Assembly (NCBI RefSeq): GCF_026341035.1
Contig: NZ_JAPEOQ010000002.1
Coordinates: 2,170,001-2,234,000, forward strand
DNA from: Streptomyces sp. NBC_01016
Lineage (GTDB): Bacteria > Actinomycetota > Actinomycetes > Streptomycetales > Streptomycetaceae
Length of the DNA: 64,000 nucleotides
Direction: 5' to 3'
Positions 1 to 64,000 of this stretch are shown piece after piece. Position numbers and translations under genes: made by a program. The stretch's first letter is position 1. Every line of letters begins with the position of its first letter. The notes under the pieces are model-generated. The model saw only the letters and a list, made by a program, of their open reading frames with translations, did no database searches and had not been told where the DNA came from.

Positions 1-267
1 CTGGACGCGAACCTCGCCGACCTGCAGAGTCACGCGGACGACTTCGCTCAGCGCCGCGGATTCACCTACACCGTCATCGAGACCGCCAGCGGCGAGGTGA
101 TCGGTTGCGTCTACATCTATCCCTCCCGCAGCGACGACCACGACACCGACGTCCGCTCCTGGGTCCGTGCCGACAGAGCCGAGTTGGACGCGCCCTTGCA
201 TGCGGCCATCACGACCTGGCTGTCCACGAACTGGCCCCTCGGAACTCTCAACTATCAGCCCCGCTGA
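1..267 (+). CDS. GNAT-family N-acetyltransferase, C-terminal fragment
   Basis: An open frame runs from the first base to a TGA at 265-267, giving the last 88 residues of a protein that starts outside the window. The stretch TYTVIETASGEVIGCVYIYP looks like the beta4 strand of a GNAT acetyltransferase (the GEVIGCVYIYP segment), followed by a WVR segment and a short C-terminal helix. GNAT enzymes move an acetyl group from acetyl-CoA to an amine. The acetyl-CoA loop lies partly outside the window, so substrate and full family placement cannot be judged. The gene ends about 100 bp before the IS5-family element. Confidence 0.6.
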   Translation: MDANLADLQSHADDFAQRRGFTYTVIETASGEVIGCVYIYPSRSDDHDTDVRSWVRADRAELDAPLHAAITTWLSTNWPLGTLNYQPR

Positions 268-372
268 CCAACATGTGGTCCCGCAGCGACCACCCATACC
301 GACCGCTGCGGGACACCTGGCCTTCGAATGGCCCGACTGCGGGATGGAATGCCTTCCCGGTCACAGCACTAG

Positions 373-1377
373 GTCGTTTCTGATGGCTCTTGCTGGGTGG
401 GTGGATCAGTGCGGGTGCTGGGCATGCGGGTCGTATGGTGCGACGCCATGAACTGACGGACGCGCAGTGGCAGAAGATCGAGTCGCTGTTGCCGGGAAAC
501 GGTGCCCCGGGTGGGCAGTGGGCGGATCACCGCCGAGTCATCAACGGCGTACTGTTCCGGGCCCGTACCGGGGTGCCGTGGCCGGATCTGCCCGAGCGGT
601 ACGGGCCGTGGCAGACCGTCTATGAGCGCCATCGCCGCTGGTCGGCCGACGGAACCTGGCAGCGGATCCTGACAGAGCTGCAGATCGAGGCCGCCGCGAG
701 CGACCCGGACGGTGCCCTGGCCCGCACGGCGGCGAAGGAGGCCGAGTGGGCGGTGAACATCGACTCCACGTCCTGCCGGGCTCATCAGCATGCGGCCGGG
801 GCCCGGCACCGGCCGCCGGGTGACTTCCCGCAAAAGGGGGCGGGGCGCGTGTGGAGGCCGATGGACGCGAGGCACTGGGACGTTCCCGGGGCGGACTGAC
901 CAGCAAGGTCCATTTCCTGGCCGATGACCGGGCCCGCCCGCTGGTCTGGCAGACCTCGCCCGGCCAGCGGGGCGACAACCCCATGCTCGTCCCGGTACTG
1001 GAGTGCCTGCGGATCGCCCGGCGCGGGCCGGGGCGGCCCCGCACCCGCCCGGACCGGCTCCGCGGAGACAAGGCCTACTCCAGCCGCGACACCCGCGCCT
1101 ACCTGCGCGGACGGCACATCAAGGTGACCATCGCCCAACCCGAGGACCAACGCAGCAACCGTCTGCGGCGGGGCCGGGCCGGCGGCCGGCCTCCGGCCTT
1201 CGACACAGGCCAGTACCGCCGCCGCAGTGCCGCCGAACGGTGCGTCAGCAAGTGGAAGCAGTTCCGTGCGGTCGCCAGCCGTTACGACAAGCGCGACTAC
1301 ATCTTCAACGGCACCCTGGCCGTCGCAGCAGTCGTCATCTGGCTCCGCGACACCGTCCAAGAGCCATCAGAAACGCC
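373..1377 (+). mobile_element. IS5-family insertion sequence, complete (about 1.0 kb)
   Basis: The ends are inverted copies: GTCGTTTCTGATGGCTCTTG at 373-392 and its near-perfect reverse complement at 1358-1377 (one mismatch near the tip). The tetranucleotide CTAG lies directly outside both ends, at 369-372 and 1378-1381, as expected for a 4-bp (or inner TA) target duplication. The element carries one transposase in two overlapping frames with a -1 slippery site. Nothing suggests decay. The flanking DNA does not form one obvious gene when the element is removed. Confidence 0.88.
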
Positions 1378-1381
1378 CTAG
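435..1381 (+). CDS. IS5-family DDE transposase made by -1 ribosomal frameshift
   Basis: Frame 1 starts at ATG 435 and holds the N-terminal IS5-type domain (LTDAQWQKIESLLP, then VINGVLFRARTGVPWPDLP) and the first catalytic Asp in NIDSTSC (codon 762-764). It would stop at 899. Frame 2, one base back, carries the rest: GRSRGGLTSKVH, the second Asp in RGDKAYSS (1067-1069) and the Glu in AAERCVSKWK (1235-1237). The overlap contains A AAG GGG at 833-839, a good X XXY YYZ slippery heptamer in the correct frame. The fusion would be about 315 residues, normal for the family. The stop TAG at 1379-1381 lies in the CTAG duplicated target, just outside the element. Confidence 0.87.
836..839 (+). promoter_or_regulatory. 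Probable -1 frameshift site in the transposase
   Basis: The heptamer A AAG GGG occupies 833-839, with codon boundaries after 833 and 836. Slipping back one base on AAG-GGG moves ribosomes from the N-terminal frame to the frame that encodes the second Asp and the Glu. The downstream sequence is very GC-rich and could form a stimulatory stem, but I did not define one. Confidence 0.65.
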
Positions 1382-1798
1382 ACGAGAGCAGGGCCGAGTA
1401 TGGGCTCCGCGTGGCGGACGCGTCGGGGCGGACTGGCTTCCGGGCCAGTCGGCGGTGGCAGGGGCGCGGCCGGTGTGCCGATCACGACCGAACAGCACGT
1501 CGACGACGTCCTGGCTCTGCCCGTCAATTCTGTTTCACTTGCCGTGTCTTGTCGGTGCCCCGCCGGGAGTGGTTGAACACCAGCCGACTGTTACAGACGG
1601 CAGGCGGCGTGCAGGCGTGCGCTTGCTATCTACCGCTGCCTATGGACAAAGTCATGCCCGGAAAGGGAGTTGTGGGTGTGGCCGGAGGCGTAGTGGGCGG
1701 ATGCCACTTGGTGACATGGGTTGGCACGATCACCCCTGCTTTTTCTCCTTGATGGGTGTCAGCACGTTTCGGCGCCCGGCCCGTTCAGCGCGCCTGTC
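1382..1798. other. Intergenic stretch without a recognisable gene
   Basis: About 417 bp lie between the insertion sequence and the next coding region. Frames here are short and resemble no family I recognise. A run of T residues at 1740-1747 follows no clear stem. The sequence may hold the promoter for the methyltransferase cassette, but I could not identify convincing boxes. Confidence 0.4.
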
Positions 1799-2458
1799 AT
1801 GACCGACTCCCGCCCACGTACGTCCCCCAAGACGTCGCTGCCCATCACCCTCTGGCTCCCCACCCCCGACGACCTGGCCGCCCTGCCCATTCCGACGGCC
1901 GTTCTGCCGACCTGGGCGATCGAGAAGATCCACGCCGAGTTCACCCGCCGCCCTGGCCGCCCGTCCACCGGACTCCTGCGCCTGGCCATCAACGACAGCG
2001 CCCCCGGCATGGACGCCCGCATCCCCTGCACCACCCACGCTGGCGCATGCGACGGTGATACCGCGCCTGGCGAACCTGACCTCGCTCCGGTGATCCTCGC
2101 TGAACTCCACCCGGACTCCCTGCCCGCCCCCGACGCCCCGCTCACCGGCAGCGCCATGCCCGGGTCGCTGGACGACGGCTGGCCCGGCTTCTTCCACCGC
2201 GCCCACCGCCTGCTGAACGGCGATGGCCTCCTCCTGGTCGCCGCCCGCCAGCACCGCGACCACGACCAACTCCACAACCCGCTTGGTCTGTTGATCGCCA
2301 CGGCCCGCACCGCCGGATTCCGCTACCTGCAGCACATCGTCGTCATCCACGCCCACGCCGACGGCGACCACCTCACCCCCATCCCGCCCGACCCCGACAT
2401 CCCCGATGTCGTCCACTCCGACCTCCTGGTCCTCGACACCGCCCGGAGCCGACCGTGA
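1799..2458 (+). CDS. Unknown protein paired with a DNA methyltransferase
   Basis: The ATG at 1799 opens a 219-residue protein that overlaps the next gene by four bases (GTGA), so the two are probably translationally coupled. It begins with LPITLWLPTPDDLAALPIP. Its second half has GWPGFFHRAHRLLNGDGLLLVAARQ followed by LIATARTAGFRYLQHIV, which resembles the late strands of a class I methyltransferase fold. No SAM-binding glycine motif is present. It could be a structural partner or specificity-type companion of the downstream methylase, or a degenerate methyltransferase. Function is unassigned. Confidence 0.6.
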   Translation: MTDSRPRTSPKTSLPITLWLPTPDDLAALPIPTAVLPTWAIEKIHAEFTRRPGRPSTGLLRLAINDSAPGMDARIPCTTHAGACDGDTAPGEPDLAPVILAELHPDSLPAPDAPLTGSAMPGSLDDGWPGFFHRAHRLLNGDGLLLVAARQHRDHDQLHNPLGLLIATARTAGFRYLQHIVVIHAHADGDHLTPIPPDPDIPDVVHSDLLVLDTARSRP

Positions 2459-3444
2459 CCCACACCCCCACGCCCCGCTCCTCGGTGTGGGCCACCGCCC
2501 CCACCTCCGCGCCCGCCCAGCGCAAGGGCCGCTACGTCCCCGGCTCCGCCGCCCACCCCGCCAAGATGCTGCCCGCCCTCGCCGCCCACGCCATCGCCAC
2601 CTACACCAAGCCCGGCGACCTGGTGCTGGATCCGATGTGCGGGATCGGCACCACCCTCGTCGAGGCCGTCCACCTCGGCCGCCACGCCCTCGGCGTCGAG
2701 TACGAACCCCGCTGGGCTCACCTCGCGGCCGAAAATCTCCGCCACGCCGACACCCACGGCGCGACCGGCAGTGGCGAGGTCTACTGCGCGGACGCCCGCC
2801 AGCTCACCACTCACATCCCCGCCTGCTTCCAGGGATTGGTCGACCTGGTGGTCACCTCACCCCCGTACGGGGCGAGCGTGCACGGCCAGGTCCGATCCAC
2901 CCGCGAGTCCGGCGAGCGTGGTGTCACCAAGACGGACTGGCACTACAGCCACGACCCCGACAACCTTGCCCACGTCGGCCTCGAAACCCTCCTGACCGCG
3001 TTCACCGACATCCTCATCCAATGCCGCCACATGCTCCGCCCCGGCGGCCACGCCGTCATCACCACTCGCCCCTGGCGCGAACGCGGCGAACTCATCGACC
3101 TGCCCTCGGCCGTCCTCGCCGCCGCCGAACACGCCGGCCTGACACCGGTCGAACGCAACGTCGCCCTCCTCGCCGGCATCCGCGACGGCCACCTCATCGC
3201 CCGCCCCTCCTTCTTCCAGATGAAGAACATCGGCGACGCCCGCCGCACCGGCCTGCCCCTCGCCCTCATTGCCCACGAGGACGCCCTCGTCGTCCGCCGC
3301 CCCGCAGCACCCGCCCCCGCCACGGGACGTGACACCCCGCCCGCACCGCCGCCCGACGGTCCCTGTCCGCGGCGCAAGCCGGCCACCCCCGCGAACGTCC
3401 GTACCCGCACCTGTGTCCCGACGGCCCGCCGTGCCCACCCCTGA
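2455..3444 (+). CDS. DNA methyltransferase (probable N4-cytosine type)
   Basis: GTG start at 2455, 329 residues. A motif X-like segment (HPAKMLPALAAHAI, near residue 35) is followed by motif I, LDPMCGIGTT near residue 60, then VEYEPRW and the catalytic TSPPYG near residue 136. The TSPPY form is typical of N4-methylcytosine methylases. The motif order X-I-IV means the SAM-binding half comes first. The C-terminal 60 residues are Pro/Arg-rich and look disordered. Similar solitary methylases are often carried on actinobacterial integrative elements beside an integrase, as here. No restriction endonuclease is visible nearby, so it is probably an orphan protective or regulatory methylase. Confidence 0.8.
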   Translation: MTHTPTPRSSVWATAPTSAPAQRKGRYVPGSAAHPAKMLPALAAHAIATYTKPGDLVLDPMCGIGTTLVEAVHLGRHALGVEYEPRWAHLAAENLRHADTHGATGSGEVYCADARQLTTHIPACFQGLVDLVVTSPPYGASVHGQVRSTRESGERGVTKTDWHYSHDPDNLAHVGLETLLTAFTDILIQCRHMLRPGGHAVITTRPWRERGELIDLPSAVLAAAEHAGLTPVERNVALLAGIRDGHLIARPSFFQMKNIGDARRTGLPLALIAHEDALVVRRPAAPAPATGRDTPPAPPPDGPCPRRKPATPANVRTRTCVPTARRAHP

Positions 3445-3541
3445 CCCGGCCCTGCCCGCGCCTTCGATCGGTGCCCTGTGTGCGGGTGTGCGGCCCGCGC
3501 TGCCGGACCGGCCATCGCATCGAGCACGCCAGAAGGCGATC

Positions 3542-4009
3542 ATGACCGACCAGGACACTCCCACACCGGCCGACACGTCCACCGGCCACAGCCAACCGCC
3601 CCCACCTGCCCCGGAGCTGGAGCAACTCCTCTCCCTCACCCCCGACGCAGTCACACCCACCATCCCGCCCCCGACCCGCGCACGTCCATCCCCGCCCTCC
3701 GGCCCGCACCACGCCACCCGCGCGGCCGGCACCCCACCCACCGAACCGGCCACCACCCACACCCCGGACCACACCTCCACCCGCGAACATCGCGACGAAC
3801 GAAGCGTGCCCGCCCGGGACGTGCGGCTGTTCACCGCGGACCAGGCAGCCGACCTGCTGCAGATCCCGGCGTCCTGGCTGCGCAAGAAGGCCGCCGCCGG
3901 ACAGATCGCACACACCCGCATCGGCCGCCATCTGCGTTTCTGCCGGGCCGACTTGGAACAGCTGATCAACAACGGGCGGCGCAGCGCGGGCCGCCGCCCG
4001 TTGCGGTGA
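3542..4009 (+). CDS. xis: Excisionase-like helix-turn-helix protein
   Basis: A 155-residue protein from ATG 3542. Residues 1-95 are Pro/Thr-rich and probably disordered. The C-terminal 55 residues form a MerR/HTH_17-type winged helix: LFTADQAADLLQIPASWLRKKAAAGQ and then TRIGRHLRFCRADLEQLI. This is the standard layout of small excisionases that help an integrase switch from integration to excision. It lies 190 bp upstream of the tyrosine integrase on the same strand, which supports that role. A general DNA-binding regulator of the cassette is the alternative. Confidence 0.72.
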   Translation: MTDQDTPTPADTSTGHSQPPPPAPELEQLLSLTPDAVTPTIPPPTRARPSPPSGPHHATRAAGTPPTEPATTHTPDHTSTREHRDERSVPARDVRLFTADQAADLLQIPASWLRKKAAAGQIAHTRIGRHLRFCRADLEQLINNGRRSAGRRPLR

Positions 4010-4200
4010 CCGTTCGCACACACGACCCGCCCCCGACCCGCTACCGCTCTGCCGGGCGGCCGAGCCTGGATGGTCGCCCGGCCGGTGGTCGCCCATACCG
4101 CGGTGCCCACCGCCGGGAGCCCTCCCCGCCCGCGCGGGTGCCGTGGCGCACGCACCGCATGCACCATGGCACCCGCCACACCCGCATAGGAGCCCCGCTC

Positions 4201-5874
4201 ATGGCCTGGGTCGAACGACGCGGCAGCCGCTACCGCGTCCGCTACTGGACTCCCGAGGGACACGCCGCCACCGCTGGTGTCTTCGCCACCCGCGACGCTG
4301 CCAAGGACCACGCCGCCACCCTCACCACCCCACCCGTGCCCCCAACTCCCCACCCGGCAACCCACGAACCGACCACGCCACACCTCCTCGGCACACCGAC
4401 ACCCCCACACGAGCATCAGGTCCCGCCGCTCCACGCGGTCCCGCCGGGCACACCGGCGCCCTCACCCCTGCCAGGACAGCAACCTCCCACCGGATCAGAG
4501 CCCGGCACACCGCCCTGGCACACCGGCCTGGCACCGCACCCCACACCTGCACCGCTGCTGCTCCCGACACAGCCACCGCCGCTGGCGACACCCCCATCAC
4601 CGGCCGCACGCCGCGATCCCGCCCCGCAGCCGCCCGCACATCCGGCGCAGCCTCCGCGTGGCCTGTCCACCCCCATGACCAACCGCCACCCCACTCCAAC
4701 AGGAACTTCATCCGCCCACCTTGAGCCGACCGTCCTGACTCCCACGCGCGTCATCACCACCCCCCACCCGGACGCCTACGCGTCACCCGAACCCGAGAGC
4801 GGGGTCGGTACCCCCGGACCGCTCACCACCGTGCCCACACCCCACAACCACCCCACCCACCACGGCCCCGTCCACGAGGTCCTGCTCACCGACTGGGTCC
4901 AACTCTGGTGGCTCACCCTCGAGATCGGACCCAACACCACCAGCCACTACCGCAGCCTGCTGAAGAACCACATCCTGCCCCGCTGGGGCGCCATGCCCAT
5001 GCACCTCATCGCCCCCAGCGACGTCACTCTCTGGCTCAAAGCCCTCAACGAGCGCTACGCCCGCGCCACCGTCACCTCCATCGGCAAACTCCTCGCCCTC
5101 GTCCTCGCGGCCGCCGTCACCGAACGCCACCTCGCCGCCAACCCGGTCCACCTTCCACGCCGCCGCGGCCGCGAACGCGACCACCAGCAGGAGGACCAGA
5201 TGTGGGCCACCGAACACGAAGTCATCACCCTCGCCCGCCGCATCACCCACCTCGCCGGCCCCACCCAAGGCCTCCTCATCATCACCGCCGCCTACACCGG
5301 AATGCGCTGGGGCGAACTCGCCGCCCTCACTCGCGCCGCCCACAACCACAGCGCAGCCACCCTCACCGTCCACCGCGACACAGGCAATCTCCTCGAAGTC
5401 GACGGCCGACACTCCTACGGCCCGCCCAAAACTGCCGCCTCCGTCCGAACCGTCACCCTTCCCCCCTTCCTGAACGCCCTGCTCCAGCAAGACCAGGCCC
5501 GCCACACCCACCAGATCCTCTTCACCAGCCTGCGCGGCAACAACCTGCGCCGCTCCACCTTCTCCCGCCGCCTATGGGCCCCCGCCACCCGCGGCACCAC
5601 CCTCCCCGACGGCACCGTCTGGCCCCCGCTCAAACCCGGCCTGACCTTCCACAACCTCCGCCACACCCACAAGACCTGGCTCATCGAGGACCACATCCCT
5701 GACGTCGCCCAGGCCCGACGCCTTGGCCACACCCTCAAAGGCATCGATGACGTCTACGCCCACGTCGCCGACAGCGTCGATGCCCGCCTCCTCACCGCCC
5801 TTGAAACCCGCTGGCACCGCTCCCTCACCCAACACGCCCTCCCCGACAGCCCTCTCGGCCAGAGCACCTCATGA
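4201..5874 (+). CDS. int: Tyrosine-family site-specific integrase
   Basis: The ATG at 4201 follows AGGAGCC at a suitable distance and begins with MAWVERRGSRYRVRYWTPEG, an arm-type DNA-binding domain. About 190 residues of Pro/Thr/His-rich linker follow. A SAM-like core-binding domain starts near residue 225 (LLTDWVQLWWLTLEIGPNT). The catalytic domain has the expected residues: Arg369 in TGMRWGE, His484 and Arg487 in FHNLRH, His510 in RLGH and Tyr519 in DVYAHV. All key residues are present, so it should be active. At 557 residues it is long for the family because of the linker. No attachment site or tRNA was found near the 3' end. Confidence 0.9.
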   Translation: MAWVERRGSRYRVRYWTPEGHAATAGVFATRDAAKDHAATLTTPPVPPTPHPATHEPTTPHLLGTPTPPHEHQVPPLHAVPPGTPAPSPLPGQQPPTGSEPGTPPWHTGLAPHPTPAPLLLPTQPPPLATPPSPAARRDPAPQPPAHPAQPPRGLSTPMTNRHPTPTGTSSAHLEPTVLTPTRVITTPHPDAYASPEPESGVGTPGPLTTVPTPHNHPTHHGPVHEVLLTDWVQLWWLTLEIGPNTTSHYRSLLKNHILPRWGAMPMHLIAPSDVTLWLKALNERYARATVTSIGKLLALVLAAAVTERHLAANPVHLPRRRGRERDHQQEDQMWATEHEVITLARRITHLAGPTQGLLIITAAYTGMRWGELAALTRAAHNHSAATLTVHRDTGNLLEVDGRHSYGPPKTAASVRTVTLPPFLNALLQQDQARHTHQILFTSLRGNNLRRSTFSRRLWAPATRGTTLPDGTVWPPLKPGLTFHNLRHTHKTWLIEDHIPDVAQARRLGHTLKGIDDVYAHVADSVDARLLTALETRWHRSLTQHALPDSPLGQSTS

Positions 5875-6041
5875 CCCACCCCACTGCCGACCCAATCCCG
5901 CTGGGCCGCAATGCCTTGAAGGTGCCGTGCCGCATCGTCAATCCGCCTGGGGCACTGCCGACGATGCCCACCAATGCGCGAAGTCGAGCACACGGCGGCC
6001 TGGTCGATGAGGTCATTCGGAACACCATGATGAGACCGCGC

Positions 6042-7361
6042 TCACGCCTTGGAAGCCAGTTCGACGACCGTGATGTCGGACGGTGCGCCCACGCGGACCG
6101 GTGGGCCCCAGGCGCCCGCGCCCCGGCTGACGTAGAGCTGGGTGTCGCCGTAGCGTTCGAGGCCCGCGACGGTCGGGTTGGCCAGTTCCGCGACGTAGTT
6201 GACGGGCCACAGCTGGCCGCCGTGGGTGTGGCCGGAGAGCTGGAGGTCCACGCCGTGGCGGACGGCGTCGTCGATGACGATGGGCTGGTGGGCGAGGAGG
6301 ACGGAGGCGCGGGAGCGGTCGCGGTCGCCGAGTGCCCTGGCGAAGTCGGGGCCGTCGCCGCGGTCGGTGCCGGCCACGTCGTTGACGCCGGCGAGGTCGA
6401 AGGCGGGCAGTTCCGTGCGGGCGTTCTCCAAGGGGCGCAGGCCCAGGTCCCGGACCTTGTCGACCCACTGATCGGCGCCGACGAAGTACTCATGGTTGCC
6501 GGTGACGAAGAACGAGCCGTGGCGTGCGCGCAGTTGGGCGAGCGGTTCCACGGCGGTGCCGAGGTCGGCGACGCTGCCGTCGACCAGGTCGCCGACGACG
6601 GCGATGAGGTCGGGCTGCGTACGGTTGATCGTGTCGACGACGTGCTGGGCGAAGTCGCGGCCCAGGATCGGGCCGAGGTGCATGTCGCTGACGACGGCGA
6701 TCCGGTAACCATGCGCGGCGCGCGGCAGATTGGCCAGCGGGACCGTCAACCGCTTGACCTTGGGGCCCGTGAGCGCGCTGTGAGTGCCGTAGCCGACGGT
6801 GCCGAGGGCTGCGGCCGCTGCGGTGCCGCCGATGACCCGGGAGACGAAGAGGCGGCGGGAGGGGCTGGCCGGTTCGGGAGGTGCGGGCGCTTCGGGCTCC
6901 GGCACGTTCGACGCGCGGGGGGCTGCGAGGGCTGTCGAGCCTGCGGGCTCGGGCCCGGGCGGAACGGGGGCAGCCCCTCCGGACGCCCTGGCCGACACCG
7001 CTTGCGGTTCGTCGACGTGGACCTCCTCGGCGCCGACCTTCACGGCCGCGTCGGCCTCCGTCGCGGCCGAGGGCTTCCGGCGTAGCAGCAGACGGACGAT
7101 CTCGCCCAGGAGAAGTGCCAAGAGCAGGTACAGAAACAGGACCAGCCACAGGTAGCCGGGCCAGGCCATGATCTGGCGCACACGAAATGGCGCGATCGCG
7201 CCCACGGTTTGGGCGCCCGCAGTCAGCAGTGGACCGGCGATCAGAAGGCAGGTGCCCACACGACGCAGGACAGACCCAGGACGTGTCGTGTCCCGTACGA
7301 GACGCAGCCACACGTAGACGTGGAGTGCGCTGAACACTATGAGGAAGATGACGGCGAACAC
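6042..7361 (-). CDS. Membrane-anchored metallophosphoesterase
   Basis: The product has about four N-terminal membrane segments (FAVIFLIVFSALHVYVWL; LIAGPLLTAGAQTVGAI; YLWLVLFLYLLLALLLG; and an RRLFVSRVIGG-type segment near residue 185) separated by an Ala/Pro/Glu-rich linker. A calcineurin-like phosphoesterase domain follows. Metal-binding motifs are clear: VSDMHLG, VVGDLVDG, VTGNHEYF and SGHTHGGQLWP. Such proteins of the YkuE/YaeI type hydrolyse phosphoesters at the outer membrane face. I placed the start at GTG 7361, preceded by AGAAAGGA with a rather long spacing; upstream codons lack membrane-protein character. It faces the integrase gene tail to tail. Confidence 0.85.
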   Translation of the reverse strand: MFAVIFLIVFSALHVYVWLRLVRDTTRPGSVLRRVGTCLLIAGPLLTAGAQTVGAIAPFRVRQIMAWPGYLWLVLFLYLLLALLLGEIVRLLLRRKPSAATEADAAVKVGAEEVHVDEPQAVSARASGGAAPVPPGPEPAGSTALAAPRASNVPEPEAPAPPEPASPSRRLFVSRVIGGTAAAAALGTVGYGTHSALTGPKVKRLTVPLANLPRAAHGYRIAVVSDMHLGPILGRDFAQHVVDTINRTQPDLIAVVGDLVDGSVADLGTAVEPLAQLRARHGSFFVTGNHEYFVGADQWVDKVRDLGLRPLENARTELPAFDLAGVNDVAGTDRGDGPDFARALGDRDRSRASVLLAHQPIVIDDAVRHGVDLQLSGHTHGGQLWPVNYVAELANPTVAGLERYGDTQLYVSRGAGAWGPPVRVGAPSDITVVELASKA

Positions 7362-7455
7362 GGCTCTGCGTGGTCCTTTCTCCGGGGGTGTCCAATGGTT
7401 GGCGGACACGACCCAGCGGTGGCTTGGCCGGTGTGGGCCGGGAGCCGTGGTCTTT

Positions 7456-8604
7456 CTATGTCGCCGGCGGCAACCGGGCCGGTGCTGGGTCAACGGGCCG
7501 ATGGATGGGACCAGTTCCCTGTGAAAGTGGAAGCCCCGTGGAGCCGTTGGTGTGGGCGATGATCTCGGCTGTGATGGAGATCGCCGTTTCCTCCGGCGTG
7601 CGTGCGCCGAGATCGAGGCCGATCGGCGAGTGCAGGGCGGCGAGTTGTGCGTCCGTGACGCCCGCCTCGCGCAGGAGTTCCAGGCGTTGGGTGTGGGTGC
7701 GTCGAGAGCCCATCGCGCCCACGTAAGCGAGGGGGAGTTCGAGGGCGCGCGTCAGCAGCGGGATGTCGAACTTCGCGTCGTGGGTGAGGACACAGACTGC
7801 CGTGCGGGAGTCGACGACGGTCCGTTCCAGGTAACGGTGGGGCCAGTCGACGACTACCTCGGTCGCGTCGGGGAAGCGGGCGTTCGTGGCAAAGACGGCT
7901 CGCGCGTCGCAGACCGTGACGTCATAGCCGAGGAAGACGCCGGCCCGACTGAGAGCCGCGGCGAAGTCGACGGCGCCGAAGATCAGCATGCGCGGGCGGG
8001 GAGCCCGTACATGGACGAGGACGGACAGCCCCTCGGGGCAGGTGTCCGCGTCGCCGCCGACCGAGGCCGCCGCGGTTCGCCCCGACCGCAGGAGAGCCTC
8101 GGCATGCGCGCTCACGGCCCGGTCCACCGGGCCGCCCCCGTCAAGGGCTTCGCGGAGCGTCCGGTCGCCGTCGACAACAGACAGCGTGCACCCGAGCAGC
8201 GCCTCGGGCCCGTCGATGACCTGCGCTGTCGCCACCGGTCGACCGCGCACGGCCTCCTCCAGGGCATGGGCGAGATGGGGTTCGGCAGCGGGGTCGACAC
8301 GTCGGATCACTACGTCCAGTTCGCCGCCGCAGGTCAGCCCGACCGCGAAGGCGTCGTCGTCGGAGTAGCCAAAGCGGACCCGTCGCGCACGGCCCTGATC
8401 CTCGAGGACCTGCAGGCACATCTCGTGAACCGCGCCCTCGACACAGCCGCCGGAGATGCTGCCGACCGCCTTGCCGTCCGCGTCCACCGCGACCGAGGTG
8501 CCGACGGGTAGAGGCGCGCTTCCCGTGACGCCGACGACGGTGGCGAGGGCGAAGGGGCGATTCTCGCGGCACCAATGGTGCAGTGTGTCCGCGATGTTCA
8601 TCAT
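7456..8604 (-). CDS. paoD: XdhC/PaoD-like molybdenum cofactor chaperone
   Basis: ATG start at 8604 (a second ATG follows at 8601); 382 residues. The N-terminal XdhC/CoxI domain contains FALATVVGVTGSAPLPVGTS and SISGGCVEGAVHEM. The C-terminal Rossmann domain has PRMLIFGAVDFAAALSRAG, VLTHDAKFDIPLL and YVGAMGSRRTHTQR. XdhC-family proteins bind molybdenum cofactor, oversee its sulfuration and insert it into xanthine-dehydrogenase-type enzymes. It is the last gene of the four-gene operon, matching the order T-S-R-Q of the E. coli paoABCD system, so it most likely matures the enzyme encoded just upstream. Confidence 0.87.
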   Translation of the reverse strand: MMNIADTLHHWCRENRPFALATVVGVTGSAPLPVGTSVAVDADGKAVGSISGGCVEGAVHEMCLQVLEDQGRARRVRFGYSDDDAFAVGLTCGGELDVVIRRVDPAAEPHLAHALEEAVRGRPVATAQVIDGPEALLGCTLSVVDGDRTLREALDGGGPVDRAVSAHAEALLRSGRTAAASVGGDADTCPEGLSVLVHVRAPRPRMLIFGAVDFAAALSRAGVFLGYDVTVCDARAVFATNARFPDATEVVVDWPHRYLERTVVDSRTAVCVLTHDAKFDIPLLTRALELPLAYVGAMGSRRTHTQRLELLREAGVTDAQLAALHSPIGLDLGARTPEETAISITAEIIAHTNGSTGLPLSQGTGPIHRPVDPAPARLPPAT

Positions 8605-8686
8605 GTGCGGTGGATCTTCCGTGTGCGAGAAGGCGAAGGGGGTCGGCCTGGGTGCCCCGGACAAGCGGCCCGAGGTACCCGTGGTG

Positions 8687-10882
8687 TCACAGCAATGCTT
8701 CTGCCGTGATGGGGAGTTGGCGAACCCGGCGACCAGTGGCGTTGAACACCGCGTTGGCGATGGCGGGGGCCACGCCCACCATGACGACCTCGCCGAGCCC
8801 CTTGACACCGAGCGGATCCGCCTCGCGGTCCTCGCCGTCCAGATAGATGGCCTTGAGGTCGGGGACGTCGGCGTGCACCGGCACCAGATAGTCCGCCAGG
8901 TTGGCGTTCGCGATGCGGCCGTCGCGGTGGTCGGTGGCAGTGTGCTCCAGCAGGGCCTGCCCGATGCCGCCCACCATGCCGCCGAAGGCCTGGCTCTCGG
9001 CGAGCTTGGGGCTGATGATGCGTCCCGCGTCGTACACGCCGAGCACTCGGCGCACCCGCACCAGGCCCAGGGTGGCGTCGACGGCCACCTCGGCGAACGT
9101 CGCGTTGTAGGCATGCATGGAGTGCCGTTCCGTGCCCGGCGCCCCGGCGTACGAGCCGTCGGCTTCGAGATGCCCGAGGTCGTTGCGCGAGAGCAGCTGC
9201 CGGTACGTCTCGCCGCGGGCCGGGTCACCCTTCACGTGCAGGCGCCCACTGCGCACCACGACGTCCTCGGCGTTCACGCCGTGGAGAGGCGAGTCCTCGT
9301 CCTCGATCGCGAGCTCGACGGCCCGTCGGCGGACCTTGTCGCAGCCGTCGAGGACGGCGGAGCCGACGCTGGCCATGGTTTGCGAGCCACCGTGCGGTGG
9401 GGTCGGCGGGAAGAGGGAGTCGCCGATACGGACGGTCACGTTGCGGACGGTCAGACCGAGTGCATCGGCGGCGACCTGTGTCTGGGATGTATAGGTCCCC
9501 GGGCCCATGTCACTGGCCGCGGTCTCGACGATCGCCGTGCCGTCGGCGGCCAGGCGGACATGGGCCTCGGCGGCGCCGCGCGCGGTGTGATAGACGCCCG
9601 CGGCCATGCCCATGCCGATCAGCCAGTCGCCCTCGCGCCGTGCGCGCGGCTTGGCCGAGCGTCGCTCCCAGCCGAACTCGCGGGCGCCCACCGTGTAGCA
9701 CTCGCGCAGTCGGCGCGTCGACCAGGGCAGCCCGGACGACTCGTCCTCGTCGGGCTCGTTGCGCTGACGCAGTTCGATTGGATCGATGCCGAGCCGGTCG
9801 GCGAGTTCGTCGACCGCCGACTCGATCACGTACGACGCCGTCGCGGGACCTGGGCCACGCATCCAGATCGGCGTGTTCACATCCAACGGAACGGTCCGGT
9901 AGGCCTGACTCACGTTGCTCGTGCTGTACAGCATCCGGCCGGGGTCCAGGACCCCCTCGGTGAACGTCTCGTACGACGACGTCTCGTGTTCCAACTCGTG
10001 GGCCATCGCGGTGAGCCGACCTCGGCGGTCGGCGCCGAGACGCAGGCGGTACTCGTACTCGGGCCGGAAGCCCGTACCGAAGAACTGCTGCTTGCGGGTC
10101 AGGACCAGCTTGACGGGACGCTTCACGACCCGTGCCGCGAGCGCGGCGGCCACCGTGTGCGGCCAGCAGCGCAGGCCACTGCCGAACCCGCCGCCGACGA
10201 ACGGGGAGATGACCCGCACCGACTTGAACGGCACGTCGAACACCGTGGACAGCTCGGTCTGGGTACCGACCACCCATTGGGTCTTGTCCCAGACGGTGAG
10301 CTTGTCGCCCTTCCAGCGGGCGATGGTGGCGTGCAGCTCCATCGCGTTGTGGTGGTTGCGAGCCAGGCGGTACGTCAGGTCGAGACGCACATCCGCCTTG
10401 CGGAGACCCGAGTCCACATCACCGCGCGAGTACTCCGTGGGCTTGTCCGGCTCGCCCTTGCTCAGCTCGGTCGTGGGATGTTCGGCGTCGTAGCGGACCT
10501 TGACGAGGCTCGCGGCGTGCTGGGCCACCTCCAGGGAGGTGGCCACGACGACGGCCACGGGCTGCCCGTGGAAGCGGACCTTGTCGTCCTGGAAGACCCG
10601 CAAGCGGGCGCCCGGCGGGTTGTTGGAGGCCTTGTTGTCCTTGTACGGGAGCTTGGGCGCGTTCCCGTGGTGGATCACGGCGAGGACGCCACGCTGGGCC
10701 TCGGCATCACTTGTGTCGATCGACGTGATCCGGCCCCGACCGATCGAGGCATCCACCATGACGGCGTGCACGACTCCGGCCACCTCGTGCTCGGCGGAAT
10801 ACTTCGCCCGGCCGGTGACCTTCAACCGGCCGTCCACACGCGAGAGCGGTGCTCCGACGGCTGCCTGCGGCTGGGGGCTCAT
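8687..10882 (-). CDS. paoC: Molybdenum-binding large subunit of aldehyde oxidoreductase
   Basis: This 731-residue protein belongs to the xanthine dehydrogenase/aldehyde oxidase large-subunit family. It starts with PLSRVDGRLKVTGRAKYSAEH, carries FVGGGFGSGLRCWPHTVAAALAARV for pterin contacts, and ends with GVKGLGEVV, whose Glu698 corresponds to the catalytic base. It should oxidise aldehydes to acids at a Mo-cofactor site. The ATG at 10882 overlaps the stop of the FAD subunit gene (ATGA), so the two are translationally coupled. Aromatic aldehydes are a known substrate class for PaoABC. Substrate here is inferred only from that similarity. Confidence 0.9.
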   Translation of the reverse strand: MSPQPQAAVGAPLSRVDGRLKVTGRAKYSAEHEVAGVVHAVMVDASIGRGRITSIDTSDAEAQRGVLAVIHHGNAPKLPYKDNKASNNPPGARLRVFQDDKVRFHGQPVAVVVATSLEVAQHAASLVKVRYDAEHPTTELSKGEPDKPTEYSRGDVDSGLRKADVRLDLTYRLARNHHNAMELHATIARWKGDKLTVWDKTQWVVGTQTELSTVFDVPFKSVRVISPFVGGGFGSGLRCWPHTVAAALAARVVKRPVKLVLTRKQQFFGTGFRPEYEYRLRLGADRRGRLTAMAHELEHETSSYETFTEGVLDPGRMLYSTSNVSQAYRTVPLDVNTPIWMRGPGPATASYVIESAVDELADRLGIDPIELRQRNEPDEDESSGLPWSTRRLRECYTVGAREFGWERRSAKPRARREGDWLIGMGMAAGVYHTARGAAEAHVRLAADGTAIVETAASDMGPGTYTSQTQVAADALGLTVRNVTVRIGDSLFPPTPPHGGSQTMASVGSAVLDGCDKVRRRAVELAIEDEDSPLHGVNAEDVVVRSGRLHVKGDPARGETYRQLLSRNDLGHLEADGSYAGAPGTERHSMHAYNATFAEVAVDATLGLVRVRRVLGVYDAGRIISPKLAESQAFGGMVGGIGQALLEHTATDHRDGRIANANLADYLVPVHADVPDLKAIYLDGEDREADPLGVKGLGEVVMVGVAPAIANAVFNATGRRVRQLPITAEALL

Positions 10883-11859
10883 GCCATGTCTCCTACGGTG
10901 CGCAGCTGGCGTTCGACGGTCCGCCGGAGCAGGTCGACCTTGAAGCGGTTGTGCTTCAACGGCCGGGCGCCCTCGGCGGAGCCGGCGGCGGCCTCGGACC
11001 ACAGCCGGTCCGAAGGGCGCTCACCGGTCAGGGCGCGCTCGACGGCGCGTAGCCGCCAAGGAACGGTGCCGACGCCGCCGGCCGCGACCCTGGCCTCGCG
11101 GATGACTCCGTCGCTGACGTGCAGGGCGACGGCCGCCGAGGTGAGGGCGAACTCGTACGACTGCCGGTCGCGGACCTTGAGGTATCCGGACTTGAGCGGG
11201 CGGGGGAGCGCGGGAAGCTCGACCGCGGTGATCAGCTCGCCGTGCCTGAGCGCATGCTCACGGTTCGGCGTGTTGCCCGGACGGAGCAGGAAGTCGAGGA
11301 ACGGGACGGTGCGTTCGCCGTCGGGACCGAGCAGATGGACCTGAGCGTCCAGGGCCGCGAAGGCGACGGCCACGTCCGAGGGATGGGTGGCGACGCAGCT
11401 CTCGGACGTGCCGAGAATCGCGTGCGCGCGGTTCACGCCCCCGCGCGCCGCACACCCCGAGCCCGGCTCCCGCTTGTTGCAGTCGGCGGTGACATCGCGG
11501 AAGTACGTGCAGCGGGTGCGCTGCATGATGTTGCCGCCGATGGTGGCCATGTTGCGCAGCTGGGCCGACGCGCTCAGCTCCAGCGCCTCGGACACGACCG
11601 GGAAGAGGCTGCGCACCTTCGAGTGCGCGGCGGCCTCGCTCATCGTCACCAGGGCACCGATGCGGAGGCCTCCGCGCTTGGTGACGTTGAACTCGCGCAG
11701 CGGCAGCCTGCTGATGTCGACGAGTGTGTCGGGCCGTTCGACGGTCTCGCGCATGAGGTCGACGAGTGTGGTGCCACCGGCGATGTAGCGGCCGCCACGA
11801 CGCCCGGCGCCGACAGCCTCACGGGCGTCGTTCGCCTGTGTGTAGGTGAAGGGATGCAT
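10879..11859 (-). CDS. paoB: FAD-binding subunit of aldehyde oxidoreductase
   Basis: This 326-residue protein has the two FAD-binding signatures of the CO-dehydrogenase flavoprotein family, YIAGGTTLVD (near 25) and MATIGGNIM (near 105). Cys117, Cys127 and Cys136, in RCTYFRDVTADCNKREPGSGC, match the insertion that binds an extra [4Fe-4S] cluster in PaoB-type subunits. That feature separates it from ordinary xanthine dehydrogenase FAD subunits. It passes electrons between the 2Fe-2S subunit and the acceptor. It lies between the iron-sulfur and molybdenum subunit genes with a 12-bp upstream gap and a 4-bp downstream overlap. Confidence 0.9.
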   Translation of the reverse strand: MHPFTYTQANDAREAVGAGRRGGRYIAGGTTLVDLMRETVERPDTLVDISRLPLREFNVTKRGGLRIGALVTMSEAAAHSKVRSLFPVVSEALELSASAQLRNMATIGGNIMQRTRCTYFRDVTADCNKREPGSGCAARGGVNRAHAILGTSESCVATHPSDVAVAFAALDAQVHLLGPDGERTVPFLDFLLRPGNTPNREHALRHGELITAVELPALPRPLKSGYLKVRDRQSYEFALTSAAVALHVSDGVIREARVAAGGVGTVPWRLRAVERALTGERPSDRLWSEAAAGSAEGARPLKHNRFKVDLLRRTVERQLRTVGDMA

Positions 11860-11871
11860 AGGGGTCGTGTC

Positions 11872-12510
11872 TCACTTCCGGCCGGCGGTCTGCTCGACCG
11901 CGCGCACGATCTTCGGGTAACAGCCGCAGCGGCAGATGTTGCCGCTCATCCACTCGCGGATCTCGTCAGGGGAGCCCGTGTGGCCCTCCTCGATGCAGCC
12001 GACGCCGGACATGATCTGGCCGGGTGTGCAGTAGCCGCACTGGAAGGCGTCCTCGTCGATGAAGGCCTGCTGCAGCGGGTGGAGCTTGTCCTCGGTGCTG
12101 ATGCCTTCGATGGTGGTGACCTCGGCGCCGTCGAGGCGAACGGCCAGCGTGAGACAGGAGTTGACGCGCCGTCCGTCGACGAGGACCGTGCAGGCCCCGC
12201 AAGCGCCCGCGTTGCAGCCCTTCTTCGAACCGGTGAGCTCCAAGTGCTCGCGCAGCAGGTCGAGCAGCGACGTGCGGTTGTCGACGGTGAACGTGTGTCG
12301 GCGGCCGTTGACGCTCAGGGCGACTCGGCTCGTGGGGGCGGCCGTCGCGGCCGCCGCTTCGGGTTCGGAGAGGATGCTCCCTCCGATGACGCCCCCCGCG
12401 ATCGCGACACCGCCCACGGCCGTGGTCGTGGCGATGAACGTACGTCGCGTCGGCGCCGGGCTTGCTTCGTTCGGCGGGGGTGGGGCGGAGTCGGAAAGCT
12501 CGGTAGACAT
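11872..12510 (-). CDS. paoA: Tat-exported 2Fe-2S subunit of aldehyde oxidoreductase
   Basis: A 212-residue protein whose N-terminus has a twin-arginine motif (TRRTFIAT, Arg22-Arg23) followed by a hydrophobic Ala/Gly stretch to about residue 48, a Tat signal as in PaoA. Two iron-sulfur domains follow. The plant-type cluster uses Cys99, Cys104, Cys107 and Cys119. The second uses Cys158, Cys161, Cys193 and Cys195 (CGYC...CRCGC). The other subunits lack signals, so the complex is probably exported folded through this subunit. This is the first gene of the operon. An operator-like motif lies about 250 bp upstream, at 12757-12776. Confidence 0.92.
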   Translation of the reverse strand: MSTELSDSAPPPPNEASPAPTRRTFIATTTAVGGVAIAGGVIGGSILSEPEAAAATAAPTSRVALSVNGRRHTFTVDNRTSLLDLLREHLELTGSKKGCNAGACGACTVLVDGRRVNSCLTLAVRLDGAEVTTIEGISTEDKLHPLQQAFIDEDAFQCGYCTPGQIMSGVGCIEEGHTGSPDEIREWMSGNICRCGCYPKIVRAVEQTAGRK

Positions 12511-12756
12511 AGGAAGTCTTTCGCTCGCGATGGGAGACGGGGAAGCTGCCGGTGATTCCGCGACGCTTTCCGAACCGACCGTTACCGACGAAGGATCTCG
12601 TGGATTCCTGCTACTTGATGTTCATCGGCCGGGGGAGGCGAATTGCGGGCCTCCTCGACGTCTTCGCGTTTCAGGTCGCACCGCACTCGCGGAGATCACT
12701 TGCGGATATCCACGCTGCGATCGTACGACGGTCGGCGGAGGATTCGAGGATTTCAA

Positions 12757-12776
12757 GGGTGCCCTGTCAGTACACC
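12757..12776 (-). promoter_or_regulatory. XRE-type operator motif, copy A
   Basis: Read on the minus strand the site is GGTGTACTGACAGGGCACCC. It shares the core GTACTSNNAGGG with five other sites at 13681, 13738, 19549, 19613 and 21954. It overlaps the last codons and stop of the XRE regulator gene and lies upstream of paoA, so it may mark a separate promoter for the paoABCD-like operon. Confidence 0.5.
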
Positions 12777-13648
12777 TCTCGGCGGAACTCCGGGAGCTCG
12801 GAGGCGGCCCAAGAGGCGAGCAGCCGCAGGTTTTCCCTTGTTGGAGAGCCGGGCTCGGCGCTGTAGACGGTGAGGTTGAGACCGGGGTCGGCGGCCAGGT
12901 CAAGTCCTTCGTACGCCAAGGCCAGTTCGCCGACGACAGGGTGGCGGAAGTGCTTCACGCCCGTGCCGTGGTGGCGCACATCGTGCGCGCCCCATCGCCT
13001 GCGGAACTCGTCGCTGCACGTGGACAGTTCACCCACCAGATCGTGCAGCTCCTTGTCGTACGGGTTGCGTCCCGCCTCGGTCCGCAGAATGGCGACGGTG
13101 ATGTCGGCCATCAGCTCCCAGTCCACGTAGAAATTGTGGGCCCTTTCGTCGAGGAACCCGAAACGGGCGAAGTTCGACGGGCATCGCGAGTTGTCGTACA
13201 TGTCGCAGAGAAAGGCCCGCGCGAGATGATTCGAGGCGAGTAGATCCATTCGGCCGTTGCGGATGAATGCGGGGCCCTCGGTGATCGAGTCGAGCATCCA
13301 TTGCAGTCCAGGGCGTGGCGTCCAGCGCTTGGTGGCGCGTCGTCTGGGCCGTGTCAGAGCGGTCATGCCCCCGGCCGCCTGCGCCAAATTGAACAGGTGG
13401 GCTCGCTCCGCGTCGTCCAGCTGCAACGCGCGGGCGACGCCTGCGAGCACAGCGGCGGACGCCCCGGCCAGGTTCCCCCGCTCCAGCCGTGAGTAGTACT
13501 CCGTGCTCACATCGGCCAGTGCGGCGACCTCGCTGCGGCGCAGTCCCGGCACCCGGCGGTTGGGCCCTGCGGGCAGTCCGGCTTGTTCAGGAGTGATCTT
13601 GGCTCGCCGCGAGACGAGGAACTCGCGGACTTCCGTTCGATTGTCCAC
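12767..13648 (-). CDS. XRE-family regulator with MmyB-like ligand-binding domain
   Basis: This 293-residue protein starts at GTG 13648 (VDNRTEVREFLVSRRAKI). The HTH spans about residues 25-75 (RRVPGLRRSEVAALADVSTEYYSRLERG). The rest matches the MLTR/MmyB-like ligand-binding domain: WMLDSITEGPAFIRNGRMDLLASN and RTEAGRNPYDKELHDLVGEL. It is a clear paralog of the regulator at 19667 (same start and motif order). It reads toward paoABCD on the same strand and away from the Bcr/CflA pump. Operator-like motifs lie at both its ends, so autoregulation and control of both neighbours are plausible. No ligand can be inferred. Confidence 0.87.
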   Translation of the reverse strand: MDNRTEVREFLVSRRAKITPEQAGLPAGPNRRVPGLRRSEVAALADVSTEYYSRLERGNLAGASAAVLAGVARALQLDDAERAHLFNLAQAAGGMTALTRPRRRATKRWTPRPGLQWMLDSITEGPAFIRNGRMDLLASNHLARAFLCDMYDNSRCPSNFARFGFLDERAHNFYVDWELMADITVAILRTEAGRNPYDKELHDLVGELSTCSDEFRRRWGAHDVRHHGTGVKHFRHPVVGELALAYEGLDLAADPGLNLTVYSAEPGSPTRENLRLLASWAASELPEFRREVY

Positions 13649-13680
13649 GTGACGACCGTAAGTGCGTGATGCTCGCCGTG

Positions 13681-13700
13681 GGGTGCCCTGTGAGTACCCC
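13681..13700 (-). promoter_or_regulatory. XRE-type operator motif, copy B
   Basis: On the minus strand the site is GGGGTACTCACAGGGCACCC, one of the closest matches to the shared motif. It lies 33 bp upstream of the GTG start of the regulator, in the divergent region with the Bcr/CflA gene, so it fits autorepression. Confidence 0.6.
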
Positions 13701-13737
13701 TCCCAGCAGGGTCCCCCAGCTGTCCCACTGGGGAGAC

Positions 13738-13757
13738 AGGGGCCCTGGCAGTACACC
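13738..13757 (-). promoter_or_regulatory. XRE-type operator motif, copy C
   Basis: On the minus strand the site is GGTGTACTGCCAGGGCCCCT. It lies 57 bp from copy B and nearer to the efflux-pump gene, so paired binding of the regulator across the divergent promoter is possible. Confidence 0.55.
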
Positions 13758-13864
13758 CCTCAGGAGGGACTCCCGCACGCGCGCCTACCGAGGTTTGCTG
13801 GTCGTGCAAGAAGTCGTCTGGACCTCACGGATCAACCGTGACGTCACCCCCCGGAAGGAAGCGC

Positions 13865-15145
13865 GTGAGCGCCACCCCTGACCGGCCCGCCACACGCACA
13901 CGTGCCGTGGGCCGGCCCCTGGCAATCGTTCTGTGTCTGCTGACGGTCTTCGGACCGATCTCCATGGATCTGTACCTGCCTGTCCTGCCTGCTCTCACCG
14001 ACGAGTTGGGGGCGGCCACCTCCACGGCGCAACTCACCGTCACCGCTTGCCTGTTCGGCCTCGCGCTCGGTCAGACCATCGCCGGCCCGTTGTCGGACCG
14101 GTTCGGTCGTCGGCGGCCGCTGCTCATCGGCGTGGTGGCGTACGTGCTCACATCCGTGCTGTGCGCGGTCAGCCCGACCGTCGAGACACTGGTCGCCGCG
14201 CGGTTCGTTCAGGGGCTTGCCGGAGCGGTGGGCATCGTCATCGCTCAGGCGGCCGGGCGGGACCTCTACGCGGGCAAGCAACTCGTGCGGTACTACGGCC
14301 GGCTGACCGTGATCGCGGGTCTCGCGGCCATCATCGGCCCGGTGTTCGGTGGGCAGCTGGCCGCCGTCACCGACTGGCGCGGCATTTTCCTGTTCCTGTC
14401 GGCGGTCGGCGCTGCGATCCTGGTCGCGGTTCTGGTCGTCCTCCGTGAAACCCTGCCGCGGCACAACCGCGTCGCGGGCGGGTTCGCGCAGACCGGTCGC
14501 GCCTACCGGAAGCTGCTCGCCGACCGGGCGTTCCTCGGCGCGGTGCTCGTCATCGGCTTTCTGAACGCTGCCATCTTCGCGTACCTCAGTGGCGCGACGT
14601 ATGTGCTCCAGGGCTTTTACGGACTCTCCCCGCAGGGCTACTCCCTCGCGTTCGGTCTGAACTCGCTCGGGTTCATGGTGTGCGGCTTCGTCGCCGGACG
14701 GACGGCGGAACGGTGGTCGGAACGAGGCACGCTGGTCACTGGTCTGACGGTGTGCCTGCTCGGTGCGGGAGGACTACTCCTCACCGCCCTCCTGCACCTT
14801 CCTCTTCCCGCCGTGGTGGTCTCGCTGTTGCTGATGGTGAGCGGCGTGGCCACCGCGACTCCGCCCGCGACGGCCCTCGCCCTGGCCGGTTACCCGGACG
14901 TCGCGGGCACGGCCTCGTCGCTCTTGGGACTCGCCCAGTTCGCCCTCGGAGGCCTCGTGGCACCGCTCGCAGGGGCCGGGGGGCCGGACACCGCCGTACC
15001 GCTCGGGTGTGTCACCGTCACCTCCACCGCACTCGCCGCGACGGCCTACGCCACGATGATCCGCCGCTCCACTGCGGCGTCCTCGGCCGGCCCGGACACA
15101 CCAACGAATGACGCCAGGAAGCAGCCGGCGCAGACGGCTTCCTGA
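13865..15145 (+). CDS. MFS efflux transporter, Bcr/CflA subfamily
   Basis: I chose GTG 13865 because GGAAGGA lies six bases upstream; the frame remains open further 5'. The 426-residue product has twelve predicted membrane segments. It begins with PLAIVLCLLTVFGPISMDLYLP and has the cytoplasmic loop GPLSDRFGRRRPLL, a classic Bcr/CflA pattern. Such pumps export drugs or small metabolites with proton antiport. It diverges from the XRE regulator, with two operator-like sites between them, suggesting ligand-dependent derepression. Chloramphenicol- or bicyclomycin-type substrates are known for the family; the substrate here is not determinable. Confidence 0.88.
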   Translation: MSATPDRPATRTRAVGRPLAIVLCLLTVFGPISMDLYLPVLPALTDELGAATSTAQLTVTACLFGLALGQTIAGPLSDRFGRRRPLLIGVVAYVLTSVLCAVSPTVETLVAARFVQGLAGAVGIVIAQAAGRDLYAGKQLVRYYGRLTVIAGLAAIIGPVFGGQLAAVTDWRGIFLFLSAVGAAILVAVLVVLRETLPRHNRVAGGFAQTGRAYRKLLADRAFLGAVLVIGFLNAAIFAYLSGATYVLQGFYGLSPQGYSLAFGLNSLGFMVCGFVAGRTAERWSERGTLVTGLTVCLLGAGGLLLTALLHLPLPAVVVSLLLMVSGVATATPPATALALAGYPDVAGTASSLLGLAQFALGGLVAPLAGAGGPDTAVPLGCVTVTSTALAATAYATMIRRSTAASSAGPDTPTNDARKQPAQTAS

Positions 15146-15178
15146 CACCTTCATGCGCACACCCGACGAGGCGGCACC

Positions 15179-15871
15179 GTGAATCGACATCCAGAACCCG
15201 ACTCCGTATCCCGGGCGGAGAGTGCGTCCCGACGGCCGCGGCCACTGCTCCTGGCGGTGGCCGCACTGGCCGCCGCCGTCGGCATCACCACGGCCGCGGT
15301 CACCGCCGGCGATCCTCCGGGCAGCGCCCCCAGCGGTGTGGAGAGGGACAACCGGCCCGGTGCGGTGGACGCGGCATCGGCTCAGTGGCTCGCCGCCTCA
15401 CCGGCCAACTATCGGGTCGCCGACCGCCCGGACGACTACCGCGTCGACCGCATCGTCGTCCATGTGACGCAGTCCCGCTTCGCGGACGCCGTTCACGCCT
15501 TCCGTGACCCCGCACATCAGGCCGCCGCCCACTATGTGGTGCGAGCATCCGACGGCCACATCGCCCAGACCGTCCGCGAGGCGGATGTGGCTTACCACGC
15601 GGGCAACAGGGAGTGGAACGAGCGCAGCGTCGGCGTCGAACACGAAGGGTATGTCGACGACCCGCAGCGCTGGTTCACCGACGCCGCCTACGAAGCCTCC
15701 GCGGAGCTCGTCGCCGGGATCGCCGAGCGGCACGGCATCCCGGTCGACCGCGAGCACATCGTCGGCCACAGCGAGGTCCCCGGCGCGACCCACACGGATC
15801 CGGGCCGCTACTGGGACTGGGACCGGTATTTGCGACTGGTCCGGGATGCGCAGGAACGGCTCACCGCCTGA
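15179..15871 (+). CDS. Secreted N-acetylmuramoyl-L-alanine amidase (Amidase_2)
   Basis: GTG start at 15179; 230 residues. Residues 20-45 form a hydrophobic signal or anchor (LLLAVAALAAAVGITTAAV) after a basic start. The amidase/PGRP domain follows: RIVVHVTQ supplies one zinc-binding His, and GHSEVPGATHTDPG supplies the second His and the Asp at the usual 10-residue spacing. AHYVVRASDGHIAQTV and SVGVEHEGY are also typical. The enzyme should cut the bond between MurNAc and L-Ala of peptidoglycan outside the cell. It follows the pump gene by 33 bp, but no functional tie is apparent. Confidence 0.9.
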   Translation: MNRHPEPDSVSRAESASRRPRPLLLAVAALAAAVGITTAAVTAGDPPGSAPSGVERDNRPGAVDAASAQWLAASPANYRVADRPDDYRVDRIVVHVTQSRFADAVHAFRDPAHQAAAHYVVRASDGHIAQTVREADVAYHAGNREWNERSVGVEHEGYVDDPQRWFTDAAYEASAELVAGIAERHGIPVDREHIVGHSEVPGATHTDPGRYWDWDRYLRLVRDAQERLTA

Positions 15872-15908
15872 ACCCCTCGTCGGTGTGCCGCTACCAAGCC
15901 TGGCCTGG

Positions 15909-16859
15909 TCAGGGCACCCGGTGCCCGGCTGCGCTGATCAGGCCGTACCACTCGGCACGGGTGAGTGGGATGTCAGAGCCCGCTGCGGCCTCGGCGACAC
16001 GTTCCGGGGTGGTCGTGCCGAGGACGACCTGCATGGCTGCCGGGTGCCGGGTGATCCACGCCGTGGCGATCGCGATCGGGGTCGCGCCGTACTTCGCGGT
16101 GAGTCGGTCCAACAGCTCATTGAGCTCCGGGTAGTCCTCGGAGCCGAAGAAGACGCCGTCCTGGAAGCCCTTCTGGAACGGAGACCAAGCCTGCAGCGTG
16201 ATTCCGCTGATGCGGCAGTAGTCGACGATGCCGCCGCCGTCGCGGGTGAGGGAGTCGGGCTCGCCGACCATGTTCGAGGCCAGCCCCTGAGCCACGATCG
16301 TGGAGTGTGTCACCGAGAGCTGGACCTGGTTGGCCACCAACGGCTGCCGCACGGCGGTCTTGAGCAGGTCGATCTGGCGCGGGGTGTGGTTGGAGACACC
16401 GAACGCCCGGACCTTGCCGGAGGATTCGAGGTCGTCGAAGGCCCGTGCCACCTCTTCGGGTTCGACGAGGGCGTCGGGCCGGTGCAGGAGCAGCACGTCG
16501 ATGTAGTCCGTGTTGAGCGCGCGCAGCGAGTCCTCGACGGAGGAGACGATGTGTGTGTAGGACGAGTCGTAGTGCCACTCCGCGTCCACGATCCCGGTCT
16601 TCGTCTGCAGCGTGATCTGCTCACGCTCCGCCGCGGAGAGCCCGAGCGCCTCGCCGAAGCGGCGCTCGCACCAGTGCGTGCCGCCGCCGGGGTGCTTGAA
16701 CCCGTACAGATCGGCGTGGTCGAAGAAGTCGATCCCCGCCTCGCGCGCGGTGGTGTAGAGGTCGCGGATCTGGTCGTCGGTCTTGTCGGAGATCCGCATC
16801 ATCCCGCTGATGACGTTCGGGGCGCGGCCGTCGTTCGTGCCGAAGGGCACGGTCCTCAT
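15909..16859 (-). CDS. Aldo/keto reductase
   Basis: ATG start at 16859; 316 residues, normal length. The NADPH-dependent aldo/keto reductase barrel has the expected Asp and Tyr (IDFFDHADLYGF), the Lys in LQTKTGI and the His in LLLHRPDALVEPEEVA. The pattern with VSNHTP and WSPFQKG resembles the YdhF subgroup. It reduces aldehydes or ketones; the substrate is unknown. It is the last gene of a leftward operon headed by the zinc alcohol dehydrogenase, and follows a decayed SDR. Confidence 0.88.
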   Translation of the reverse strand: MRTVPFGTNDGRAPNVISGMMRISDKTDDQIRDLYTTAREAGIDFFDHADLYGFKHPGGGTHWCERRFGEALGLSAAEREQITLQTKTGIVDAEWHYDSSYTHIVSSVEDSLRALNTDYIDVLLLHRPDALVEPEEVARAFDDLESSGKVRAFGVSNHTPRQIDLLKTAVRQPLVANQVQLSVTHSTIVAQGLASNMVGEPDSLTRDGGGIVDYCRISGITLQAWSPFQKGFQDGVFFGSEDYPELNELLDRLTAKYGATPIAIATAWITRHPAAMQVVLGTTTPERVAEAAAGSDIPLTRAEWYGLISAAGHRVP

Positions 16860-16905
16860 GGTGTTCTCTCTCTGTTGCTTGTTTCGATACGGGGTGGGGT
16901 GTCGC

Positions 16906-17519
16906 CTACTGCGCGGTGAAGCCGCCGTCGACGGGCAGCGCCACTCCGGTGACGTAGCCAGCGCCATCGCTGCACAGTCACAGCACTGCGCCGGCGATCT
17001 CCTCGGGCCCGCCGACGCGGGCCATCGGGGTCACGGCGAGCGTGGCGTCCACGTCGAGTTCGCCCGCGGTGCTCATGCGCTCGACCATCGGGGTAGCGAT
17101 CGTGCCGGGGCACACGGCGTTGACGCGGATGCCGAGCGGCGCGTACTCGAGGCCCAGACACCGCGCAGGTTGACCGCGACGACCGAGTCGAAGGACGTGG
17201 CGGGTTCGTCGGCCGCTCCGGAGGGAGGGAGCATGATGCCGGCGTTGTTGAAGGCCATGTCGAGGCGGCCGAACGCCTCGACGGTCGCGGCGACGGCATC
17301 GGCGACCTGCTGCTCATCGGACACATCGCATTCCAGGGCGAGCATGCGGTAGCCGTCGCGGGTTAACTCCTCGCCGAGGCGCTCCACGGCGTCACGGTTG
17401 ATGTCCGCCAGCGCGACCGCGGCACCTGCCTCGGCGAAGGCACGAGCCGTGGCCGCACCCATGCCGGCGCTGGCGCCGGTGACGAACGCGACCTGCCCAC
17501 TGAAGTCGTATTGCACCAT
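16906..17519 (-). pseudogene. Decayed short-chain dehydrogenase/reductase
   Basis: The reading frame begins normally at ATG 17519, two bases after the previous SDR stop, with FVTGASAGMGAATARAFAEAG, a good Rossmann start, and FNNAGIMLPP. Near 17145-17160 the frame jumps from VNLRGVW to [16 protein letters not shown], so the segment that should hold the catalytic Ser-Tyr-Lys is missing and the frame is shifted. Further on, AVL*LCSDGAGYVTGVALPVDGGF contains TGA at 16978-16980 in place of the usual Trp codon. The family C-terminus then ends at 16906. The gene has at least two lesions and cannot give an active SDR. Confidence 0.85.
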
Positions 17520-17521
17520 CG

Positions 17522-18289
17522 TCACAGGCCGACGGTCTGACCGCCGTCGACGACCATCGCGTGGCCCGTGGCGAAGGCCCCCAGGTCGGAGCAGAGCCAC
17601 AGCACGGCGGAGGCGATCTCCTCGGGGCGCCCCATGCGTCCGACCGGCTCCTGGGCGATCACACGGGCCCGGCCCTCCGGAGTGCCGCCCGAGAACCGGT
17701 CCATCATCGGGGTCTCGATGATGCCCGGACAGACCGCGTTGACCCGGATCCCGTCGGCGGCGTAGTCCAGCGCCGTCGACTTCGTCAGTCCGATGACGGC
17801 GTGCTTCACCGCGGCGTAGGCGGCCTGCCCGCGGATACCGATCACGCCCGCGCCCGAGGAGGTGTTCACGATCGACCCGCCGCCGGTCTGCAGCATCAGC
17901 GGAATCTGCGCCTTCATGCACAGGAACACACCCCGCAGGTCGACGTCGAGAAGGCGGTCGAACTCTGCTTCCGTGATGTCCGCGAGCGGCGCGGGCGGCT
18001 GCTCGATGCCGGCGTTGTTGAAGGCGATGTCGAGGCGGCCGAACTCCTCCATTGTCTGCTGCAGCGCCGCGGCGATGTCCGCGGAGTTCGTGGCGTCGCA
18101 CTTGACGGACAGGACGCGTCCGCCATGCGTGGCGACCTGGCGTGCCGTCTCGGCGTTGCCCTCCTCGTCGATGCCGGTGACGACCACGTGGGCGCCTTCC
18201 TCGGCGAACGCGACTGCCGTGGCGCGGCCGATGCCACTGCCGGCGCCGGAGATGAAGGCGACCTTGTCCTTGAAGCGCTGTGCGGTCAC
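17522..18289 (-). CDS. Short-chain dehydrogenase/reductase (SDR)
   Basis: GTG start at 18289; 255 residues, standard classical SDR length. It has the cofactor motif [12 protein letters not shown], the catalytic Ser in NTSSGAG and Tyr-x-x-x-Lys in AAYAAVKH, and the C-terminal [10 protein letters not shown]. It is an NAD(P)-dependent alcohol/ketone oxidoreductase. It is a close paralog of the SDR at 42837-43604: both start MTAQRF and share [19 protein letters not shown]. It lies between the zinc alcohol dehydrogenase and the decayed SDR in one leftward operon. Confidence 0.9.
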
Positions 18290-18362
18290 GATCTGTCACT
18301 TGCCTTTCTCGGCGGAGAGAGGAGGGCCATGCCGGGCGGCATGACCCTGGTGCGGTGGCCGC

Positions 18363-19379
18363 TCAGGGGGTGAGGAGGGTCTTGACGGCGCGCCGCTCAT
18401 CCATGGCCCGGTAGCCCTCGGCGACCTCCTCCAGCGGCAGGGTGAGGTCGAAGACCTTGCCTGGGTCGATCCGTCCGGTCAGGACGCGGTCGATGAGGTC
18501 GGGCAGGTAGCGGCGTACGGGGGCGGGACCGCCGCGCAGGCCGACGTGGGAGAAGAACAGTTCCTGGCCGTCGACGGCGACCTCGTGCGGCACGCCGACG
18601 AAGCCGACGTTGCCGCCGGGCCGGGCCGCGCGCAGAGCCTGCTGCATGGACTGTTCGGTGCCCACGCACTCGAGCACGGAGTCGGCGCCGATGCCGTCGG
18701 TGAGGTCCTTGATGCGGGCGACGCCCTCGTCGCCGCGTTCGGTGACGATGTCGGTGGCGCCGAATTCCAAAGCCAGCTTCTGCCTGCTCTCGTGTCGGCT
18801 CATGGCGATGATCCGCTCGGCGCCCATTTCCTTGGCGGCGATGACACCACACAGGCCGACAGCCCCGTCGCCGACGACGACGGCCGTGGAGCCGGACTCG
18901 ACCTCGGCGGCGTCGGCGGCCCACCAGCCGGTGCCCATGACGTCGGAGACGGCGAGCAGGCCGGCCCAGTGCTTCTCGTCCGGCACCTCGTCGGTGGCGA
19001 CGAGGGTGCCGTGGGCGTTGGGGATGCGTACGTAGTCGGCCTGGCAGGTGGACATGAACTCGCGGTGCAGGCAGCTCGACTGGAAGCCGTTGCGGCAGTT
19101 CGCGCAGGTGTTGTCGGAGGTGGCGAAGGAGCCGACCACGAACTGTCCGGGCCGTACGTGGGTGACCTCGCTGCCGACCTCTTCCACGAAGCCGACGTAC
19201 TCGTGCCCCATCGGGTGCGGGTCGCCGATGGGCTCCGCGCCGCGGTAGGGCCACAGGTCCGACCCGCATACGCACGTCACGGCGGTACGGATGATGGCGT
19301 CGGTGGGGTGGAGGAGCTTCGGGTCGTCGAGCGTCTCGAAGCGGACGTCGCCGGGGGCGTGGATCACTGCTCCGCGCAT
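18363..19379 (-). CDS. Zinc-dependent alcohol dehydrogenase (MDR family)
   Basis: ATG start at 19379; 338 residues. It shows the medium-chain pattern: catalytic-zinc Cys in CVCGSDLWPY, GHEYVGFVEEVG, a cysteine lobe NTCANCRNGFQSSC, and a Rossmann motif VVVGDGAVGLCGV. It oxidises an alcohol or reduces an aldehyde with NAD(P). It heads an oxidoreductase operon (ADH, SDR, decayed SDR, AKR) and diverges from the second XRE/MmyB regulator. The 287-bp gap carries two operator-like sites, so this operon is the likely regulatory target. Confidence 0.9.
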   Translation of the reverse strand: MRGAVIHAPGDVRFETLDDPKLLHPTDAIIRTAVTCVCGSDLWPYRGAEPIGDPHPMGHEYVGFVEEVGSEVTHVRPGQFVVGSFATSDNTCANCRNGFQSSCLHREFMSTCQADYVRIPNAHGTLVATDEVPDEKHWAGLLAVSDVMGTGWWAADAAEVESGSTAVVVGDGAVGLCGVIAAKEMGAERIIAMSRHESRQKLALEFGATDIVTERGDEGVARIKDLTDGIGADSVLECVGTEQSMQQALRAARPGGNVGFVGVPHEVAVDGQELFFSHVGLRGGPAPVRRYLPDLIDRVLTGRIDPGKVFDLTLPLEEVAEGYRAMDERRAVKTLLTP

Positions 19380-19548
19380 GAGGTGGGTCCTTACGTGCTG
19401 AGAGCGGGCCGCGCGTATCGGCTCCGCCGCTGTGTTCGTCGTCCTGAGGTGACACATCAATTTCCGCGGGGCCCTTGTACCGGCCCCTTGAGATGTCACG
19501 TCTTCCAGGTAACCGCGATTTCGGGCGGGCTGCGAGTCACTGTTGAGG

Positions 19549-19568
19549 GGGGTACTGGCAGGGCACCC
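19549..19568 (+). promoter_or_regulatory. XRE-type operator motif, copy D
   Basis: GGGGTACTGGCAGGGCACCC sits in the divergent region, 170 bp from the alcohol dehydrogenase start and about 100 bp from the regulator start. It is nearly identical to copies A and B at the other XRE locus. Confidence 0.6.
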
Positions 19569-19612
19569 TTCAGAGTGGCGCTGGGGGATTCGGAGAGGCG
19601 TCGCTGCGAATG

Positions 19613-19632
19613 GGGGTACTCCGAGGGCCTCC
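19613..19632 (+). promoter_or_regulatory. XRE-type operator motif, copy D2 (weaker)
   Basis: GGGGTACTCCGAGGGCCTCC matches the core with changes in the right half. It lies 64 bp from copy D and 35 bp upstream of the regulator start, close to the 57-bp pairing of copies B and C. Confidence 0.45.
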
Positions 19633-19666
19633 TTCGACGACGTTTGCTCGGGCTACCGTGGAAAGC

Positions 19667-20551
19667 GTGGATAACCGTGCAGAGGTCCGTGAATTCCTCA
19701 CTTCCAGACGTGCCCAGGTCACCCCCAAAGACGTCGGCCTGCCGGCCGGAACGAACCGGCGGGTGAGCGGACTGCGGCGCAGCGAGGTGGCCACGCTCGC
19801 CGGGGTGAGCGTGGAGTACTACACCCGCCTGGAACGCGGAGGGATCAGCGGAGCATCACCGGAGGTGCTCGACGCGATCGCCAGGGCCCTGCGTCTGGAT
19901 GACGCCGAGCGGGCCCACTTGTTCGACCTCGCGCACGCCGCCAGCCCGGTCGCCAGGCCGCCGCGGCGGCGCAGCGCAAAGGGCTGGACGCCGCACGAGA
20001 GCCTCCAATGGGCATTGGACGCCGTGATCGCCGGGCCGGCGTTCGTCCGTAACGGGCGCATGGACCTCCTCGCGGCAAACCAGCTCGCGCGGGCGTTCTA
20101 CATGGAGGTCTACGACATGCCCGTCCAGCCGCCCAACATCGCGCGGCACGTCTTCCTGGACGAGCGGGCCAGTGAGTTCTACCCGGACTGGGACGCCTTC
20201 GCGGAAGTCACCATCTCCATCCTGCGCACCGAGGCGGGCCGAGACCCTCACAACAAGGAGCTCCACGATCTGATCGGCGAACTCTGCACTCGCAGCGAGG
20301 AGTTCCGCCGTCGATGGGGTGCTCACAACGTCCGCCACCACGGTGCCGGCTTCAAGACCTTCCGGCATCCTGTCGTCGGCGAGGTGACGCTGGCGTTCGA
20401 GGGCCTGGAAATGGCCGCCGAGCCGGGTCTGACCCTGACCATCTACACCGCGGAGCCGGGCTCCGCCTCCGAGGAGCGGCTGCGTCTGCTCTCCTCCTGG
20501 TCTGCGGACGAGTGCCGGACGGAGACGCAGGAGGAACAGCATCGCTCCTGA
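19667..20551 (+). CDS. XRE-family regulator with MmyB-like ligand-binding domain (second copy)
   Basis: GTG start at 19667, chosen to match the paralog start (VDNR-EVREFL-SRRA); GTG 19658 is an alternative. 294 residues. It has the HTH RRVSGLRRSEVATLAGVSVEY and then the MmyB-type ligand domain (WALDAVIAGPAFVRNGRMDLL, RTEAGRDPHNKELHDLIGEL). The start has no clear ribosome site, so it may be translated from a leaderless transcript. Divergent from the alcohol dehydrogenase operon and convergent with the MFS gene at 20620. The protein probably controls both, since an operator-like site also lies upstream of the MFS gene. Confidence 0.87.
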   Translation: MDNRAEVREFLTSRRAQVTPKDVGLPAGTNRRVSGLRRSEVATLAGVSVEYYTRLERGGISGASPEVLDAIARALRLDDAERAHLFDLAHAASPVARPPRRRSAKGWTPHESLQWALDAVIAGPAFVRNGRMDLLAANQLARAFYMEVYDMPVQPPNIARHVFLDERASEFYPDWDAFAEVTISILRTEAGRDPHNKELHDLIGELCTRSEEFRRRWGAHNVRHHGAGFKTFRHPVVGEVTLAFEGLEMAAEPGLTLTIYTAEPGSASEERLRLLSSWSADECRTETQEEQHRS

Positions 20552-20553
20552 CG

Positions 20554-20613
20554 CTGATGATGTGGTGGAGGGCGGGACCGCAGTCGCGGTCCCGCCCTCC
20601 ACCACATCATCAG
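20554..20613. terminator. Bidirectional terminator with a perfect 28-bp stem
   Basis: The arms 20554-20581 and 20586-20613 are exact reverse complements, with the 4-base loop AGTC. The hairpin sits between the converging stops of the regulator (20551) and the MFS gene (20620), so it can end transcription from both sides. No T-run is present on either side, as is common in Streptomyces. Confidence 0.88.
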
Positions 20614-20619
20614 GGGCGC

Positions 20620-21825
20620 TCAGCGACGGTCGCGGGCGGCGAGGATCGTGAGCGGGAGGAAGTAGAGAGCGGAGATGGCCGTGCCGACCACGACGGGGCC
20701 CGTCGCACCGAGCGCCGACTCAAGGGCGAACCCCGCGACCCACGAGCCCACCGCAGTACCGAAGTTGAACGCGGAGGTGCTCAGCGCGGACGCGAGTGTT
20801 GGCGCCTGACCCGCATAACCGACGGCCTTGCCGATCAGGACGGGGTTCGTGGACATGCCGAACAGTCCGAGCAGCGCCACCAGCACCACGGTCACGACCA
20901 GGTGGTGTGAGAAGAGCGCGAGCGCGCCGAGCACGAGGAACGTCATGCCCGCGGAGGTGAACAGCAGCTGGTAGGGGCGGTGCGAGCCGACGCGCCCACC
21001 CAGATAGGAGCCGATCAGCGCGCCGACCCCGTAGGCGACGAGCACGAGCGGCACCGCGGTCGTCGCCAGCCCCGTGTTGGTGACAAGGAGCGGCGAGATG
21101 AAGCTGTACGCGGCCAGGGAGGAGCCACACACGATGGCGCAGCAAGCCAGCGTGAGCCAGACACGACCTTCCCGCAGACTGCTCAGCTCAGCGCGCACGG
21201 AGGGCAGCGGGCCGGACGTCGGGTCTGGTGCCACTTGCCGGTAGACCACGAGCGCGCCGAGCGCGGCGAGGAGGGCGAGCGCCCAGAAGGGGCCGCGCCA
21301 GCCGACGGTCTGTCCCGCGAAGGCGCCCAGCGGAACCCCCAGCACGTTGGCGAGCATTCCGCCGCCCAGGACGATGCCCAGGGCGCGTGAACTGGCCGCA
21401 GGCCCGGCCGCCTTGGCCGCGACGACGGCCGCGACAGCCCAGAAGGCGCCGGTGGCGAGGGCCGTGAGGAACCGCGCGCCGAGCACCACAGCGTAGTTCG
21501 AGGTCAACGCGACGATGACGTGCCCGACGGCGAAGACGAGCAGCGCAAGGCTCAGTGTCAGGCGCCGGGGAAGCTTGAGCGTGAGGACGGCCATCAACGG
21601 GGTGCCGACGATCATGCCGATCGCGAACACGGTGATCATCAAGCCCGCGCCGGCGACGGTGATGTCCAGATCGCGGGCGATCTCGGGAAGAAGGCCCGCG
21701 ACGACGAACTCTGTCGTCCCCATGAGAAAGGTGCCTGCGGCCAGCAGGTAGATCACCAGCGGCAGGCGTGTTCGGGAAGGTGTGGGCGCGGGAGCGGGCG
21801 TGGGCGGACTCGTGACGGTCGTCAT
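20620..21825 (-). CDS. MFS transporter, AraJ/sugar-efflux-like
   Basis: ATG start at 21825 (MTTVTSPPTP); 401 residues with twelve membrane segments. The opening GTFLMGTTEFVVAGLLPEIARDLDI and the loop LTLKLPRRL are typical of the AraJ/SotB/YdhP group of small-molecule exporters. It diverges from the SDR at 22065. The gap holds a TGTCCT-palindrome and an XRE-type operator motif. It may export a product or toxic substrate related to the adjacent reductases; this is inference from position. Confidence 0.87.
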   Translation of the reverse strand: MTTVTSPPTPAPAPTPSRTRLPLVIYLLAAGTFLMGTTEFVVAGLLPEIARDLDITVAGAGLMITVFAIGMIVGTPLMAVLTLKLPRRLTLSLALLVFAVGHVIVALTSNYAVVLGARFLTALATGAFWAVAAVVAAKAAGPAASSRALGIVLGGGMLANVLGVPLGAFAGQTVGWRGPFWALALLAALGALVVYRQVAPDPTSGPLPSVRAELSSLREGRVWLTLACCAIVCGSSLAAYSFISPLLVTNTGLATTAVPLVLVAYGVGALIGSYLGGRVGSHRPYQLLFTSAGMTFLVLGALALFSHHLVVTVVLVALLGLFGMSTNPVLIGKAVGYAGQAPTLASALSTSAFNFGTAVGSWVAGFALESALGATGPVVVGTAISALYFLPLTILAARDRR

Positions 21826-21900
21826 GGTGGTGGAGCAGAACTTTCTGATCAGTGCGGTGGAAGAAGCGGCGGACACGGCGGCCGCGACGGCAGTCGGGTG

Positions 21901-21917
21901 TGTCCTTGTACAGGACA
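21901..21917. promoter_or_regulatory. Palindromic operator candidate
   Basis: TGTCCT-TGTAC-AGGACA is a perfect 6-bp inverted repeat with a 5-bp spacer, 76 bp upstream of the MFS start. It differs from the XRE-type motif and could bind another dimeric regulator. Confidence 0.4.
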
Positions 21918-21953
21918 CCAGTCCTGCCGCAACTGAGGGAGTCCCGGTCGGAG

Positions 21954-21973
21954 GGGGTACTGAGAGGGACTCC
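21954..21973 (+). promoter_or_regulatory. XRE-type operator motif, copy E
   Basis: GGGGTACTGAGAGGGACTCC, 91 bp upstream of the SDR start, matches the shared core. This places the MFS/SDR pair under possible control of the adjacent XRE/MmyB regulator. Confidence 0.5.
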
Positions 21974-22064
21974 CCAGGCGCAAGATCGCTGCTTAGCGTG
22001 GAAGACCTGAGTGGACGGTGGCCACGCCCCGGCCGCGCACCAGGAACACACCAGGAGAGATGTC

Positions 22065-22730
22065 ATGACGACCATCGCCATCATCGGCGCCGGCCCCGGG
22101 CTCGGTGCTGCCGTGGCCCGCCGCTTCGGCCGCGAGGGATTCTCCGTCGCGCTGATCTCACGTACGAAGGAGAACGTCGAGGCCCTTGCCTCCGGCCTGT
22201 CCGCCGAGGGCATCGAGGCCCGTGGATACACCGCCGACGTGCAGGACCGCTCCGCTCTTGCCGGCGCGCTCGCGGCGGCCGCCGAAGACCTCGGCCCGAT
22301 CGACGTGCTCCAGTACAGCCCGGTCCCGCGCCGGGACTTCCTGCGTCCCGTTCTGGAGACGACGGCCGACGACCTCGGCGCCGCCGCCGAGTTCTCGATC
22401 CTCGGCCCGGCCGTCGCGGTGGGGCAGGTGCTGCCTGCCATGACGGAGCAGGGGCGAGGCACGATCCTGCTGGTGAACGGAGGGAGCGCGGCCCGCCCCA
22501 ACGGCAACGTGGCCGGAACCTCGGTCGCCTTCGCCGGTGAATCCGCGTACGGCCAGCTGCTCCATGAAGCCCTCGCGGAGCGGAACATCCACGTCGGACA
22601 GCTGATCATCCCCGGAGCCATCGGCGGCGGCGACCCCCTGTACGCCCCCGAGGCGCTGGCGGACCGGCTGTGGACGATCCACGTCGAGCGCGGCCCGTTC
22701 CGTACGACCGTCGGCACCGGTTCGGTCTGA
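22065..22730 (+). CDS. Atypical SDR-like NAD(P)-binding protein
   Basis: ATG start at 22065, with GGAGAG upstream; 221 residues. The N-terminus has a Rossmann glycine motif, IIGAGPGLGAAVARRF, and SRTKENVEAL, as in SDRs. The catalytic Tyr-x-x-x-Lys is not intact: the region reads ESAYGQLLHEAL, where Leu replaces Lys, and NNAG is replaced by QYSPV. It may be a binding or regulatory member, or use a different mechanism. Diverges from the MFS gene and precedes a lipoprotein gene by 4 bp, so the two are probably co-transcribed. Confidence 0.8.
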   Translation: MTTIAIIGAGPGLGAAVARRFGREGFSVALISRTKENVEALASGLSAEGIEARGYTADVQDRSALAGALAAAAEDLGPIDVLQYSPVPRRDFLRPVLETTADDLGAAAEFSILGPAVAVGQVLPAMTEQGRGTILLVNGGSAARPNGNVAGTSVAFAGESAYGQLLHEALAERNIHVGQLIIPGAIGGGDPLYAPEALADRLWTIHVERGPFRTTVGTGSV

Positions 22731-22734
22731 CACC

Positions 22735-23262
22735 GTGCGCATACCTGAGAAGCGGCCATCAGTGGGTGGTCGATGGCGGGGCGTGTCCCTGGCGATGTCA
22801 GCGGCCCTGTGCTTCACCCTCGCGTCGTGCACGAACGACACGAACGGGCAAGCAGCAGAACCGAGTTCACGGACAACCACGTCCTCCACGAGCGCCGTGC
22901 AGGGGCACGCCACGCCCATCCACATCAAGATCGGCGATCGAACGGTGTCGGCGACGGTCCGGGACACCCCGACTGGAGCGGCCCTCCTCAAGCAACTGCC
23001 ACGCACGCTGAAGTTCGAGGACCTCAACGGCGCGGAGAAGGTCGCAAAGCTCCCGAAGGAGCTGCCGATGAAGGGCATGCCGGAAGGTGACAACCCGAAA
23101 GTCGGCGACCTCGGCTACTACGCGCCGTGGGGAAACCTCGTCCTCTACTACGGGGACGTGGACTACTGGGACGGCATCGCCCGCATCGGACGCATCGATT
23201 CCTCGGATCTGGCCGCGATCTCCGGCCAGTCGGGCGACTTCACCGCAACAGTCGCGCGTTGA
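22735..23262 (+). CDS. Cyclophilin-like-fold lipoprotein
   Basis: GTG start at 22735; 175 residues. A signal peptide ends in a lipobox, LASC (near residue 32), so the protein is probably anchored on the outer membrane face. After a Thr/Ser-rich linker comes IHIKIGDRTVSATVRDTPTGAALLKQLP and LGYYAPWGNLVLYYGDV, the pattern of the cyclophilin-like (DUF369-type) domain. That fold is not known to have prolyl isomerase activity in this subgroup. Its role is unknown. It follows the SDR-like gene with 4 bp spacing. Confidence 0.8.
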   Translation: MRIPEKRPSVGGRWRGVSLAMSAALCFTLASCTNDTNGQAAEPSSRTTTSSTSAVQGHATPIHIKIGDRTVSATVRDTPTGAALLKQLPRTLKFEDLNGAEKVAKLPKELPMKGMPEGDNPKVGDLGYYAPWGNLVLYYGDVDYWDGIARIGRIDSSDLAAISGQSGDFTATVAR

Positions 23263-23319
23263 CGTCCGGCGGCGGAGTGCTGCGCGAGCGGGCGTTGGCC
23301 CTCCCGCGCGCCGGATGCA

Positions 23320-24096
23320 TCAGCTGTCCTGACTCTCCATCAGGCGCTCCGAGATGGTCGTCGCCGCCTGCTTGATGGCCTTGACGGCGTGCTCGACGTC
23401 CACGTCCCGCCGTTCCTTCTCGTCCCAGGCCGTGCCCACACTGCCCAGCGCCGTCTTCTGGTCGGTGAGGATCGGTGCCGCGACGCCGTAGACGCCGGGG
23501 TTGAACTCCCCGACGGTCAAGGAGTATCCGTCCTTCTTGATCTTGCCAAGGTTGGCCCGGAAGGTGCTCCAGTCGCTCCCCAGGCCGGCGTTCTCGATCT
23601 CGTCGCGCTGGCGTGGGTAGATGGCCTTCAGGCGGTGATGGGGGAGATGCGCCAGGATGACCTTCGAGATGGCGCCTTGGAACAGTGGGCGCCGCTGTCC
23701 GCGGCTGAACCGGTTCTCCGGGCTGTCCGGGGCGCGGCACTCGCCGACGCAGAGCACCGAATCCCGGTACACGGTGCAGAGGAGGGCCGAGTGTCCGATC
23801 GTGTCCACCAGGTCCTCGAGGACGCCGTGACTGGCGAGTAGCAGCGGGTCCGTCTGGCGCATCTGCAGATCCATCTCGATGATCCGCGGGCCGAGGGTGT
23901 ACAGGCCGCTGGTGACGGCGTTGAGCAGCCCTGCCTCGTGCAGGGTCTTGATGTAGCGATACCCCGTCGACCTCGAGGTCTCAAGAGCCTCGAGGATCTC
24001 GGCTGTCGACCACACCGGCTGTTTCTCGCTGAACAGCTCCAGGATGTGGAGCATCTTGGCCAGGCTCGCGCTGCCCTGAGTCGCTGTCTCTGTCAC
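23320..24096 (-). CDS. IclR-family transcriptional regulator
   Basis: 258 residues from GTG 24096. The winged HTH lies at about 12-75 (SLAKMLHILELFSEKQPVWSTAEILEAL, then SRSTGYRYIKTLHEAGLL). The effector domain has LLCTVYRDSVLCVGECR, FQGAISKVILAHLP, and ends with AVKAIKQAATTISERL. The predicted -10 box (24103-24108) puts transcription start on this GTG, so the mRNA is probably leaderless. Its promoter lies inside a 33-bp palindrome that recurs at three other promoters of the island. It therefore looks like the autoregulated local controller of the catabolic genes to its right. Confidence 0.9.
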   Translation of the reverse strand: MTETATQGSASLAKMLHILELFSEKQPVWSTAEILEALETSRSTGYRYIKTLHEAGLLNAVTSGLYTLGPRIIEMDLQMRQTDPLLLASHGVLEDLVDTIGHSALLCTVYRDSVLCVGECRAPDSPENRFSRGQRRPLFQGAISKVILAHLPHHRLKAIYPRQRDEIENAGLGSDWSTFRANLGKIKKDGYSLTVGEFNPGVYGVAAPILTDQKTALGSVGTAWDEKERRDVDVEHAVKAIKQAATTISERLMESQDS

Positions 24097-24099
24097 CAC

Positions 24100-24132
24100 T
24101 GGACAATATCCCGCGATGTGGGATAGCGTCAA
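24100..24132 (-). promoter_or_regulatory. IclR-type operator/promoter, copy 1 (iclR)
   Basis: On the minus strand this 33-bp imperfect palindrome contains a -35 TTGACG (24127-24132), an 18-bp spacer and a -10 TATTGT (24103-24108), with inner arms ATCCC and GGGAT. It aligns over 33 bp with sites at 30051, 34536 and 45305. The operator fully overlaps the promoter, fitting repression, and places the transcription start at the GTG of the regulator. Confidence 0.75.
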
Positions 24133-24204
24133 ATTTTCGGTCCGGGCCCGCACCGTACAGGGTGCCGGTTCAGGCCCGGGGCGTTCTCGTCATGGACCGC
24201 CACG

Positions 24205-25695
24205 TCACACCCGCGGGACCGCCAGGTACTTGTATTCGAGGAACTCCTCGATGCCTACACGGCCGCCCTCGCGGCCGAGCCCCGAGGCCTTGATGCCGCC
24301 GAAGGGTGCAGCGGGGTTGGACACGATGCCGGTGTTCAGGCCGACCATGCCGACCTCCAGGGCCTCGCTCACCCTGAAGCCGCGGTCCACGTCCTGCGTG
24401 AACAGGTAGCCGGCCAGGCCCCACGGGGTGTCATTGGCCATGCGGATGACCTCCTCTTCCGTGTCGAACGGAATGACGGGAGCCACCGGGCCGAAGATCT
24501 CCGTGGTCAGGAGGTCCGACTGCACCGAAACGTCCGAAAGGACGGTGGGGGAGTAGAAGTAGCCCGCACGGTCCGGCCGGTTGCCGCCGCAGACGACCTT
24601 CGCGCCCTTGTCGACGGCGTCGTCGACGAGTTCCTGCACCTTCCGCAGGGCCTTCTCCTCCACGAGGGGCCCGACTTCGGTGCCCGGCTCCAGGCCGTCG
24701 CTCACTGCCAGCGAGTCCAGTCGGGCTGCGAGGCGGCGGGCGAACTCCTCGGCGACGGGCCGCTGGGCGAAGATCCGGTTTGCGGCGGTGCAGGCCTCGC
24801 CCATGTTGCGCATCTTGGCTGCGAACGCCCCTTCGACGGCGCGGTCGAGGTCTGCGTCCTCGAAGACGATGAGGGGTGCGTTGCCGCCGAGTTCCATCGA
24901 CGAGCGCATGACGTGCTGGGACGCCTGCTCGAGGAGGCGTACTCCAACCTCGGTGGATCCGGTGAAGCTGATCTTGCGGGCGATGCCGCTCGACATCCAC
25001 GGGGAGACCACCGAGGACGCCTTGGTCGTACACACGATGTTGAGGACACCTGCGGGCAGTCCGGCCTCGATCAGGATGTCCGCGAGCGCCAGGGACGACA
25101 GCGGGGTGAGTGCGGCGGGCTTGAACACGATCGTGCAGCCCGCCGCGATGGCCGGCCCGATCTTGCGGGTGCCCATGGCGAGCGGAAAGTTCCACGGCGT
25201 CACGAGCACACAGGGGCCGACGGGTTCGCGCGAGACGAGGATGCGGTTCTTTCCATCGCCAGTCGTCGTTGCGTCGCCGCCGATGCGGACGGCTTCCTCG
25301 GAGAACCAGCGGAAGAACTCGGCGGCGTACGCGACTTCGCCCTTGGCCTCGGCGAGCGGCTTGCCCATCTCCGTCGTCATGATGAGGGCGAGCTGGTCCT
25401 GTCGCGCCATCAGGAGGTCGTATGCGCGGCGCAGGATCTCACCGCGCTCACGGGGGGCCGTCCTGGCCCAGTCGTTCTGTACCCGGCCCGCGGTTTCGAT
25501 CGCACGCAGGGCGTCATCGGGACCGCCATCGGCCACGGTCGCGATGACTTCCTCGGTGGCCGGGTTGACGACGTCGAAGCGGGCGCCGGACGCGGCGTCG
25601 CCCCACTGGCCGTCGATGAAGACGCCGGTGTTGACCTTGGCGATTGCCTCACGTGCCTGCTCGGAGCTGCCGGGGGCGCTGACGTTGCTGGGCAT
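24205..25695 (-). CDS. NAD(P)-dependent aldehyde dehydrogenase (succinate-semialdehyde type)
   Basis: ATG start at 25695; 496 residues. ALDH landmarks: WNFPLAMGTRKIGPAIAAG, FTGSTEVG, the general base in MELGGNAP and the catalytic Cys in MGEACTAANR. EACTAANR together with the C-terminal PFGGIKASGLGREGG resembles the succinate/glutarate semialdehyde dehydrogenase group. It should oxidise a semialdehyde to the dicarboxylate. It is the last gene of a leftward operon: kinase, class II aldolase, racemase-like protein, ALDH. Confidence 0.9.
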   Translation of the reverse strand: MPSNVSAPGSSEQAREAIAKVNTGVFIDGQWGDAASGARFDVVNPATEEVIATVADGGPDDALRAIETAGRVQNDWARTAPRERGEILRRAYDLLMARQDQLALIMTTEMGKPLAEAKGEVAYAAEFFRWFSEEAVRIGGDATTTGDGKNRILVSREPVGPCVLVTPWNFPLAMGTRKIGPAIAAGCTIVFKPAALTPLSSLALADILIEAGLPAGVLNIVCTTKASSVVSPWMSSGIARKISFTGSTEVGVRLLEQASQHVMRSSMELGGNAPLIVFEDADLDRAVEGAFAAKMRNMGEACTAANRIFAQRPVAEEFARRLAARLDSLAVSDGLEPGTEVGPLVEEKALRKVQELVDDAVDKGAKVVCGGNRPDRAGYFYSPTVLSDVSVQSDLLTTEIFGPVAPVIPFDTEEEVIRMANDTPWGLAGYLFTQDVDRGFRVSEALEVGMVGLNTGIVSNPAAPFGGIKASGLGREGGRVGIEEFLEYKYLAVPRV

Positions 25696-25855
25696 GACAG
25701 TCCTTCAGTTCCCTTGGTGTGTCGGTCTCTGGACGGTGGAAGCCGGGGCGCTGGCCGTGGTCGTGCTCGGGCGGCCGTTGTCCCGGACGGACAAGCGGGA
25801 GCCGATACGCCGCAGCACAGGGCCATGTGAGCCCTGTGCTGCGGTACGGACAGGT

Positions 25856-26539
25856 TCAGGCCGTCTGCTTCTCCAGCACACGCACCGCGTCCTCTGCCCC
25901 ACTGCGCGGGCTGCAGAGCACCGGCTTGCCGACTGCCTCGGCGATCACGGGGGCCAGCCGCGCCATGGACGCCTGGGCCAGCACGATCGCGTCGACCTCC
26001 GCGGCGAGCTTTCGGGCCCCGTCGAGCACCATCGCGTCGTGGCGGTCGCGGTCACCGGACATGAGTACGGAGAAGGCTCCCTCGGAAAGAGCCTCCTTCA
26101 CGGTGATGTCGCGACCGGCCGCCTGGGCCTTCTCCTTGACGAGGGCGCAGGTCGGCGGCAGCGTCGTGGGGACCGTCGCCAGGACGCCGATGGTGTCCGC
26201 GGTCTCGACCGCCGACGCGGTCATCGCGTCGTCGATCTTGACGATCGGGACGGAGACCAGGCGTCGGGCCACGTCGATGGCCGGGCCGAGGGAGGAGCAG
26301 GCGGAGAAGATGACATCGGCTCCCGCGTTCTCCGCGGCCTGCGCCAGGTGCACCATGCGCTGGGTGCTGGCGGGCGAGACCTCACCGTCGTGCATGACGG
26401 TCGCGAGCACGTCGCTGTCGACGAAGTGCATGACCTTGGCATTCGGTGCGAGTTCGGCGAGGTAGTCGTTGATGACCGGCTCGACGTTGACGAACACGAG
26501 GCTCGTGTGCAGGACGGCGATCTTGGGGGTGGTGGACAT
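25856..26539 (-). CDS. Asp/Glu/hydantoin racemase-family protein
   Basis: ATG start at 26539 with AAGGAG upstream; 227 residues. Two lobes each carry a candidate catalytic Cys: FSACSSLGPAIDVA (first half) and VLCSPRSG (last 25 residues); the first is the stronger match. The family contains racemases, isomerases and decarboxylases of small acids. Proteins of this type turn up near four-carbon acid-sugar kinases. Here it lies between the class II aldolase and the ALDH. It could racemise or isomerise an intermediate. Substrate is not inferable. Confidence 0.8.
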   Translation of the reverse strand: MSTTPKIAVLHTSLVFVNVEPVINDYLAELAPNAKVMHFVDSDVLATVMHDGEVSPASTQRMVHLAQAAENAGADVIFSACSSLGPAIDVARRLVSVPIVKIDDAMTASAVETADTIGVLATVPTTLPPTCALVKEKAQAAGRDITVKEALSEGAFSVLMSGDRDRHDAMVLDGARKLAAEVDAIVLAQASMARLAPVIAEAVGKPVLCSPRSGAEDAVRVLEKQTA

Positions 26540-26634
26540 GGTGGCTCCTTATGACGGGGTGTGGTGCATCGGCCCGGGTACCGAGAGCGGCACGAGGGCG
26601 CGGTACAGGTGGGTGCTGAGGTCGGGGGTTTCCC

Positions 26635-27483
26635 TCAACGGCGCGGGCTCAGACGGCCGATGACCTCCAGGGCGGCGTCCCGGACCGCATCGCGGCCCGC
26701 CGCCCACACGGACACGACGTCGGAACCGGGCAGCGCCGACGGGAGGGTCGTGTGGACGGCCTCCAGGTAGGCGCGGCGCAGTTCGGCGTTGACGTTGACC
26801 TTGGCGACGCCGCGGGCGAGGGCGCCCTGTAGCTCCTCGACGGGCAGACCGCTGGCGCCGTGCAGGACGAGCGGGACCGGTACGGCCTCGTGGAGGGCGG
26901 CGAGCCGCTCCAGGTCCAGGTGGACGCGGTCCTTGGTGAAGCCGTGGACGTTGCCGACGGCGACGGCGAGTGCGTCCACGCCCGTCGCGGCCACGAATTC
27001 GGCCGCCTGTCGCGGATCGGTCATCGTCGCGGACTGCGCGACGGCGTCGGTGGAGACGTCCTCGTCGCCCGGCAGGGCTCCGAGTTCGGCCTCCACCCAG
27101 GCTCCGTGGTCGCGAGCCCGCCGGGCCGCTTCCTTCGTCAATGCGATGTTCTCAGTGAACGGCAGGTGGGAACCGTCGACCATGACCGAGGTGTAGCCCG
27201 CCTCCAGGCAGGCGGTGATCTCGTCCAGGTCCCGGCTGTGATCGAGGTGCACACCGAGGTGGGCGTCGGAGCGGCCGGCCGCGTCCAGCGCCAGCCGCAT
27301 CAGGGCGTCGCGCCCCGCATGCTTGAAGGGGCTGGAACCCGCCTGGATCAGGACCGGCCGGTCCGCGGTCTCGGCGGCGGCCGTGATGCCCTGGACCGTC
27401 TCCAGGTTGTAGGCGACGAACCCGGGCAGGGCGTGACCGGCGGCCGCGGCCTCCTTCAGGGCATCGGTTCCGTGCAGCAGCAT
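26635..27483 (-). CDS. Class II (zinc) ketose-bisphosphate-type aldolase
   Basis: ATG start at 27483; 282 residues. The zinc-dependent FBA/GatY-type barrel is clear: GFVAYNLETVQGITAAAE, the first zinc His and catalytic Asp in VHLDHSRD, EAELGALPGDED, a second His in VGNVHGF, the third in LVLHGASG, and VNVNAELRRAYLEAV for phosphate contacts. It should split a phosphorylated sugar or acid by retro-aldol cleavage, usually giving DHAP. Its start overlaps the kinase stop (TGATG), so the two are translationally coupled and probably act in sequence: phosphorylation, then cleavage. Confidence 0.9.
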   Translation of the reverse strand: MLLHGTDALKEAAAAGHALPGFVAYNLETVQGITAAAETADRPVLIQAGSSPFKHAGRDALMRLALDAAGRSDAHLGVHLDHSRDLDEITACLEAGYTSVMVDGSHLPFTENIALTKEAARRARDHGAWVEAELGALPGDEDVSTDAVAQSATMTDPRQAAEFVAATGVDALAVAVGNVHGFTKDRVHLDLERLAALHEAVPVPLVLHGASGLPVEELQGALARGVAKVNVNAELRRAYLEAVHTTLPSALPGSDVVSVWAAGRDAVRDAALEVIGRLSPRR

Positions 27484-28931
27484 CAGGTGCTCCTCAGCAG
27501 GTCGAGGGCGTCGGCGAGGGCGTCGGTGCCCCCGACGTTGCCGGCGAAGACGATGTAGGGGATGCCGGCGGCGGGGCCGTCCACCGGTTCCCAGAGCGAG
27601 ACGATGCCGGGCAGCAGGGTGCCCCGGGCCCAGGCGCGGCGGATCTCCAGGCCCTGGGTGGCGGTGTCGCTGGAGGTGATCCCGCCCTTCGCGATGACGA
27701 AGGCGGGCCGCCGGGCGGCGTTGACCTGGCGCACGGCCTCCACGAGTGCGGCGGAGACCCGGCGGGAGATCGACAGACTGTCCTCCGCGTCGGCACCGGT
27801 CACCAGCGTGCGGGAGGTGCTGATCACGGCGTCGGCCGAATCCAGCGCGCCGGCGGCCGCGGCCGCGACCTCGGCGATGTGGGAGTCCCGGCGTTCCTCG
27901 TCGAGCAGGAGGGCCACGTCCAGCTCGTACTCGGCGATTCCGCCGCGCTCGCGCAGCCGGTCCAGCTGCTGTGTGGTGAGCGTGACATGGGACCCGACGA
28001 CGATGAGACCGTGCGGCGCGTCCCCGTGCAGCGGGTGCAGCTGCGCCGGGGTGAGCGGTGCCCGAGCCGCCTGTCCCGAGCGGGCCCTGACGAAGGATGG
28101 GCCGACCCGGTACACCAGTCTTGTGCCGCTCTCCTCCGCCTGGACGAGGGCCAGGGCGAGCACCCGAAGGTCGTCGTCGCACACCGCGTCGACCACGGCC
28201 GGGCGTCCGTCGCGCAGCGAGGACAGCAGCCGCGCCGTGTGCTCCGGTCCTCCACGGCGCAGGTCGTCGAGGGTGACGCGCAGGACCTGGTCCGCGGGCA
28301 CGCGTCCGCCGGTCTTCTCCTCGACCCACTCCGGCAGCTTCGAGCTGCGGTAGCCGAAGGTGGCGTCGCGGGCGAACTCGCTCTCGCCTACGGGGAGCAG
28401 CCCGTCGGCCGTCCGCATCCAGTGGCCGGAGTCGACCGTCAGTCGTCCCGCCTCGATGTAGGCGGGAACCAGTACCACTCCATCCGGAGTACCGGCGCCC
28501 AGATGTGTCAGCGTCTCGGCGAGGACATCGGTCTCCAGCGGGAAGTGGCCGCGCAGTGTCGAGTCACTGCGGCTGGCCAGGACATACGTCGTGCCCTCGG
28601 CCGCCGCCGCCACGTGCAGGGCGCGGACCACCTCGCGGTTGCGGGCGGCGGCGTCCTCGGGGGAGAGGCTGCGGGTGTTGGTGAGGACGAAGAAGGCGGC
28701 GCTGTCCTGGCGCAACGCCCAGCGCAGGTCGTCCACCGTCCAGGACGTCAGGACGGGTACATCGGCGACCGTCTGGGTGCCGGTCGGATCGTCGTCGAGG
28801 ACGATGAGTCGCGAGCCGCCGGAGATGCGGGCGGCCACTTCCGCGGCGCTCACCTCGCGGACCGGCGGGAGCGCGTCAAGCACGTCGGCCTCGGGAACGG
28901 GCCGCGTCTGGGCATGGAGGGGTGGGGGCAT
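27483..28931 (-). CDS. Four-carbon acid sugar kinase family protein (DUF1537/OtnK-like)
   Basis: ATG start at 28931; 482 residues. N-terminal domain: LIVLDDDPTGTQTVADVPVLTSW and RSDSTLRGHFPLE, the substrate-binding half of the family. C-terminal nucleotide-binding domain: VGSHVTLTTQQ, FVIAKGGITSSDTATQGL and VFAGNVGGTDAL. Characterised members phosphorylate threonate, erythronate or 3-oxo-tetronate. The coupled downstream aldolase fits a kinase-aldolase pair. The usual OtnI isomerase and OtnC class II aldolase are absent; a class II FBA-type enzyme takes their place, so the exact substrate may be new. Confidence 0.87.
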   Translation of the reverse strand: MPPPLHAQTRPVPEADVLDALPPVREVSAAEVAARISGGSRLIVLDDDPTGTQTVADVPVLTSWTVDDLRWALRQDSAAFFVLTNTRSLSPEDAAARNREVVRALHVAAAAEGTTYVLASRSDSTLRGHFPLETDVLAETLTHLGAGTPDGVVLVPAYIEAGRLTVDSGHWMRTADGLLPVGESEFARDATFGYRSSKLPEWVEEKTGGRVPADQVLRVTLDDLRRGGPEHTARLLSSLRDGRPAVVDAVCDDDLRVLALALVQAEESGTRLVYRVGPSFVRARSGQAARAPLTPAQLHPLHGDAPHGLIVVGSHVTLTTQQLDRLRERGGIAEYELDVALLLDEERRDSHIAEVAAAAAGALDSADAVISTSRTLVTGADAEDSLSISRRVSAALVEAVRQVNAARRPAFVIAKGGITSSDTATQGLEIRRAWARGTLLPGIVSLWEPVDGPAAGIPYIVFAGNVGGTDALADALDLLRST

Positions 28932-29041
28932 GGTGAATCCCTGACCTGCTGCGAGTGGTTGAGGTGATGTCAGTGGGCGTCACGAATTGACGGAACCCCG
29001 GCGTGGCAGGCGTCGCGGGGTCCGGCCCAGTGGGTGACTCC

Positions 29042-29081
29042 CGCGGGGCAACGCGGAGCCGTGGCTGCGTGTTGCCCCGCG
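29042..29081 (-). terminator. Hairpin terminator after the cupin gene
   Basis: CGCGGGGCAAC (29042-29052) pairs perfectly with GTTGCCCCGCG (29071-29081) across an 18-base loop that can itself form a small AGCC/GGCT stem. It lies just 3' of the cupin stop at 29088 on the minus strand and separates it from the kinase operon. Confidence 0.75.
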
Positions 29082-29087
29082 ATGGGT

Positions 29088-29927
29088 TCAGAACGTGTGC
29101 AGCACCATGCGCAGGAACTCGGCCGGCTCCGTGGCCTCGACCGCCACCGGGCCTTCGTTGGCCAGGAATTCGTACCCGGTCTCCGGCCCGTACTCGCTGC
29201 CCCCGGCGGTCACCCTGCCCTTGGTCTGGAACAGGATCTCGATGGAGTCGAACCGGCCCGCCCGGTAGACCGCGCCGGCGTCGAGGCGTACGAACCCGAT
29301 GCGCAGGTCGCGTTCCGTGAAGCGGCCCAGCCACTTCTCCTCGACGCCCGCGTCGTCGCTCTTCTGCCAGTCGTAGGCCTCCGGGTCCATCGCGATGACA
29401 TCGGTGTAGCGCGGAGCCGCGAACCGGAGCGCGCCGCCCGTGGCGTGCTCGAAGATCGCTTCGGAGCCGTCCTTGCTCTGGGCCACGCCGTTGTCGTCGG
29501 TGTAGTGGTACAGGCCCTTCTTGAACTCGCCGAGCTTGTTCAGTTCGGCGTTCACCGCTTCGCGCCGCGCGACGCTCAGGTAGCCCTGGCCGCTCGCGCC
29601 GCCGCACTGCAGCACCATGGTGCGCAGGCCTTCGGCGCGCTCCTGAGGGCCGTAGTGGATGCTCTCAGGGAAGTATCCGACCCAGCCTTCCTTGAGCACC
29701 TCGGTCTCGGTGTAGGGCAGGTCGCCCTGGATGACGTAGCGGATCTGGTCGAAGTTGTGCCGGTGGCGCGGGGTCCGCCAGCCGCCGCCGCCCGTGAGGC
29801 CCATGTTGAGGTCGAAGTTGTTCGGCGAGTCGTCCTCGCCGAACAGCAGGTGCTTCTGGTCGAGCTTCCCCTCACGCATGGTTCCGACCTGCTCGGTGTC
29901 GGTGTCGGATGCCTTGCCTACACGCAT
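29088..29927 (-). CDS. Cupin-domain protein
   Basis: 279 residues from ATG 29927, chosen over ATG 29951 because AAGGAG lies seven bases upstream. A cupin core is visible: RHRHNFDQIRYVIQGDLPYTETEVL and VGYFPESIHYGPQE, which supply the metal-binding His/Glu set; a C-terminal part repeats a beta-rich pattern (FDSIEILFQTKGRVTAG...YGPETGYEFLANEGP), suggesting a bicupin. It could be a dioxygenase, isomerase or sensor; no specific family was recognised. It diverges from the SDR operon across the shared IclR-type operator at 30051. Confidence 0.78.
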   Translation of the reverse strand: MRVGKASDTDTEQVGTMREGKLDQKHLLFGEDDSPNNFDLNMGLTGGGGWRTPRHRHNFDQIRYVIQGDLPYTETEVLKEGWVGYFPESIHYGPQERAEGLRTMVLQCGGASGQGYLSVARREAVNAELNKLGEFKKGLYHYTDDNGVAQSKDGSEAIFEHATGGALRFAAPRYTDVIAMDPEAYDWQKSDDAGVEEKWLGRFTERDLRIGFVRLDAGAVYRAGRFDSIEILFQTKGRVTAGGSEYGPETGYEFLANEGPVAVEATEPAEFLRMVLHTF

Positions 29928-30050
29928 CTGAAGCTCCTTCGAAGAATCCATCACTGAGTCAATGTCGCCCGGCGGCGAGAGCCGATGAGTCGGGGCGCTG
30001 GGCCGGCCCGGTGTCGTCCTGCGGTGGAGCAGGGAGGGTCGCCGTTTCCA

Positions 30051-30083
30051 TTGACGATATCCCACATGGCGGGATACTGTCCA
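30051..30083 (+). promoter_or_regulatory. IclR-type operator/promoter, copy 2 (possibly bidirectional)
   Basis: The plus strand has TTGACG (30051-30056), an 18-bp spacer and TACTGT (30075-30080), pointing at the SDR-ALDH-aldolase operon with a leader of about 140 nt. On the minus strand the same palindrome gives TGGACA-N18-TATCGT, pointing at the cupin gene. It shares the 33-bp pattern with the iclR promoter. Confidence 0.75.
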
Positions 30084-30225
30084 TGGGTCATCAGGGGTTA
30101 CTACCCCGGTGCTCACGGGTGAGGCTCACGCGAATACGCGGCGCCACCCGCTTATCAGCCCTGCATTCGCAGCCACTTTCCCCGCCGCATTCCGATCGCG
30201 AAGCGCGACGCCAGGAGGACTGACC

Positions 30226-31050
30226 ATGACGACAACACCCTTGACCCACGCCCCACATGACTCCGGAGTGCCGGCGTCGGCGCGGGACTTCAGCGTGGCG
30301 GAGCGGGTGGTGATCGTGACCGGCGCCGCCCAGGGCATCGGCCGGGAGCTGGCGCGCCAGTTCGCCGCGGCCGGAGCCTTCGCCGTGGTGGCCGACCTCG
30401 ACCTCGGCAAGGCGGAGACCGTCGTCAAGGAGATTCACGAGACCGGCGGGACCGGCCTGGCCGTCCAGGTCGACGTGGCTGACGAGTCATCGGTGACAGC
30501 CATGGTCGACACCGTCATGGACCGGTGGGGCCGGATCGACGTACTGATCAACAACGCGTCGGTCTTCGCGACCATCGAGAAGGGCCCGTTCGACGAGATC
30601 CCCCTCGCGCAGTGGGAGCAGGTGCTGAAGGTCAACGTCACCGGGACCTACTTGTGCGTGCGGGCGGTGGCTGCACACATGCGTACGGCCGGCTTCGGCC
30701 GCATCGTCAACGTCTCGTCCGACGCGGTGACCCGAGGCACCGTCAACTACCTGCACTACGTCACGTCCAAGTCGGCGATCATCGGCATGACCAACTCGCT
30801 GGCGCGTGAACTGGGCAGCCACGGGGTCACCGTCAACTGCGTGCGCCCGGGCTCCGTCGCCACGGAAGTCGAGCGCACCGTGAACCCCACCGTCGAGGTC
30901 CGCCAACGCGCGGCGTCACTGCAGTGCATCCCGCGCGGGATGGTGCCCACCGACCTCGTCGGCGTCATGTTCTTCCTGGCCACACCGGCGTCCGCGTTCA
31001 TCACCGGACAGACGATCGCCTGCGACGGCGGCTACACCCACAGCAGCTGA
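30226..31050 (+). CDS. Short-chain dehydrogenase/reductase
   Basis: ATG start at 30226 after AGGAGG; 274 residues. Rossmann motif TGAAQGIGRELARQF, NNAS, catalytic Ser in NVSSDAV and Tyr/Lys in YVTSKSA, C-terminal GQTIACDGGYTHSS. It oxidises or reduces a hydroxyl/keto group with NAD(P). It is the first gene of a rightward operon with ALDH, HpcH/HpaI aldolase and a ketopantoate-reductase-like gene, all reading from the IclR-type promoter at 30051. Confidence 0.9.
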   Translation: MTTTPLTHAPHDSGVPASARDFSVAERVVIVTGAAQGIGRELARQFAAAGAFAVVADLDLGKAETVVKEIHETGGTGLAVQVDVADESSVTAMVDTVMDRWGRIDVLINNASVFATIEKGPFDEIPLAQWEQVLKVNVTGTYLCVRAVAAHMRTAGFGRIVNVSSDAVTRGTVNYLHYVTSKSAIIGMTNSLARELGSHGVTVNCVRPGSVATEVERTVNPTVEVRQRAASLQCIPRGMVPTDLVGVMFFLATPASAFITGQTIACDGGYTHSS

Positions 31051-31128
31051 GCCGAATGGTCGGCCCGTAACCGGGCCCCGGCCACACACCAACAGACAAG
31101 CAACACACAGGTCGAGGAGGCCCCTCTC

Positions 31129-32580
31129 ATGAGGCAGTACCCGCACCTCTACATCGACGGTCAGTGGACCGAACCGATCGAGCCCCGCGAAGTCGAGCTC
31201 ATCGATCCGACCCGCGAGGAGGCCTTCGCCCGAGTGGCTCTGGGCAGCGCCGCGGACGCGGAGCGGGCCGTCGCCGCGGCGCGCCGCGCGTTCGACAGCT
31301 TCTCCGCCACGTCGGTGGACGAGCGGATCGCACTGATCGACCGCGTCGTCGACGCCTACGAGTCGCGCATCGACGAGTTCTCCGAGCTGATCGCCCGCGA
31401 AGTCGGCATTCCCGTGGCCAATCGAGCTCAGGTCACCGGCCCGGCCCAGCACATGCGCGTGGCCCGCGACCTCCTGCGCGAGTACCCCTTCGAGTCGCGG
31501 ATCGGCGGTGCCGTCGTCCGCCGCGAACCGATCGGCGTGTGCGCGCTGATCTCACCGTGGAACTGGCCGGTCCAGACCGGCGTCATCAAGCTGATCTACG
31601 CGCTGGCCGCCGGATGCACGGTCGTGGCCAAGCCCAGCATCAACTCCGCAGCCAGCGGCGCGCTTTTGGCCCAGGTCCTGCACGAGGCGGGCGTACCCGC
31701 GGGCGTCGTCAACCTGGTCAACGGCAGGGGCCGCGACGTGGGCGACACCTTCTCCCGTCACCCGGACGTCGACATGGTCTCCTTCACCGGATCCACCGGG
31801 GCCGGCCGACAGGTCGGGGCCGCCGCCGCGGACACGGTGAAGCGCCTCTGCCTCGAACTCGGCGGCAAGTCCGCCAACATCGTGCTGCCCGACGCAGACC
31901 TGGAGCAGGCCGCGCGCTGGAACATCCAGCGCTGCTTCTTCAACGCCGGCCAGTCCTGCCACGCCCCCAGCCGCATGCTGGTGCACGAGAGTCAGATCGA
32001 GCAGGTGGTGCCCTTCCTGGTCGACGAGGCCCGCCGCTTCCGCCTGGGCGATCCGCTGGAGAGTTCGACGACCATGGGTCCGGTCGTCAGCGCCGGTCAG
32101 TTCAAGTCGATCAGGGACCACATCCAGAGTGGCCTCGACGAGGGCGCCCGGCTCGTCACCGGCGGCCTGGAGCGCCCCGACGGCCTCGACCGCGGGTACT
32201 TCGTGCAGCCCACGGTGTTCACCGGAGTCACCCCGGACATGACGATCGCCCGGGAAGAGGTCTTCGGACCCGTCCTGGCCGTCCTGCCCTACGGCACCGA
32301 GGCCGAGGCCCTGAGCATCGCCAACGACTCGGTCTACGGGCTCGGCGGCTTCGTCTTCGGCGGCGACCGCACGCGCGCCCGCCGCGTGGCGAACGGACTG
32401 CGCGCCGGACGCGTCAGCTACAACGGCGCGGCAACGGACTCGTACACGCCTATGGGCGGCTACAAGCAGTCCGGCATCGGCCGCTCCATGGGCCGCTTCG
32501 GGCTCGAGGAGTATCTCGAGGTCAAGTCCGTGTACGGGTTCGAGGACGAGGCGCAGGAACTGCCGCCGCTCTTCGGCTGA
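31129..32580 (+). CDS. Aldehyde dehydrogenase
   Basis: 483 residues from ATG 31129 after GAGGAGG. It opens with YPHLYIDGQWTEP, then WNWPVQTGVIKLIYALAAG, FTGSTGAGRQ, the Glu in LELGGKSANIV and the Cys in NAGQSCHAPSRML. All landmarks are intact. It oxidises an aldehyde to an acid with NAD(P). It follows an SDR and precedes an HpaI-type aldolase, so it may act on the aldehyde released by retro-aldol cleavage or on the SDR product. Confidence 0.91.
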   Translation: MRQYPHLYIDGQWTEPIEPREVELIDPTREEAFARVALGSAADAERAVAAARRAFDSFSATSVDERIALIDRVVDAYESRIDEFSELIAREVGIPVANRAQVTGPAQHMRVARDLLREYPFESRIGGAVVRREPIGVCALISPWNWPVQTGVIKLIYALAAGCTVVAKPSINSAASGALLAQVLHEAGVPAGVVNLVNGRGRDVGDTFSRHPDVDMVSFTGSTGAGRQVGAAAADTVKRLCLELGGKSANIVLPDADLEQAARWNIQRCFFNAGQSCHAPSRMLVHESQIEQVVPFLVDEARRFRLGDPLESSTTMGPVVSAGQFKSIRDHIQSGLDEGARLVTGGLERPDGLDRGYFVQPTVFTGVTPDMTIAREEVFGPVLAVLPYGTEAEALSIANDSVYGLGGFVFGGDRTRARRVANGLRAGRVSYNGAATDSYTPMGGYKQSGIGRSMGRFGLEEYLEVKSVYGFEDEAQELPPLFG

Positions 32581-32651
32581 GACATCCACTGCCACCGCCC
32601 GGGCCTCCGCGCCGGCCGAGGCACCCCCAGTCAGTCAGGAACCTTCCGAAC

Positions 32652-33443
32652 ATGAGCAACGAAGCCAGCCCTCTTCTGCGCAATCCCGCCAAGGAAAAGC
32701 TGTTGCGTGGCGAGACGGTGTACTCGATGACCGCACGCCTCGTGCGCACCGTCGACATCGCCGCGATCGCCCACTCCGCGGGGTTCGACTCCATCTACAT
32801 CGACATGGAGCACAGTCCTTTCCCCCTGGATGCCGCGAGCCAGATCTGCATGGCCTGCAACCACTTGGGTGTCACCCCGCTCGTCCGCGTCCCGGGCCTG
32901 GACCCGTCCTTCATCGGCCGGGTCATGGACTCCGGGGCCATGGGCATCATCGTGCCCGGGGTGAACTCAGCCGACGAGGTGCGTGCCGCAGTCCGGGCCG
33001 TCAAGCACGCACCTCTGGGCGAGCGCTCCCTCGCGGGTTCCCCGCCCCAACTGCACTTCCGCTCGTACCCCGCCGACCAGACCATCCGCGCGCTCGACGA
33101 GACCTCCATGGTGGTGGCCCAGATCGAGACACGCGCAGGCCTGGACGCGGTGGAGGCGATTGCCGCCGTCGAGGGCGTGGACGTCCTCCTCGTCGGCGCG
33201 AACGACCTCAGTCTCGAGCTGGGCATCCCGGGGCAGATGGACCACCCCGAGCTGCACAAGGCGTACCTGCGCATCATCGAAGCCTGCCGCGTGTACGGAA
33301 AGACCGCTGGCGTCGGCGGCCTCGGCGGACGCCCGGACCTGATCCGCCAGTACCTGGACCTCGGTGCCGGCTATGTCTCCACCGGCAACGACATCTCCTT
33401 CCTCAGCGCTGCCGCGGCCCAAAAGCGCCGGCAGTTCGACTGA
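32652..33443 (+). CDS. HpcH/HpaI-family aldolase
   Basis: ATG start at 32652, with AGGAA upstream; 263 residues. It begins RNPAKEKLLRGETVYSMTARLVRT. The barrel has YIDMEHSPFPLD, MGIIVPGVNSADEV, the metal Glu in VVAQIETRAGLDAV and the metal Asp in VGANDLSLELGIPGQ. The class cleaves 2-keto-3-deoxy or 4-hydroxy-2-oxo acids to pyruvate (or oxaloacetate) and an aldehyde. Position between ALDH and a ketopantoate-reductase-like enzyme fits a sugar-acid or branched keto-acid route. Confidence 0.9.
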   Translation: MSNEASPLLRNPAKEKLLRGETVYSMTARLVRTVDIAAIAHSAGFDSIYIDMEHSPFPLDAASQICMACNHLGVTPLVRVPGLDPSFIGRVMDSGAMGIIVPGVNSADEVRAAVRAVKHAPLGERSLAGSPPQLHFRSYPADQTIRALDETSMVVAQIETRAGLDAVEAIAAVEGVDVLLVGANDLSLELGIPGQMDHPELHKAYLRIIEACRVYGKTAGVGGLGGRPDLIRQYLDLGAGYVSTGNDISFLSAAAAQKRRQFD

Positions 33444-33482
33444 CCGGCCCACCCATCACGTAAGCAGAGAGCGAGAGCACAC

Positions 33483-34469
33483 ATGAAGATCTGCGTATAC
33501 GGCGCGGGAGCCGTGGGCGGACACATCGCCGGACGACTCGGCGCGGCCGGGGCCGATGTCTCGGTCATCGCCCGTGGCCGACACCTGGCGGCGATCCAAC
33601 AGGACGGGCTGCGGGTGGAGACCCGCGACGGCGAACTTGTCTCGCACCCGGTGGCCACCGACCGGCCCGGCGATCTGGAGCCGCAGGACATCGTCATCGT
33701 CACCGTCAAGGCGCCCGCCCTTCCGGCCATCGCCGAGCACGTCGGTGCGCTGCTGAAGAAGGACGGCCTCGCGCTGTTCGTCATGAACGGCGTGCCCTGG
33801 TGGTACTTCCACGCACACGGCGGGCCCCTGGACGGCACCCGCCTTCAGCGCCTCGACCCCGAGCGGGCGCTGTGGGACCACGTCGGCCCCGAGCGGGCCG
33901 TGGGCGCTGTGGCCTACACGGCGTGCAGCGTGCCCGCACCGGGAGTGATCCGGGCCGAGAACGCACGCAACCGCCTGCTCGTCGGACGCCCCGACGGCGG
34001 ATCCGACTCCAGGCTCGACGCGCTCGCGTCGCTGCTGACCCCCACCGGCCTGGAAACCTCCGTCACGCCGAAGATCCGCGACGCGATCTGGGCCAAGCTG
34101 ACCATGAACCTGATCGGAGGCTCGCTGGCCGTCCTCAGCGCCTCACCCATGAAGGACGTGCTCGACAAGCCCGCCGTCGCGGGCACCGCCAAGGCCATGG
34201 CGGCCGAGGCCGCCGCCGTCGCCCGCGCCCTGGGGTGCGAGCCGGGAGACCCGGAGGAGGGGCTGGCCAAGCTGGCGAAGTCCGGCCACCTCCAGAGCAT
34301 CGCGCAGGACCTGCTGGCCGGACGGCCCATGGAGATCGACGCCATGTTCCGGGTCCCCCTCGACCTGGCGGAACGGGCGCAGGTACCGACACCCAACCTC
34401 GACCTGGTGATCGACCTGGCCACCCAGCGTGCCCGCGCCGCAGGCCTGTATCACGACACCAACAGCTGA
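33483..34469 (+). CDS. Ketopantoate reductase-like (PanE/ApbA family)
   Basis: 328 residues from ATG 33483, with the dinucleotide motif MKICVYGAGAVGGHIAGRLGA, IVTVKAPALPAIAEHV, and the C-terminal KLTMNLIGGSLAVLSASPM. The family reduces 2-dehydropantoate or related 2-keto acids with NADPH. A pantothenate role is unlikely because no other pantothenate gene is near. In this operon it more likely reduces or oxidises a 2-keto/2-hydroxy acid made by the HpaI-type aldolase. This is inference. Confidence 0.85.
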   Translation: MKICVYGAGAVGGHIAGRLGAAGADVSVIARGRHLAAIQQDGLRVETRDGELVSHPVATDRPGDLEPQDIVIVTVKAPALPAIAEHVGALLKKDGLALFVMNGVPWWYFHAHGGPLDGTRLQRLDPERALWDHVGPERAVGAVAYTACSVPAPGVIRAENARNRLLVGRPDGGSDSRLDALASLLTPTGLETSVTPKIRDAIWAKLTMNLIGGSLAVLSASPMKDVLDKPAVAGTAKAMAAEAAAVARALGCEPGDPEEGLAKLAKSGHLQSIAQDLLAGRPMEIDAMFRVPLDLAERAQVPTPNLDLVIDLATQRARAAGLYHDTNS

Positions 34470-34535
34470 CAGATCCGACCTCGTACGAGCATCGCCCCGA
34501 GCGCCCCGTAACCGGATGGCAACCCTCTCGAACCA

Positions 34536-34568
34536 TTGACGAAGTCCCACAATGCTGGATACCGTCAA
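34536..34568 (+). promoter_or_regulatory. IclR-type operator/promoter, copy 3
   Basis: TTGACG (34536-34541), an 18-bp spacer and TACCGT (34560-34565) lie inside the same 33-bp palindrome, ending in GTCAA. It points at the MFS gene, leaving a leader of about 300 nt. The opposite strand lacks a good -10. Confidence 0.72.
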
Positions 34569-34870
34569 TTTGTCGCCGCGGGGAGTCGTGCGCCGTCGCC
34601 GCTGAGTCGCTGACACGTCGCGTCGATGTGTCACAGCAAAACTGGCAGGTCATCCGGGTAGAGACGGTCCACTCGTACGAAGAGGCGTCGTCCCACAAAC
34701 ACACCGTCGTGTTCGCGTTGTTGTGCACCGAGCACCGAGCCAAAGGCAAGACGCATGATCGGACAATGTCGATCGAACCCATGCGGGCATAGCGATACCC
34801 TCCTGTTCGCCCTTCCTGCCGGTTCCTGTGATGTCACCACCCGCCCGGTACGGCCGGGAGGTGTCGGCTG
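34569..34870 (+). other. Long leader before the MFS gene
   Basis: About 300 bp follow the predicted promoter and precede the MFS start. I see no convincing small gene, no strong hairpin and no recognised riboswitch. It may carry regulatory RNA structure. Confidence 0.35.
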
Positions 34871-36295
34871 ATGGATACGCGCATCAATGCGGGCCGCCGA
34901 CTCGACAGTCTTCCGATAGGGAAGTTCCACAGGCGCCTGGCGCTGCTGGTCGGCCTGGGCCTGTTCTGCGACTCCTTCGACAACACACTCTCGGCCGGTG
35001 TGCTGGCATCGATGCTGGACTCCGGCTTCTCGACGCTCGGCCTCAACTCGCTCTTCCTGTCGGTCACGTTCGCCGGCCTCGCGATCGGAGCGGCCTTCGC
35101 GGGCTGGCTCGGAGACCGGATCGGACGTGCCTTCGCCTTCCAGTTCAGCCTGGCGCTCTTCGGAATCCTCGCGCTGTGCGCGGCGCTGTCGCCCTCCATG
35201 GAGGTGCTCATCGTTCTGCGGGGCCTGATGAGCATCGGCCTCGGTGCCGAGTACGTCATCTGCTACGGAATGATCACCGAGTTCATTCCGCCGGGCCGCC
35301 GCGGGCGCTACCTGGGCCTGCTCGGCATTTTCGGCGGAGTCGGTGTCTCCATGTCGTCGATCCTCGGCTGGGTGGTCATTCCCGCGCTGACCTGGCGCGG
35401 CATGTTCGTCATCGGTGGCCTGTTCGCACTGGGCGCCTGGTGGCTGCGCCGAGGGCTGCCGGAGTCCCCGCAATGGCTGGAGTCGCGCGGCCGGCACGAG
35501 GAAGCCGAGGCCGTGATCCGGCGGATCGAAAGGGAGTCCGGCATCCCGAGCCGGGAGACCGCCCCGACTCCGGTCACGCACGGCGCGGTTGGCTCGGTGG
35601 AGGAGAAGGCCGAGTGGGTGCCGATCACGGTGCTGTTCTCGCGGCCTGTCATCCGGCGCACCCTGATGGCTCTGATCCTCACCGTCACCTGCCTGTTCGG
35701 CTCCTACGTCGTCACCGGCTGGATGCCCACGTTCTTCGTGGAGCAGGGGATGACCGTGTCGAAGTCCCTGGGATTCAACGCGGCCATCATGTCCGGCTAC
35801 GTGGCGGGCCCGCTGGTGTGCATGTTCATCGTGGACCGCCTCGGTCGGCGCACCAGCATCATGCTGTTCGGAGTGCTCTCGGCGGTCTTCGCCGGCCTCT
35901 ACCCGTTCATGACGGCTCCTGCGCTGGTCATCGCCGTCGGCTTCGTCCTGGTTGCCACGGTGGCGTCGTTCCTGACACTGGGCCTCGGCACGACCCCCGA
36001 GTTCTTCCCGACCGCCTTCCGTTTCCGCGGCGGCGGCTTCTCCCAGACCGTCGGCCGCATCGGCCTGATCTTCTCCCCCTTCGTCGTCCTGTGGCTGTTC
36101 AACAGCTCCGGGGTCCTCGGGGTGATCCTGGCCGTCTGCGGCATGTACGTCGTCGTGACCGTGCTCAACGGCGTGGCCGGTGTGGACACGTCCCGTGACG
36201 CGCTGGAGCAGATCGCCCCCGGCGGTGATGACACCGATGATGTGTCGCCGGCCGTCATTCCCGCGGCGCCCCAGACCACGCCGCCCACCTCCTGA
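34871..36295 (+). CDS. MFS transporter, probably an organic-acid importer
   Basis: 474 residues from ATG 34871, with GGGAGG upstream. Twelve membrane segments, the signature GWLGDRIGRAFAFQ between segments 2 and 3, and LGAEYVICYGMITEFIPPGRRGRYLG in the first half resemble the sugar/aromatic-acid symporter group. It is the first gene of an operon with a zinc alcohol dehydrogenase, an ALDH, a LysR regulator and a hydrolase, under the IclR-type operator at 34536. It probably imports the substrate oxidised by the next two enzymes. Confidence 0.87.
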   Translation: MDTRINAGRRLDSLPIGKFHRRLALLVGLGLFCDSFDNTLSAGVLASMLDSGFSTLGLNSLFLSVTFAGLAIGAAFAGWLGDRIGRAFAFQFSLALFGILALCAALSPSMEVLIVLRGLMSIGLGAEYVICYGMITEFIPPGRRGRYLGLLGIFGGVGVSMSSILGWVVIPALTWRGMFVIGGLFALGAWWLRRGLPESPQWLESRGRHEEAEAVIRRIERESGIPSRETAPTPVTHGAVGSVEEKAEWVPITVLFSRPVIRRTLMALILTVTCLFGSYVVTGWMPTFFVEQGMTVSKSLGFNAAIMSGYVAGPLVCMFIVDRLGRRTSIMLFGVLSAVFAGLYPFMTAPALVIAVGFVLVATVASFLTLGLGTTPEFFPTAFRFRGGGFSQTVGRIGLIFSPFVVLWLFNSSGVLGVILAVCGMYVVVTVLNGVAGVDTSRDALEQIAPGGDDTDDVSPAVIPAAPQTTPPTS

Positions 36296-36313
36296 CCATC
36301 AAGGAACGTAGAC

Positions 36314-37342
36314 ATGCAAGCAGTTGTATTCCTGGGCGAGGGCAAGCTCGACCTCCGTGAGGTTCCCGACCCGGTGCCGGGACCGGACGAAGTCGTCCTT
36401 CGTATCAAGGCGTCCGGCATGTGCGGCAGCGACCTCCACCACCTCCACGGCCCGCACCGCACCGGAGTGGAGCTGGTGATCGAGGGCCACGAGCCGTGCG
36501 GAGTCGTCGAGTCGGTCGGCGACGCCGTACGCCCCAGCGAGGCCAAGGTGGGCGACCGGGTCATGGTCCACCACTACGACGGGTGCCGCACCTGTCGCTA
36601 CTGCCGCTCCGGCTGGACGCAGTACTGTCCGAACGCCCGCACGGTGTACGGCGGTCTCGACGGTGACGGCGGCCACGCGGACTTCATGAAGGTGCCGGCG
36701 CACACGCTCATCCGGCTGCCCGACGAGCTGTCGTTCAAGACCGGCGCGGCCATCTCGTGCGGCACCGGGACGGCCTTCGGAGCCATCAAGCGGGTCGGCC
36801 TGTCAGCAGACGAGACCGTCGCCGTCTTCGGACAGGGGCCGGTGGGTCTGAGCGTCACCATGCTGGCCAAGGCCTTCGGTGCCCGGGTCATCGCCGTCGA
36901 CGTCGAGCCCTCGCGCCTGGAGATGGCGAAGAAGTTCGGCGCCGACCATGTCATCGACGCGACGCAGCAGGACTCCGTGGCCGCTGTCCGCGCCCTGACC
37001 CGGGACGGCGCGGGCGCGGACAAGTCCATCGAGTGCAGCGCCAATTCCGCCGTGCGGCGTCAGTCGGTCCAGGCGCTGCGTCAGTGGGGCACCGCCTGCA
37101 TGGTGGGTGTCTTCGGCACCATCGAGCTGGACAGCCAGGAACTCATCCAGCTGCAGAAGACGGTCGTGGGCTCGCTGACCTTCAGCAAGAATCTCCAGGA
37201 GGAGTGCGCCCAGTTCGTGGCCGAGCGAGGCCTGGACGTGGAGTCGCTGTTCACCGACGAGTTCCGCCTCGACGAGGCAGAGCGGGCTTACGAGTTGTTC
37301 GACCGACGCGAGATCGGCAAGGGCGTCTTCGTCTTCGACTGA
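36314..37342 (+). CDS. Zinc-dependent alcohol dehydrogenase
   Basis: 342 residues from ATG 36314. Catalytic zinc ligands: Cys37 (SGMCGSDLHH) and His59-Glu60 (EGHEPCG). The structural zinc site is complete: Cys91, Cys94, Cys97 and Cys105 in GCRTCRYCRSGWTQYC. The Rossmann motif is FGQGPVGLSVTML. It is a close paralog of the gene at 55297. It precedes an ALDH by 62 bp, so a coupled alcohol to aldehyde to acid step is likely. Confidence 0.9.
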   Translation: MQAVVFLGEGKLDLREVPDPVPGPDEVVLRIKASGMCGSDLHHLHGPHRTGVELVIEGHEPCGVVESVGDAVRPSEAKVGDRVMVHHYDGCRTCRYCRSGWTQYCPNARTVYGGLDGDGGHADFMKVPAHTLIRLPDELSFKTGAAISCGTGTAFGAIKRVGLSADETVAVFGQGPVGLSVTMLAKAFGARVIAVDVEPSRLEMAKKFGADHVIDATQQDSVAAVRALTRDGAGADKSIECSANSAVRRQSVQALRQWGTACMVGVFGTIELDSQELIQLQKTVVGSLTFSKNLQEECAQFVAERGLDVESLFTDEFRLDEAERAYELFDRREIGKGVFVFD

Positions 37343-37404
37343 CGTCGGACGTCGGACGTCGAAGTCCAACGACGCAGCATCGAAGGCCATGTGAGAGGTA
37401 AGCA

Positions 37405-38904
37405 GTGACCACATTCCAGCAGAGCGCCGCCCCGGGCGAGCAGGCCCAGGCCTTCGTGGCCCGCGCCGCGCACCAGCACTTCATCGACGGCGAAAGCGTC
37501 CCGGCCGAGTCCGGACAGACACTGACCACCATCAACCCCTCGACGGGTGAGGACCTGGCGCGGCTCGCCGCCGGCGGCCAGGCGGACGTCGATCGCGCGG
37601 TCCTCGCAGCACGCCGTGCGTTCAACGGCCAGTGGAGTACCTGGACTCCCTACGGGCGCCAGGCGCTCCTGACCCGGATCGGCCAGATCCTCGACGAGCG
37701 GTTCGAGGAACTGATCCAGATCGAGGCCCTGGACATGGGCGCCCCGGTCTCCAGGCTGCGGGGCAGCAAGCCGGCCTTGCTGAAGATGGTGTCGTTCTTC
37801 GCCGCCCAGGCGGCCAACATCAGCGGTGAGACGCTGATGAACGGCATCCCCGGCAACGTCACCACGATGACGTTGAAGGCCCCGGTCGGGGTCGTCGGCG
37901 GCATCATCCCCTGGAACGGCCCCCTCAACGGCCAGTTCTGGATCATCGGTGCCGTCCTGGCCAGCGGATGCACCGCAGTGCTGAAGCCCTCCGAGGAAGC
38001 CTCTCTGTCGGTGCTGCGGGTGGCGGAGATCCTGCACGAAGCCGGTGTCCCGGCAGGAGTCATCAACGTCGTCACCGGCCTGGGCAAGGAAGCCGGCCAC
38101 GCCCTCGCGGCCCACCCGGACGTCGACCGCATCGCCTTCACGGGGTCGACCCAGACCGGCCGCAGCATCATCGAGGCGTCCACCGCGAACATCAAGAAGT
38201 TGCAACTCGAACTCGGCGGCAAGTCGGCGGACATCGTGTGTGCGGACGCCGACCTGGACAAGGCGGTACCGGGCGCCGCCATGGGTGTGTTCGCCAACTC
38301 CGGCCAGATCTGCTTCGCCGGCACGCGAGTACTCGTCCAGCGCTCCATCGTCGACGAGTTCACCGAACGACTGCTGGCGTTCACCGACACGCTGCGCATC
38401 GGGTCCAGTCTGGACGACACCGCCACCCTGGGCCCGCTGGTCTCCCAGGCGCAGCTGGACAAGGTGCTGTCCTACATCGATGTCGGCCGAACGGATGGAG
38501 CCCAACTGCTCCGCGGGGGAGAGCGGTTGGCAGGCGAGCTGAAGAACGGCTACTTCGTGCAGCCGACCATCTTTGGTGATGTCACCAACGACATGCGCAT
38601 CGCCCGTGAAGAGATCTTCGGCCCCGTCCTGTCGATCCTGCCGTTCGACGACGTGGACGAGGCCATCGCCATCGCCAACGACAGCGAGTACGGCCTCGGG
38701 GGAGCGGTGTGGTCGCAGAGCCTGTCTACCGCCCTCAGCGTGGTCCGCGGCGTACACACCGGAACGATGTGGGTGAACTGCTACGGCCACATCGACCCAC
38801 TGGTCGGATTCGGCGGCACCAAGATGAGCGGCTACGGCTCCAAGGGGAGCGCCGCACACATGGACAACTACCTCTACACCAAGAGTGTCTACATCGAGCT
38901 GTAA
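37405..38904 (+). CDS. Aldehyde dehydrogenase
   Basis: GTG start at 37405; 499 residues. Landmarks: WNGPLNGQFWIIGAVLASG, FTGSTQTGRSI, Glu in LELGGKSADIV and Cys in NSGQICFAGTR. C-terminal FGGTKMSGYGSKG is typical of the betaine/aldehyde group. It should convert the aldehyde made by the adjacent alcohol dehydrogenase to an acid. Intact, normal length. Confidence 0.9.
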   Translation: MTTFQQSAAPGEQAQAFVARAAHQHFIDGESVPAESGQTLTTINPSTGEDLARLAAGGQADVDRAVLAARRAFNGQWSTWTPYGRQALLTRIGQILDERFEELIQIEALDMGAPVSRLRGSKPALLKMVSFFAAQAANISGETLMNGIPGNVTTMTLKAPVGVVGGIIPWNGPLNGQFWIIGAVLASGCTAVLKPSEEASLSVLRVAEILHEAGVPAGVINVVTGLGKEAGHALAAHPDVDRIAFTGSTQTGRSIIEASTANIKKLQLELGGKSADIVCADADLDKAVPGAAMGVFANSGQICFAGTRVLVQRSIVDEFTERLLAFTDTLRIGSSLDDTATLGPLVSQAQLDKVLSYIDVGRTDGAQLLRGGERLAGELKNGYFVQPTIFGDVTNDMRIAREEIFGPVLSILPFDDVDEAIAIANDSEYGLGGAVWSQSLSTALSVVRGVHTGTMWVNCYGHIDPLVGFGGTKMSGYGSKGSAAHMDNYLYTKSVYIEL

Positions 38905-38929
38905 CGGCTGCCTCGGACAGGAACGGCTC

Positions 38930-39802
38930 ATGGACGCACGGCAACTCGAATACTTCCTGGCCGTGGTCGACCACGGCAGCTTCAATCGCGCGGCGGCCTC
39001 CCTGCATCTGGCGCAGCCGTCGCTCTCCCAGGCGATCCGCAACCTGGAACGTGAACTGGACACCCTGCTGTTCCATCGCATTGGCCGACGCATCGAACTG
39101 ACAGAGTCCGGACGGGCGATGATCGCGCCCGCCCGGCAGGTTCTGCGGGACATGGAGACCGCACGGGCTACGGTGGAATCGGTGAAAGGGCTGCGCACCG
39201 GACGGCTGGAGATCGCGAGCATGCCCTCGCCCGCGGTCCAGCCGCTGTCCGCGATGATCGGCGCCTATCAGCGTCACCATCCCGCCATGCAGGTCGACGT
39301 CCGCGCCGTACCCACCGCCGATGCGGTGGTCGAGCACGTACGCACGGGAGCGGTGGAGATCGGCCTTGCGGGCACGGCCACGGAGTTGCACTCGCCGGAC
39401 GTGGAGGTACATGCCGTCGCCCGACAGCGGTTCGTCGTGCTGGCCCCGCCCGACGGGCCATTGCCACCGGGCCGGGCGGTGGCCCTGGAGGATCTGGCCG
39501 GCCTGACGGCGATCGTCGCCCCGCGGGGCACCAGGGCCCGGCAACTCTTTGACGAACTGCAAGAACGTGGTGTGCCCGTGCGCTACGGGGTGGAGGCCGG
39601 GCACCGTGAGGCCATCCTGTCGCTGGTGCTCCAGGGCACCGGGATCGCCGTATTGACCGAGGCTTGGGCGGACCTGGCACGCAAGGCAGGCGCGCTCGTC
39701 CTGGACCTGGAGCCGCCGGAGTACCTGCATGTCTCTCTGGTGTGCAGGAGCGCACCGCTCACCCCGGGGGCCCAGTCGTTCCTGGACTGCGTACTGAAGT
39801 AG
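38930..39802 (+). CDS. LysR-family transcriptional regulator
   Basis: 290 residues from ATG 38930. The N-terminal HTH is clear (LEYFLAVVDHGSFNRAAASLHLAQPSLSQAIRNLE), followed by a two-lobe effector domain. It is co-directional with the ALDH gene, 25 bp after it, rather than divergent as LysR genes often are, so it is probably expressed with its putative target operon. It offers a second input besides the IclR regulator. Effector unknown. Confidence 0.9.
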   Translation: MDARQLEYFLAVVDHGSFNRAAASLHLAQPSLSQAIRNLERELDTLLFHRIGRRIELTESGRAMIAPARQVLRDMETARATVESVKGLRTGRLEIASMPSPAVQPLSAMIGAYQRHHPAMQVDVRAVPTADAVVEHVRTGAVEIGLAGTATELHSPDVEVHAVARQRFVVLAPPDGPLPPGRAVALEDLAGLTAIVAPRGTRARQLFDELQERGVPVRYGVEAGHREAILSLVLQGTGIAVLTEAWADLARKAGALVLDLEPPEYLHVSLVCRSAPLTPGAQSFLDCVLK

Positions 39803-39863
39803 AACTCCCGACGAAACGGGCCATCACCACCCTCCGGGCACATCGACAAGCGGGAGCAGTGAG

Positions 39864-40658
39864 ATGAAGGTCGGAAACCTCGAGATCGTGCCGATCGTCG
39901 ACGGCACTTCCCACGAGCCCATCGAGAACGCGGTGTCGCACCCGGACGGCAAGATCTGGGACTGCGTGGACCACCCCACCGATGAGAACGGGCGCATCCG
40001 TCTGGACATCGGCTCCTTCCTCGTCCGGATCAAGAACCGGACCGTCCTGATCGACGCGGGTGGCGGTGTGTTCGCGGACGAGGGAACACGGACCGGTGCG
40101 CTGCTCGACAACCTCCGTCGTGCCGGAGTTGATCCGACGGATGTCACGGACGTCTGCTTCACTCACATGCACTGGGACCACGTCGGCTGGTCGACGACCG
40201 ATGGTGACATCACTTTCCCGAACGCGACGTACCGGATGCACGAGAGCGACTGGGCCTACTTCATGACCGGCCCGACCGCTGTGCCGAAGATCCGCGACCT
40301 GCTCATGCCGATCGAGTCACGAGTCGAGCCCATCGATGCCGAGGCCGAGCTGCTTCCCGGCCTCATCGCGCGCCCCGCACCCGGTCACACACCCGGCACG
40401 ACCATCTACGTGATCCACGACCAGGGCGAGCGAGCCCTTCTGCTCGGCGACACTCTCCACACCGTGGGTGAGCTGACCGAGCCCGAGTGGATGGGCATGT
40501 GGGACGTCGACCCTGTCGCGGCCGGCATCATGCGTCAGCGCATCGCCGATGAGCTGGCTGACTCCGGCGATCCCTTTGCGCCGGCCCACTTCCCGGAGCT
40601 GGCCTTCGGCCGGCTGGTCACCCTCGATGGGCTCCGCAAATTCTCCTGGGCGTCGTAG
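39864..40658 (+). CDS. Metallo-beta-lactamase-fold hydrolase
   Basis: 264 residues from ATG 39864. Metal ligands are in place: FTHMHWDHVGW (His-x-His-x-Asp-His), RPAPGHTPGTT, LLLGDTLHT and PAHFPEL. The MBL fold includes lactonases and methyl-parathion-type hydrolases. In a cluster with alcohol and aldehyde dehydrogenases it could open a lactone or hydrolyse an ester. It is the last gene of the operon begun at 34871. Confidence 0.86.
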   Translation: MKVGNLEIVPIVDGTSHEPIENAVSHPDGKIWDCVDHPTDENGRIRLDIGSFLVRIKNRTVLIDAGGGVFADEGTRTGALLDNLRRAGVDPTDVTDVCFTHMHWDHVGWSTTDGDITFPNATYRMHESDWAYFMTGPTAVPKIRDLLMPIESRVEPIDAEAELLPGLIARPAPGHTPGTTIYVIHDQGERALLLGDTLHTVGELTEPEWMGMWDVDPVAAGIMRQRIADELADSGDPFAPAHFPELAFGRLVTLDGLRKFSWAS

Positions 40659-40684
40659 TCTTCGTTGCCCGTCTGAACAGCAAC

Positions 40685-40752
40685 TCGCCTCTGGGCAAGG
40701 GCCGGTAGCGTAGTGCTCTTCGGGCTGCTCGGCTCCGGAGTCCCAGAGGCGA
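40685..40752. repeat. Inverted repeat flanking a possible promoter
   Basis: TCGCCTCTGGG (40685-40695) is repeated inversely as CCCAGAGGCGA (40742-40752), separated by 46 bp. The right arm ends six bases before the ATG at 40759 and includes the only candidate ribosome site (AGAGG). A TAGCGT box lies between the arms. It could be an operator pair or an RNA stem that hides the ribosome site. Confidence 0.45.
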
Positions 40753-40758
40753 CTGCCC

Positions 40759-41712
40759 ATGAATCTCCGCCCCTTGACGGCTGGTTCCGATGACGCGATA
40801 CACGCTGTGTGGCGGCTTCCCGCCGCTGATGCGATGCGCGGCCACCGAGCCCTTTGGTGGACCATCGGCCCCGCCGGTGAGCTTGCTGTCCTACTGGTCC
40901 ACCGGCGATATCTGAACCGCTCCCGCTATATCAAGGGGTGGGTCGGGTGGAGGCCGCAGCTCCCGTTCACGGGGGAGCTGGTCACCATCATCGGACAGGA
41001 GCAGCGGCGCATCCTGGTGAAGGACATTCGGATGTGGCCCAGCCACTTGGCCCTGCTCTCGGATCGCCGATTACTGCTGGTGAAGGGGCGTACGTCCCGC
41101 AGCGAGCCCGAGGGAGCCTGGGCCTCCAACGCGGTGGTGTTCTCGCCGTCCGGAACGCCTGAGGCCGAGTTCTGTGTCGGTGACGACATTCCAGCCCTGG
41201 TCACCGACGCCCACGGAGGTATCTGGACGGCTTACGGGGACGAGGGCATCTACGGCGGCCACCCCGAGTCGGGAGCGGGCCTCGCAGGATGGGACACCCA
41301 GGGCCGGGCCTCCTGGGCTCCTCAGCGCAGACTGCCCGACCACCCACTGGAAGGCTGCACCGCGGCGACCGAGAACGAACACGTATGGCTCGTCTGGTAC
41401 TCCGGCAACGGCAAAGTCGGCACCTACCTGACGCGGATCACTCCGTCCACCGGTGATGTCGCCAGCTACCGCAGCCCCGTTTCCGACCCCGACGGGCTCG
41501 CGATCCGCGGCAACAGGGCAGTTCTTACCAGCCGTCACCACAACAAGCGGTCCGTCGACCTCATACGTGCCGAACTCGACGGCGCCACCTGGACCGTCAC
41601 CAGCCGCCGTCGGCTACGTGTGCCCGGCCGGGTCGTCATGAAGTGCGGGCAAGGCCGTGACGGTTCCCTTTGGCTCCGCACGGGTGACACCTGGCTGCGC
41701 ATCGAAGTGTGA
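40759..41712 (+). CDS. Protein of unknown function, possible beta-propeller
   Basis: 317 residues from ATG 40759. No signal peptide or membrane segment. The sequence has several short beta-rich segments with Trp/Tyr and Gly turns (LWWTIGPAGELAVLL, ALVTDAHGGIWTAYGDEGIYGGHP, VWLVWYSGNGKVGTYLTRI, DGSLWLRTGDTWLRI), suggestive of propeller blades. HGGIWTAYGDEGI is common in uncharacterised actinobacterial proteins. It sits between two catabolic operons and faces the cupin gene tail to tail, 15 bp apart. It may be an unrelated insertion. Confidence 0.65.
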   Translation: MNLRPLTAGSDDAIHAVWRLPAADAMRGHRALWWTIGPAGELAVLLVHRRYLNRSRYIKGWVGWRPQLPFTGELVTIIGQEQRRILVKDIRMWPSHLALLSDRRLLLVKGRTSRSEPEGAWASNAVVFSPSGTPEAEFCVGDDIPALVTDAHGGIWTAYGDEGIYGGHPESGAGLAGWDTQGRASWAPQRRLPDHPLEGCTAATENEHVWLVWYSGNGKVGTYLTRITPSTGDVASYRSPVSDPDGLAIRGNRAVLTSRHHNKRSVDLIRAELDGATWTVTSRRRLRVPGRVVMKCGQGRDGSLWLRTGDTWLRIEV

Positions 41713-41727
41713 AGAACGTCAGCGCTC

Positions 41728-42210
41728 CTACCCGCTCTTGGTGAGGGGAAAGGAGGTGTACACGAACGTTGCCGGCCGGGGGCGCAGGTTTCGCAGGTCG
41801 TGCATGCTGTCCCGCAGGACGACCGAGTCTCCGACGCCGAGTGTCACTTCGCCGTCCTCCAGCAGCACGACCAGCTCACCGCTGAGCATCGTGATCACAT
41901 GCAGAGAGGGGTCCGTGTGCAGGTCCGGTGCCGCGGGCCCGTCGCCGTTTGCGGCCGGCACCGTGAGGATTCGGACCACGGCTCCTTCTGCTGGGGCGTC
42001 TGGGCCCAACGTCCACTCGGGCTCCGGGTGATCGTCCGGCCCGGCGGGAATGTCCCGCTGCTGCCACACCTCCTGGAGCAGGATCCCGTTGGGGAGCCGG
42101 GTGCGGGGCACGGCTTGCTCGTCGGCGACGACCGTGGAGGCGCCGGTGGCGTTGAGACCCACGATCACGCGACGCGCAGAGGTGGGCAGGTCGGGGTCCT
42201 CGCGCTGCAT
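41728..42210 (-). CDS. Cupin-domain protein
   Basis: 160 residues from ATG 42210. The cupin barrel reads DLHTDPSLHVITMLSGELVVLLEDGEVTLGVGDSVVLRDSMHDLRN, which has a reduced metal site (His but few other ligands). The N-terminus (RRVIVGLNATGASTVVADEQ) resembles the second cupin upstream (42237), so the two are related tandem genes. It is the last gene of the operon that begins with the MFS at 45099. Enzymatic or sensing role is unknown. Confidence 0.8.
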   Translation of the reverse strand: MQREDPDLPTSARRVIVGLNATGASTVVADEQAVPRTRLPNGILLQEVWQQRDIPAGPDDHPEPEWTLGPDAPAEGAVVRILTVPAANGDGPAAPDLHTDPSLHVITMLSGELVVLLEDGEVTLGVGDSVVLRDSMHDLRNLRPRPATFVYTSFPLTKSG

Positions 42211-42236
42211 GGTGTCTTCCCTTTCTGGTCGCGCGG

Positions 42237-42764
42237 TCAGCGGATCACGCTGATGTGAACTGCCGAGACCACGACGGGCTCGTCGGTCCGATTCCGCCAG
42301 GCGTGCTTGGTGCCGCGCTGAACGATGGTGTCTCCCTGCCGCATGGTCGTCTCGCCCGCGTCGAGCAGCACGCACGCCTCCCCGGAGATGACCGTGACGA
42401 TGTCGATGGTGTCCGTGGTGTGCATGCCGGGTGCGTCCGTCGGATCCACCGCGTCGGCGGCGCCCGACTCTGCCAGGATGCGCGCGTAGCCCCCTTCGTA
42501 GTCCCATTCACTGTCAGGGGCGAAGGCTGTGATGACGTAGTTGTAGCCGGCGGGCGGCGGCGGGATGACCGCGGCGTCGCCGGGGCCGTTCGTAGCCATC
42601 ACCGGAGTGGGCACCTGGGTGGCCTGCCACAGGTGGTTCCGGGTGTAGCCATCCGCGACAAGGCGGTCGGTCGTCGGACCGTCGCTGACGAAGGTCGATC
42701 TGCCGTCGTCATCAAGTCCGGTGACGATCAGACGCGACTGAAATTCACGGTGCTCTCCAGCCAT
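42237..42764 (-). CDS. Cupin-domain protein
   Basis: 175 residues from ATG 42764. The cupin segment is GMHTTDTIDIVTVISGEACVLLDAGETTMRQGDTIVQRGTKHAWRN. It shares an N-terminal layout with the next cupin (SRLIVTGLDDDGRSTFVSDGP). It lies 26 bp upstream of that gene and 72 bp downstream of the SDR on the same strand. Small cupins of this type are common beside aromatic- or organic-acid catabolic genes. Function is unassigned. Confidence 0.8.
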   Translation of the reverse strand: MAGEHREFQSRLIVTGLDDDGRSTFVSDGPTTDRLVADGYTRNHLWQATQVPTPVMATNGPGDAAVIPPPPAGYNYVITAFAPDSEWDYEGGYARILAESGAADAVDPTDAPGMHTTDTIDIVTVISGEACVLLDAGETTMRQGDTIVQRGTKHAWRNRTDEPVVVSAVHISVIR

Positions 42765-42836
42765 GCTGGTGTTCCTTCCAAGTGGTGATGTGCTCGGCCG
42801 TGGGATGTGTGCGTTGGTGAGATGTGCGTTGGGGTG

Positions 42837-43604
42837 TCAGATGCCGACTGTCTGACCACCATCGATGACCATCGCGTGGCCGGTCGCGAACCCGCCGAGG
42901 TCGGACGAGAGCCAGAGCACGGCGGAAGCGATCTCCTCGGGGCTGCCCATCCTGCCGACGGGCTCCTGGCCGATCACTCGGGCGCGGCCCTCGGGGGTGC
43001 CGCCGGAAAACCTGTTCATCATGGGCGTTTCGATGATGCCCGGGCAGATCGCGTTGACCCTGACGCCCTGTGCGGCGTAGTCCAGCGCCGCCGACTTCGT
43101 CAGGCCGATCAGCCCGTGCTTGGCGGCGACGTACGCGGCCTGCCCTCGGATCCCGACCACGCCGGCGCCGGACGACGTGTTGACGATGGAGCCGCCGCCG
43201 TTGTCGAGCATGGCGGGGATCTCGTACTTCATGCACAAGAACGCGCTGCGCAGGTCGATGTCGAGCAGCTGCGACCACTCTTCCTCCGCGATGTCGACGA
43301 GAGGCGCCGGGGGCTGCTCGATCCCGGCGTTGTTGAACGCGATGTCGAGGCGGCCGAATTCGCGGACCGTCTGCTCGACAGCAGCCCGGATCTCGCTGGA
43401 AGACGTGACGTCGCACTTGACGGTGAGCACCCGGCCGCCGTGCTCGGCGGCGAGTCGGGCGGTCTCTTCGTTGCCGGCCGAGTCGATGTCGGCCACGACC
43501 ACATCAGCACCCTCGGCGGCGAAGGCCCTCGCCGTGGCACGGCCGATGCCGCTACCGGCGCCGGTCACGAAGGCGACCTTGCCGGCGAACCTCTGTGCAG
43601 TCAT
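42837..43604 (-). CDS. Short-chain dehydrogenase/reductase
   Basis: 255 residues from ATG 43604 (MTAQRF). TGAGSGIG, NNAG, catalytic Ser in NTSSGAG and Tyr/Lys in AAYVAAKHGL are all present. It is a close paralog of the SDR at 17522, with almost the same C-terminus (DGGQTVG). It belongs to the leftward operon MFS, SDR, cupin, cupin, under the IclR-type operator at 45305. It should oxidise or reduce a hydroxyl/keto group of the imported compound. Confidence 0.9.
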   Translation of the reverse strand: MTAQRFAGKVAFVTGAGSGIGRATARAFAAEGADVVVADIDSAGNEETARLAAEHGGRVLTVKCDVTSSSEIRAAVEQTVREFGRLDIAFNNAGIEQPPAPLVDIAEEEWSQLLDIDLRSAFLCMKYEIPAMLDNGGGSIVNTSSGAGVVGIRGQAAYVAAKHGLIGLTKSAALDYAAQGVRVNAICPGIIETPMMNRFSGGTPEGRARVIGQEPVGRMGSPEEIASAVLWLSSDLGGFATGHAMVIDGGQTVGI

Positions 43605-43653
43605 TCTCTCTCTCGCTTTCTGTCATGAACCAGGGGTGTGGAAGGTGTCGAGG

Positions 43654-45099
43654 TCAGAGCAGGGGGCGTTCGGTGACCGTGCCGCTGTAGCGGTCGCGCA
43701 GTTCACCCTCGAGCTCCTCCAAGGTGCGTCCCTTGGTCTCCGGGACACAGCGATACGCGAAGAGCGTCGCCAGCATGTTGAGCACCATGAACCCGGAGAA
43801 CACCGCCACCGAGCCGTACCGCTCGGCGAGGATCGGGAACAGGAAGGAGATGAGCGAGTTGGCGACCCACAGTCCGCCGAGCGAAGCGCCCATGGCGAAC
43901 CCGCGGATCGGCAGCGGGAACAGCTCAGAGAGCACCAGGAAGCCCGTGGTGGCCAGGAAGGTCAGCATGAACGCCGTGACCAGCAGCATGAAAAGCAGGA
44001 TCAGGTACGAGCGCAGGCTCGAGTCCGGCAGCAGATAGGTGATGAGGAGCCCCAGATGGGAGGCGGCCACACCGCCGAATCCGAGCAGCATCATCCTGCG
44101 GCGCCCCATCACACCGAGAACCCACATGCCCACCACCGTGAAGACGATCATCGAGATTCCGACGGTGACGGAGGCGAGCAGCGATGCGGACCGGGTGAGG
44201 CCGGAACTCTGCAGCACGGTCGGCGCGTAGTACATGACCACGTTGATGCCAGTAGTCTGTTGGGCCATCGCCAAGACGATGCCGACCAGGATCAACCGCT
44301 TCATCCACGGTTCACGGCGAAGGGCGGCGAGGACGGAGGCCTTGCCCTTGGCCGCGTCCGCTGTGACGACCGCCGTGATCTGCTCGTACTCGGCCTCGAC
44401 CCGGTCGGCGAGGTGTGCCCGCTGCAGCGTGTGGCGCGCCTTCGACCACATCTGCTTGCTCGCGTACCAGCGAGGTGTGTCCGGCAGCGGCGACATGCCG
44501 AGGAGAAGTGCGACGGCCGGAATGAGAGCGACGCCCACCATGTAGCGCCACACGACAGGGTCGTTGATCAGATTGGCGAGTACCGCGTTGGCGACGAATG
44601 CCAGGAACAGGCCGATCGTCAGCATGAGTTGGTTCATCGTGACGATGCGGCCCCGCTGTGAAGCCGGCGCCATCTCGGCGAGATACAGCGGTACGACGAC
44701 GGAGGCGACACCGACGGCGTAGCCGAGCGCGATGCGGGCCCCGATCAGGATGGCGACGCTGGGAGCCAACGCGCATGCGATCGTGCTGACGACGAAGATC
44801 ACGCTGGCGATCACCAGTGACTTCTTGCGTCCCACCCGGTCGGCGACGGGTCCGCCCAGAAGCGCGCCTGCCGTCGCGCCGGGGAAGAGCAGCGAAGTGA
44901 CCACCAGCCCCTCGGTGACCGCGGTCAGCTGAAAGTCCTCGCGGAGATACACGAGTGCGCCCGAGATCACCCCGGTGTCGAACCCGAAGAGAAGGCCGCC
45001 CAGGCTGGCGATCGCCGTCAGCCGGAACAAGAAGGTCCTCGGGTCCTCACGACCGCTTGGGCGGGGCAGGACGCGCGTGGACGGTGGATTGTCAGACAT
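43654..45099 (-). CDS. MFS sugar-porter-type transporter
   Basis: 481 residues from ATG 45099. The sugar-porter signature is present: GGLLFGFDTGVISGAL in the first helix, GGPVADRVGRKKSLV between helices 2 and 3, and PETKGRTLEELEGELR at the end. It is likely a proton symporter for a sugar, polyol or sugar-like acid. It heads a leftward operon with an SDR and two cupins. Its predicted promoter lies inside the palindrome at 45305, giving a leader of about 200 nt. Confidence 0.9.
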   Translation of the reverse strand: MSDNPPSTRVLPRPSGREDPRTFLFRLTAIASLGGLLFGFDTGVISGALVYLREDFQLTAVTEGLVVTSLLFPGATAGALLGGPVADRVGRKKSLVIASVIFVVSTIACALAPSVAILIGARIALGYAVGVASVVVPLYLAEMAPASQRGRIVTMNQLMLTIGLFLAFVANAVLANLINDPVVWRYMVGVALIPAVALLLGMSPLPDTPRWYASKQMWSKARHTLQRAHLADRVEAEYEQITAVVTADAAKGKASVLAALRREPWMKRLILVGIVLAMAQQTTGINVVMYYAPTVLQSSGLTRSASLLASVTVGISMIVFTVVGMWVLGVMGRRRMMLLGFGGVAASHLGLLITYLLPDSSLRSYLILLFMLLVTAFMLTFLATTGFLVLSELFPLPIRGFAMGASLGGLWVANSLISFLFPILAERYGSVAVFSGFMVLNMLATLFAYRCVPETKGRTLEELEGELRDRYSGTVTERPLL

Positions 45100-45304
45100 G
45101 CAGTCTCCCTGGAGGTCGTCCCGTAACCGCAGGTGATGGCTGGTGTGTGTGCCGACGGGCGGGCGCCGCAGCGCGTGGTGCCGCAGTCGGCGATACGAGG
45201 GGGCGTCGAGCACGTGGTGCCCGAGCGTCGCTGAAATCCGCACCATCTGGTGTTTCACGCCGGCGGCTCTAGTGTGACGGCGCACACACTTCTCGGATGC
45301 GTCC

Positions 45305-45337
45305 TGGACAATATCCTGCAATGTGAGATTCAGTCAA
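45305..45337 (-). promoter_or_regulatory. IclR-type operator/promoter, copy 4
   Basis: On the minus strand TTGACT (45332-45337), an 18-bp spacer and TATTGT (45308-45313) lie in the same 33-bp palindrome found at 24100, 30051 and 34536. It points at the sugar-porter operon. The plus strand offers only TGGACA-N18-TTCAGT, a weak promoter toward the SnoaL-like gene 71 bp away. Confidence 0.72.
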
Positions 45338-45407
45338 TGAAACCCGGGTGGCCTTGTTGAATCACCGGCAGCCCGGCCACGTTCCCGAGGCAAGGGTCTG
45401 AATCACC

Positions 45408-45803
45408 ATGCACGCAAGCACTGAGACACTCAGGCTGCTCACCGAGTACTACGCCGCGATGGAGGCGAACCGCCCCCATGAGTTCGGCTCGTACTACGCG
45501 GAGGACATGACGCTCACGTTCGGGAACAGCCCCGAGGTCAAGGGGCGAGAAAACGTCGTCTCGGCCTTCCGTGACGCCCTTGACGATGTCGCATCGCTCG
45601 GACACGACCTCGTGAACGTGTGGGAGGAAGAGGGCGGGGTGGTCTTCTTCGAGTCCATCGGCCGTTGGACACTCCACAGCGGGGTCGTGATCGAGATCAA
45701 GGCGGCCTCCAAGATCACCATCGTTGACGGCAAGTTCGTCGACCAGCGCATTTACGTGGACAACGCTCCCGTATCCGAGGCGCTTGAGCGAGAGCGCGCT
45801 TAG
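45408..45803 (+). CDS. SnoaL-like/NTF2-fold protein
   Basis: 131 residues from ATG 45408. The pattern LLTEYYAAMEANRPHEFGSYYAEDMTLTFGN, then VFFESIGRWTLHSG and VDGKFVDQRIYVDNAP, is typical of the SnoaL-like NTF2 fold. Family members bind or isomerise small hydrophobic or polar molecules. It is the first gene of a rightward run that continues to 61583. Its specific role is unknown. Confidence 0.8.
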   Translation: MHASTETLRLLTEYYAAMEANRPHEFGSYYAEDMTLTFGNSPEVKGRENVVSAFRDALDDVASLGHDLVNVWEEEGGVVFFESIGRWTLHSGVVIEIKAASKITIVDGKFVDQRIYVDNAPVSEALERERA

Positions 45804-45972
45804 CTGTCCCACCTGCTGCGCCCCAAGGGCCATCGCATCCATCGATAGGCGCTGCCTCCAAGCCGGGAAGCGAACCGGTCTTGGACACACTCGCGACGTC
45901 AGCCGTTCAATCACCTGTAACACGACCTGGCTGAAACGCCGGGCTACTGGTTCGACTGGACGGAGCCATCTC

Positions 45973-47055
45973 GTGACCACTCTCCGCACCTTCCGCATCG
46001 CGGCGATTCCCGCGGACGGCATCGGCAAGGAGGTCGTGGCCGCCGGACGCCAGGTGCTCGATGCGCTCGCCGCGGACAGCGCCGGAGCGTTTGCCTTCGA
46101 CTGGCAGGAGTTCGACTGGGGCTGCGAGTACTACGCCCGTACGGGCAAGATGATGGCCGACGACGGCCTCGACCAGCTCAAGGACTTCGACGCCATCTAC
46201 TTCGGCGCGGTCGGCTGGCCTAGCGTCCCCGACGACATCAGCCTGTGGGGCCTGCGCCTGAAGATCTGCCAGAACTTCGACCAGTGGGCCAACGTCCGCC
46301 CGGTGCACTTCCTGCCCGGTGTGGTCAGCCCGCTGCGCAAGGCCGACGACACCGAACTCGACTGGGTCGTCGTCCGCGAGAACAGCGAGGGCGAGTACGC
46401 GGGTCTCGGCGGCCGCAACCTCTCCGGGCGCGGTCCCGGCGGTGAAGTGGCCGTCCAGTCCTCGCTGTTCACCGAGGTGGGCTGCGAGCGCATCATCCGC
46501 TTCGCCTTCGACCTGGCCCGCACTCGCAGCCGCCGCAAGGTCTCCTCGGTGACCAAGTCCAATGCCCAGCAGTACGGGATGGTGCTGTGGGACGACGTGT
46601 TCAAGCGGGTGGCCGCCGAGTACCCGGACGTGGAGACGGAGAGTGTGCTGGTCGATGCCATGTCGGCGAAGTTCGTGCTCAAGCCCGAGGACCTGTCGGT
46701 CGTCGTCGCCTCGAACCTCAACGCCGACATCCTCTCCGACCTCGGCAGCGCCCTTGCCGGCAGTCTCGGCCTCGCGGCCAGTGCCAACCTCAATCCCGAG
46801 CGGCGTTTCCCGAGCATGTTCGAGCCGGTGCACGGCTCGGCCCCCGACATCGCGGGGCAGGGCCTGGCCAACCCGATCGGCGCGGTGGGCAGTGCGGCGT
46901 TGATGCTGGAGCACTTCGGCCTGCCCGACCAGGCGGCCCGCCTGAACAAGGCGATCGAGACCGTCACGGGCGCTGGAACCCTCACCCGCGACGTCGGCGG
47001 CACCGCCACCACCGACGAAGTCACCAAAAACCTGATCGACGCCCTCAGCCCCTAA
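45973..47055 (+). CDS. Tartrate/D-malate-type dehydrogenase (IMDH family)
   Basis: GTG start at 45973; 360 residues. It opens FRIAAIPADGIGKEVVAAG, and has DFDAIYFGAVGWPSVPDDISLWGLRL, QWANVRPVHFLPGV, KSNAQQYGMVLWDD and the metal-binding VDAMSAKFVLKPEDLSVVVASNLNADILSD. Phrases such as GAVGWP and SLWGLRL mark the tartrate dehydrogenase/D-malate dehydrogenase group rather than 3-isopropylmalate dehydrogenase. It carries out NAD-dependent oxidative decarboxylation of a 2-hydroxy acid. It is followed by an MHS-type symporter, consistent with a hydroxydicarboxylate pathway. Confidence 0.9.
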   Translation: MTTLRTFRIAAIPADGIGKEVVAAGRQVLDALAADSAGAFAFDWQEFDWGCEYYARTGKMMADDGLDQLKDFDAIYFGAVGWPSVPDDISLWGLRLKICQNFDQWANVRPVHFLPGVVSPLRKADDTELDWVVVRENSEGEYAGLGGRNLSGRGPGGEVAVQSSLFTEVGCERIIRFAFDLARTRSRRKVSSVTKSNAQQYGMVLWDDVFKRVAAEYPDVETESVLVDAMSAKFVLKPEDLSVVVASNLNADILSDLGSALAGSLGLAASANLNPERRFPSMFEPVHGSAPDIAGQGLANPIGAVGSAALMLEHFGLPDQAARLNKAIETVTGAGTLTRDVGGTATTDEVTKNLIDALSP

Positions 47056-47099
47056 ACCACCCCCAACTCCCGGCACGGGACCCCGACTAGGAGCAGCCG

Positions 47100-48506
47100 A
47101 TGACGTCCGCCTCCGCACCACCAGAGCCGCACAGCACCACCGTCGGCAAGAAGCCCCTGAAGTCGATGGAAGTCCGCACGGTCGCCAGCGGCACCCTCGG
47201 TTCCGCCCTGGAGTACTTCGACTTCGCTACCTACGGGATCCTGTCCGCGACGGTCTTCCCGCAGCTGTTCTTCCACCAGCTGGGGTCGACCGGCGGCCTG
47301 CTCGCCTCGTTCGCCACCTTCGGAGTGGGGGTCGCGGCACGACCGCTCGGAGCGGTTCTCTTCGGGCACCTCGGTGACCGGATCGGCCGCAAGCCGATCC
47401 TCTTCGTCACCCTCGCGCTGATGGGCGCCTCGTCCATCCTGATCGGCTTCCTGCCGACAGGCAGGGGAGTCGGCATCGCCGTCCTTCTCGTCGCGCTCCG
47501 CTTCGTGCAGGGGGTGTCGCTCGGGGGCGAGGCGACCGGCGGCCAGATCCTGTCGGTGGAGAGCTGCGACAGAAGCCGCCGCGGCCTCATGGGCAGTTTC
47601 GTGGTGATCGGGTCTCCGCTGAGCCAGGTGCTGGGCAACGTCGTCATCGCTGTGCTGAGCGCGTCATTGACCGAGGAACAGTTCCTGGCCTGGGGGTGGC
47701 GGGTCCCGTTCATCGGGAGCATCGTGATCGTCGCGACCGCGGTGTTCATCCGTCTCAAGCTGGAAGAGACGCCGGCTTTCGCGGACAATAAGGACGCTGA
47801 GATCGCGACGCCCGCCGAGGGCAGCTCCCGCGGCGCCGGCATCCGCGTGCTCAAGACGCATCCACGCCAGGTGATCGGACTGATGCTCGCCTGGGCAGGT
47901 ACGACGCTGAGCTTCTATCTGATCGCGGTTTACGGGCTCAGCTATCTGCCCTCCGCGACCGGCATGTCTGCCCAGACGGCGACGGTCATCATGGTGGTCG
48001 CGAACGGCCTCTCCGCCGGCTTCGCGATCGCCGGAGGGTACGTATGTGACCGCATCGGGCGGCGCCGCGTCTGGCACATCGGCCTCGGCGGATGCTTCGT
48101 CGGCATCGTTCTTTTCTTCACCGCCGCGACCCCCAACCCGGTCGTCACCGGAGCCATCGTCGCCCTCGTGATGTGCTCCATCCAGTTCCTCAGCGGCGCC
48201 CAACCCGCCCTGTTCGCCGAGCAGTTCCCCACGCAGGTCCGATTCACCGGCATGGCGCTCGCCTACACCGGAGCCAACGTGTTGTTCGCGGCCCCGGCAC
48301 CGTTCGTCGCCGCCGGCCTGACGGCCCTCGGCGGCAGCAAGCTCGTCATGACCGTGAACCTTCTCGTGCTGGTGGTGTCCGCCGTCGCCGTCTCGACGTG
48401 CCGCGAGGGCGGACACCGCGACCTGGGTTCGGACACGGAAGCTGTGCGACCGTCCGGCCGGCGCGAGACCTCACCCGCAATGACCGCCAGCAACACCCCG
48501 CAGTAG
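47100..48506 (+). CDS. MFS transporter, metabolite:H+ symporter (MHS) family
   Basis: 468 residues from ATG 47100. GTLGSALEYFDFATYGIL, LFGHLGDRIGRKPILFV, GVSLGGEATGGQILSVE and PALFAEQFPTQVRFTGMALAY are diagnostic of the MHS group, which imports citrate, 2-oxoglutarate, proline betaine and similar anions. The preceding tartrate/malate-type dehydrogenase, 44 bp upstream, suggests a small hydroxydicarboxylate substrate. Confidence 0.88.
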   Translation: MTSASAPPEPHSTTVGKKPLKSMEVRTVASGTLGSALEYFDFATYGILSATVFPQLFFHQLGSTGGLLASFATFGVGVAARPLGAVLFGHLGDRIGRKPILFVTLALMGASSILIGFLPTGRGVGIAVLLVALRFVQGVSLGGEATGGQILSVESCDRSRRGLMGSFVVIGSPLSQVLGNVVIAVLSASLTEEQFLAWGWRVPFIGSIVIVATAVFIRLKLEETPAFADNKDAEIATPAEGSSRGAGIRVLKTHPRQVIGLMLAWAGTTLSFYLIAVYGLSYLPSATGMSAQTATVIMVVANGLSAGFAIAGGYVCDRIGRRRVWHIGLGGCFVGIVLFFTAATPNPVVTGAIVALVMCSIQFLSGAQPALFAEQFPTQVRFTGMALAYTGANVLFAAPAPFVAAGLTALGGSKLVMTVNLLVLVVSAVAVSTCREGGHRDLGSDTEAVRPSGRRETSPAMTASNTPQ

Positions 48507-48531
48507 TGAACCGCCAGTAAGGACACGCAAC

Positions 48532-50013
48532 ATGAAGCAGTACCTGCACTACATCGACGGCGCCTGGGTGCAGCCGGACAGCGGCGCCTGGATCGACTCG
48601 ACGGACCCCTACCGCGGCGAGACCTGGGCCCGCATCGCCCGCGGCAACGCAACCGACGCGGAGCGCGCGGTCACCGCGGCCCACCGCGCCATGACGCAGG
48701 GGCCGTGGTCCACCGTGACCGCCTCCGAACGAGGCAGGGTGCTGCGCCGTATCGGAGACGCCATCACCGAGCACGCCCAGACCCTGATCGAGACCGAGGT
48801 GCGCGACAACGGCAAGTTGCTCGCGGAGGTCACCGGCCAGATGAAGGCCGTGGCCGACTGCTGGTACTACTACGCGGGTCTCGCCGACAAGATCGAAGGC
48901 TCTTCGATCCCGCTGGAGAAGGCCGACTCGGTCGCCTTCACACGCCGTGAACCGGTCGGTGTCGTCGCCGCGCTCACCGCGTGGAACTCCCCGCTGTGGT
49001 TCGCCACCGTGAAGGCCGCGCCGGCCATGGCCGCCGGCTGTGCCGTCGTCGTCAAGCCTTCGGAGTACGCCTCCGCCAGCACACTGGAACTCGCCGGCCT
49101 GTTCGCCGAAGCGGGCGTGCCCGACGGGGTGTTCAACGTCGTCACCGGCCTGGGCCCGGACGTGGGCGCGCCCCTCGTGGAGCACCCCGATGTAGCCAAG
49201 ATCGCCTTCACGGGCTCCGACACCACCGGCGCGAAGCTCTACGAGACGGCCGCGCGCAACGTCAAGCGGGTCTCGCTGGAACTGGGCGGCAAGTCCCCGA
49301 ACATCGTCTTCGAGGACGCCGACCTCGACCTGGCCGCGGTCGGCGTCGTCTCGGGGATCTTCGGCGCGGGCGGACAGATGTGTGCCGCGGGCTCCCGTCT
49401 CCTCGTCCACTCCTCCATCAAGGAGAAGTTCCTCGCCAAGATCGTCGAACTGGCCAAGGGAATCCGGCTCGGCGACCCCATGGACCCGGCCACGAACGTG
49501 GGCCCGATCTCCACCCCCGCCCAGTACGAGAAGGTCCTCCACTACATCGACGTGGCCAAGCAGGACGGCGCCCGCCGCATCCTCGGCGGCAGTCCCGCCA
49601 CCGGACCCGGCCTGACCGGGGGCCAGTTCGTCGAGCCCACGATCTTCACGGATGTCACCAACGACATGCGGATCGCCCAGGAAGAGGTCTTCGGGCCGAT
49701 CCTGGCCGTCCTCGACTTCGACGACGAGGGAGAAGCGGTCCGCATCGCCAACGACATCCCGTACGGCCTGGTCGCCGGGGTATGGACGCGCGGCATCGGC
49801 CGGGCCATGCGCATGTCCAAGGCGCTCAAGGCGGGCAGCGTGTGGGTCAACACCTACCGGACGTACAGCTACATGGTGCCCTTCGGCGGCATGAAGCGTT
49901 CCGGACTCGGGCGTGAACACGGCATCGAGGCCGTGGACGCGTACCTGGAGACCAAGAGCATCGTCCTGTCCACGAACGACGACGCCCCGGCCAACGCGTT
50001 CGTCATGCGCTGA
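48532..50013 (+). CDS. Aldehyde dehydrogenase
   Basis: 493 residues from ATG 48532, 25 bp after the symporter. WNSPLWFATVKAAPAMAAG, FTGSDTTGAKL, Glu in LELGGKSPNIVFED and Cys in GAGGQMCAAGSRL. C-terminal PFGGMKRSGLGREHG. The sequence begins with MKQYLHYIDGAWVQP, similar in layout to the ALDH at 31129 (MRQYPHLYIDGQWTEP), so they may be paralogs. Oxidises an aldehyde to an acid. Confidence 0.9.
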   Translation: MKQYLHYIDGAWVQPDSGAWIDSTDPYRGETWARIARGNATDAERAVTAAHRAMTQGPWSTVTASERGRVLRRIGDAITEHAQTLIETEVRDNGKLLAEVTGQMKAVADCWYYYAGLADKIEGSSIPLEKADSVAFTRREPVGVVAALTAWNSPLWFATVKAAPAMAAGCAVVVKPSEYASASTLELAGLFAEAGVPDGVFNVVTGLGPDVGAPLVEHPDVAKIAFTGSDTTGAKLYETAARNVKRVSLELGGKSPNIVFEDADLDLAAVGVVSGIFGAGGQMCAAGSRLLVHSSIKEKFLAKIVELAKGIRLGDPMDPATNVGPISTPAQYEKVLHYIDVAKQDGARRILGGSPATGPGLTGGQFVEPTIFTDVTNDMRIAQEEVFGPILAVLDFDDEGEAVRIANDIPYGLVAGVWTRGIGRAMRMSKALKAGSVWVNTYRTYSYMVPFGGMKRSGLGREHGIEAVDAYLETKSIVLSTNDDAPANAFVMR

Positions 50014-50085
50014 CCTCACCGCCGTGCCCCTGCCCACGACCGGCAGGCCGCCCCCTCTCACACATCTACTGGATGGAGCAGAAGC

Positions 50086-50838
50086 ATGAGCAGCGCACCG
50101 ATACCGGACGATGCCGCGCGCGGCCGACTGCGCGGACGCCGCATCGCGGTGACCGGCGCGGCATCCGGCATCGGCCGGGCCACCGCCCTCCTCTTCGCGC
50201 AAGAAGGCGCCTCCCTCGCCCTCCTGGACCGGGACCCGGGCGGCCTGAAGGAGACCGCCCAGGAGACCGGTGGGTCCGCCTTCGAGGTGGACATCACCGC
50301 GGAGGACGAGGTGGCGGCCGCCGCCGAGCGCGCGGCCGTGGAGCTGGGAGGTATCGACGGCGTGGTGAACGCCGCCGGCATCATGTTCCGCGGCCTGGCC
50401 GCCGACGTACCGGCGGCCGACTGGCGCCGCGTCCTGGAAGTGAACCTGACCGGCACGTACGTCGTGACCCGCAGCTTCCTGCCCTGGCTGACCCGGGAGG
50501 CCGCCGCCAGCGTCGTGAACATCGCCTCGGGGCAGGGCCTGCTGCCCAACTCCCCGGGCTACACGGCGTACGCCGCGTCCAAGGGCGGGATCGTGGCCCT
50601 GACCAAGGCGCTGGCGGCCGAACTGGCCCCGCGGATCCGGGTGAACTGCATCGCCCCGGGCATGGTGGACACGGCCATGGCCGACGGCCACCGGGACGCC
50701 GCCGCGTCCACCTACGCGCTGCAGCGCATCGCCGACCCGACCGAGATCGCGGCCTCTCTCCTCTTCCTCACGAGCACCGATGCCTCCTACGTCACCGGCT
50801 CGGTGTTGGGCGTCGACGGAGGCCGCGCGTTCCACTGA
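50086..50838 (+). CDS. Short-chain dehydrogenase/reductase
   Basis: 250 residues from ATG 50086. [27 protein letters not shown], Ser in NIASGQGL, Tyr/Lys in YTAYAASKGG, and SVLGVDGGRAFH at the end. A classical SDR with all active residues. A strong hairpin follows it, so it probably ends one transcription unit. Confidence 0.88.
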   Translation: MSSAPIPDDAARGRLRGRRIAVTGAASGIGRATALLFAQEGASLALLDRDPGGLKETAQETGGSAFEVDITAEDEVAAAAERAAVELGGIDGVVNAAGIMFRGLAADVPAADWRRVLEVNLTGTYVVTRSFLPWLTREAAASVVNIASGQGLLPNSPGYTAYAASKGGIVALTKALAAELAPRIRVNCIAPGMVDTAMADGHRDAAASTYALQRIADPTEIAASLLFLTSTDASYVTGSVLGVDGGRAFH

Positions 50839-50845
50839 GAACCTG

Positions 50846-50872
50846 GCCTGCCGCCGCTCGGCGGCGGCAGGC
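50846..50872 (+). terminator. GC-rich hairpin terminator
   Basis: GCCTGCCGCCG (50846-50856) and CGGCGGCAGGC (50862-50872) form a perfect 11-bp stem with a 5-base loop, eight bases after the SDR stop. Confidence 0.75.
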
Positions 50873-51093
50873 TCCCGCCGCCGTACACACCCGGCGGCAA
50901 GGCGACAACCAGATGCCGCGTCACCGACACATCTACGTGTGACGTCATTGGGGCCCCGAAGTCGGCGTACGACTCCGCCCCGCCGCAGCACACCCTCACC
51001 CCACCCAGGACCGCGGCACCCAGATGGGCCGGCCTGTTGTCCTGCCGTGTGGCCCAAGTTCGCTTTCCCACACCTAAGTTGAGGAGTACACCC

Positions 51094-51873
51094 ATGTCTG
51101 GACGGCTCGACGGCAAGGTCGCGATCATCACCGGAGCGGCGCGCGGCCAGGGCCTCGCCGCGACCCGCATCTTCCAGGCGGAGGGCGCCAAGGTCGCCAT
51201 GCTGGACCTCGACGGCGAGAAGGCCGCCGCGGCGGCAGGGGAGCTCGGCGTGCCCGGGCTGCTTCCGCTGGCCTGCGACGTCGCCGACGCGGCGAGTGTC
51301 CGCACGGCGGTGGCGCGCGTCATGGAGGAGTTCGGCCGGATCGACGTCCTCTACAACAACGCCGGCGCGAACTTCCGCAAGCCCGGACCGCGCGACGACT
51401 CCCAGGACGGTCCCACGATCGACCTCACCGAGGAGCTGTTCGACAAGTCCATCGCAGTCAACCTCAAGAGCGTCTTCCTGATGGGGAAGTACGCGCTGCC
51501 GCACATGATCCAGGGTGGCGGCGGATCGGTCATCAACATTGCTTCCCTGGCCGGGCACTGGATCGGCGCTCCCAACCACGCCTACACCGCCGCCAAGGCG
51601 GGCGTGATCGGCATGACCCGGGCCGTGGCCCAGACCTACGGCGTCAACGGAATTCGCGCCAACGTCATCACGCCCGGCCTGGTCCAGACCGAACTCGTGG
51701 CGAACATCCTCGCCGATGAGGCCTGGCGGGAGAGCTACGAGCAGGGCACCCCGCTGCGCAAGCTGGGCGAGCCCGAGGACATCGCGCGCGTCGCCCTCTT
51801 CCTCGCCTCGGAGGACTCGGCGTTCATGACCGGCTCGGTGCTGACCGCCGACGCGGGCTACATGGTCCGGTAG
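51094..51873 (+). CDS. Short-chain dehydrogenase/reductase
   Basis: 259 residues from ATG 51094, with GAGGAG upstream. The glycine motif is GAARGQG, a variant with Gln in place of Ile. NNAG, Ser in NIASLAG and Tyr/Lys in HAYTAAKAG are present. An insertion (RKPGPRDDSQDGPTIDL) after NNAG may shape a substrate pocket. It begins a new unit after the hairpin at 50846 and precedes an MmgE/PrpD gene. Confidence 0.88.
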   Translation: MSGRLDGKVAIITGAARGQGLAATRIFQAEGAKVAMLDLDGEKAAAAAGELGVPGLLPLACDVADAASVRTAVARVMEEFGRIDVLYNNAGANFRKPGPRDDSQDGPTIDLTEELFDKSIAVNLKSVFLMGKYALPHMIQGGGGSVINIASLAGHWIGAPNHAYTAAKAGVIGMTRAVAQTYGVNGIRANVITPGLVQTELVANILADEAWRESYEQGTPLRKLGEPEDIARVALFLASEDSAFMTGSVLTADAGYMVR

Positions 51874-51958
51874 TCCGCCAATCGGCCCCCTCACGGTGTG
51901 TCGGCCCGGGTGCGGCCGGGTCGGCACACCCCCGTACACATCGAACCGGAGGAGACAC

Positions 51959-53380
51959 ATGACGCACTCCACGAGCGTCTCGGACCACCCCGCCGAACTG
52001 TCCGGCGTTCTGGCCGAGTTCGCAGCAGAAGCCGCGTACGAGAAGCTGCCGCAGCCCGCCGTCGACGGTGCCAAGAAGTCGCTCCTCGACACGCTCGGCG
52101 TGATCCTTGCCGCCAGTGGGACCGAGCCCGCGGCGCGCGCCGCCGTCGACGTCGTCAGGGATGCCGGTGGGCAGCCGCAGGCGACCGTCCTCGGCCACGG
52201 CTTCCGGACGTCGGCGGTCATGGCGGCCTTCGCCAACGGCGCTATGGCGCACTGCCTCAACTTCGACGACCAGACACCGTGGGGCCAGCACTCCGCCACC
52301 TCCATCATCCCCGCCGCCCTCGCCGTCGTTGAACGGCAGGGCGGGATCTCCGGCAAGGACCTGATCGCGGCCGTCGCGGTCGGCCAGGACCTCTTCACCC
52401 GGCTTCGGCGACACGTCGGCTGGCGTCAGGACTGGAACCTGTCGTCCGTCATCGGTGTCCTCGCCGCCACCGCCACGGCCGGACGGCTACTGAACCTCCC
52501 ACCCGACCGGCTCGCCCACGCCTTCAGCTTCGGTGCCATCCAGTCAGGCGGCTTCATGGACATGGTGAGCGGCCCCGGCAGCGAACTCGGCGGCATGTAC
52601 GCCGGGTTCTCCGCCAAGGGCGGTGTACTCGCCGCCCTCCTCGCGCAGCGGGGAGCCAAGGGCACCGACACCCTCTTCGAGGGGAAGAACGGCTTCTTCG
52701 CCACCTACTTCGGCGGCAGCTACGACCGGGAGAAGATCCTCGACAACCTCGGTGGCGAGTACTACGGAGCCGCCACGCTCTACAAGCCATGGGCGGCCGT
52801 CGGCACCGCGCACAGCCACATCCACGCGACGCTGGAGGCCATGGCCCGCCACGGTCTGAACAGCGACGACATCCAGGAACTTCGCGTCTACGCCGGCGAC
52901 TGCCATGAGGGACTGTGCGCACCGTTGGACGCGCGGCGGGCGCCTGCGACGCTCATGGACGCCCGGTTCAGCCTGCCGTTCCTGGTGGCCATGGCAGCCG
53001 TGCACGGCGACCTCAAGGCCGGCGATCTCACGCAAGCGGCGCTGAAGGACGACCGAGTCCTCAAGCTCGCACGCAAGGTCGTGACTGTGTCCGATCCGGC
53101 CCTCGACTGGAAGGACGAACTCCCCAGCGGACGCGTCGAGATCGTCACCAGGGACGGCCGCCGCGTCGAGCAGAGCGGTGAGGACACACCTGGCTCCGCC
53201 ACCAGGCCCTTGGCCTGGACCGACATCAACGCGAAGTTCGCGGACTGCGCCGCCTTGGCCGCCGTACCGCCGTCGCCTGAGCAGATCGTCGCGACCCAGC
53301 GGGCAGCGGCAGACCTCGAATCGGCCGACGACGCGGCACACCTGATCCGGTCTCTCACCGATACCCCGAACGGGCACTGA
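51959..53380 (+). CDS. MmgE/PrpD-family protein
   Basis: 473 residues from ATG 51959 after GGAGGAG. The family pattern is clear: KKSLLDTLGVILAASGTEPAAR, FANGAMAHCLNFDDQTPWGQHSA and LYKPWAAVGTAHSHIHATLEAM. The family includes 2-methylcitrate dehydratase, cis-aconitate decarboxylase and iminodisuccinate epimerase, so it likely dehydrates, decarboxylates or isomerises a polycarboxylate. It is a close paralog of the gene at 60192. No methylcitrate synthase or methylisocitrate lyase is nearby, so a propionate role is unlikely. Confidence 0.9.
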   Translation: MTHSTSVSDHPAELSGVLAEFAAEAAYEKLPQPAVDGAKKSLLDTLGVILAASGTEPAARAAVDVVRDAGGQPQATVLGHGFRTSAVMAAFANGAMAHCLNFDDQTPWGQHSATSIIPAALAVVERQGGISGKDLIAAVAVGQDLFTRLRRHVGWRQDWNLSSVIGVLAATATAGRLLNLPPDRLAHAFSFGAIQSGGFMDMVSGPGSELGGMYAGFSAKGGVLAALLAQRGAKGTDTLFEGKNGFFATYFGGSYDREKILDNLGGEYYGAATLYKPWAAVGTAHSHIHATLEAMARHGLNSDDIQELRVYAGDCHEGLCAPLDARRAPATLMDARFSLPFLVAMAAVHGDLKAGDLTQAALKDDRVLKLARKVVTVSDPALDWKDELPSGRVEIVTRDGRRVEQSGEDTPGSATRPLAWTDINAKFADCAALAAVPPSPEQIVATQRAAADLESADDAAHLIRSLTDTPNGH

Positions 53381-53444
53381 GCCTTCCCGGTAGCCCTTCG
53401 CCCCTCGTGAATGTCCTCGACAACAACGAAGTTGGACGGATCTC

Positions 53445-54797
53445 ATGACCACAGGCGACACAACACCCACCCCTCCAGGTGTCGATGGCCCAGGCGTCAT
53501 CCGCAGGGTGAAGCGATCCGTTCTGCCGATCGCGTTCCTGCTCTACATGTTCAGCTACATGGACCGCTCCACCATCAGCTACGCGGAGCTGACGATGTCG
53601 AAGGACCTCGGCATCGGGCTTGCCACCTACGCGGCGGCAGCTTCCGTGTTCTTCATCGTGTACGTGCTCCTGGAAGTACCGAGCAACATCATCATGGCGA
53701 AGGTCGGAGCCCGCGCCTGGCTCTCGCGCATCGCCGTCACCTGGGGACTCGTCACCCTGCTCACCGGCTTCATCGCCAACACGACCCACCTGTACATCGC
53801 CCGGGTCGCCCTGGGCATCGCGGAGGCGGGACTCTTCCCGGGCCTCGTCCTCTATCTCACCTACTGGTTCCTCAGCCAGGACCGCAGCCGCGCACTGGCC
53901 GGCATGGTGTTCGCCATGCCCGTCGGACTCATCGTCGGCAGTGTGAGCGCCGGCCTGATCCTGGACCACGTCGACTGGTTCGGGCTCGCCTCGTGGCGGT
54001 GGCTGTTCGTCCTGCAGGGCCTGCCGCCGATCCTCCTGGGGCTGTGGACCTTCTTCCGCATGGCCGACCGCCCGGCCAAGGCCCGCTGGCTGAGCAGCGC
54101 CGAATCCACCTGGCTCGACAACGAGATCAACGCCGACTACCAGGCCAGGGACGGCGCCAACGCGGAAGGAGCCGGCCATCCCGAACTGCGCGCCATCAAG
54201 AACCCTCGGGTCCTCCACCTGGCCGTCGTGTCCTTCCTCGGTGGTGTCGGCACCTACGGCATGACCTTCTTCCTCCCGCAGATCGTCGCGCAGCTGGATT
54301 CCGGATACTCACCCACCAACATCGGCTTCATCGGGGCCCTGCCCTACGTGTGCGCGGCGCTGGCCATGCTGTTCGTCGCACGCTTCTCCGACCGCACCGG
54401 CCAACGCAAGGCCGCGGTCATCGGCTGCCTGCTCACCGCCGTCGCGGGACTCGTCCTGACCATGGTCTTCCGCAACGTTCCCGTGCCGGGACTCATCGGC
54501 CTGTGCCTGTTCGCCATCGGCATCGTCTCGTACATCCCGCCCTTCTTCGCCCTGGCCACTGAAGTGCTCAGCCGCGCTCAGAGCGCTGTCGGGTTCGCAG
54601 TCATCAACTCGGTGGCCTCCCTCGGCGGGTTCGTCGGGCCGCTGCTCATCGGAAAGGTGGCCAAGGAGGGCAACACCGCGTTCGGCCTCATCGTGCCGGC
54701 AGTGAGCCTGGCCGTCGCCATCGTGCTGATGGTGTGTCTGCGGCGGGGCGGCGCCTCTGTGCATGAGGCTCCCCAGATCTCGACGGTGACCGGCTGA
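53445..54797 (+). CDS. MFS transporter, anion:cation symporter (ACS) family
   Basis: 450 residues from ATG 53445. RVKRSVLPIAFLLYMFSYMDRSTISYAEL in helix 1, YVLLEVPSNIIMAKVGARAWLSRIAVTWG and LYLTYWFLSQDRSRALAGMVFAMPVG are typical of the ACS group, which takes up phthalate, tartrate, glucarate and other organic anions. The preceding MmgE/PrpD gene supports an organic-acid substrate. Confidence 0.89.
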   Translation: MTTGDTTPTPPGVDGPGVIRRVKRSVLPIAFLLYMFSYMDRSTISYAELTMSKDLGIGLATYAAAASVFFIVYVLLEVPSNIIMAKVGARAWLSRIAVTWGLVTLLTGFIANTTHLYIARVALGIAEAGLFPGLVLYLTYWFLSQDRSRALAGMVFAMPVGLIVGSVSAGLILDHVDWFGLASWRWLFVLQGLPPILLGLWTFFRMADRPAKARWLSSAESTWLDNEINADYQARDGANAEGAGHPELRAIKNPRVLHLAVVSFLGGVGTYGMTFFLPQIVAQLDSGYSPTNIGFIGALPYVCAALAMLFVARFSDRTGQRKAAVIGCLLTAVAGLVLTMVFRNVPVPGLIGLCLFAIGIVSYIPPFFALATEVLSRAQSAVGFAVINSVASLGGFVGPLLIGKVAKEGNTAFGLIVPAVSLAVAIVLMVCLRRGGASVHEAPQISTVTG

Positions 54798-54849
54798 GAG
54801 GGCGTTAAGCCCGCTTTTGATAGCGGCCTCGTCCGGATTGGGTGAGGAA

Positions 54850-54895
54850 CCCCGCGGGGGGAGGCTTCCGCGTCCGGCCGGGGATCTTCGGATCC
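54850..54895 (+). promoter_or_regulatory. Structured leader upstream of the YciI-like gene
   Basis: CCCCGCGGGG (54850-54859) is a perfect palindrome and GGATC-TTCG-GATCC (54882-54895) is a short stem with a UUCG tetraloop. They lie 38-83 bp before the start of the YciI-like gene. No known riboswitch was recognised. Confidence 0.4.
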
Positions 54896-54932
54896 ACCCA
54901 GAAAATTGTTGCCACGATGAAGGAGAGCATTC

Positions 54933-55232
54933 GTGCCGTTCGCAATCAGATTCACCGACCGTGACGGGGTTCGCGAAATGAAGAAAGCGCTCCGTGCGGA
55001 ACATCTCGAATACGTCGAATCGAACAGGTCGCGCATTATCGTGAGTGGAGGCACGTTCCCTGACGGTGATGACTTTCCTGTCGGCGGGATCATCATCCTC
55101 GACGTCGACACCAGGGCGGAAGCCGTCGAATACATCGAGAACGATCCGTTCTTCGTGCACGGCATTTTCTCCGAGTATCTCGTCGAGCGTTTCGTCAAGT
55201 TCATATTCGACGGCAAGAGGGCTGCTGGCTAA
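54933..55232 (+). CDS. YciI-like domain protein
   Basis: 99 residues from GTG 54933, after AAGGAG. It has the YCII fold pattern: FAIRFTDRDGVREMKKALRAEHLEYVESN, then IVSGGTFPDGDDFPVGGIIILDVDTRAEAVEYIENDPFFVHGIFSEYLVERF. Family members include a muconolactone-isomerase-like ferredoxin-fold enzyme and 5-chloromuconolactone dehalogenase. It may act on a small ring or enol intermediate. Precedes the alcohol dehydrogenase by 64 bp. Confidence 0.82.
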   Translation: MPFAIRFTDRDGVREMKKALRAEHLEYVESNRSRIIVSGGTFPDGDDFPVGGIIILDVDTRAEAVEYIENDPFFVHGIFSEYLVERFVKFIFDGKRAAG

Positions 55233-55296
55233 GCACGGTTCCACCGGCTTCGCCGACTGGCGATTCCGTCCATCCCAACAACCCTACGGAGTAACA

Positions 55297-56337
55297 ATGA
55301 AGGGCGCAGTTTTCCTGGGCGACCGCATCGTTGAGCTCAGGGACTTCCCCGACCCGCAGCCCGGCCCCGGTGAGGTCGTCGTCGCCATCAAGGCGTCCGG
55401 CATGTGTGGCAGCGACCTGCACGTGTACCGAGAACAGGCAGGTCGGGCCACCACGTCCGGGGAACACATCAACGGACACGAGCCGGCCGGAGTTGTCCAC
55501 GCCGTGGGCCCTGGTGTGCCACCGGACGCCGCCCGCGTCGGTGACCGTGTCATGGTCCACCACTACATCGGCTGTACGCGGTGCGACCACTGCCGCTCCG
55601 GCTGGCCTCAGATGTGCACCGGGCAGCCGTTCCGTGCCTTCGGCACCCAAGAACACGGCGGACACGCGCCGTTCATGCGGGTGCCCGCCGCGACCCTGGT
55701 CCCGCTCGATGACACGCTGAGCTTCGAGGCGGGAGCCGCCATCGGCTGCGGCACCGGCACCGCCTGGGGAGGCCTGGAGCGCCTCGGCCACATCGGGGGC
55801 AGGAACCTCGCGGTGTTCGGCCAGGGCCCGGTCGGACTCTCCGCGACCATGCTCGCCACGGCACGCGGCGCCCGGGTCGTCGCGATCGACCCGGAGCCGG
55901 CGCGGCGCGCCCACGCCCAACGCTTCGGAGCGGTTGCCGCGATAGACCCGACGGCCGACCAAGCCCCGAAGGCGCTACGGGAGTTGACCGGGGGAGACGG
56001 CGTACCGCTTGTCCTGGAGACCTCGGGCGCCTCATCGGCGATCAGGGACGGAATCGCGGCCCTCGCCCCGTGGGGGAAGGTCTGCCTGGTCGGACTCGGC
56101 GGTGAGGCGCGCTTCGGCACGGTCGACGTGCACCGCAGCCAGATGACTCTCATGACCTCCTGGACGATGTCCATCGTGCAGCAGCGCCAGTGCGCCGCTT
56201 TCATCGCCCGCAACAAGCTCCCGGTCGACGACCTCTTCACCCACCGCTGGCGCCTCGATCAAGTCGTCGAGGCCTACCAGGAGTTCGACCGGCAGGCAGC
56301 CGGAAAGGCAGCCATCGTCTTCGACGACGCCGCGTAG
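55297..56337 (+). CDS. Zinc-dependent alcohol dehydrogenase
   Basis: 346 residues from ATG 55297. Catalytic zinc ligands Cys37 (SGMCGSDLHV) and His61-Glu62 (GHEPAG), structural site GCTRCDHCRSGWPQMC, Rossmann motif FGQGPVGLSATML. It is paralogous to the alcohol dehydrogenase at 36314, with the same segment order and many identical stretches (SGMCGSDLH, RVGDRVMVHHY). Probably the first oxidation step of a second alcohol/aldehyde module that includes the disrupted ALDH. Confidence 0.9.
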   Translation: MKGAVFLGDRIVELRDFPDPQPGPGEVVVAIKASGMCGSDLHVYREQAGRATTSGEHINGHEPAGVVHAVGPGVPPDAARVGDRVMVHHYIGCTRCDHCRSGWPQMCTGQPFRAFGTQEHGGHAPFMRVPAATLVPLDDTLSFEAGAAIGCGTGTAWGGLERLGHIGGRNLAVFGQGPVGLSATMLATARGARVVAIDPEPARRAHAQRFGAVAAIDPTADQAPKALRELTGGDGVPLVLETSGASSAIRDGIAALAPWGKVCLVGLGGEARFGTVDVHRSQMTLMTSWTMSIVQQRQCAAFIARNKLPVDDLFTHRWRLDQVVEAYQEFDRQAAGKAAIVFDDAA

Positions 56338-56376
56338 CAGACACCCGTCTATAGGGCCTCAACGAGGAGAGTCCGC

Positions 56377-57711
56377 ATGACAGACGCAAGCGCCCGACGA
56401 AGGATCATCGGTGGGTCCTTCGGCAACTTCGTGGAGCTGTACGACTTCTTCGTCTACGGCTTCTCGGTGCCCATCCTGGCCTCGCACTTCTTCCCGGCAG
56501 GTGACTCCACGGCAGGACTGCTCAGTACGTTCGCGGTCTACGCCGCCGCTTTCCTGATGCGCCCCGTCGGCGGCATCCTCTTCGGCCGGCTCGGCGACCG
56601 CCTCGGCCGGGTCAGGATGATGGTGGTCACCGTGGTGACCATGGGTGCCTGCACCATGGTCATCGGTCTGGTGCCGACCTACGAACACATCGGCATCGCA
56701 GCCACCGTGCTCCTGGTCGCCGCGCGCCTCGGCCAAGGCCTGTCCATGGGCGGAGAGACCAGCGGCGCCTACAGCTTCCTGCTCGAATCAGCGCCAGAGG
56801 GCCGACGTGCCAGGTGGCTCGGATACGGCGCCGCCATGGCCTTCGCGCCCGCCGCGATCGTCGGCCTGTTCATCGTGGGCCTGCGCAGTGCCATGGGCGA
56901 CGACGTGTTCCAAGACTGGGGCTGGCGCATCCCCTTCATCCTCGGCGGTCTGCTCGGACTGATCGGAGTCCTGCTCCGCGCCCGCCTCAGCGACCCCGAG
57001 GAGTTCGTCGAGGCGCGGAAGACGGAACACGTCAAGGACCCGCTGCGGGCCGTCTTCAGGACCCAGCGGCGCACCATGCTCAACGCCGGACTGCTCTCCT
57101 CGGTCAACGGCCTTGTCACCTACGCACTCAACGGCTACCTGTACACGTATCTGCTCACCGTCGTCGGCCTGGACGAGATCCCCGCGCTGCTCGTCACCTC
57201 AGCGGGGATCGCGGGCGGCGCGATCCTGTATCCCGTGACCGGCGCCATGGCCGACCGCTACGGTCGCAAACCGCTGCTCATCGCTGGCACCCTCTGGACA
57301 GTGGCAGGCATCTACCCCGCCTTCGCGCTCGCTTCCAGCGGCTCCGTCGCGGCCGCCTGCGGCGCCGCCGCCATCCTGATGATCGGCACGGCGCTCACCA
57401 CCACACCACAATTCGCCGTCCAGACAGAGCTGTTCCCGACGTCGATGCGCTACTCCGGGCATGCGATTGCCACCAACCTCGGCAACGCACTCTTCGGTGG
57501 CACCGTCGCACTCATCTCGGGAGTACTGGTGAGTGCGACCGGATCCTCCGTGGCGCCCGCCTTCTACATCATGGGCGTGAGCGTGTTCGCCTTCGTCGTC
57601 GTGCTGTTCACACCAGAGACGAAGGACTTCGACCTCCGGCACTCGCGCGTCAGGGCCCCCGGTGCGTGCCACGAGGACCGCTCGGCAAAGGAGCCGACTC
57701 AAGCTGGCTGA
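56377..57711 (+). CDS. MFS transporter, metabolite:H+ symporter (MHS) family
   Basis: 444 residues from ATG 56377, 39 bp after the alcohol dehydrogenase. SFGNFVELYDFFVYGFSVPIL, LFGRLGDRLGRVRMMVV, GLSMGGETSGAYSFLLE and QTELFPTSMRYSGHAIATNLG are MHS features. It probably imports the substrate of this module. It is distinct from the MHS member at 47100 (different helix 1). Confidence 0.88.
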   Translation: MTDASARRRIIGGSFGNFVELYDFFVYGFSVPILASHFFPAGDSTAGLLSTFAVYAAAFLMRPVGGILFGRLGDRLGRVRMMVVTVVTMGACTMVIGLVPTYEHIGIAATVLLVAARLGQGLSMGGETSGAYSFLLESAPEGRRARWLGYGAAMAFAPAAIVGLFIVGLRSAMGDDVFQDWGWRIPFILGGLLGLIGVLLRARLSDPEEFVEARKTEHVKDPLRAVFRTQRRTMLNAGLLSSVNGLVTYALNGYLYTYLLTVVGLDEIPALLVTSAGIAGGAILYPVTGAMADRYGRKPLLIAGTLWTVAGIYPAFALASSGSVAAACGAAAILMIGTALTTTPQFAVQTELFPTSMRYSGHAIATNLGNALFGGTVALISGVLVSATGSSVAPAFYIMGVSVFAFVVVLFTPETKDFDLRHSRVRAPGACHEDRSAKEPTQAG

Positions 57712-58830
57712 CACCACACTCGGCCCCAACTGGTCAGGAACCAAACCCCACACCGCACCATGGAGGAACTCGATGCACCGGCACACCCGCTACGACCGTC
57801 TCTTCATCGGAGGTGAGTGGGTCGAGCCCGCGACCGCAGAGCGGATCGATGTGATCTCCCCGGTCACTGAGGAGCCGGTCGCTTCCATTCCGTCAGGCTC
57901 GCCGGCCGACATGGATCGCGCGGTGGCGGCAGCCCGCGCCGCGTTCGACGGCGGCTGGGCGACCAGCCCGATCGAGGAACGTATCGGCGTCCTGCAGCGG
58001 TTGCGCAACGGGATCGAGGCGAACAGTGAGGAATTGGCGCAGCTGATCACCCAGGAGATGGGCTGCCCGATCACGCAGTCACGCACCATCCAGGTGGTCG
58101 CGCCGCTCGGCGTCCTCGACACCTACTTGAGCCTCGCGCGCGACTTCCGCTTCGACGAGGTGCGGCGATCCCTCAACGGTGCGGCCGCGCTGGTCACTCG
58201 GGAACCGGTGGGCGTGGTCGCCGCCGTCATTCCGTGGAACATGCCGTTGTCCATCGCTGTCCAGAAGATCGCGCCCGCGCTCCTGGCCGGTTGCACGGTG
58301 GTGCTGAAGCCCTCGCCCGAGGCGCCGCTCAGCTCCTACCGTCTCGTCGAGCTGCTCACCGAGGCCGGCCTACCGCCCGGTGTGGTGAACATGGTGCCCG
58401 CCGACCGCGAGGCCAGTGAGTACCTCGTCACCCACCTCGACGTGGACAAGGTGTCGTTCACCGGATCCTCTGTGGCCGGCCGCCGCATCGCCGCCCTGTG
58501 CGGCCAGGACCTGCGGCGCGTCAGCCTCGAACTGGGCGGCAAGTCAGCCGCGTTGATCCTCGACGACGCCGACTTGGACCAGGCCGTCGAAGCGCTGCGC
58601 CTCGGCTCCTTCCGCAACAGCGGGCAGATCTGCACCCTGAAGACACGCATCCTCGTCTCGCCGCGCCGCCACCAGGAACTGCTGGACCGACTGGTGGCCC
58701 TCGTCGAGTCCATGCCGCTCGGCGATCCTGGACGCCCCGAGACCCATATCGGCCCGCTGGTCAGCGCGCGCCAACGAGGGGTGGTCGAGAAGTACCTGGC
58801 CATCGCCCGCGACGAGGGCACTAAGAGCTC

Positions 58831-59648
58831 CTAACAGAGGCGTTGTACGTGGCGGTGGGTGATCAGACACACGGCCAGGCCGAGGAATGCTTCATGTATG
58901 TCATCGCGTCGCTCCCAGCGGATGCGCAGGCGACGAAAGCCGTGCAGCCAGGCGATCGTGCGCTCGACCACGTACCGGAAGGTGCCCAGTCCGGTGCCGT
59001 GCGGCTGGCCGCGTTCGGCGATCACCGGGCGGATGCCGCGCTGTCGTACCTGGCGGCGGTAGATGTCGTGGTCGTAGCCGCGGTCGGCGAACAGCAAGTC
59101 CGGCCGCTTGCGTGGCCGTCCGACCGTTCCCGCCACGGCGGGGACCTTGTCGAGCAGGGGCAGGAGCTGAGTGACGTCGTTGCGGTTCCCGCCGGTCAGC
59201 GACACTGCGAGCGGGATGCCCTGGCCGTCGGTGAGCACGTGGTGCTTGCTGCCCGGCCGTGCGCGGTCGACCGGGCTCGGCCCGCTTTTGGGCCCCGCCG
59301 AGCGGCCCGCACGTGCGAGGAATCGATCACCGCCCGGGACCAGTCCAGCTTGCCCGCCGACCGTAGCTTCTTCAGCAGCACCAGGTGCAGTTCGTCCCAC
59401 ACGCCCGCCTCGTTCCAGGCGGCGAGCCGGCGCCAGCAGGTCATGCCCGAGCCGAAGCCCAACTCCTGGGGCAGGTACTCCCATTGGATGCCGGTGTGCA
59501 GCACGAAGAGGATCCCGCACAGTGCCTGCCGGTCCGGGACCCGCGGTCTGCCCTCGACCTTCTTCGGGCCCGGCTTCGGCAGCAACGGCTCGATCATCGA
59601 CCACAGTTCGTCCGACACGATCCATGGCCGCGACTGACGCTCTCCCAT
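58831..59648 (-). CDS. IS5-family DDE transposase made by -1 frameshift
   Basis: I chose ATG 59648 (MGERQSRPWIVSDELWSMIEP). Frame 1 has VPDRQALCGILFVLHTGIQWEYLP and the first Asp in RAVIDSSHVRA. On the coding strand C CCA AAA (59292-59286) is a slippery heptamer in the correct register. After a -1 shift the protein continues SGPSPVDRARPGSKHHVLTD, then the second Asp in LLFADRGYDHD and the Glu in FRYVVERTIAWLHGFRRL. It ends at TAG 58831-58833. Fusion length is about 272 residues. Both halves are intact, so the element is probably active or recently so. Confidence 0.86.
59286..59292 (-). promoter_or_regulatory. Probable -1 frameshift site in the second transposase
   Basis: The coding strand reads C CCA AAA, an X XXY YYZ slippery sequence with codon boundaries in the right places for a -1 shift that joins the two transposase frames. 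Confidence 0.6.
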
Positions 59649-60191
59649 GACCAGACCTACGGACAGACAGACCGAAACACTCATGATCAGCAGCTTTTGT
59701 TAGAGCCTTTAAGGCGGTGGTCGGTGGCGGCCGTCCCCAGGACCTTTCGCGGGGCTGGTACGTCGAACCGACGGTGCTCACCGGGGTCGAGCCGGGCATG
59801 CGCATTGCGCAGGAAGAGATCTTTGGCCCGGTCGCCTCGGTCCTCACCTACGCCGACGAGGACGACGCTGTCGCGATCGCCAACCACTCCACGTACGGCC
59901 TGAGCGGCGCCGTCTTCACCTCCGACGTCGATCACGGCCTGGACATCGCGCGTCGGATCAGGACCGGCATGGTCGAGCTCAACGGCAACCCGTCCGGACC
60001 CGGAGCCCCGATGGGCGGCTTCAAGGGGAGCGGCCTCGGCCGGGAGAACGGACCCGAAGGCCTGGCAACGTACACCGAGTTGAAGTCGATCGGCCTGCCA
60101 CAGGAAGTGGCGGACCGACTCGCGTAAGCCAGCGACGGTCGCCCGCATCAACAGCCCCTGAGCAACGAACCACCCCCACCGAGGTACCTAC

Positions 60192-61583
60192 ATGGCCTTC
60201 CCGACCAACGACATCGTCCACCACCTGGCGGCGTGCGCCGCCGAGACCCGGTACGAGGACCTTCCGCCCGAGGCCGCCGAAGCGGCCAAGAAGAGCATCC
60301 TGGACACACTCGGAGTGATCCTCGCGGCCAGCGGCACTGAGCCGGCCGTGCGCGGTGTCATCGACCTGGTCCGGGAGGGCGGCGGCCGCCCGGAGGCATC
60401 CGTCCTCGCCTTCGGCGGGAAGGTCCCGGCCATGGCGGCGGCGTTCGCCAACGGCGCCATGGCGCACTGCCTCGACTACGACGACCAGACCCCGTGGGGC
60501 CAGCACTGCTCCAGCTCGATCGTCCCGGCCGCGTTCGCGGTCGCGGAACGGCAGGGCGGTGTCCGTGGCGCCGACCTCATTGCCGCGGTCGCGGCCGGGC
60601 AGGACCTGTTCGCCCGTTTGCGCCGCAACGTCGGCTGGCGCAAGGACTGGAACCTGTCGACCGTGCTGGGAGTATTCGCCGCGACTGCGGCGGCAGGCCG
60701 CGTACTCGGCCTGTCCGGTGAGCGTCTGGCGGACGCCCTGGGCACCGCGAGCATGCAGTCCAGCGGCGTCATGGAGGTGGTCGCGGGAACAGGCAGCGAC
60801 CTACGAGCCATGTACGCGGGTTTCTCCGCCAGGGGAGCGGTCACCGCAGCCCTCCTCGCCCAGAAGGGCATCACAGGTGTCCCGGATCTCTTCGAAGGCG
60901 AACACGGCGTTTTCCGCACGTACTTCGGGGGCGTCTACGACCGCGAAGCGATCCTCGCCGACCTGGGAACGGACTACCAGGGCGGCGGAACGCTCTACAA
61001 GCCCTGGCCGGCGGTCGGCACCGCCCACAGCCACATCCACGCCACCATCGGCCTCATGACCGACCACGGCCTGGCCACGGACGACATCGACGAGATCCGC
61101 GTCCACGTCGGTGACTACCACGACCTGATGTGCCGTCCCCTCGACGCCCGTAGAGCCCCGTCCACGCTCGTCGACGCAAAGTTCAGCCTCCCGTTCCTGG
61201 TGGCCGTTGCCGCCGTCCGCGGCACCGTCCGGGTGTCGGACTTCCTGCCTGAGGCGCTGCGGGACACCGAGGTACTGGACGTGGCTCGCAGGGTCGTCCC
61301 CGTACCCGACAAGAGCCTTGACTGGACGATGGAACTCCCGCCGGGGCGTGTGGAGTTGGTGCTGAGTGACGGCCGGCGTGTCAGCCGCACCGGCACCGGT
61401 GTTCCGGGTAGTACCGAGGCGCCGATGATGTGGGGCGACATCACCCGCAAGTTCGAGGACTGCGCGTCGGCGGCTGTGACTGCTCCGGGCTCGGACAAGG
61501 TCCGCAGCGCGGTGCGGCTGGTCCGTGACCTCGACGCGGTGGACGACGTCACGGAGGTGGTCCGGGCTCTCGCCGCGAACTGA
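60192..61583 (+). CDS. MmgE/PrpD-family protein (second copy)
   Basis: 463 residues from ATG 60192. It closely follows the paralog at 51959: KKSILDTLGVILAASGTEP, FANGAMAHCLDYDDQTPWGQH, NVGWRKDWNLSTVLGVFAATAAAGR and LYKPWPAVGTAHSHIHATIGLM. It follows the disrupted ALDH by 64 bp and may have been co-transcribed with it, so the insertion could be polar. Retention of two paralogs suggests two related substrates or a duplicated module. Confidence 0.9.
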   Translation: MAFPTNDIVHHLAACAAETRYEDLPPEAAEAAKKSILDTLGVILAASGTEPAVRGVIDLVREGGGRPEASVLAFGGKVPAMAAAFANGAMAHCLDYDDQTPWGQHCSSSIVPAAFAVAERQGGVRGADLIAAVAAGQDLFARLRRNVGWRKDWNLSTVLGVFAATAAAGRVLGLSGERLADALGTASMQSSGVMEVVAGTGSDLRAMYAGFSARGAVTAALLAQKGITGVPDLFEGEHGVFRTYFGGVYDREAILADLGTDYQGGGTLYKPWPAVGTAHSHIHATIGLMTDHGLATDDIDEIRVHVGDYHDLMCRPLDARRAPSTLVDAKFSLPFLVAVAAVRGTVRVSDFLPEALRDTEVLDVARRVVPVPDKSLDWTMELPPGRVELVLSDGRRVSRTGTGVPGSTEAPMMWGDITRKFEDCASAAVTAPGSDKVRSAVRLVRDLDAVDDVTEVVRALAAN

Positions 61584-61953
61584 GGCGAGGGCACGTCTCG
61601 ACGCTGAACTCGTCCTGTGTATACGTTCGCCACGCTTCATGGCCCTGTGGGGGGCGAAACTTGTTGCTGCCGGTCAGGCTGTGTATCTGTACTCGCTGAT
61701 GTCGCCGCCGAGGACTCGACTGTGCAGGAGTCGGCATTCTCCGCGAGGAACTCGGATTTGATGGCATTGCTGCAGCCGGATGCGTCCGGAGCGGTTTGTA
61801 GGAGCGCTTTCGGGGATCGCAGGTGGCTGGTACTGAGCTTGCAGCGCGGGTTGCCAGAGTTCTTGGAGGCGAGCGCCCACCGGCTGCCGTCGGGATAACG
61901 GCTCCCCTTGACATACGGATGCCAGCACCGACTGACATGACTCGATTGGGAGA
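61584..61953. other. Gene-poor boundary at the right end of the island
   Basis: About 370 bp lie between the converging MmgE/PrpD gene and the hypothetical gene at 61954. Short frames exist but none matches a family I know. I saw no strong hairpin and no clear attachment site. Confidence 0.4.
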
Positions 61954-63117
61954 TCAACTCCGCTCGTGTTCCCCGCTGTCCGGTTCGCTTTCTCCGGTCA
62001 GGGTGTCCATCGCGTAGGGGTGGACGTAGCGGCCGTCGTTGAAGGGCTTGAACCAGTCGGCGAGCCCCATGGGTGCGATCCGCAGCATCTCGCCGACGGG
62101 GCTGTCCTCGATGCCGTCGGCGGCGTCGTCGTACAGCCATTCATGGTCCATGTCCTCGTACACGAGGTCGGCGAAGCAGTCGAGAGCCTGCTCGACACCG
62201 TCGTCGAGCAGGCCGAAGGTCTCCAGGCAGACCTTCGCCTCGTTCAGCAGGAGCCGCAGTGCCAGTTCCTCTGTGACACAGCTCAGCTGGGTGAAGGTGC
62301 CCTGCGTGAACCGGGTGGTCATGGCGATCATGGTGACCAGGAAGCGGCGGGCGAACTGTTCGTCGTAGCGCAGGGCGTAGCGGCGGGGCAGGTCCTCCAG
62401 GTGCCACAGCACGTCTTCGCACTCGGCGACGTTGGTGTCCGCTTCGGTGAGGGTGTGGACGTCCATGAACAGCTGGTCGATCATCACGTCTGTGGCCCAG
62501 ATCAGGGCGCCGGCGGCCAGTTGAGCGTCTTCATCCGCGGTGCCCTCGTAGTCGCCGAATTCCTCATCTTCTTTGTCCTCTTCGGTGATCACGCCGAACA
62601 TCTGCGGTCCGAAGGCTTTGAGCTGGGGTGCGAGGGCCAGCATCTGGCGGCGGGTCTTCTCGGAATCCGCCGCGATCTCCGCCTCACTCGGTGCGGATGT
62701 GTGGGTGGTCTGGGCCAGGTGGGCGCGTCGCGACGCTGGGTCAGGGGCGGGGGTTTCCGGGCCCGTTGCGGCGTCCAGGCTTTCCTGGGCAAGCTCCGGG
62801 TGGAGCTGAACTTCGCACTTCTCGACGGTCCACTCGGCAAGCAACTCCGTGCGTTCCAGGAGCTCTTGGACGAGGGCGCGGACTGCTTCCTCGGCGATCT
62901 CCAGCGTGGGGGCGTGCGCGAAGACCTTCAGTAGTGCGCCGCCGGGGTGGACGGCGACGAGGCTGTCGACGACCTCCACCTCCATGCCGTCCCGGCCCTC
63001 GATGCCTTCGACGGCGTCGAATCCTTGCTCCAGCAGCGCGATGGCCCCGACGCGCTGCAACTCGTCCATCTCCGGGGCGCCTTCGGAGGTCTGGGTGTCT
63101 ACGGTCACGACATACAT
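61954..63117 (-). CDS. Acidic hypothetical protein
   Basis: 387 residues from ATG 63117. The N-terminal 100 residues have an alpha/beta pattern (MYVVTVDTQTSEGAPEMDELQRVGAIALLEQGF) that ends in AVRALVQELLERTELLAEWTVEKCEVQLHPELAQESL. A low-complexity Pro/Ala linker follows. The C-terminal 200 residues are helical and very acidic (TEEDKEDEEFGDYEG; EDVLWHLEDLPRRYALRYDEQFARRFLVTMIAMTTRF; YEDMDHEWLYDDAADG). No enzyme motif was recognised. It may be a structural or regulatory protein unrelated to the catabolic island. Confidence 0.72.
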   Translation of the reverse strand: MYVVTVDTQTSEGAPEMDELQRVGAIALLEQGFDAVEGIEGRDGMEVEVVDSLVAVHPGGALLKVFAHAPTLEIAEEAVRALVQELLERTELLAEWTVEKCEVQLHPELAQESLDAATGPETPAPDPASRRAHLAQTTHTSAPSEAEIAADSEKTRRQMLALAPQLKAFGPQMFGVITEEDKEDEEFGDYEGTADEDAQLAAGALIWATDVMIDQLFMDVHTLTEADTNVAECEDVLWHLEDLPRRYALRYDEQFARRFLVTMIAMTTRFTQGTFTQLSCVTEELALRLLLNEAKVCLETFGLLDDGVEQALDCFADLVYEDMDHEWLYDDAADGIEDSPVGEMLRIAPMGLADWFKPFNDGRYVHPYAMDTLTGESEPDSGEHERS

Positions 63118-63435
63118 CACTCCGTCAGCTTTGCAGCACCGGGCAAGGCGGAGGGGCAGTTGTTCGGAACAGCGTGACTGATTCTCGGCGAGAGCCCGGT
63201 CCGGAACGAGCACCTGGGCGGGCCTCTTCTCCACCCGCCTCCGGATCCCGCCGCTCTGGAGGTTGGAACTGGTTTCTACCCCAGCCGAGGGCCGGGCTGT
63301 GGATCATCAACTCCAGGCCCTGGTTGAGCTTCTCGCGGTCAATGCCGGGCGACAGTTGGCGAACGGCCGCAGCCAGCCCTGCATCGTCTCGAGTTCCGGC
63401 CGCCCGTAGGTGTTCTTTCTGGTGCTCTCTCAACT
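63118..63435. other. Intergenic stretch with no clear gene
   Basis: Between two leftward genes. One open frame on the minus strand has a short plausible segment (AAVRQLSPGIDREKLNQGLE), but the rest is low-complexity, so it may be a fragment or chance. I do not call a gene. Confidence 0.35.
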
Positions 63436-63999
63436 TCAGAGGCCACGATGCCTTGAGTCATCTGGGATGTCGTACCCCTCAACGTCGCGGAGCCAGTAAC
63501 GGGTCACGGCAGCCCTCCGCCCGATCTCCTGGGATTCAGCTACGTCCATCACTTCCCCGGAGTGCATCGCAAGCGTATGAGCGTCCTCCATGGGCTGCAG
63601 AACGGCGCGGGCCACGGCCTGTGCCGTGTCGACATCCAAAAGGCTCTCGGCCTGCCATCGTCGCAGCCGGACCTTGGCCTGCCGTGCAGCACTGCTTAGG
63701 GCTTGAGCCTCCAGCGTGCCGACTGCGTTCATTGCCTGCTCGTCCGCCGCGTTGACCTCCTGCGTGAGGTGCTTGGTGATGACTTCCTGGGCGAGGCGGG
63801 CACGCTCCTCTTCCGCATGCTGATAGTCAACCGCCACCTGTAGGGCCCGCAGGAGTTGGGCAACGCTGGGCGCCCCAGCTGGGCCGTTGGCAGAACGGTA
63901 GGTCCGGCAGGCGAGAGAGGGCACGGCACCGCTTTCGGCTAACGGATCACGGCCGTCGATCAGGACCGTTGGGGAGCCTTTGAACCAAGCTCTACGGGC
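63436..63999 (-). CDS. Thioredoxin-like protein C-terminus with a helical extension (5' end outside window)
   Basis: The frame stays open to the right edge, so the gene starts outside. The visible N-terminal part reads WFKGSPTVLIDGRDPLAESG, then PSLACRTYRS and GAPSVAQLLRAL. This matches the end of thioredoxin-like proteins often annotated with alkylmercury lyase, where GSPT-(I/L)-LIDG-DP is followed by SL-CR-YR and GAPS-, and which normally stop shortly after the last helix. Here the frame continues for about 130 residues of charged helix (HAEEERARLAQEVITKHLTQEVN...), ending near YWLRDVEGYDIPDD. It could be a natural fusion or a read-through into a second gene. Confidence 0.65.
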   Translation of the reverse strand, partial: ARRAWFKGSPTVLIDGRDPLAESGAVPSLACRTYRSANGPAGAPSVAQLLRALQVAVDYQHAEEERARLAQEVITKHLTQEVNAADEQAMNAVGTLEAQALSSAARQAKVRLRRWQAESLLDVDTAQAVARAVLQPMEDAHTLAMHSGEVMDVAESQEIGRRAAVTRYWLRDVEGYDIPDDSRHRGL

Positions 64000-64000
64000 C

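Follow-up and report, generated by a model that had tools for sequence, protein, structure and literature searches.

The closest described system is a three-step route for L-threonate, made up of LtnD, 2-OtnK and 2-OtnC, which the extracts of PMC12540250, citing Guo et al. 2024, place in Arthrobacter sp. ZBG10. The same extracts assign an F_bP_aldolase domain to 2-OtnC and an Aldolase_II domain to 3-OtnC, and they derive L-threonate from vitamin C breakdown in plants, so that routes consuming it are of importance to bacteria of soil and roots. Both this route and the plant fusion LTD (AT1G18270) bring together a DUF1537 kinase and an F_bP_aldolase enzyme, as does the locus described here, and excerpts of a study of wheat FBA (PMC5470051) report the two domains in one plant protein. 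A four-step route, with LtnD, OtnI, OtnK and OtnC, has the same expected product, dihydroxyacetone phosphate (DHAP), and is represented by ygbJKLM of E. coli, by Rhizobium johnstonii pRL11 and by a canonical set (L020) in the genome studied here. The D-threonate kinase DtnK, in work by Zhang and colleagues in 2016, reportedly goes with PdxA2.

The window, by which we mean the whole 64-kb stretch of Streptomyces DNA analyzed, contains the following genes.

23320..24153, minus strand: IclR-family regulator (PF01614, PF09339)
24205..25695, minus strand: SSADH-like aldehyde dehydrogenase, 496 aa (PF00171, 541 bits)
25856..26539, minus strand: Asp/Glu-racemase-like protein, 227 aa (PF01177, 76 bits)
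26635..27483, minus strand: class II FBA-type aldolase, 282 aa (PF01116, 271 bits)
27483..28931, minus strand: DUF1537 (SBD_N + NBD_C) acid-sugar kinase, 482 aa (PF07005, 181 bits; PF17042, 122 bits)
29088..29927, minus strand: cupin-like protein (weak Cupin_7 match, 23.2 bits against a cutoff of 27)
30226..31050, plus strand: SDR oxidoreductase, divergent from the cupin gene (PF13561)
31129..32580, plus strand: aldehyde dehydrogenase ALDH2 (PF00171)
32652..33443, plus strand: HpcH/HpaI-type aldolase (reading frame, named from the annotation of its homologues)
33483..34469, plus strand: ketopantoate-reductase-family (ApbA/PanE) protein (PF02558, PF08546)
34871..36295, plus strand: MFS transporter, candidate uptake system (PF07690)

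A preliminary description of the interval 24205-29927 had named the kinase, aldolase, racemase-like and aldehyde dehydrogenase genes; all four lie where it placed them, on the minus strand, and the one-base overlap that it reported is borne out by base 27483, at which the stop codon of the kinase and the start codon of the aldolase overlap (TGATG). The interval also holds the cupin-like gene, left unnamed there, for which an alternative ATG start at 29951 is possible, and the IclR gene falls just outside it. Transcription runs in the order cupin, kinase, aldolase, racemase-like, ALDH, IclR. In the closest cluster, from another genome of the family (L017), the cupin-kinase-aldolase-racemase-IclR order is kept at 84-90% protein identity, which argues that the grouping is more than chance. 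The IclR protein, probably the regulator of the cluster, has an 85.5% homologue in the same position there, and homologues of the divergent genes are present as well (SDR 88%, ALDH2 88%, ApbA 82%); none of the MFS transporter was found in the L017 stretch.

As the preliminary description recognized, the pair is neither a DtnK-PdxA2 nor an OtnK-OtnC-OtnI system. The kinase shares its DUF1537 domains with DtnK but scores only 55.4 bits, against a cutoff of 450, with a D-threonate kinase model whose name points to one DtnK branch, and 43.5 bits, against a cutoff of 350, with the NCBIfam equivalog for 3-oxo-tetronate kinase (OtnK). A PF01116 protein replaces the Aldolase_II OtnC, and a profile search (E of 1e-6) found no LtnD-, OtnI-, OtnC- or PdxA-type gene in the window. 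The further claim, that an FBA-type aldolase next to this kinase implies a new substrate, does not stand up, as the L-threonate route in the extracts of PMC12540250 has the same make-up and largely supplies what the claim took to be missing, related clusters with an assigned substrate; the Arthrobacter sp. ZBG10 enzymes are set beside the window pair by description and not by sequence. The pairing thus appears, from its domains, to be of a known kind that also does without OtnI. What appears new is the company it keeps: unlike the three-step route, the window has no LtnD and has racemase-like, cupin, SDR, ALDH, HpcH and ApbA genes. A search of the open-licence literature, covering titles and the starts of abstracts, returned no description of an Asp/Glu-racemase or a cupin as partner to a DUF1537/FBA pair.

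We propose, with a probability of roughly 0.6, that kinase and aldolase together complete tetronate (four-carbon sugar-acid) catabolism as its finishing cassette, leading to DHAP and CO2. The gene identities, their conservation, the active-site residues and the setting among LtnD-like and canonical otn genes are observed; the substrates, all of the reactions and the roles of the racemase, ApbA, SDR and cupin proteins are inferred. The kinase, as a putative oxo-tetronate 4-kinase of the 2-OtnK kind, would phosphorylate C4 of an oxo-tetronate, the likeliest being 2-oxo-tetronate. The zinc aldolase, acting as a decarboxylase and not as a fructose-bisphosphate aldolase, would then take the 2-OtnC role and release DHAP and CO2 from the oxo-tetronate 4-phosphate. 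With no LtnD involved, either the ApbA-like protein or the SDR would probably form the oxo-tetronate, using a tetronate that the divergent SDR/ALDH/HpcH operon supplies, and the single-cysteine racemase-fold protein would probably isomerize or epimerize the oxo-acid beside its carboxylate. The source of the oxo-tetronate counts against this reading, LtnD and OtnI both being absent from the window. So does the canonical set in the same genome (OtnK 621.6 and LtnD 457.6 bits, over their cutoffs; OtnC 231.9, under 250), next to which the cluster would be redundant in part, barring a role with a different isomer or inducer.

Neighborhoods of related kinases place the pair among tetronate genes. 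Within 5 kb and on the same strand (tblastn), the best 80 kinase-clade loci have an LtnD-like gene in 61 cases, GntP in 36 and an FBA in 21, with racemase-like genes in 5, OtnI in 3, PdxA in 1 and OtnC in none. Against the proposed cassette stand the 59 of 80 loci without a same-strand FBA by this measure; for 14 of the 80, the available sequence stops less than 5 kb from the kinase. A count by profile gave 31 of 80, inflated by a spurious frame match in L025, and the tblastn figure is preferred. FBA genes on the opposite strand in L048, L063, L071 and L100 group with the housekeeping FBA and were not counted. The three-step route is mirrored by L018, L022 and L055, where homologues of the pair (kinase 75-89%, aldolase 75-88% identical to those of the window) form a kinase-aldolase-LtnD-GntP arrangement; in L018, the best score of the LtnD-like protein is with the L-threonate dehydrogenase model, at 260.8 against a cutoff of 350. 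Kinase identity is 89% to L022 and L016, 51% to Pseudarthrobacter (L065) and 49% to Arthrobacter (L011). In a quick tree, with many open forks and long outgroup branches, the kinase falls in one large clade with Arthrobacter kinases that adjoin LtnD and FBA.

The aldolase keeps, by alignment, the equivalents of E. coli FbaA D109, H110, E182, H226, H264, S267 and N286, of which D109, H110, H226 and H264 are what we take to be the metal-binding His and catalytic Asp positions of class II FBA. At E. coli N35/S61/R331, presumably the residues that bind a second phosphate, it has V/G/V, so that no second phosphate is expected. The FBA of the same genome (L143) retains the N, the S and the DPR motif, and E. 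coli YdjI likewise lacks both S61 and the DPR motif. Departures from FbaA at E181 (Asp), D288 (Asn) and T289 (Ala) count against the main reading. In the aldolase tree, from which L025 (the spurious frame) and the truncated L023 were omitted, the window type and the Arthrobacter type hang from one fork with YdjI and a paralogue from the same genome, in an order undecided there. The tree lends no support to a clade of window and Arthrobacter aldolases, which for certain have only the domain in common, and the window protein scores higher with E. coli KbaY (180 bits) than with the Arthrobacter-type rows (at most 143).

The racemase-like protein departs from its family in a defined way. Its predicted model (pLDDT 89.8) has its best structural match in 5hra (Z 21.3 over 209 residues, rmsd 2.4), and it shares with Asp/Glu and hydantoin racemases of PF01177 both the fold (Z about 20-21) and the first catalytic Cys, Cys81, found in 34/34 rows including the window's own. 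Unlike those enzymes, it is the partner of a sugar-acid kinase, and the second catalytic Cys position, in the register of the 2eq5 alignment, is Gln in all 32 rows that cover it. A fold that keeps just the first of the two catalytic cysteines points to a single-cysteine subfamily among Asp/Glu-racemase-fold proteins, with the signature CSS...LAQASM, and we propose that this protein may be an isomerase or epimerase acting on an oxo-tetronate. The SSADH-like enzyme, at 580.3 bits below the 646.35 cutoff of the SSADH model TIGR01780, is a loose neighbor, with the weakest tie to the cluster among the four genes first named: it is missing between racemase and IclR in L017, and homologues (61-65%) lie some kilobases off in L016, L023, L024 and L027.

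Homologues of the cupin-like protein, mostly 49-55% identical, occur in Rhizobium, Ensifer, Sinorhizobium, Cupriavidus and Paraburkholderia. Of the 11 such loci fetched, 10 have homologues of HpcH (43-56%, annotated as aldolase/citrate lyase family) and ALDH2 alongside the cupin gene; no NCBIfam model matches the window's HpcH-type protein at E 1e-40. Among the fetched loci, those from Rhizobium, Ensifer and Sinorhizobium also have the SDR at 61-68%, with ALDH2 there at 58-66%, and the MFS transporter has homologues of ~55% in two Paraburkholderia loci, L129 and L139, that combine cupin and racemase genes. The cupin set is spread over the window's family and relatives of Rhizobium and extends partly to Burkholderiales. 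With the tblastn limits applied, none of the 11 plasmid cupin loci gave an ApbA homologue; in the window, the ApbA-like protein is a candidate 2-hydroxyacid dehydrogenase in LtnD's stead. A structure of the cupin predicted from sequence alone reached a pLDDT of 30.4 and was discarded.

LtnD, OtnK, OtnC and OtnI homologues, the genes of the four-step route, come after the cupin//HpcH-SDR-ALDH set in all five of the Rhizobium loci fetched. Model cutoffs are passed by OtnK (545.2 against 350) and OtnC (290.1 against 250) of L128 and by LtnD of L130 (415.2 against 350), with OtnI of L128 below its own (248.7 against 325). Standing beside the same set, the window pair would fill the slot that these genes fill in Rhizobium. 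Five of the 11 cupin loci (L127, L129, L131, L132 and L137) lack OtnK, OtnC and the window pair alike in the stretch covered, which counts against the main reading. Extracts of a Rhizobium transcriptomics study (PMC3333776) concern another tartrate dehydrogenase, RL0995, and give no substrate for the pRL11 cluster. It is conceivable, though doubtful, that the single-cysteine subfamily acts on oxo-tetronates and that the cupin/SDR/ALDH/HpcH(/ApbA) set makes the tetronate, both feeding the known cassette. The tetronate would then derive from a larger acid, with HpcH, for example, giving a tetrose and pyruvate and ALDH oxidizing the tetrose, and the cupin set would take either OtnK/OtnC/OtnI or the DUF1537/FBA pair as its interchangeable ending.

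An alternative that we regard as unlikely is that 3-oxo-tetronate is the kinase substrate, with the FBA-type protein as a plain beta-keto-acid decarboxylase in place of OtnC and the racemase or cupin standing in for OtnI where it is missing. In L016, where the pair is nearly identical to the window's (kinase 89%, aldolase 92%), the adjacent OtnI passes its equivalog cutoff (385.8 against 325), and L023, L024 and L027 have OtnI homologues 91-92% identical to it; OtnI beside the pair would fit 3-oxo- better than 2-oxo-tetronate as the kinase substrate and so counts against the main reading, and the OtnK/OtnC/OtnI homologues of Rhizobium lean the same way. Yet these same four loci hold racemase-like and OtnI genes together, so that one does not simply replace the other, and L018, L022 and L055 have neither; furthermore, the FBA-type enzyme described in the extracts of PMC12540250 acts after 2-OtnK.

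Less probable still is a C5 or C6 keto acid, phosphorylated by the kinase and split by the aldolase into DHAP and an oxo acid (glyoxylate or tartronate semialdehyde) that the SSADH-like enzyme would oxidize. IolJ performs a PF01116-type aldolase split in inositol breakdown, E. coli YdjI is annotated as an octuluronate-1-phosphate aldolase, and the kinase partners of YdjI and IolJ, YdjH and IolC, are of the PfkA/PfkB type. SqiA, also of PF01116, acts in this way in sulfoquinovose breakdown, its partner SqiK being of the PfkA/PfkB type and not a DUF1537 kinase as in the window (PMC9594981, extracts). All three are zinc-type with the metal ligands kept (YdjI compared), like the window aldolase, and DHAP-forming, as is proposed for it. 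The LtnD-like and OtnI-like proteins of related loci do match tartronate-semialdehyde reductase and hydroxypyruvate isomerase models below cutoff, but the L018 dehydrogenase scores higher as an L-threonate dehydrogenase than as a tartronate-semialdehyde reductase (158.1), the L016 OtnI that passes as OtnI fails the hydroxypyruvate isomerase cutoff (313.7 against 353.45), and L017 does without SSADH.

That the pathway is wholly new, with a substrate unrelated to tetronates, as first suggested, is very improbable: the kinase lies far under the curated DUF1537 equivalogs, has no DUF1537 relative in the PDB (phmmer, E 1e-5) and keeps unusual partners, but the gene content matches the three-step route and links to LtnD-like, OtnI and canonical otn genes recur.

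The single-cysteine racemase subfamily and the conserved upstream cassette are singled out by this analysis, no assigned function having been found for either. The occurrence of FBA-type and OtnC-type endings in the same genomic slot supports transfer of the three-step assignment, for which clusters with an aldolase annotated as fructose-bisphosphate aldolase, such as L012 and L013, are candidates.

The pairing of a DUF1537 kinase with an FBA-type class II aldolase in the window is of a known kind, and the novelty lies in the partners. PMC12540250, which credits Guo et al. 2024, sets out a bacterial route of three steps that begins with LtnD, which makes 2-oxo-L-threonate, and proceeds through 2-OtnK and 2-OtnC to DHAP; the domain is F_bP_aldolase in 2-OtnC and Aldolase_II in 3-OtnC. 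The window resembles this route in having both a DUF1537 kinase and an F_bP_aldolase-domain enzyme. It gave no LtnD-type profile match at E 1e-6, so its oxo-tetronate would need another supplier. PMC12540250 also describes plant LTD as a fusion of LtnD, DUF1537 and F_bP_aldolase domains, the loss of which raises L-threonate; recombinant LTD was not obtainable, so its activities were not demonstrated singly. The proposal in the preliminary description that the substrate may be new thus loses most of its ground for the pair itself, as the FBA/DUF1537 combination had already been described (PMC12540250).

The source genome comprises 10.02 Mb in two contigs. The four genes first reported, for the kinase, the aldolase, a racemase-like protein and a succinate-semialdehyde-type aldehyde dehydrogenase (SSADH), were all found on the minus strand, and the reported overlap was confirmed, with base 27483 common to the kinase stop and the aldolase start. 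The neighborhood is laid out as follows.

23320-24153, minus strand, IclR regulator, same side as the kinase
24205-25695, minus strand, SSADH
25856-26539, minus strand, racemase-like protein (PF01177)
26635-27483, minus strand, FBA-type aldolase (PF01116)
27483-28931, minus strand, DUF1537 kinase
29088-29927, minus strand, cupin-like gene, same side as the kinase
Plus strand, divergent from the kinase side: SDR, ALDH (ALDH2, 31129-32580), HpcH-type aldolase, ApbA-like protein and MFS transporter

In another genome of the family (locus L017), the cupin, kinase, aldolase, racemase-like, IclR, SDR, ALDH2, HpcH and ApbA genes are all 82 to 90% identical in an unchanged layout; no MFS homologue was found in that stretch. 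SSADH is a loose neighbor, because it is absent between racemase and IclR genes in L017 and because its homologues (61 to 65%) lie some kilobases off in L016, L023, L024 and L027.

Close homologues of the kinase and aldolase occur amid three neighbor sets. The first, with an LtnD-like protein and GntP, is seen in L022 (pair 88 to 89% identical) and in L018 and L055 (75 to 80%); the second, with a racemase-like protein and OtnI, in L016, L023, L024 and L027; and the third, with a racemase-like protein, the cupin and the SDR/ALDH/HpcH/ApbA operon, in the window and L017. Locus L025 has the kinase, LtnD-like protein and GntP and is without the aldolase by tblastn. The OtnI of L016 exceeds its equivalog cut-off and falls under that for hydroxypyruvate isomerase, and the LtnD-like protein of L018 has L-threonate dehydrogenase as its best model, missing that cut-off. 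Since the pair varies little from one supplier set to the next, we infer that a single shared intermediate, an oxo-tetronate, is what it acts on.

The cupin gene is rare in the window's class, occurring in 3 of 394 genomes, its own included, and matches 29 records in the plasmid collection, 22 of them Rhizobium. Among the 11 of these 29 records whose loci were fetched, 10 have HpcH and ALDH2 homologues and none shows a kinase or aldolase of the window type in its stretch. In all five Rhizobium loci fetched (L128, L130, L136, L138 and L140), the cassette continues into homologues of LtnD, OtnK, OtnC and OtnI, the OtnK match being partial in L130 and L138; thus, the window pair occupies the slot held in Rhizobium by canonical tetronate enzymes. 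Where proteins were scored, curated cut-offs are exceeded by the L128 OtnK, the L128 OtnC and the L130 LtnD; the L128 OtnI is under its own, although OtnI is the best model for that protein. Public annotation of R. johnstonii 3841 names a 3-oxo-tetronate kinase and an L-threonate dehydrogenase. A sixth cupin locus with an OtnK homologue is Paraburkholderia L139, and neither OtnK nor OtnC was found in the stretches from Cupriavidus (L127), Paraburkholderia (L129), Ensifer (L131), Sinorhizobium (L132) and Variovorax (L137). A racemase-like gene directly follows the cupin gene in L129 and L139.

The window aldolase keeps the class II catalytic Asp, the three metal-binding His and the equivalents of E. 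coli E182, S267 and N286, with Asp, Asn and Ala replacing E181, D288 and T289. Where the E. coli enzyme has Asn35, Ser61 and Arg331, residues that contact the second phosphate, the window enzyme has Val, Gly and Val. Arg331 is part of a DPR motif, which is found in E. coli FbaA and in the housekeeping enzyme of the source genome (L143) and is absent from same-strand kinase-neighbor aldolases whose C-terminal region was aligned. From these residue losses, the expected substrate would carry one phosphate, with the aldehyde half small or absent. In the aldolase tree, one unresolved fork takes in the window and Arthrobacter types together with YdjI, a Deinococcus row and a paralogue from the source genome, and KbaY gives the window enzyme a higher score than the Arthrobacter type does, both of which count against simple orthology of the window and Arthrobacter-type aldolases. 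Recruitment of the FBA-type enzyme may have occurred at least twice. Four Microbacteriaceae loci (L048 8027-9055, L063 7019-8050, L071 8018-9043 and L100 8059-9159) also have FBA genes of the housekeeping type, DPR motif included, on the opposite strand within 5 kb of the kinase.

The structure predicted for the racemase-like protein, with six rows as input, has high confidence (pLDDT 89.8), and its structural matches are Asp/Glu racemases (Z 21.3, rmsd 2.4, 209 aligned). All 34 rows, the window's included, have the catalytic Cys81. The position of the second catalytic Cys, which aligns with the GCTG cysteine of hydantoin racemase 2eq5, is Gln in all 32 rows covering it, so the protein is not a two-base, two-cysteine racemase. 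Relatives adjoin DUF1537 kinases in Rhodococcus (L012), Deinococcus (L013) and the archaeon Haladaptatus (L135). Our guess is that the protein might perform a proton transfer adjacent to the oxo-tetronate carboxylate.

Kinase matches at E 1e-20 occur in 5 of 249 genomes drawn from the family, the source genome counted; one of the five, in G210, is in pieces, and a 601-aa reading frame sits between its first and later pieces (L019 9239-12029). Among the matches listed from named genomes, the closest relatives are mostly Streptomyces, and the best 80 loci, used for neighbor counts, are Actinomycetota except for L099 (Chloroflexota). On the same strand within 5 kb of these 80 kinases, tblastn found LtnD-like genes in at least 61, GntP in at least 36, FBA in at least 21, racemase-like genes in at least 5, OtnI in at least 3, PdxA in at least 1 and OtnC in none, counts that are lower bounds because the sequence runs out within 5 kb in 14 loci. 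A tree of 96 kinases, made by a quick method and with many weak forks and long outgroup branches, places the window kinase with the others of its clade and sets OtnK of E. coli, Rhizobium and the source genome apart. The window kinase is 24 to 30% identical to the latter two over only part of its length and falls far under the curated D-threonate kinase and 3-oxo-tetronate kinase cut-offs. Plasmids of Priestia and Ligilactobacillus (L014 and L015) combine a related kinase with a gluconate:H+ symporter and a GarR-type reductase, which in L014 exceeds its cut-off; no PF01116-type aldolase is annotated in either stretch.

Elsewhere in the source genome, a canonical otnK-otnC-ltnD set (L020, G000:C2, near 3865779), its OtnC just under the cut-off, means that two tetronate endings coexist. 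A third DUF1537 kinase (L021 9195-10475, G000:C2, near 3878724) is under the curated cut-offs of the models matched. At the loci L016 (1301-2404), L023 (from 7676) and L134 (9570-10664), genes of the tartrate dehydrogenase type again lie close to racemase-like or kinase-aldolase genes. The window itself holds a second catabolic stretch at 45883-53380, with a tartrate-dehydrogenase-type protein (521.7 bits, cut-off 470.4), an MFS protein, an ALDH, two SDRs and a protein named MmgE/PrpD-type from the annotation of homologues. Homologues of its ALDH and first SDR adjoin the cupin cassette in Ensifer L131 and Sinorhizobium L132 (58 to 68%) and in L017 (68 to 72%), and PrpD homologues adjoin it in Rhizobium and Paraburkholderia.
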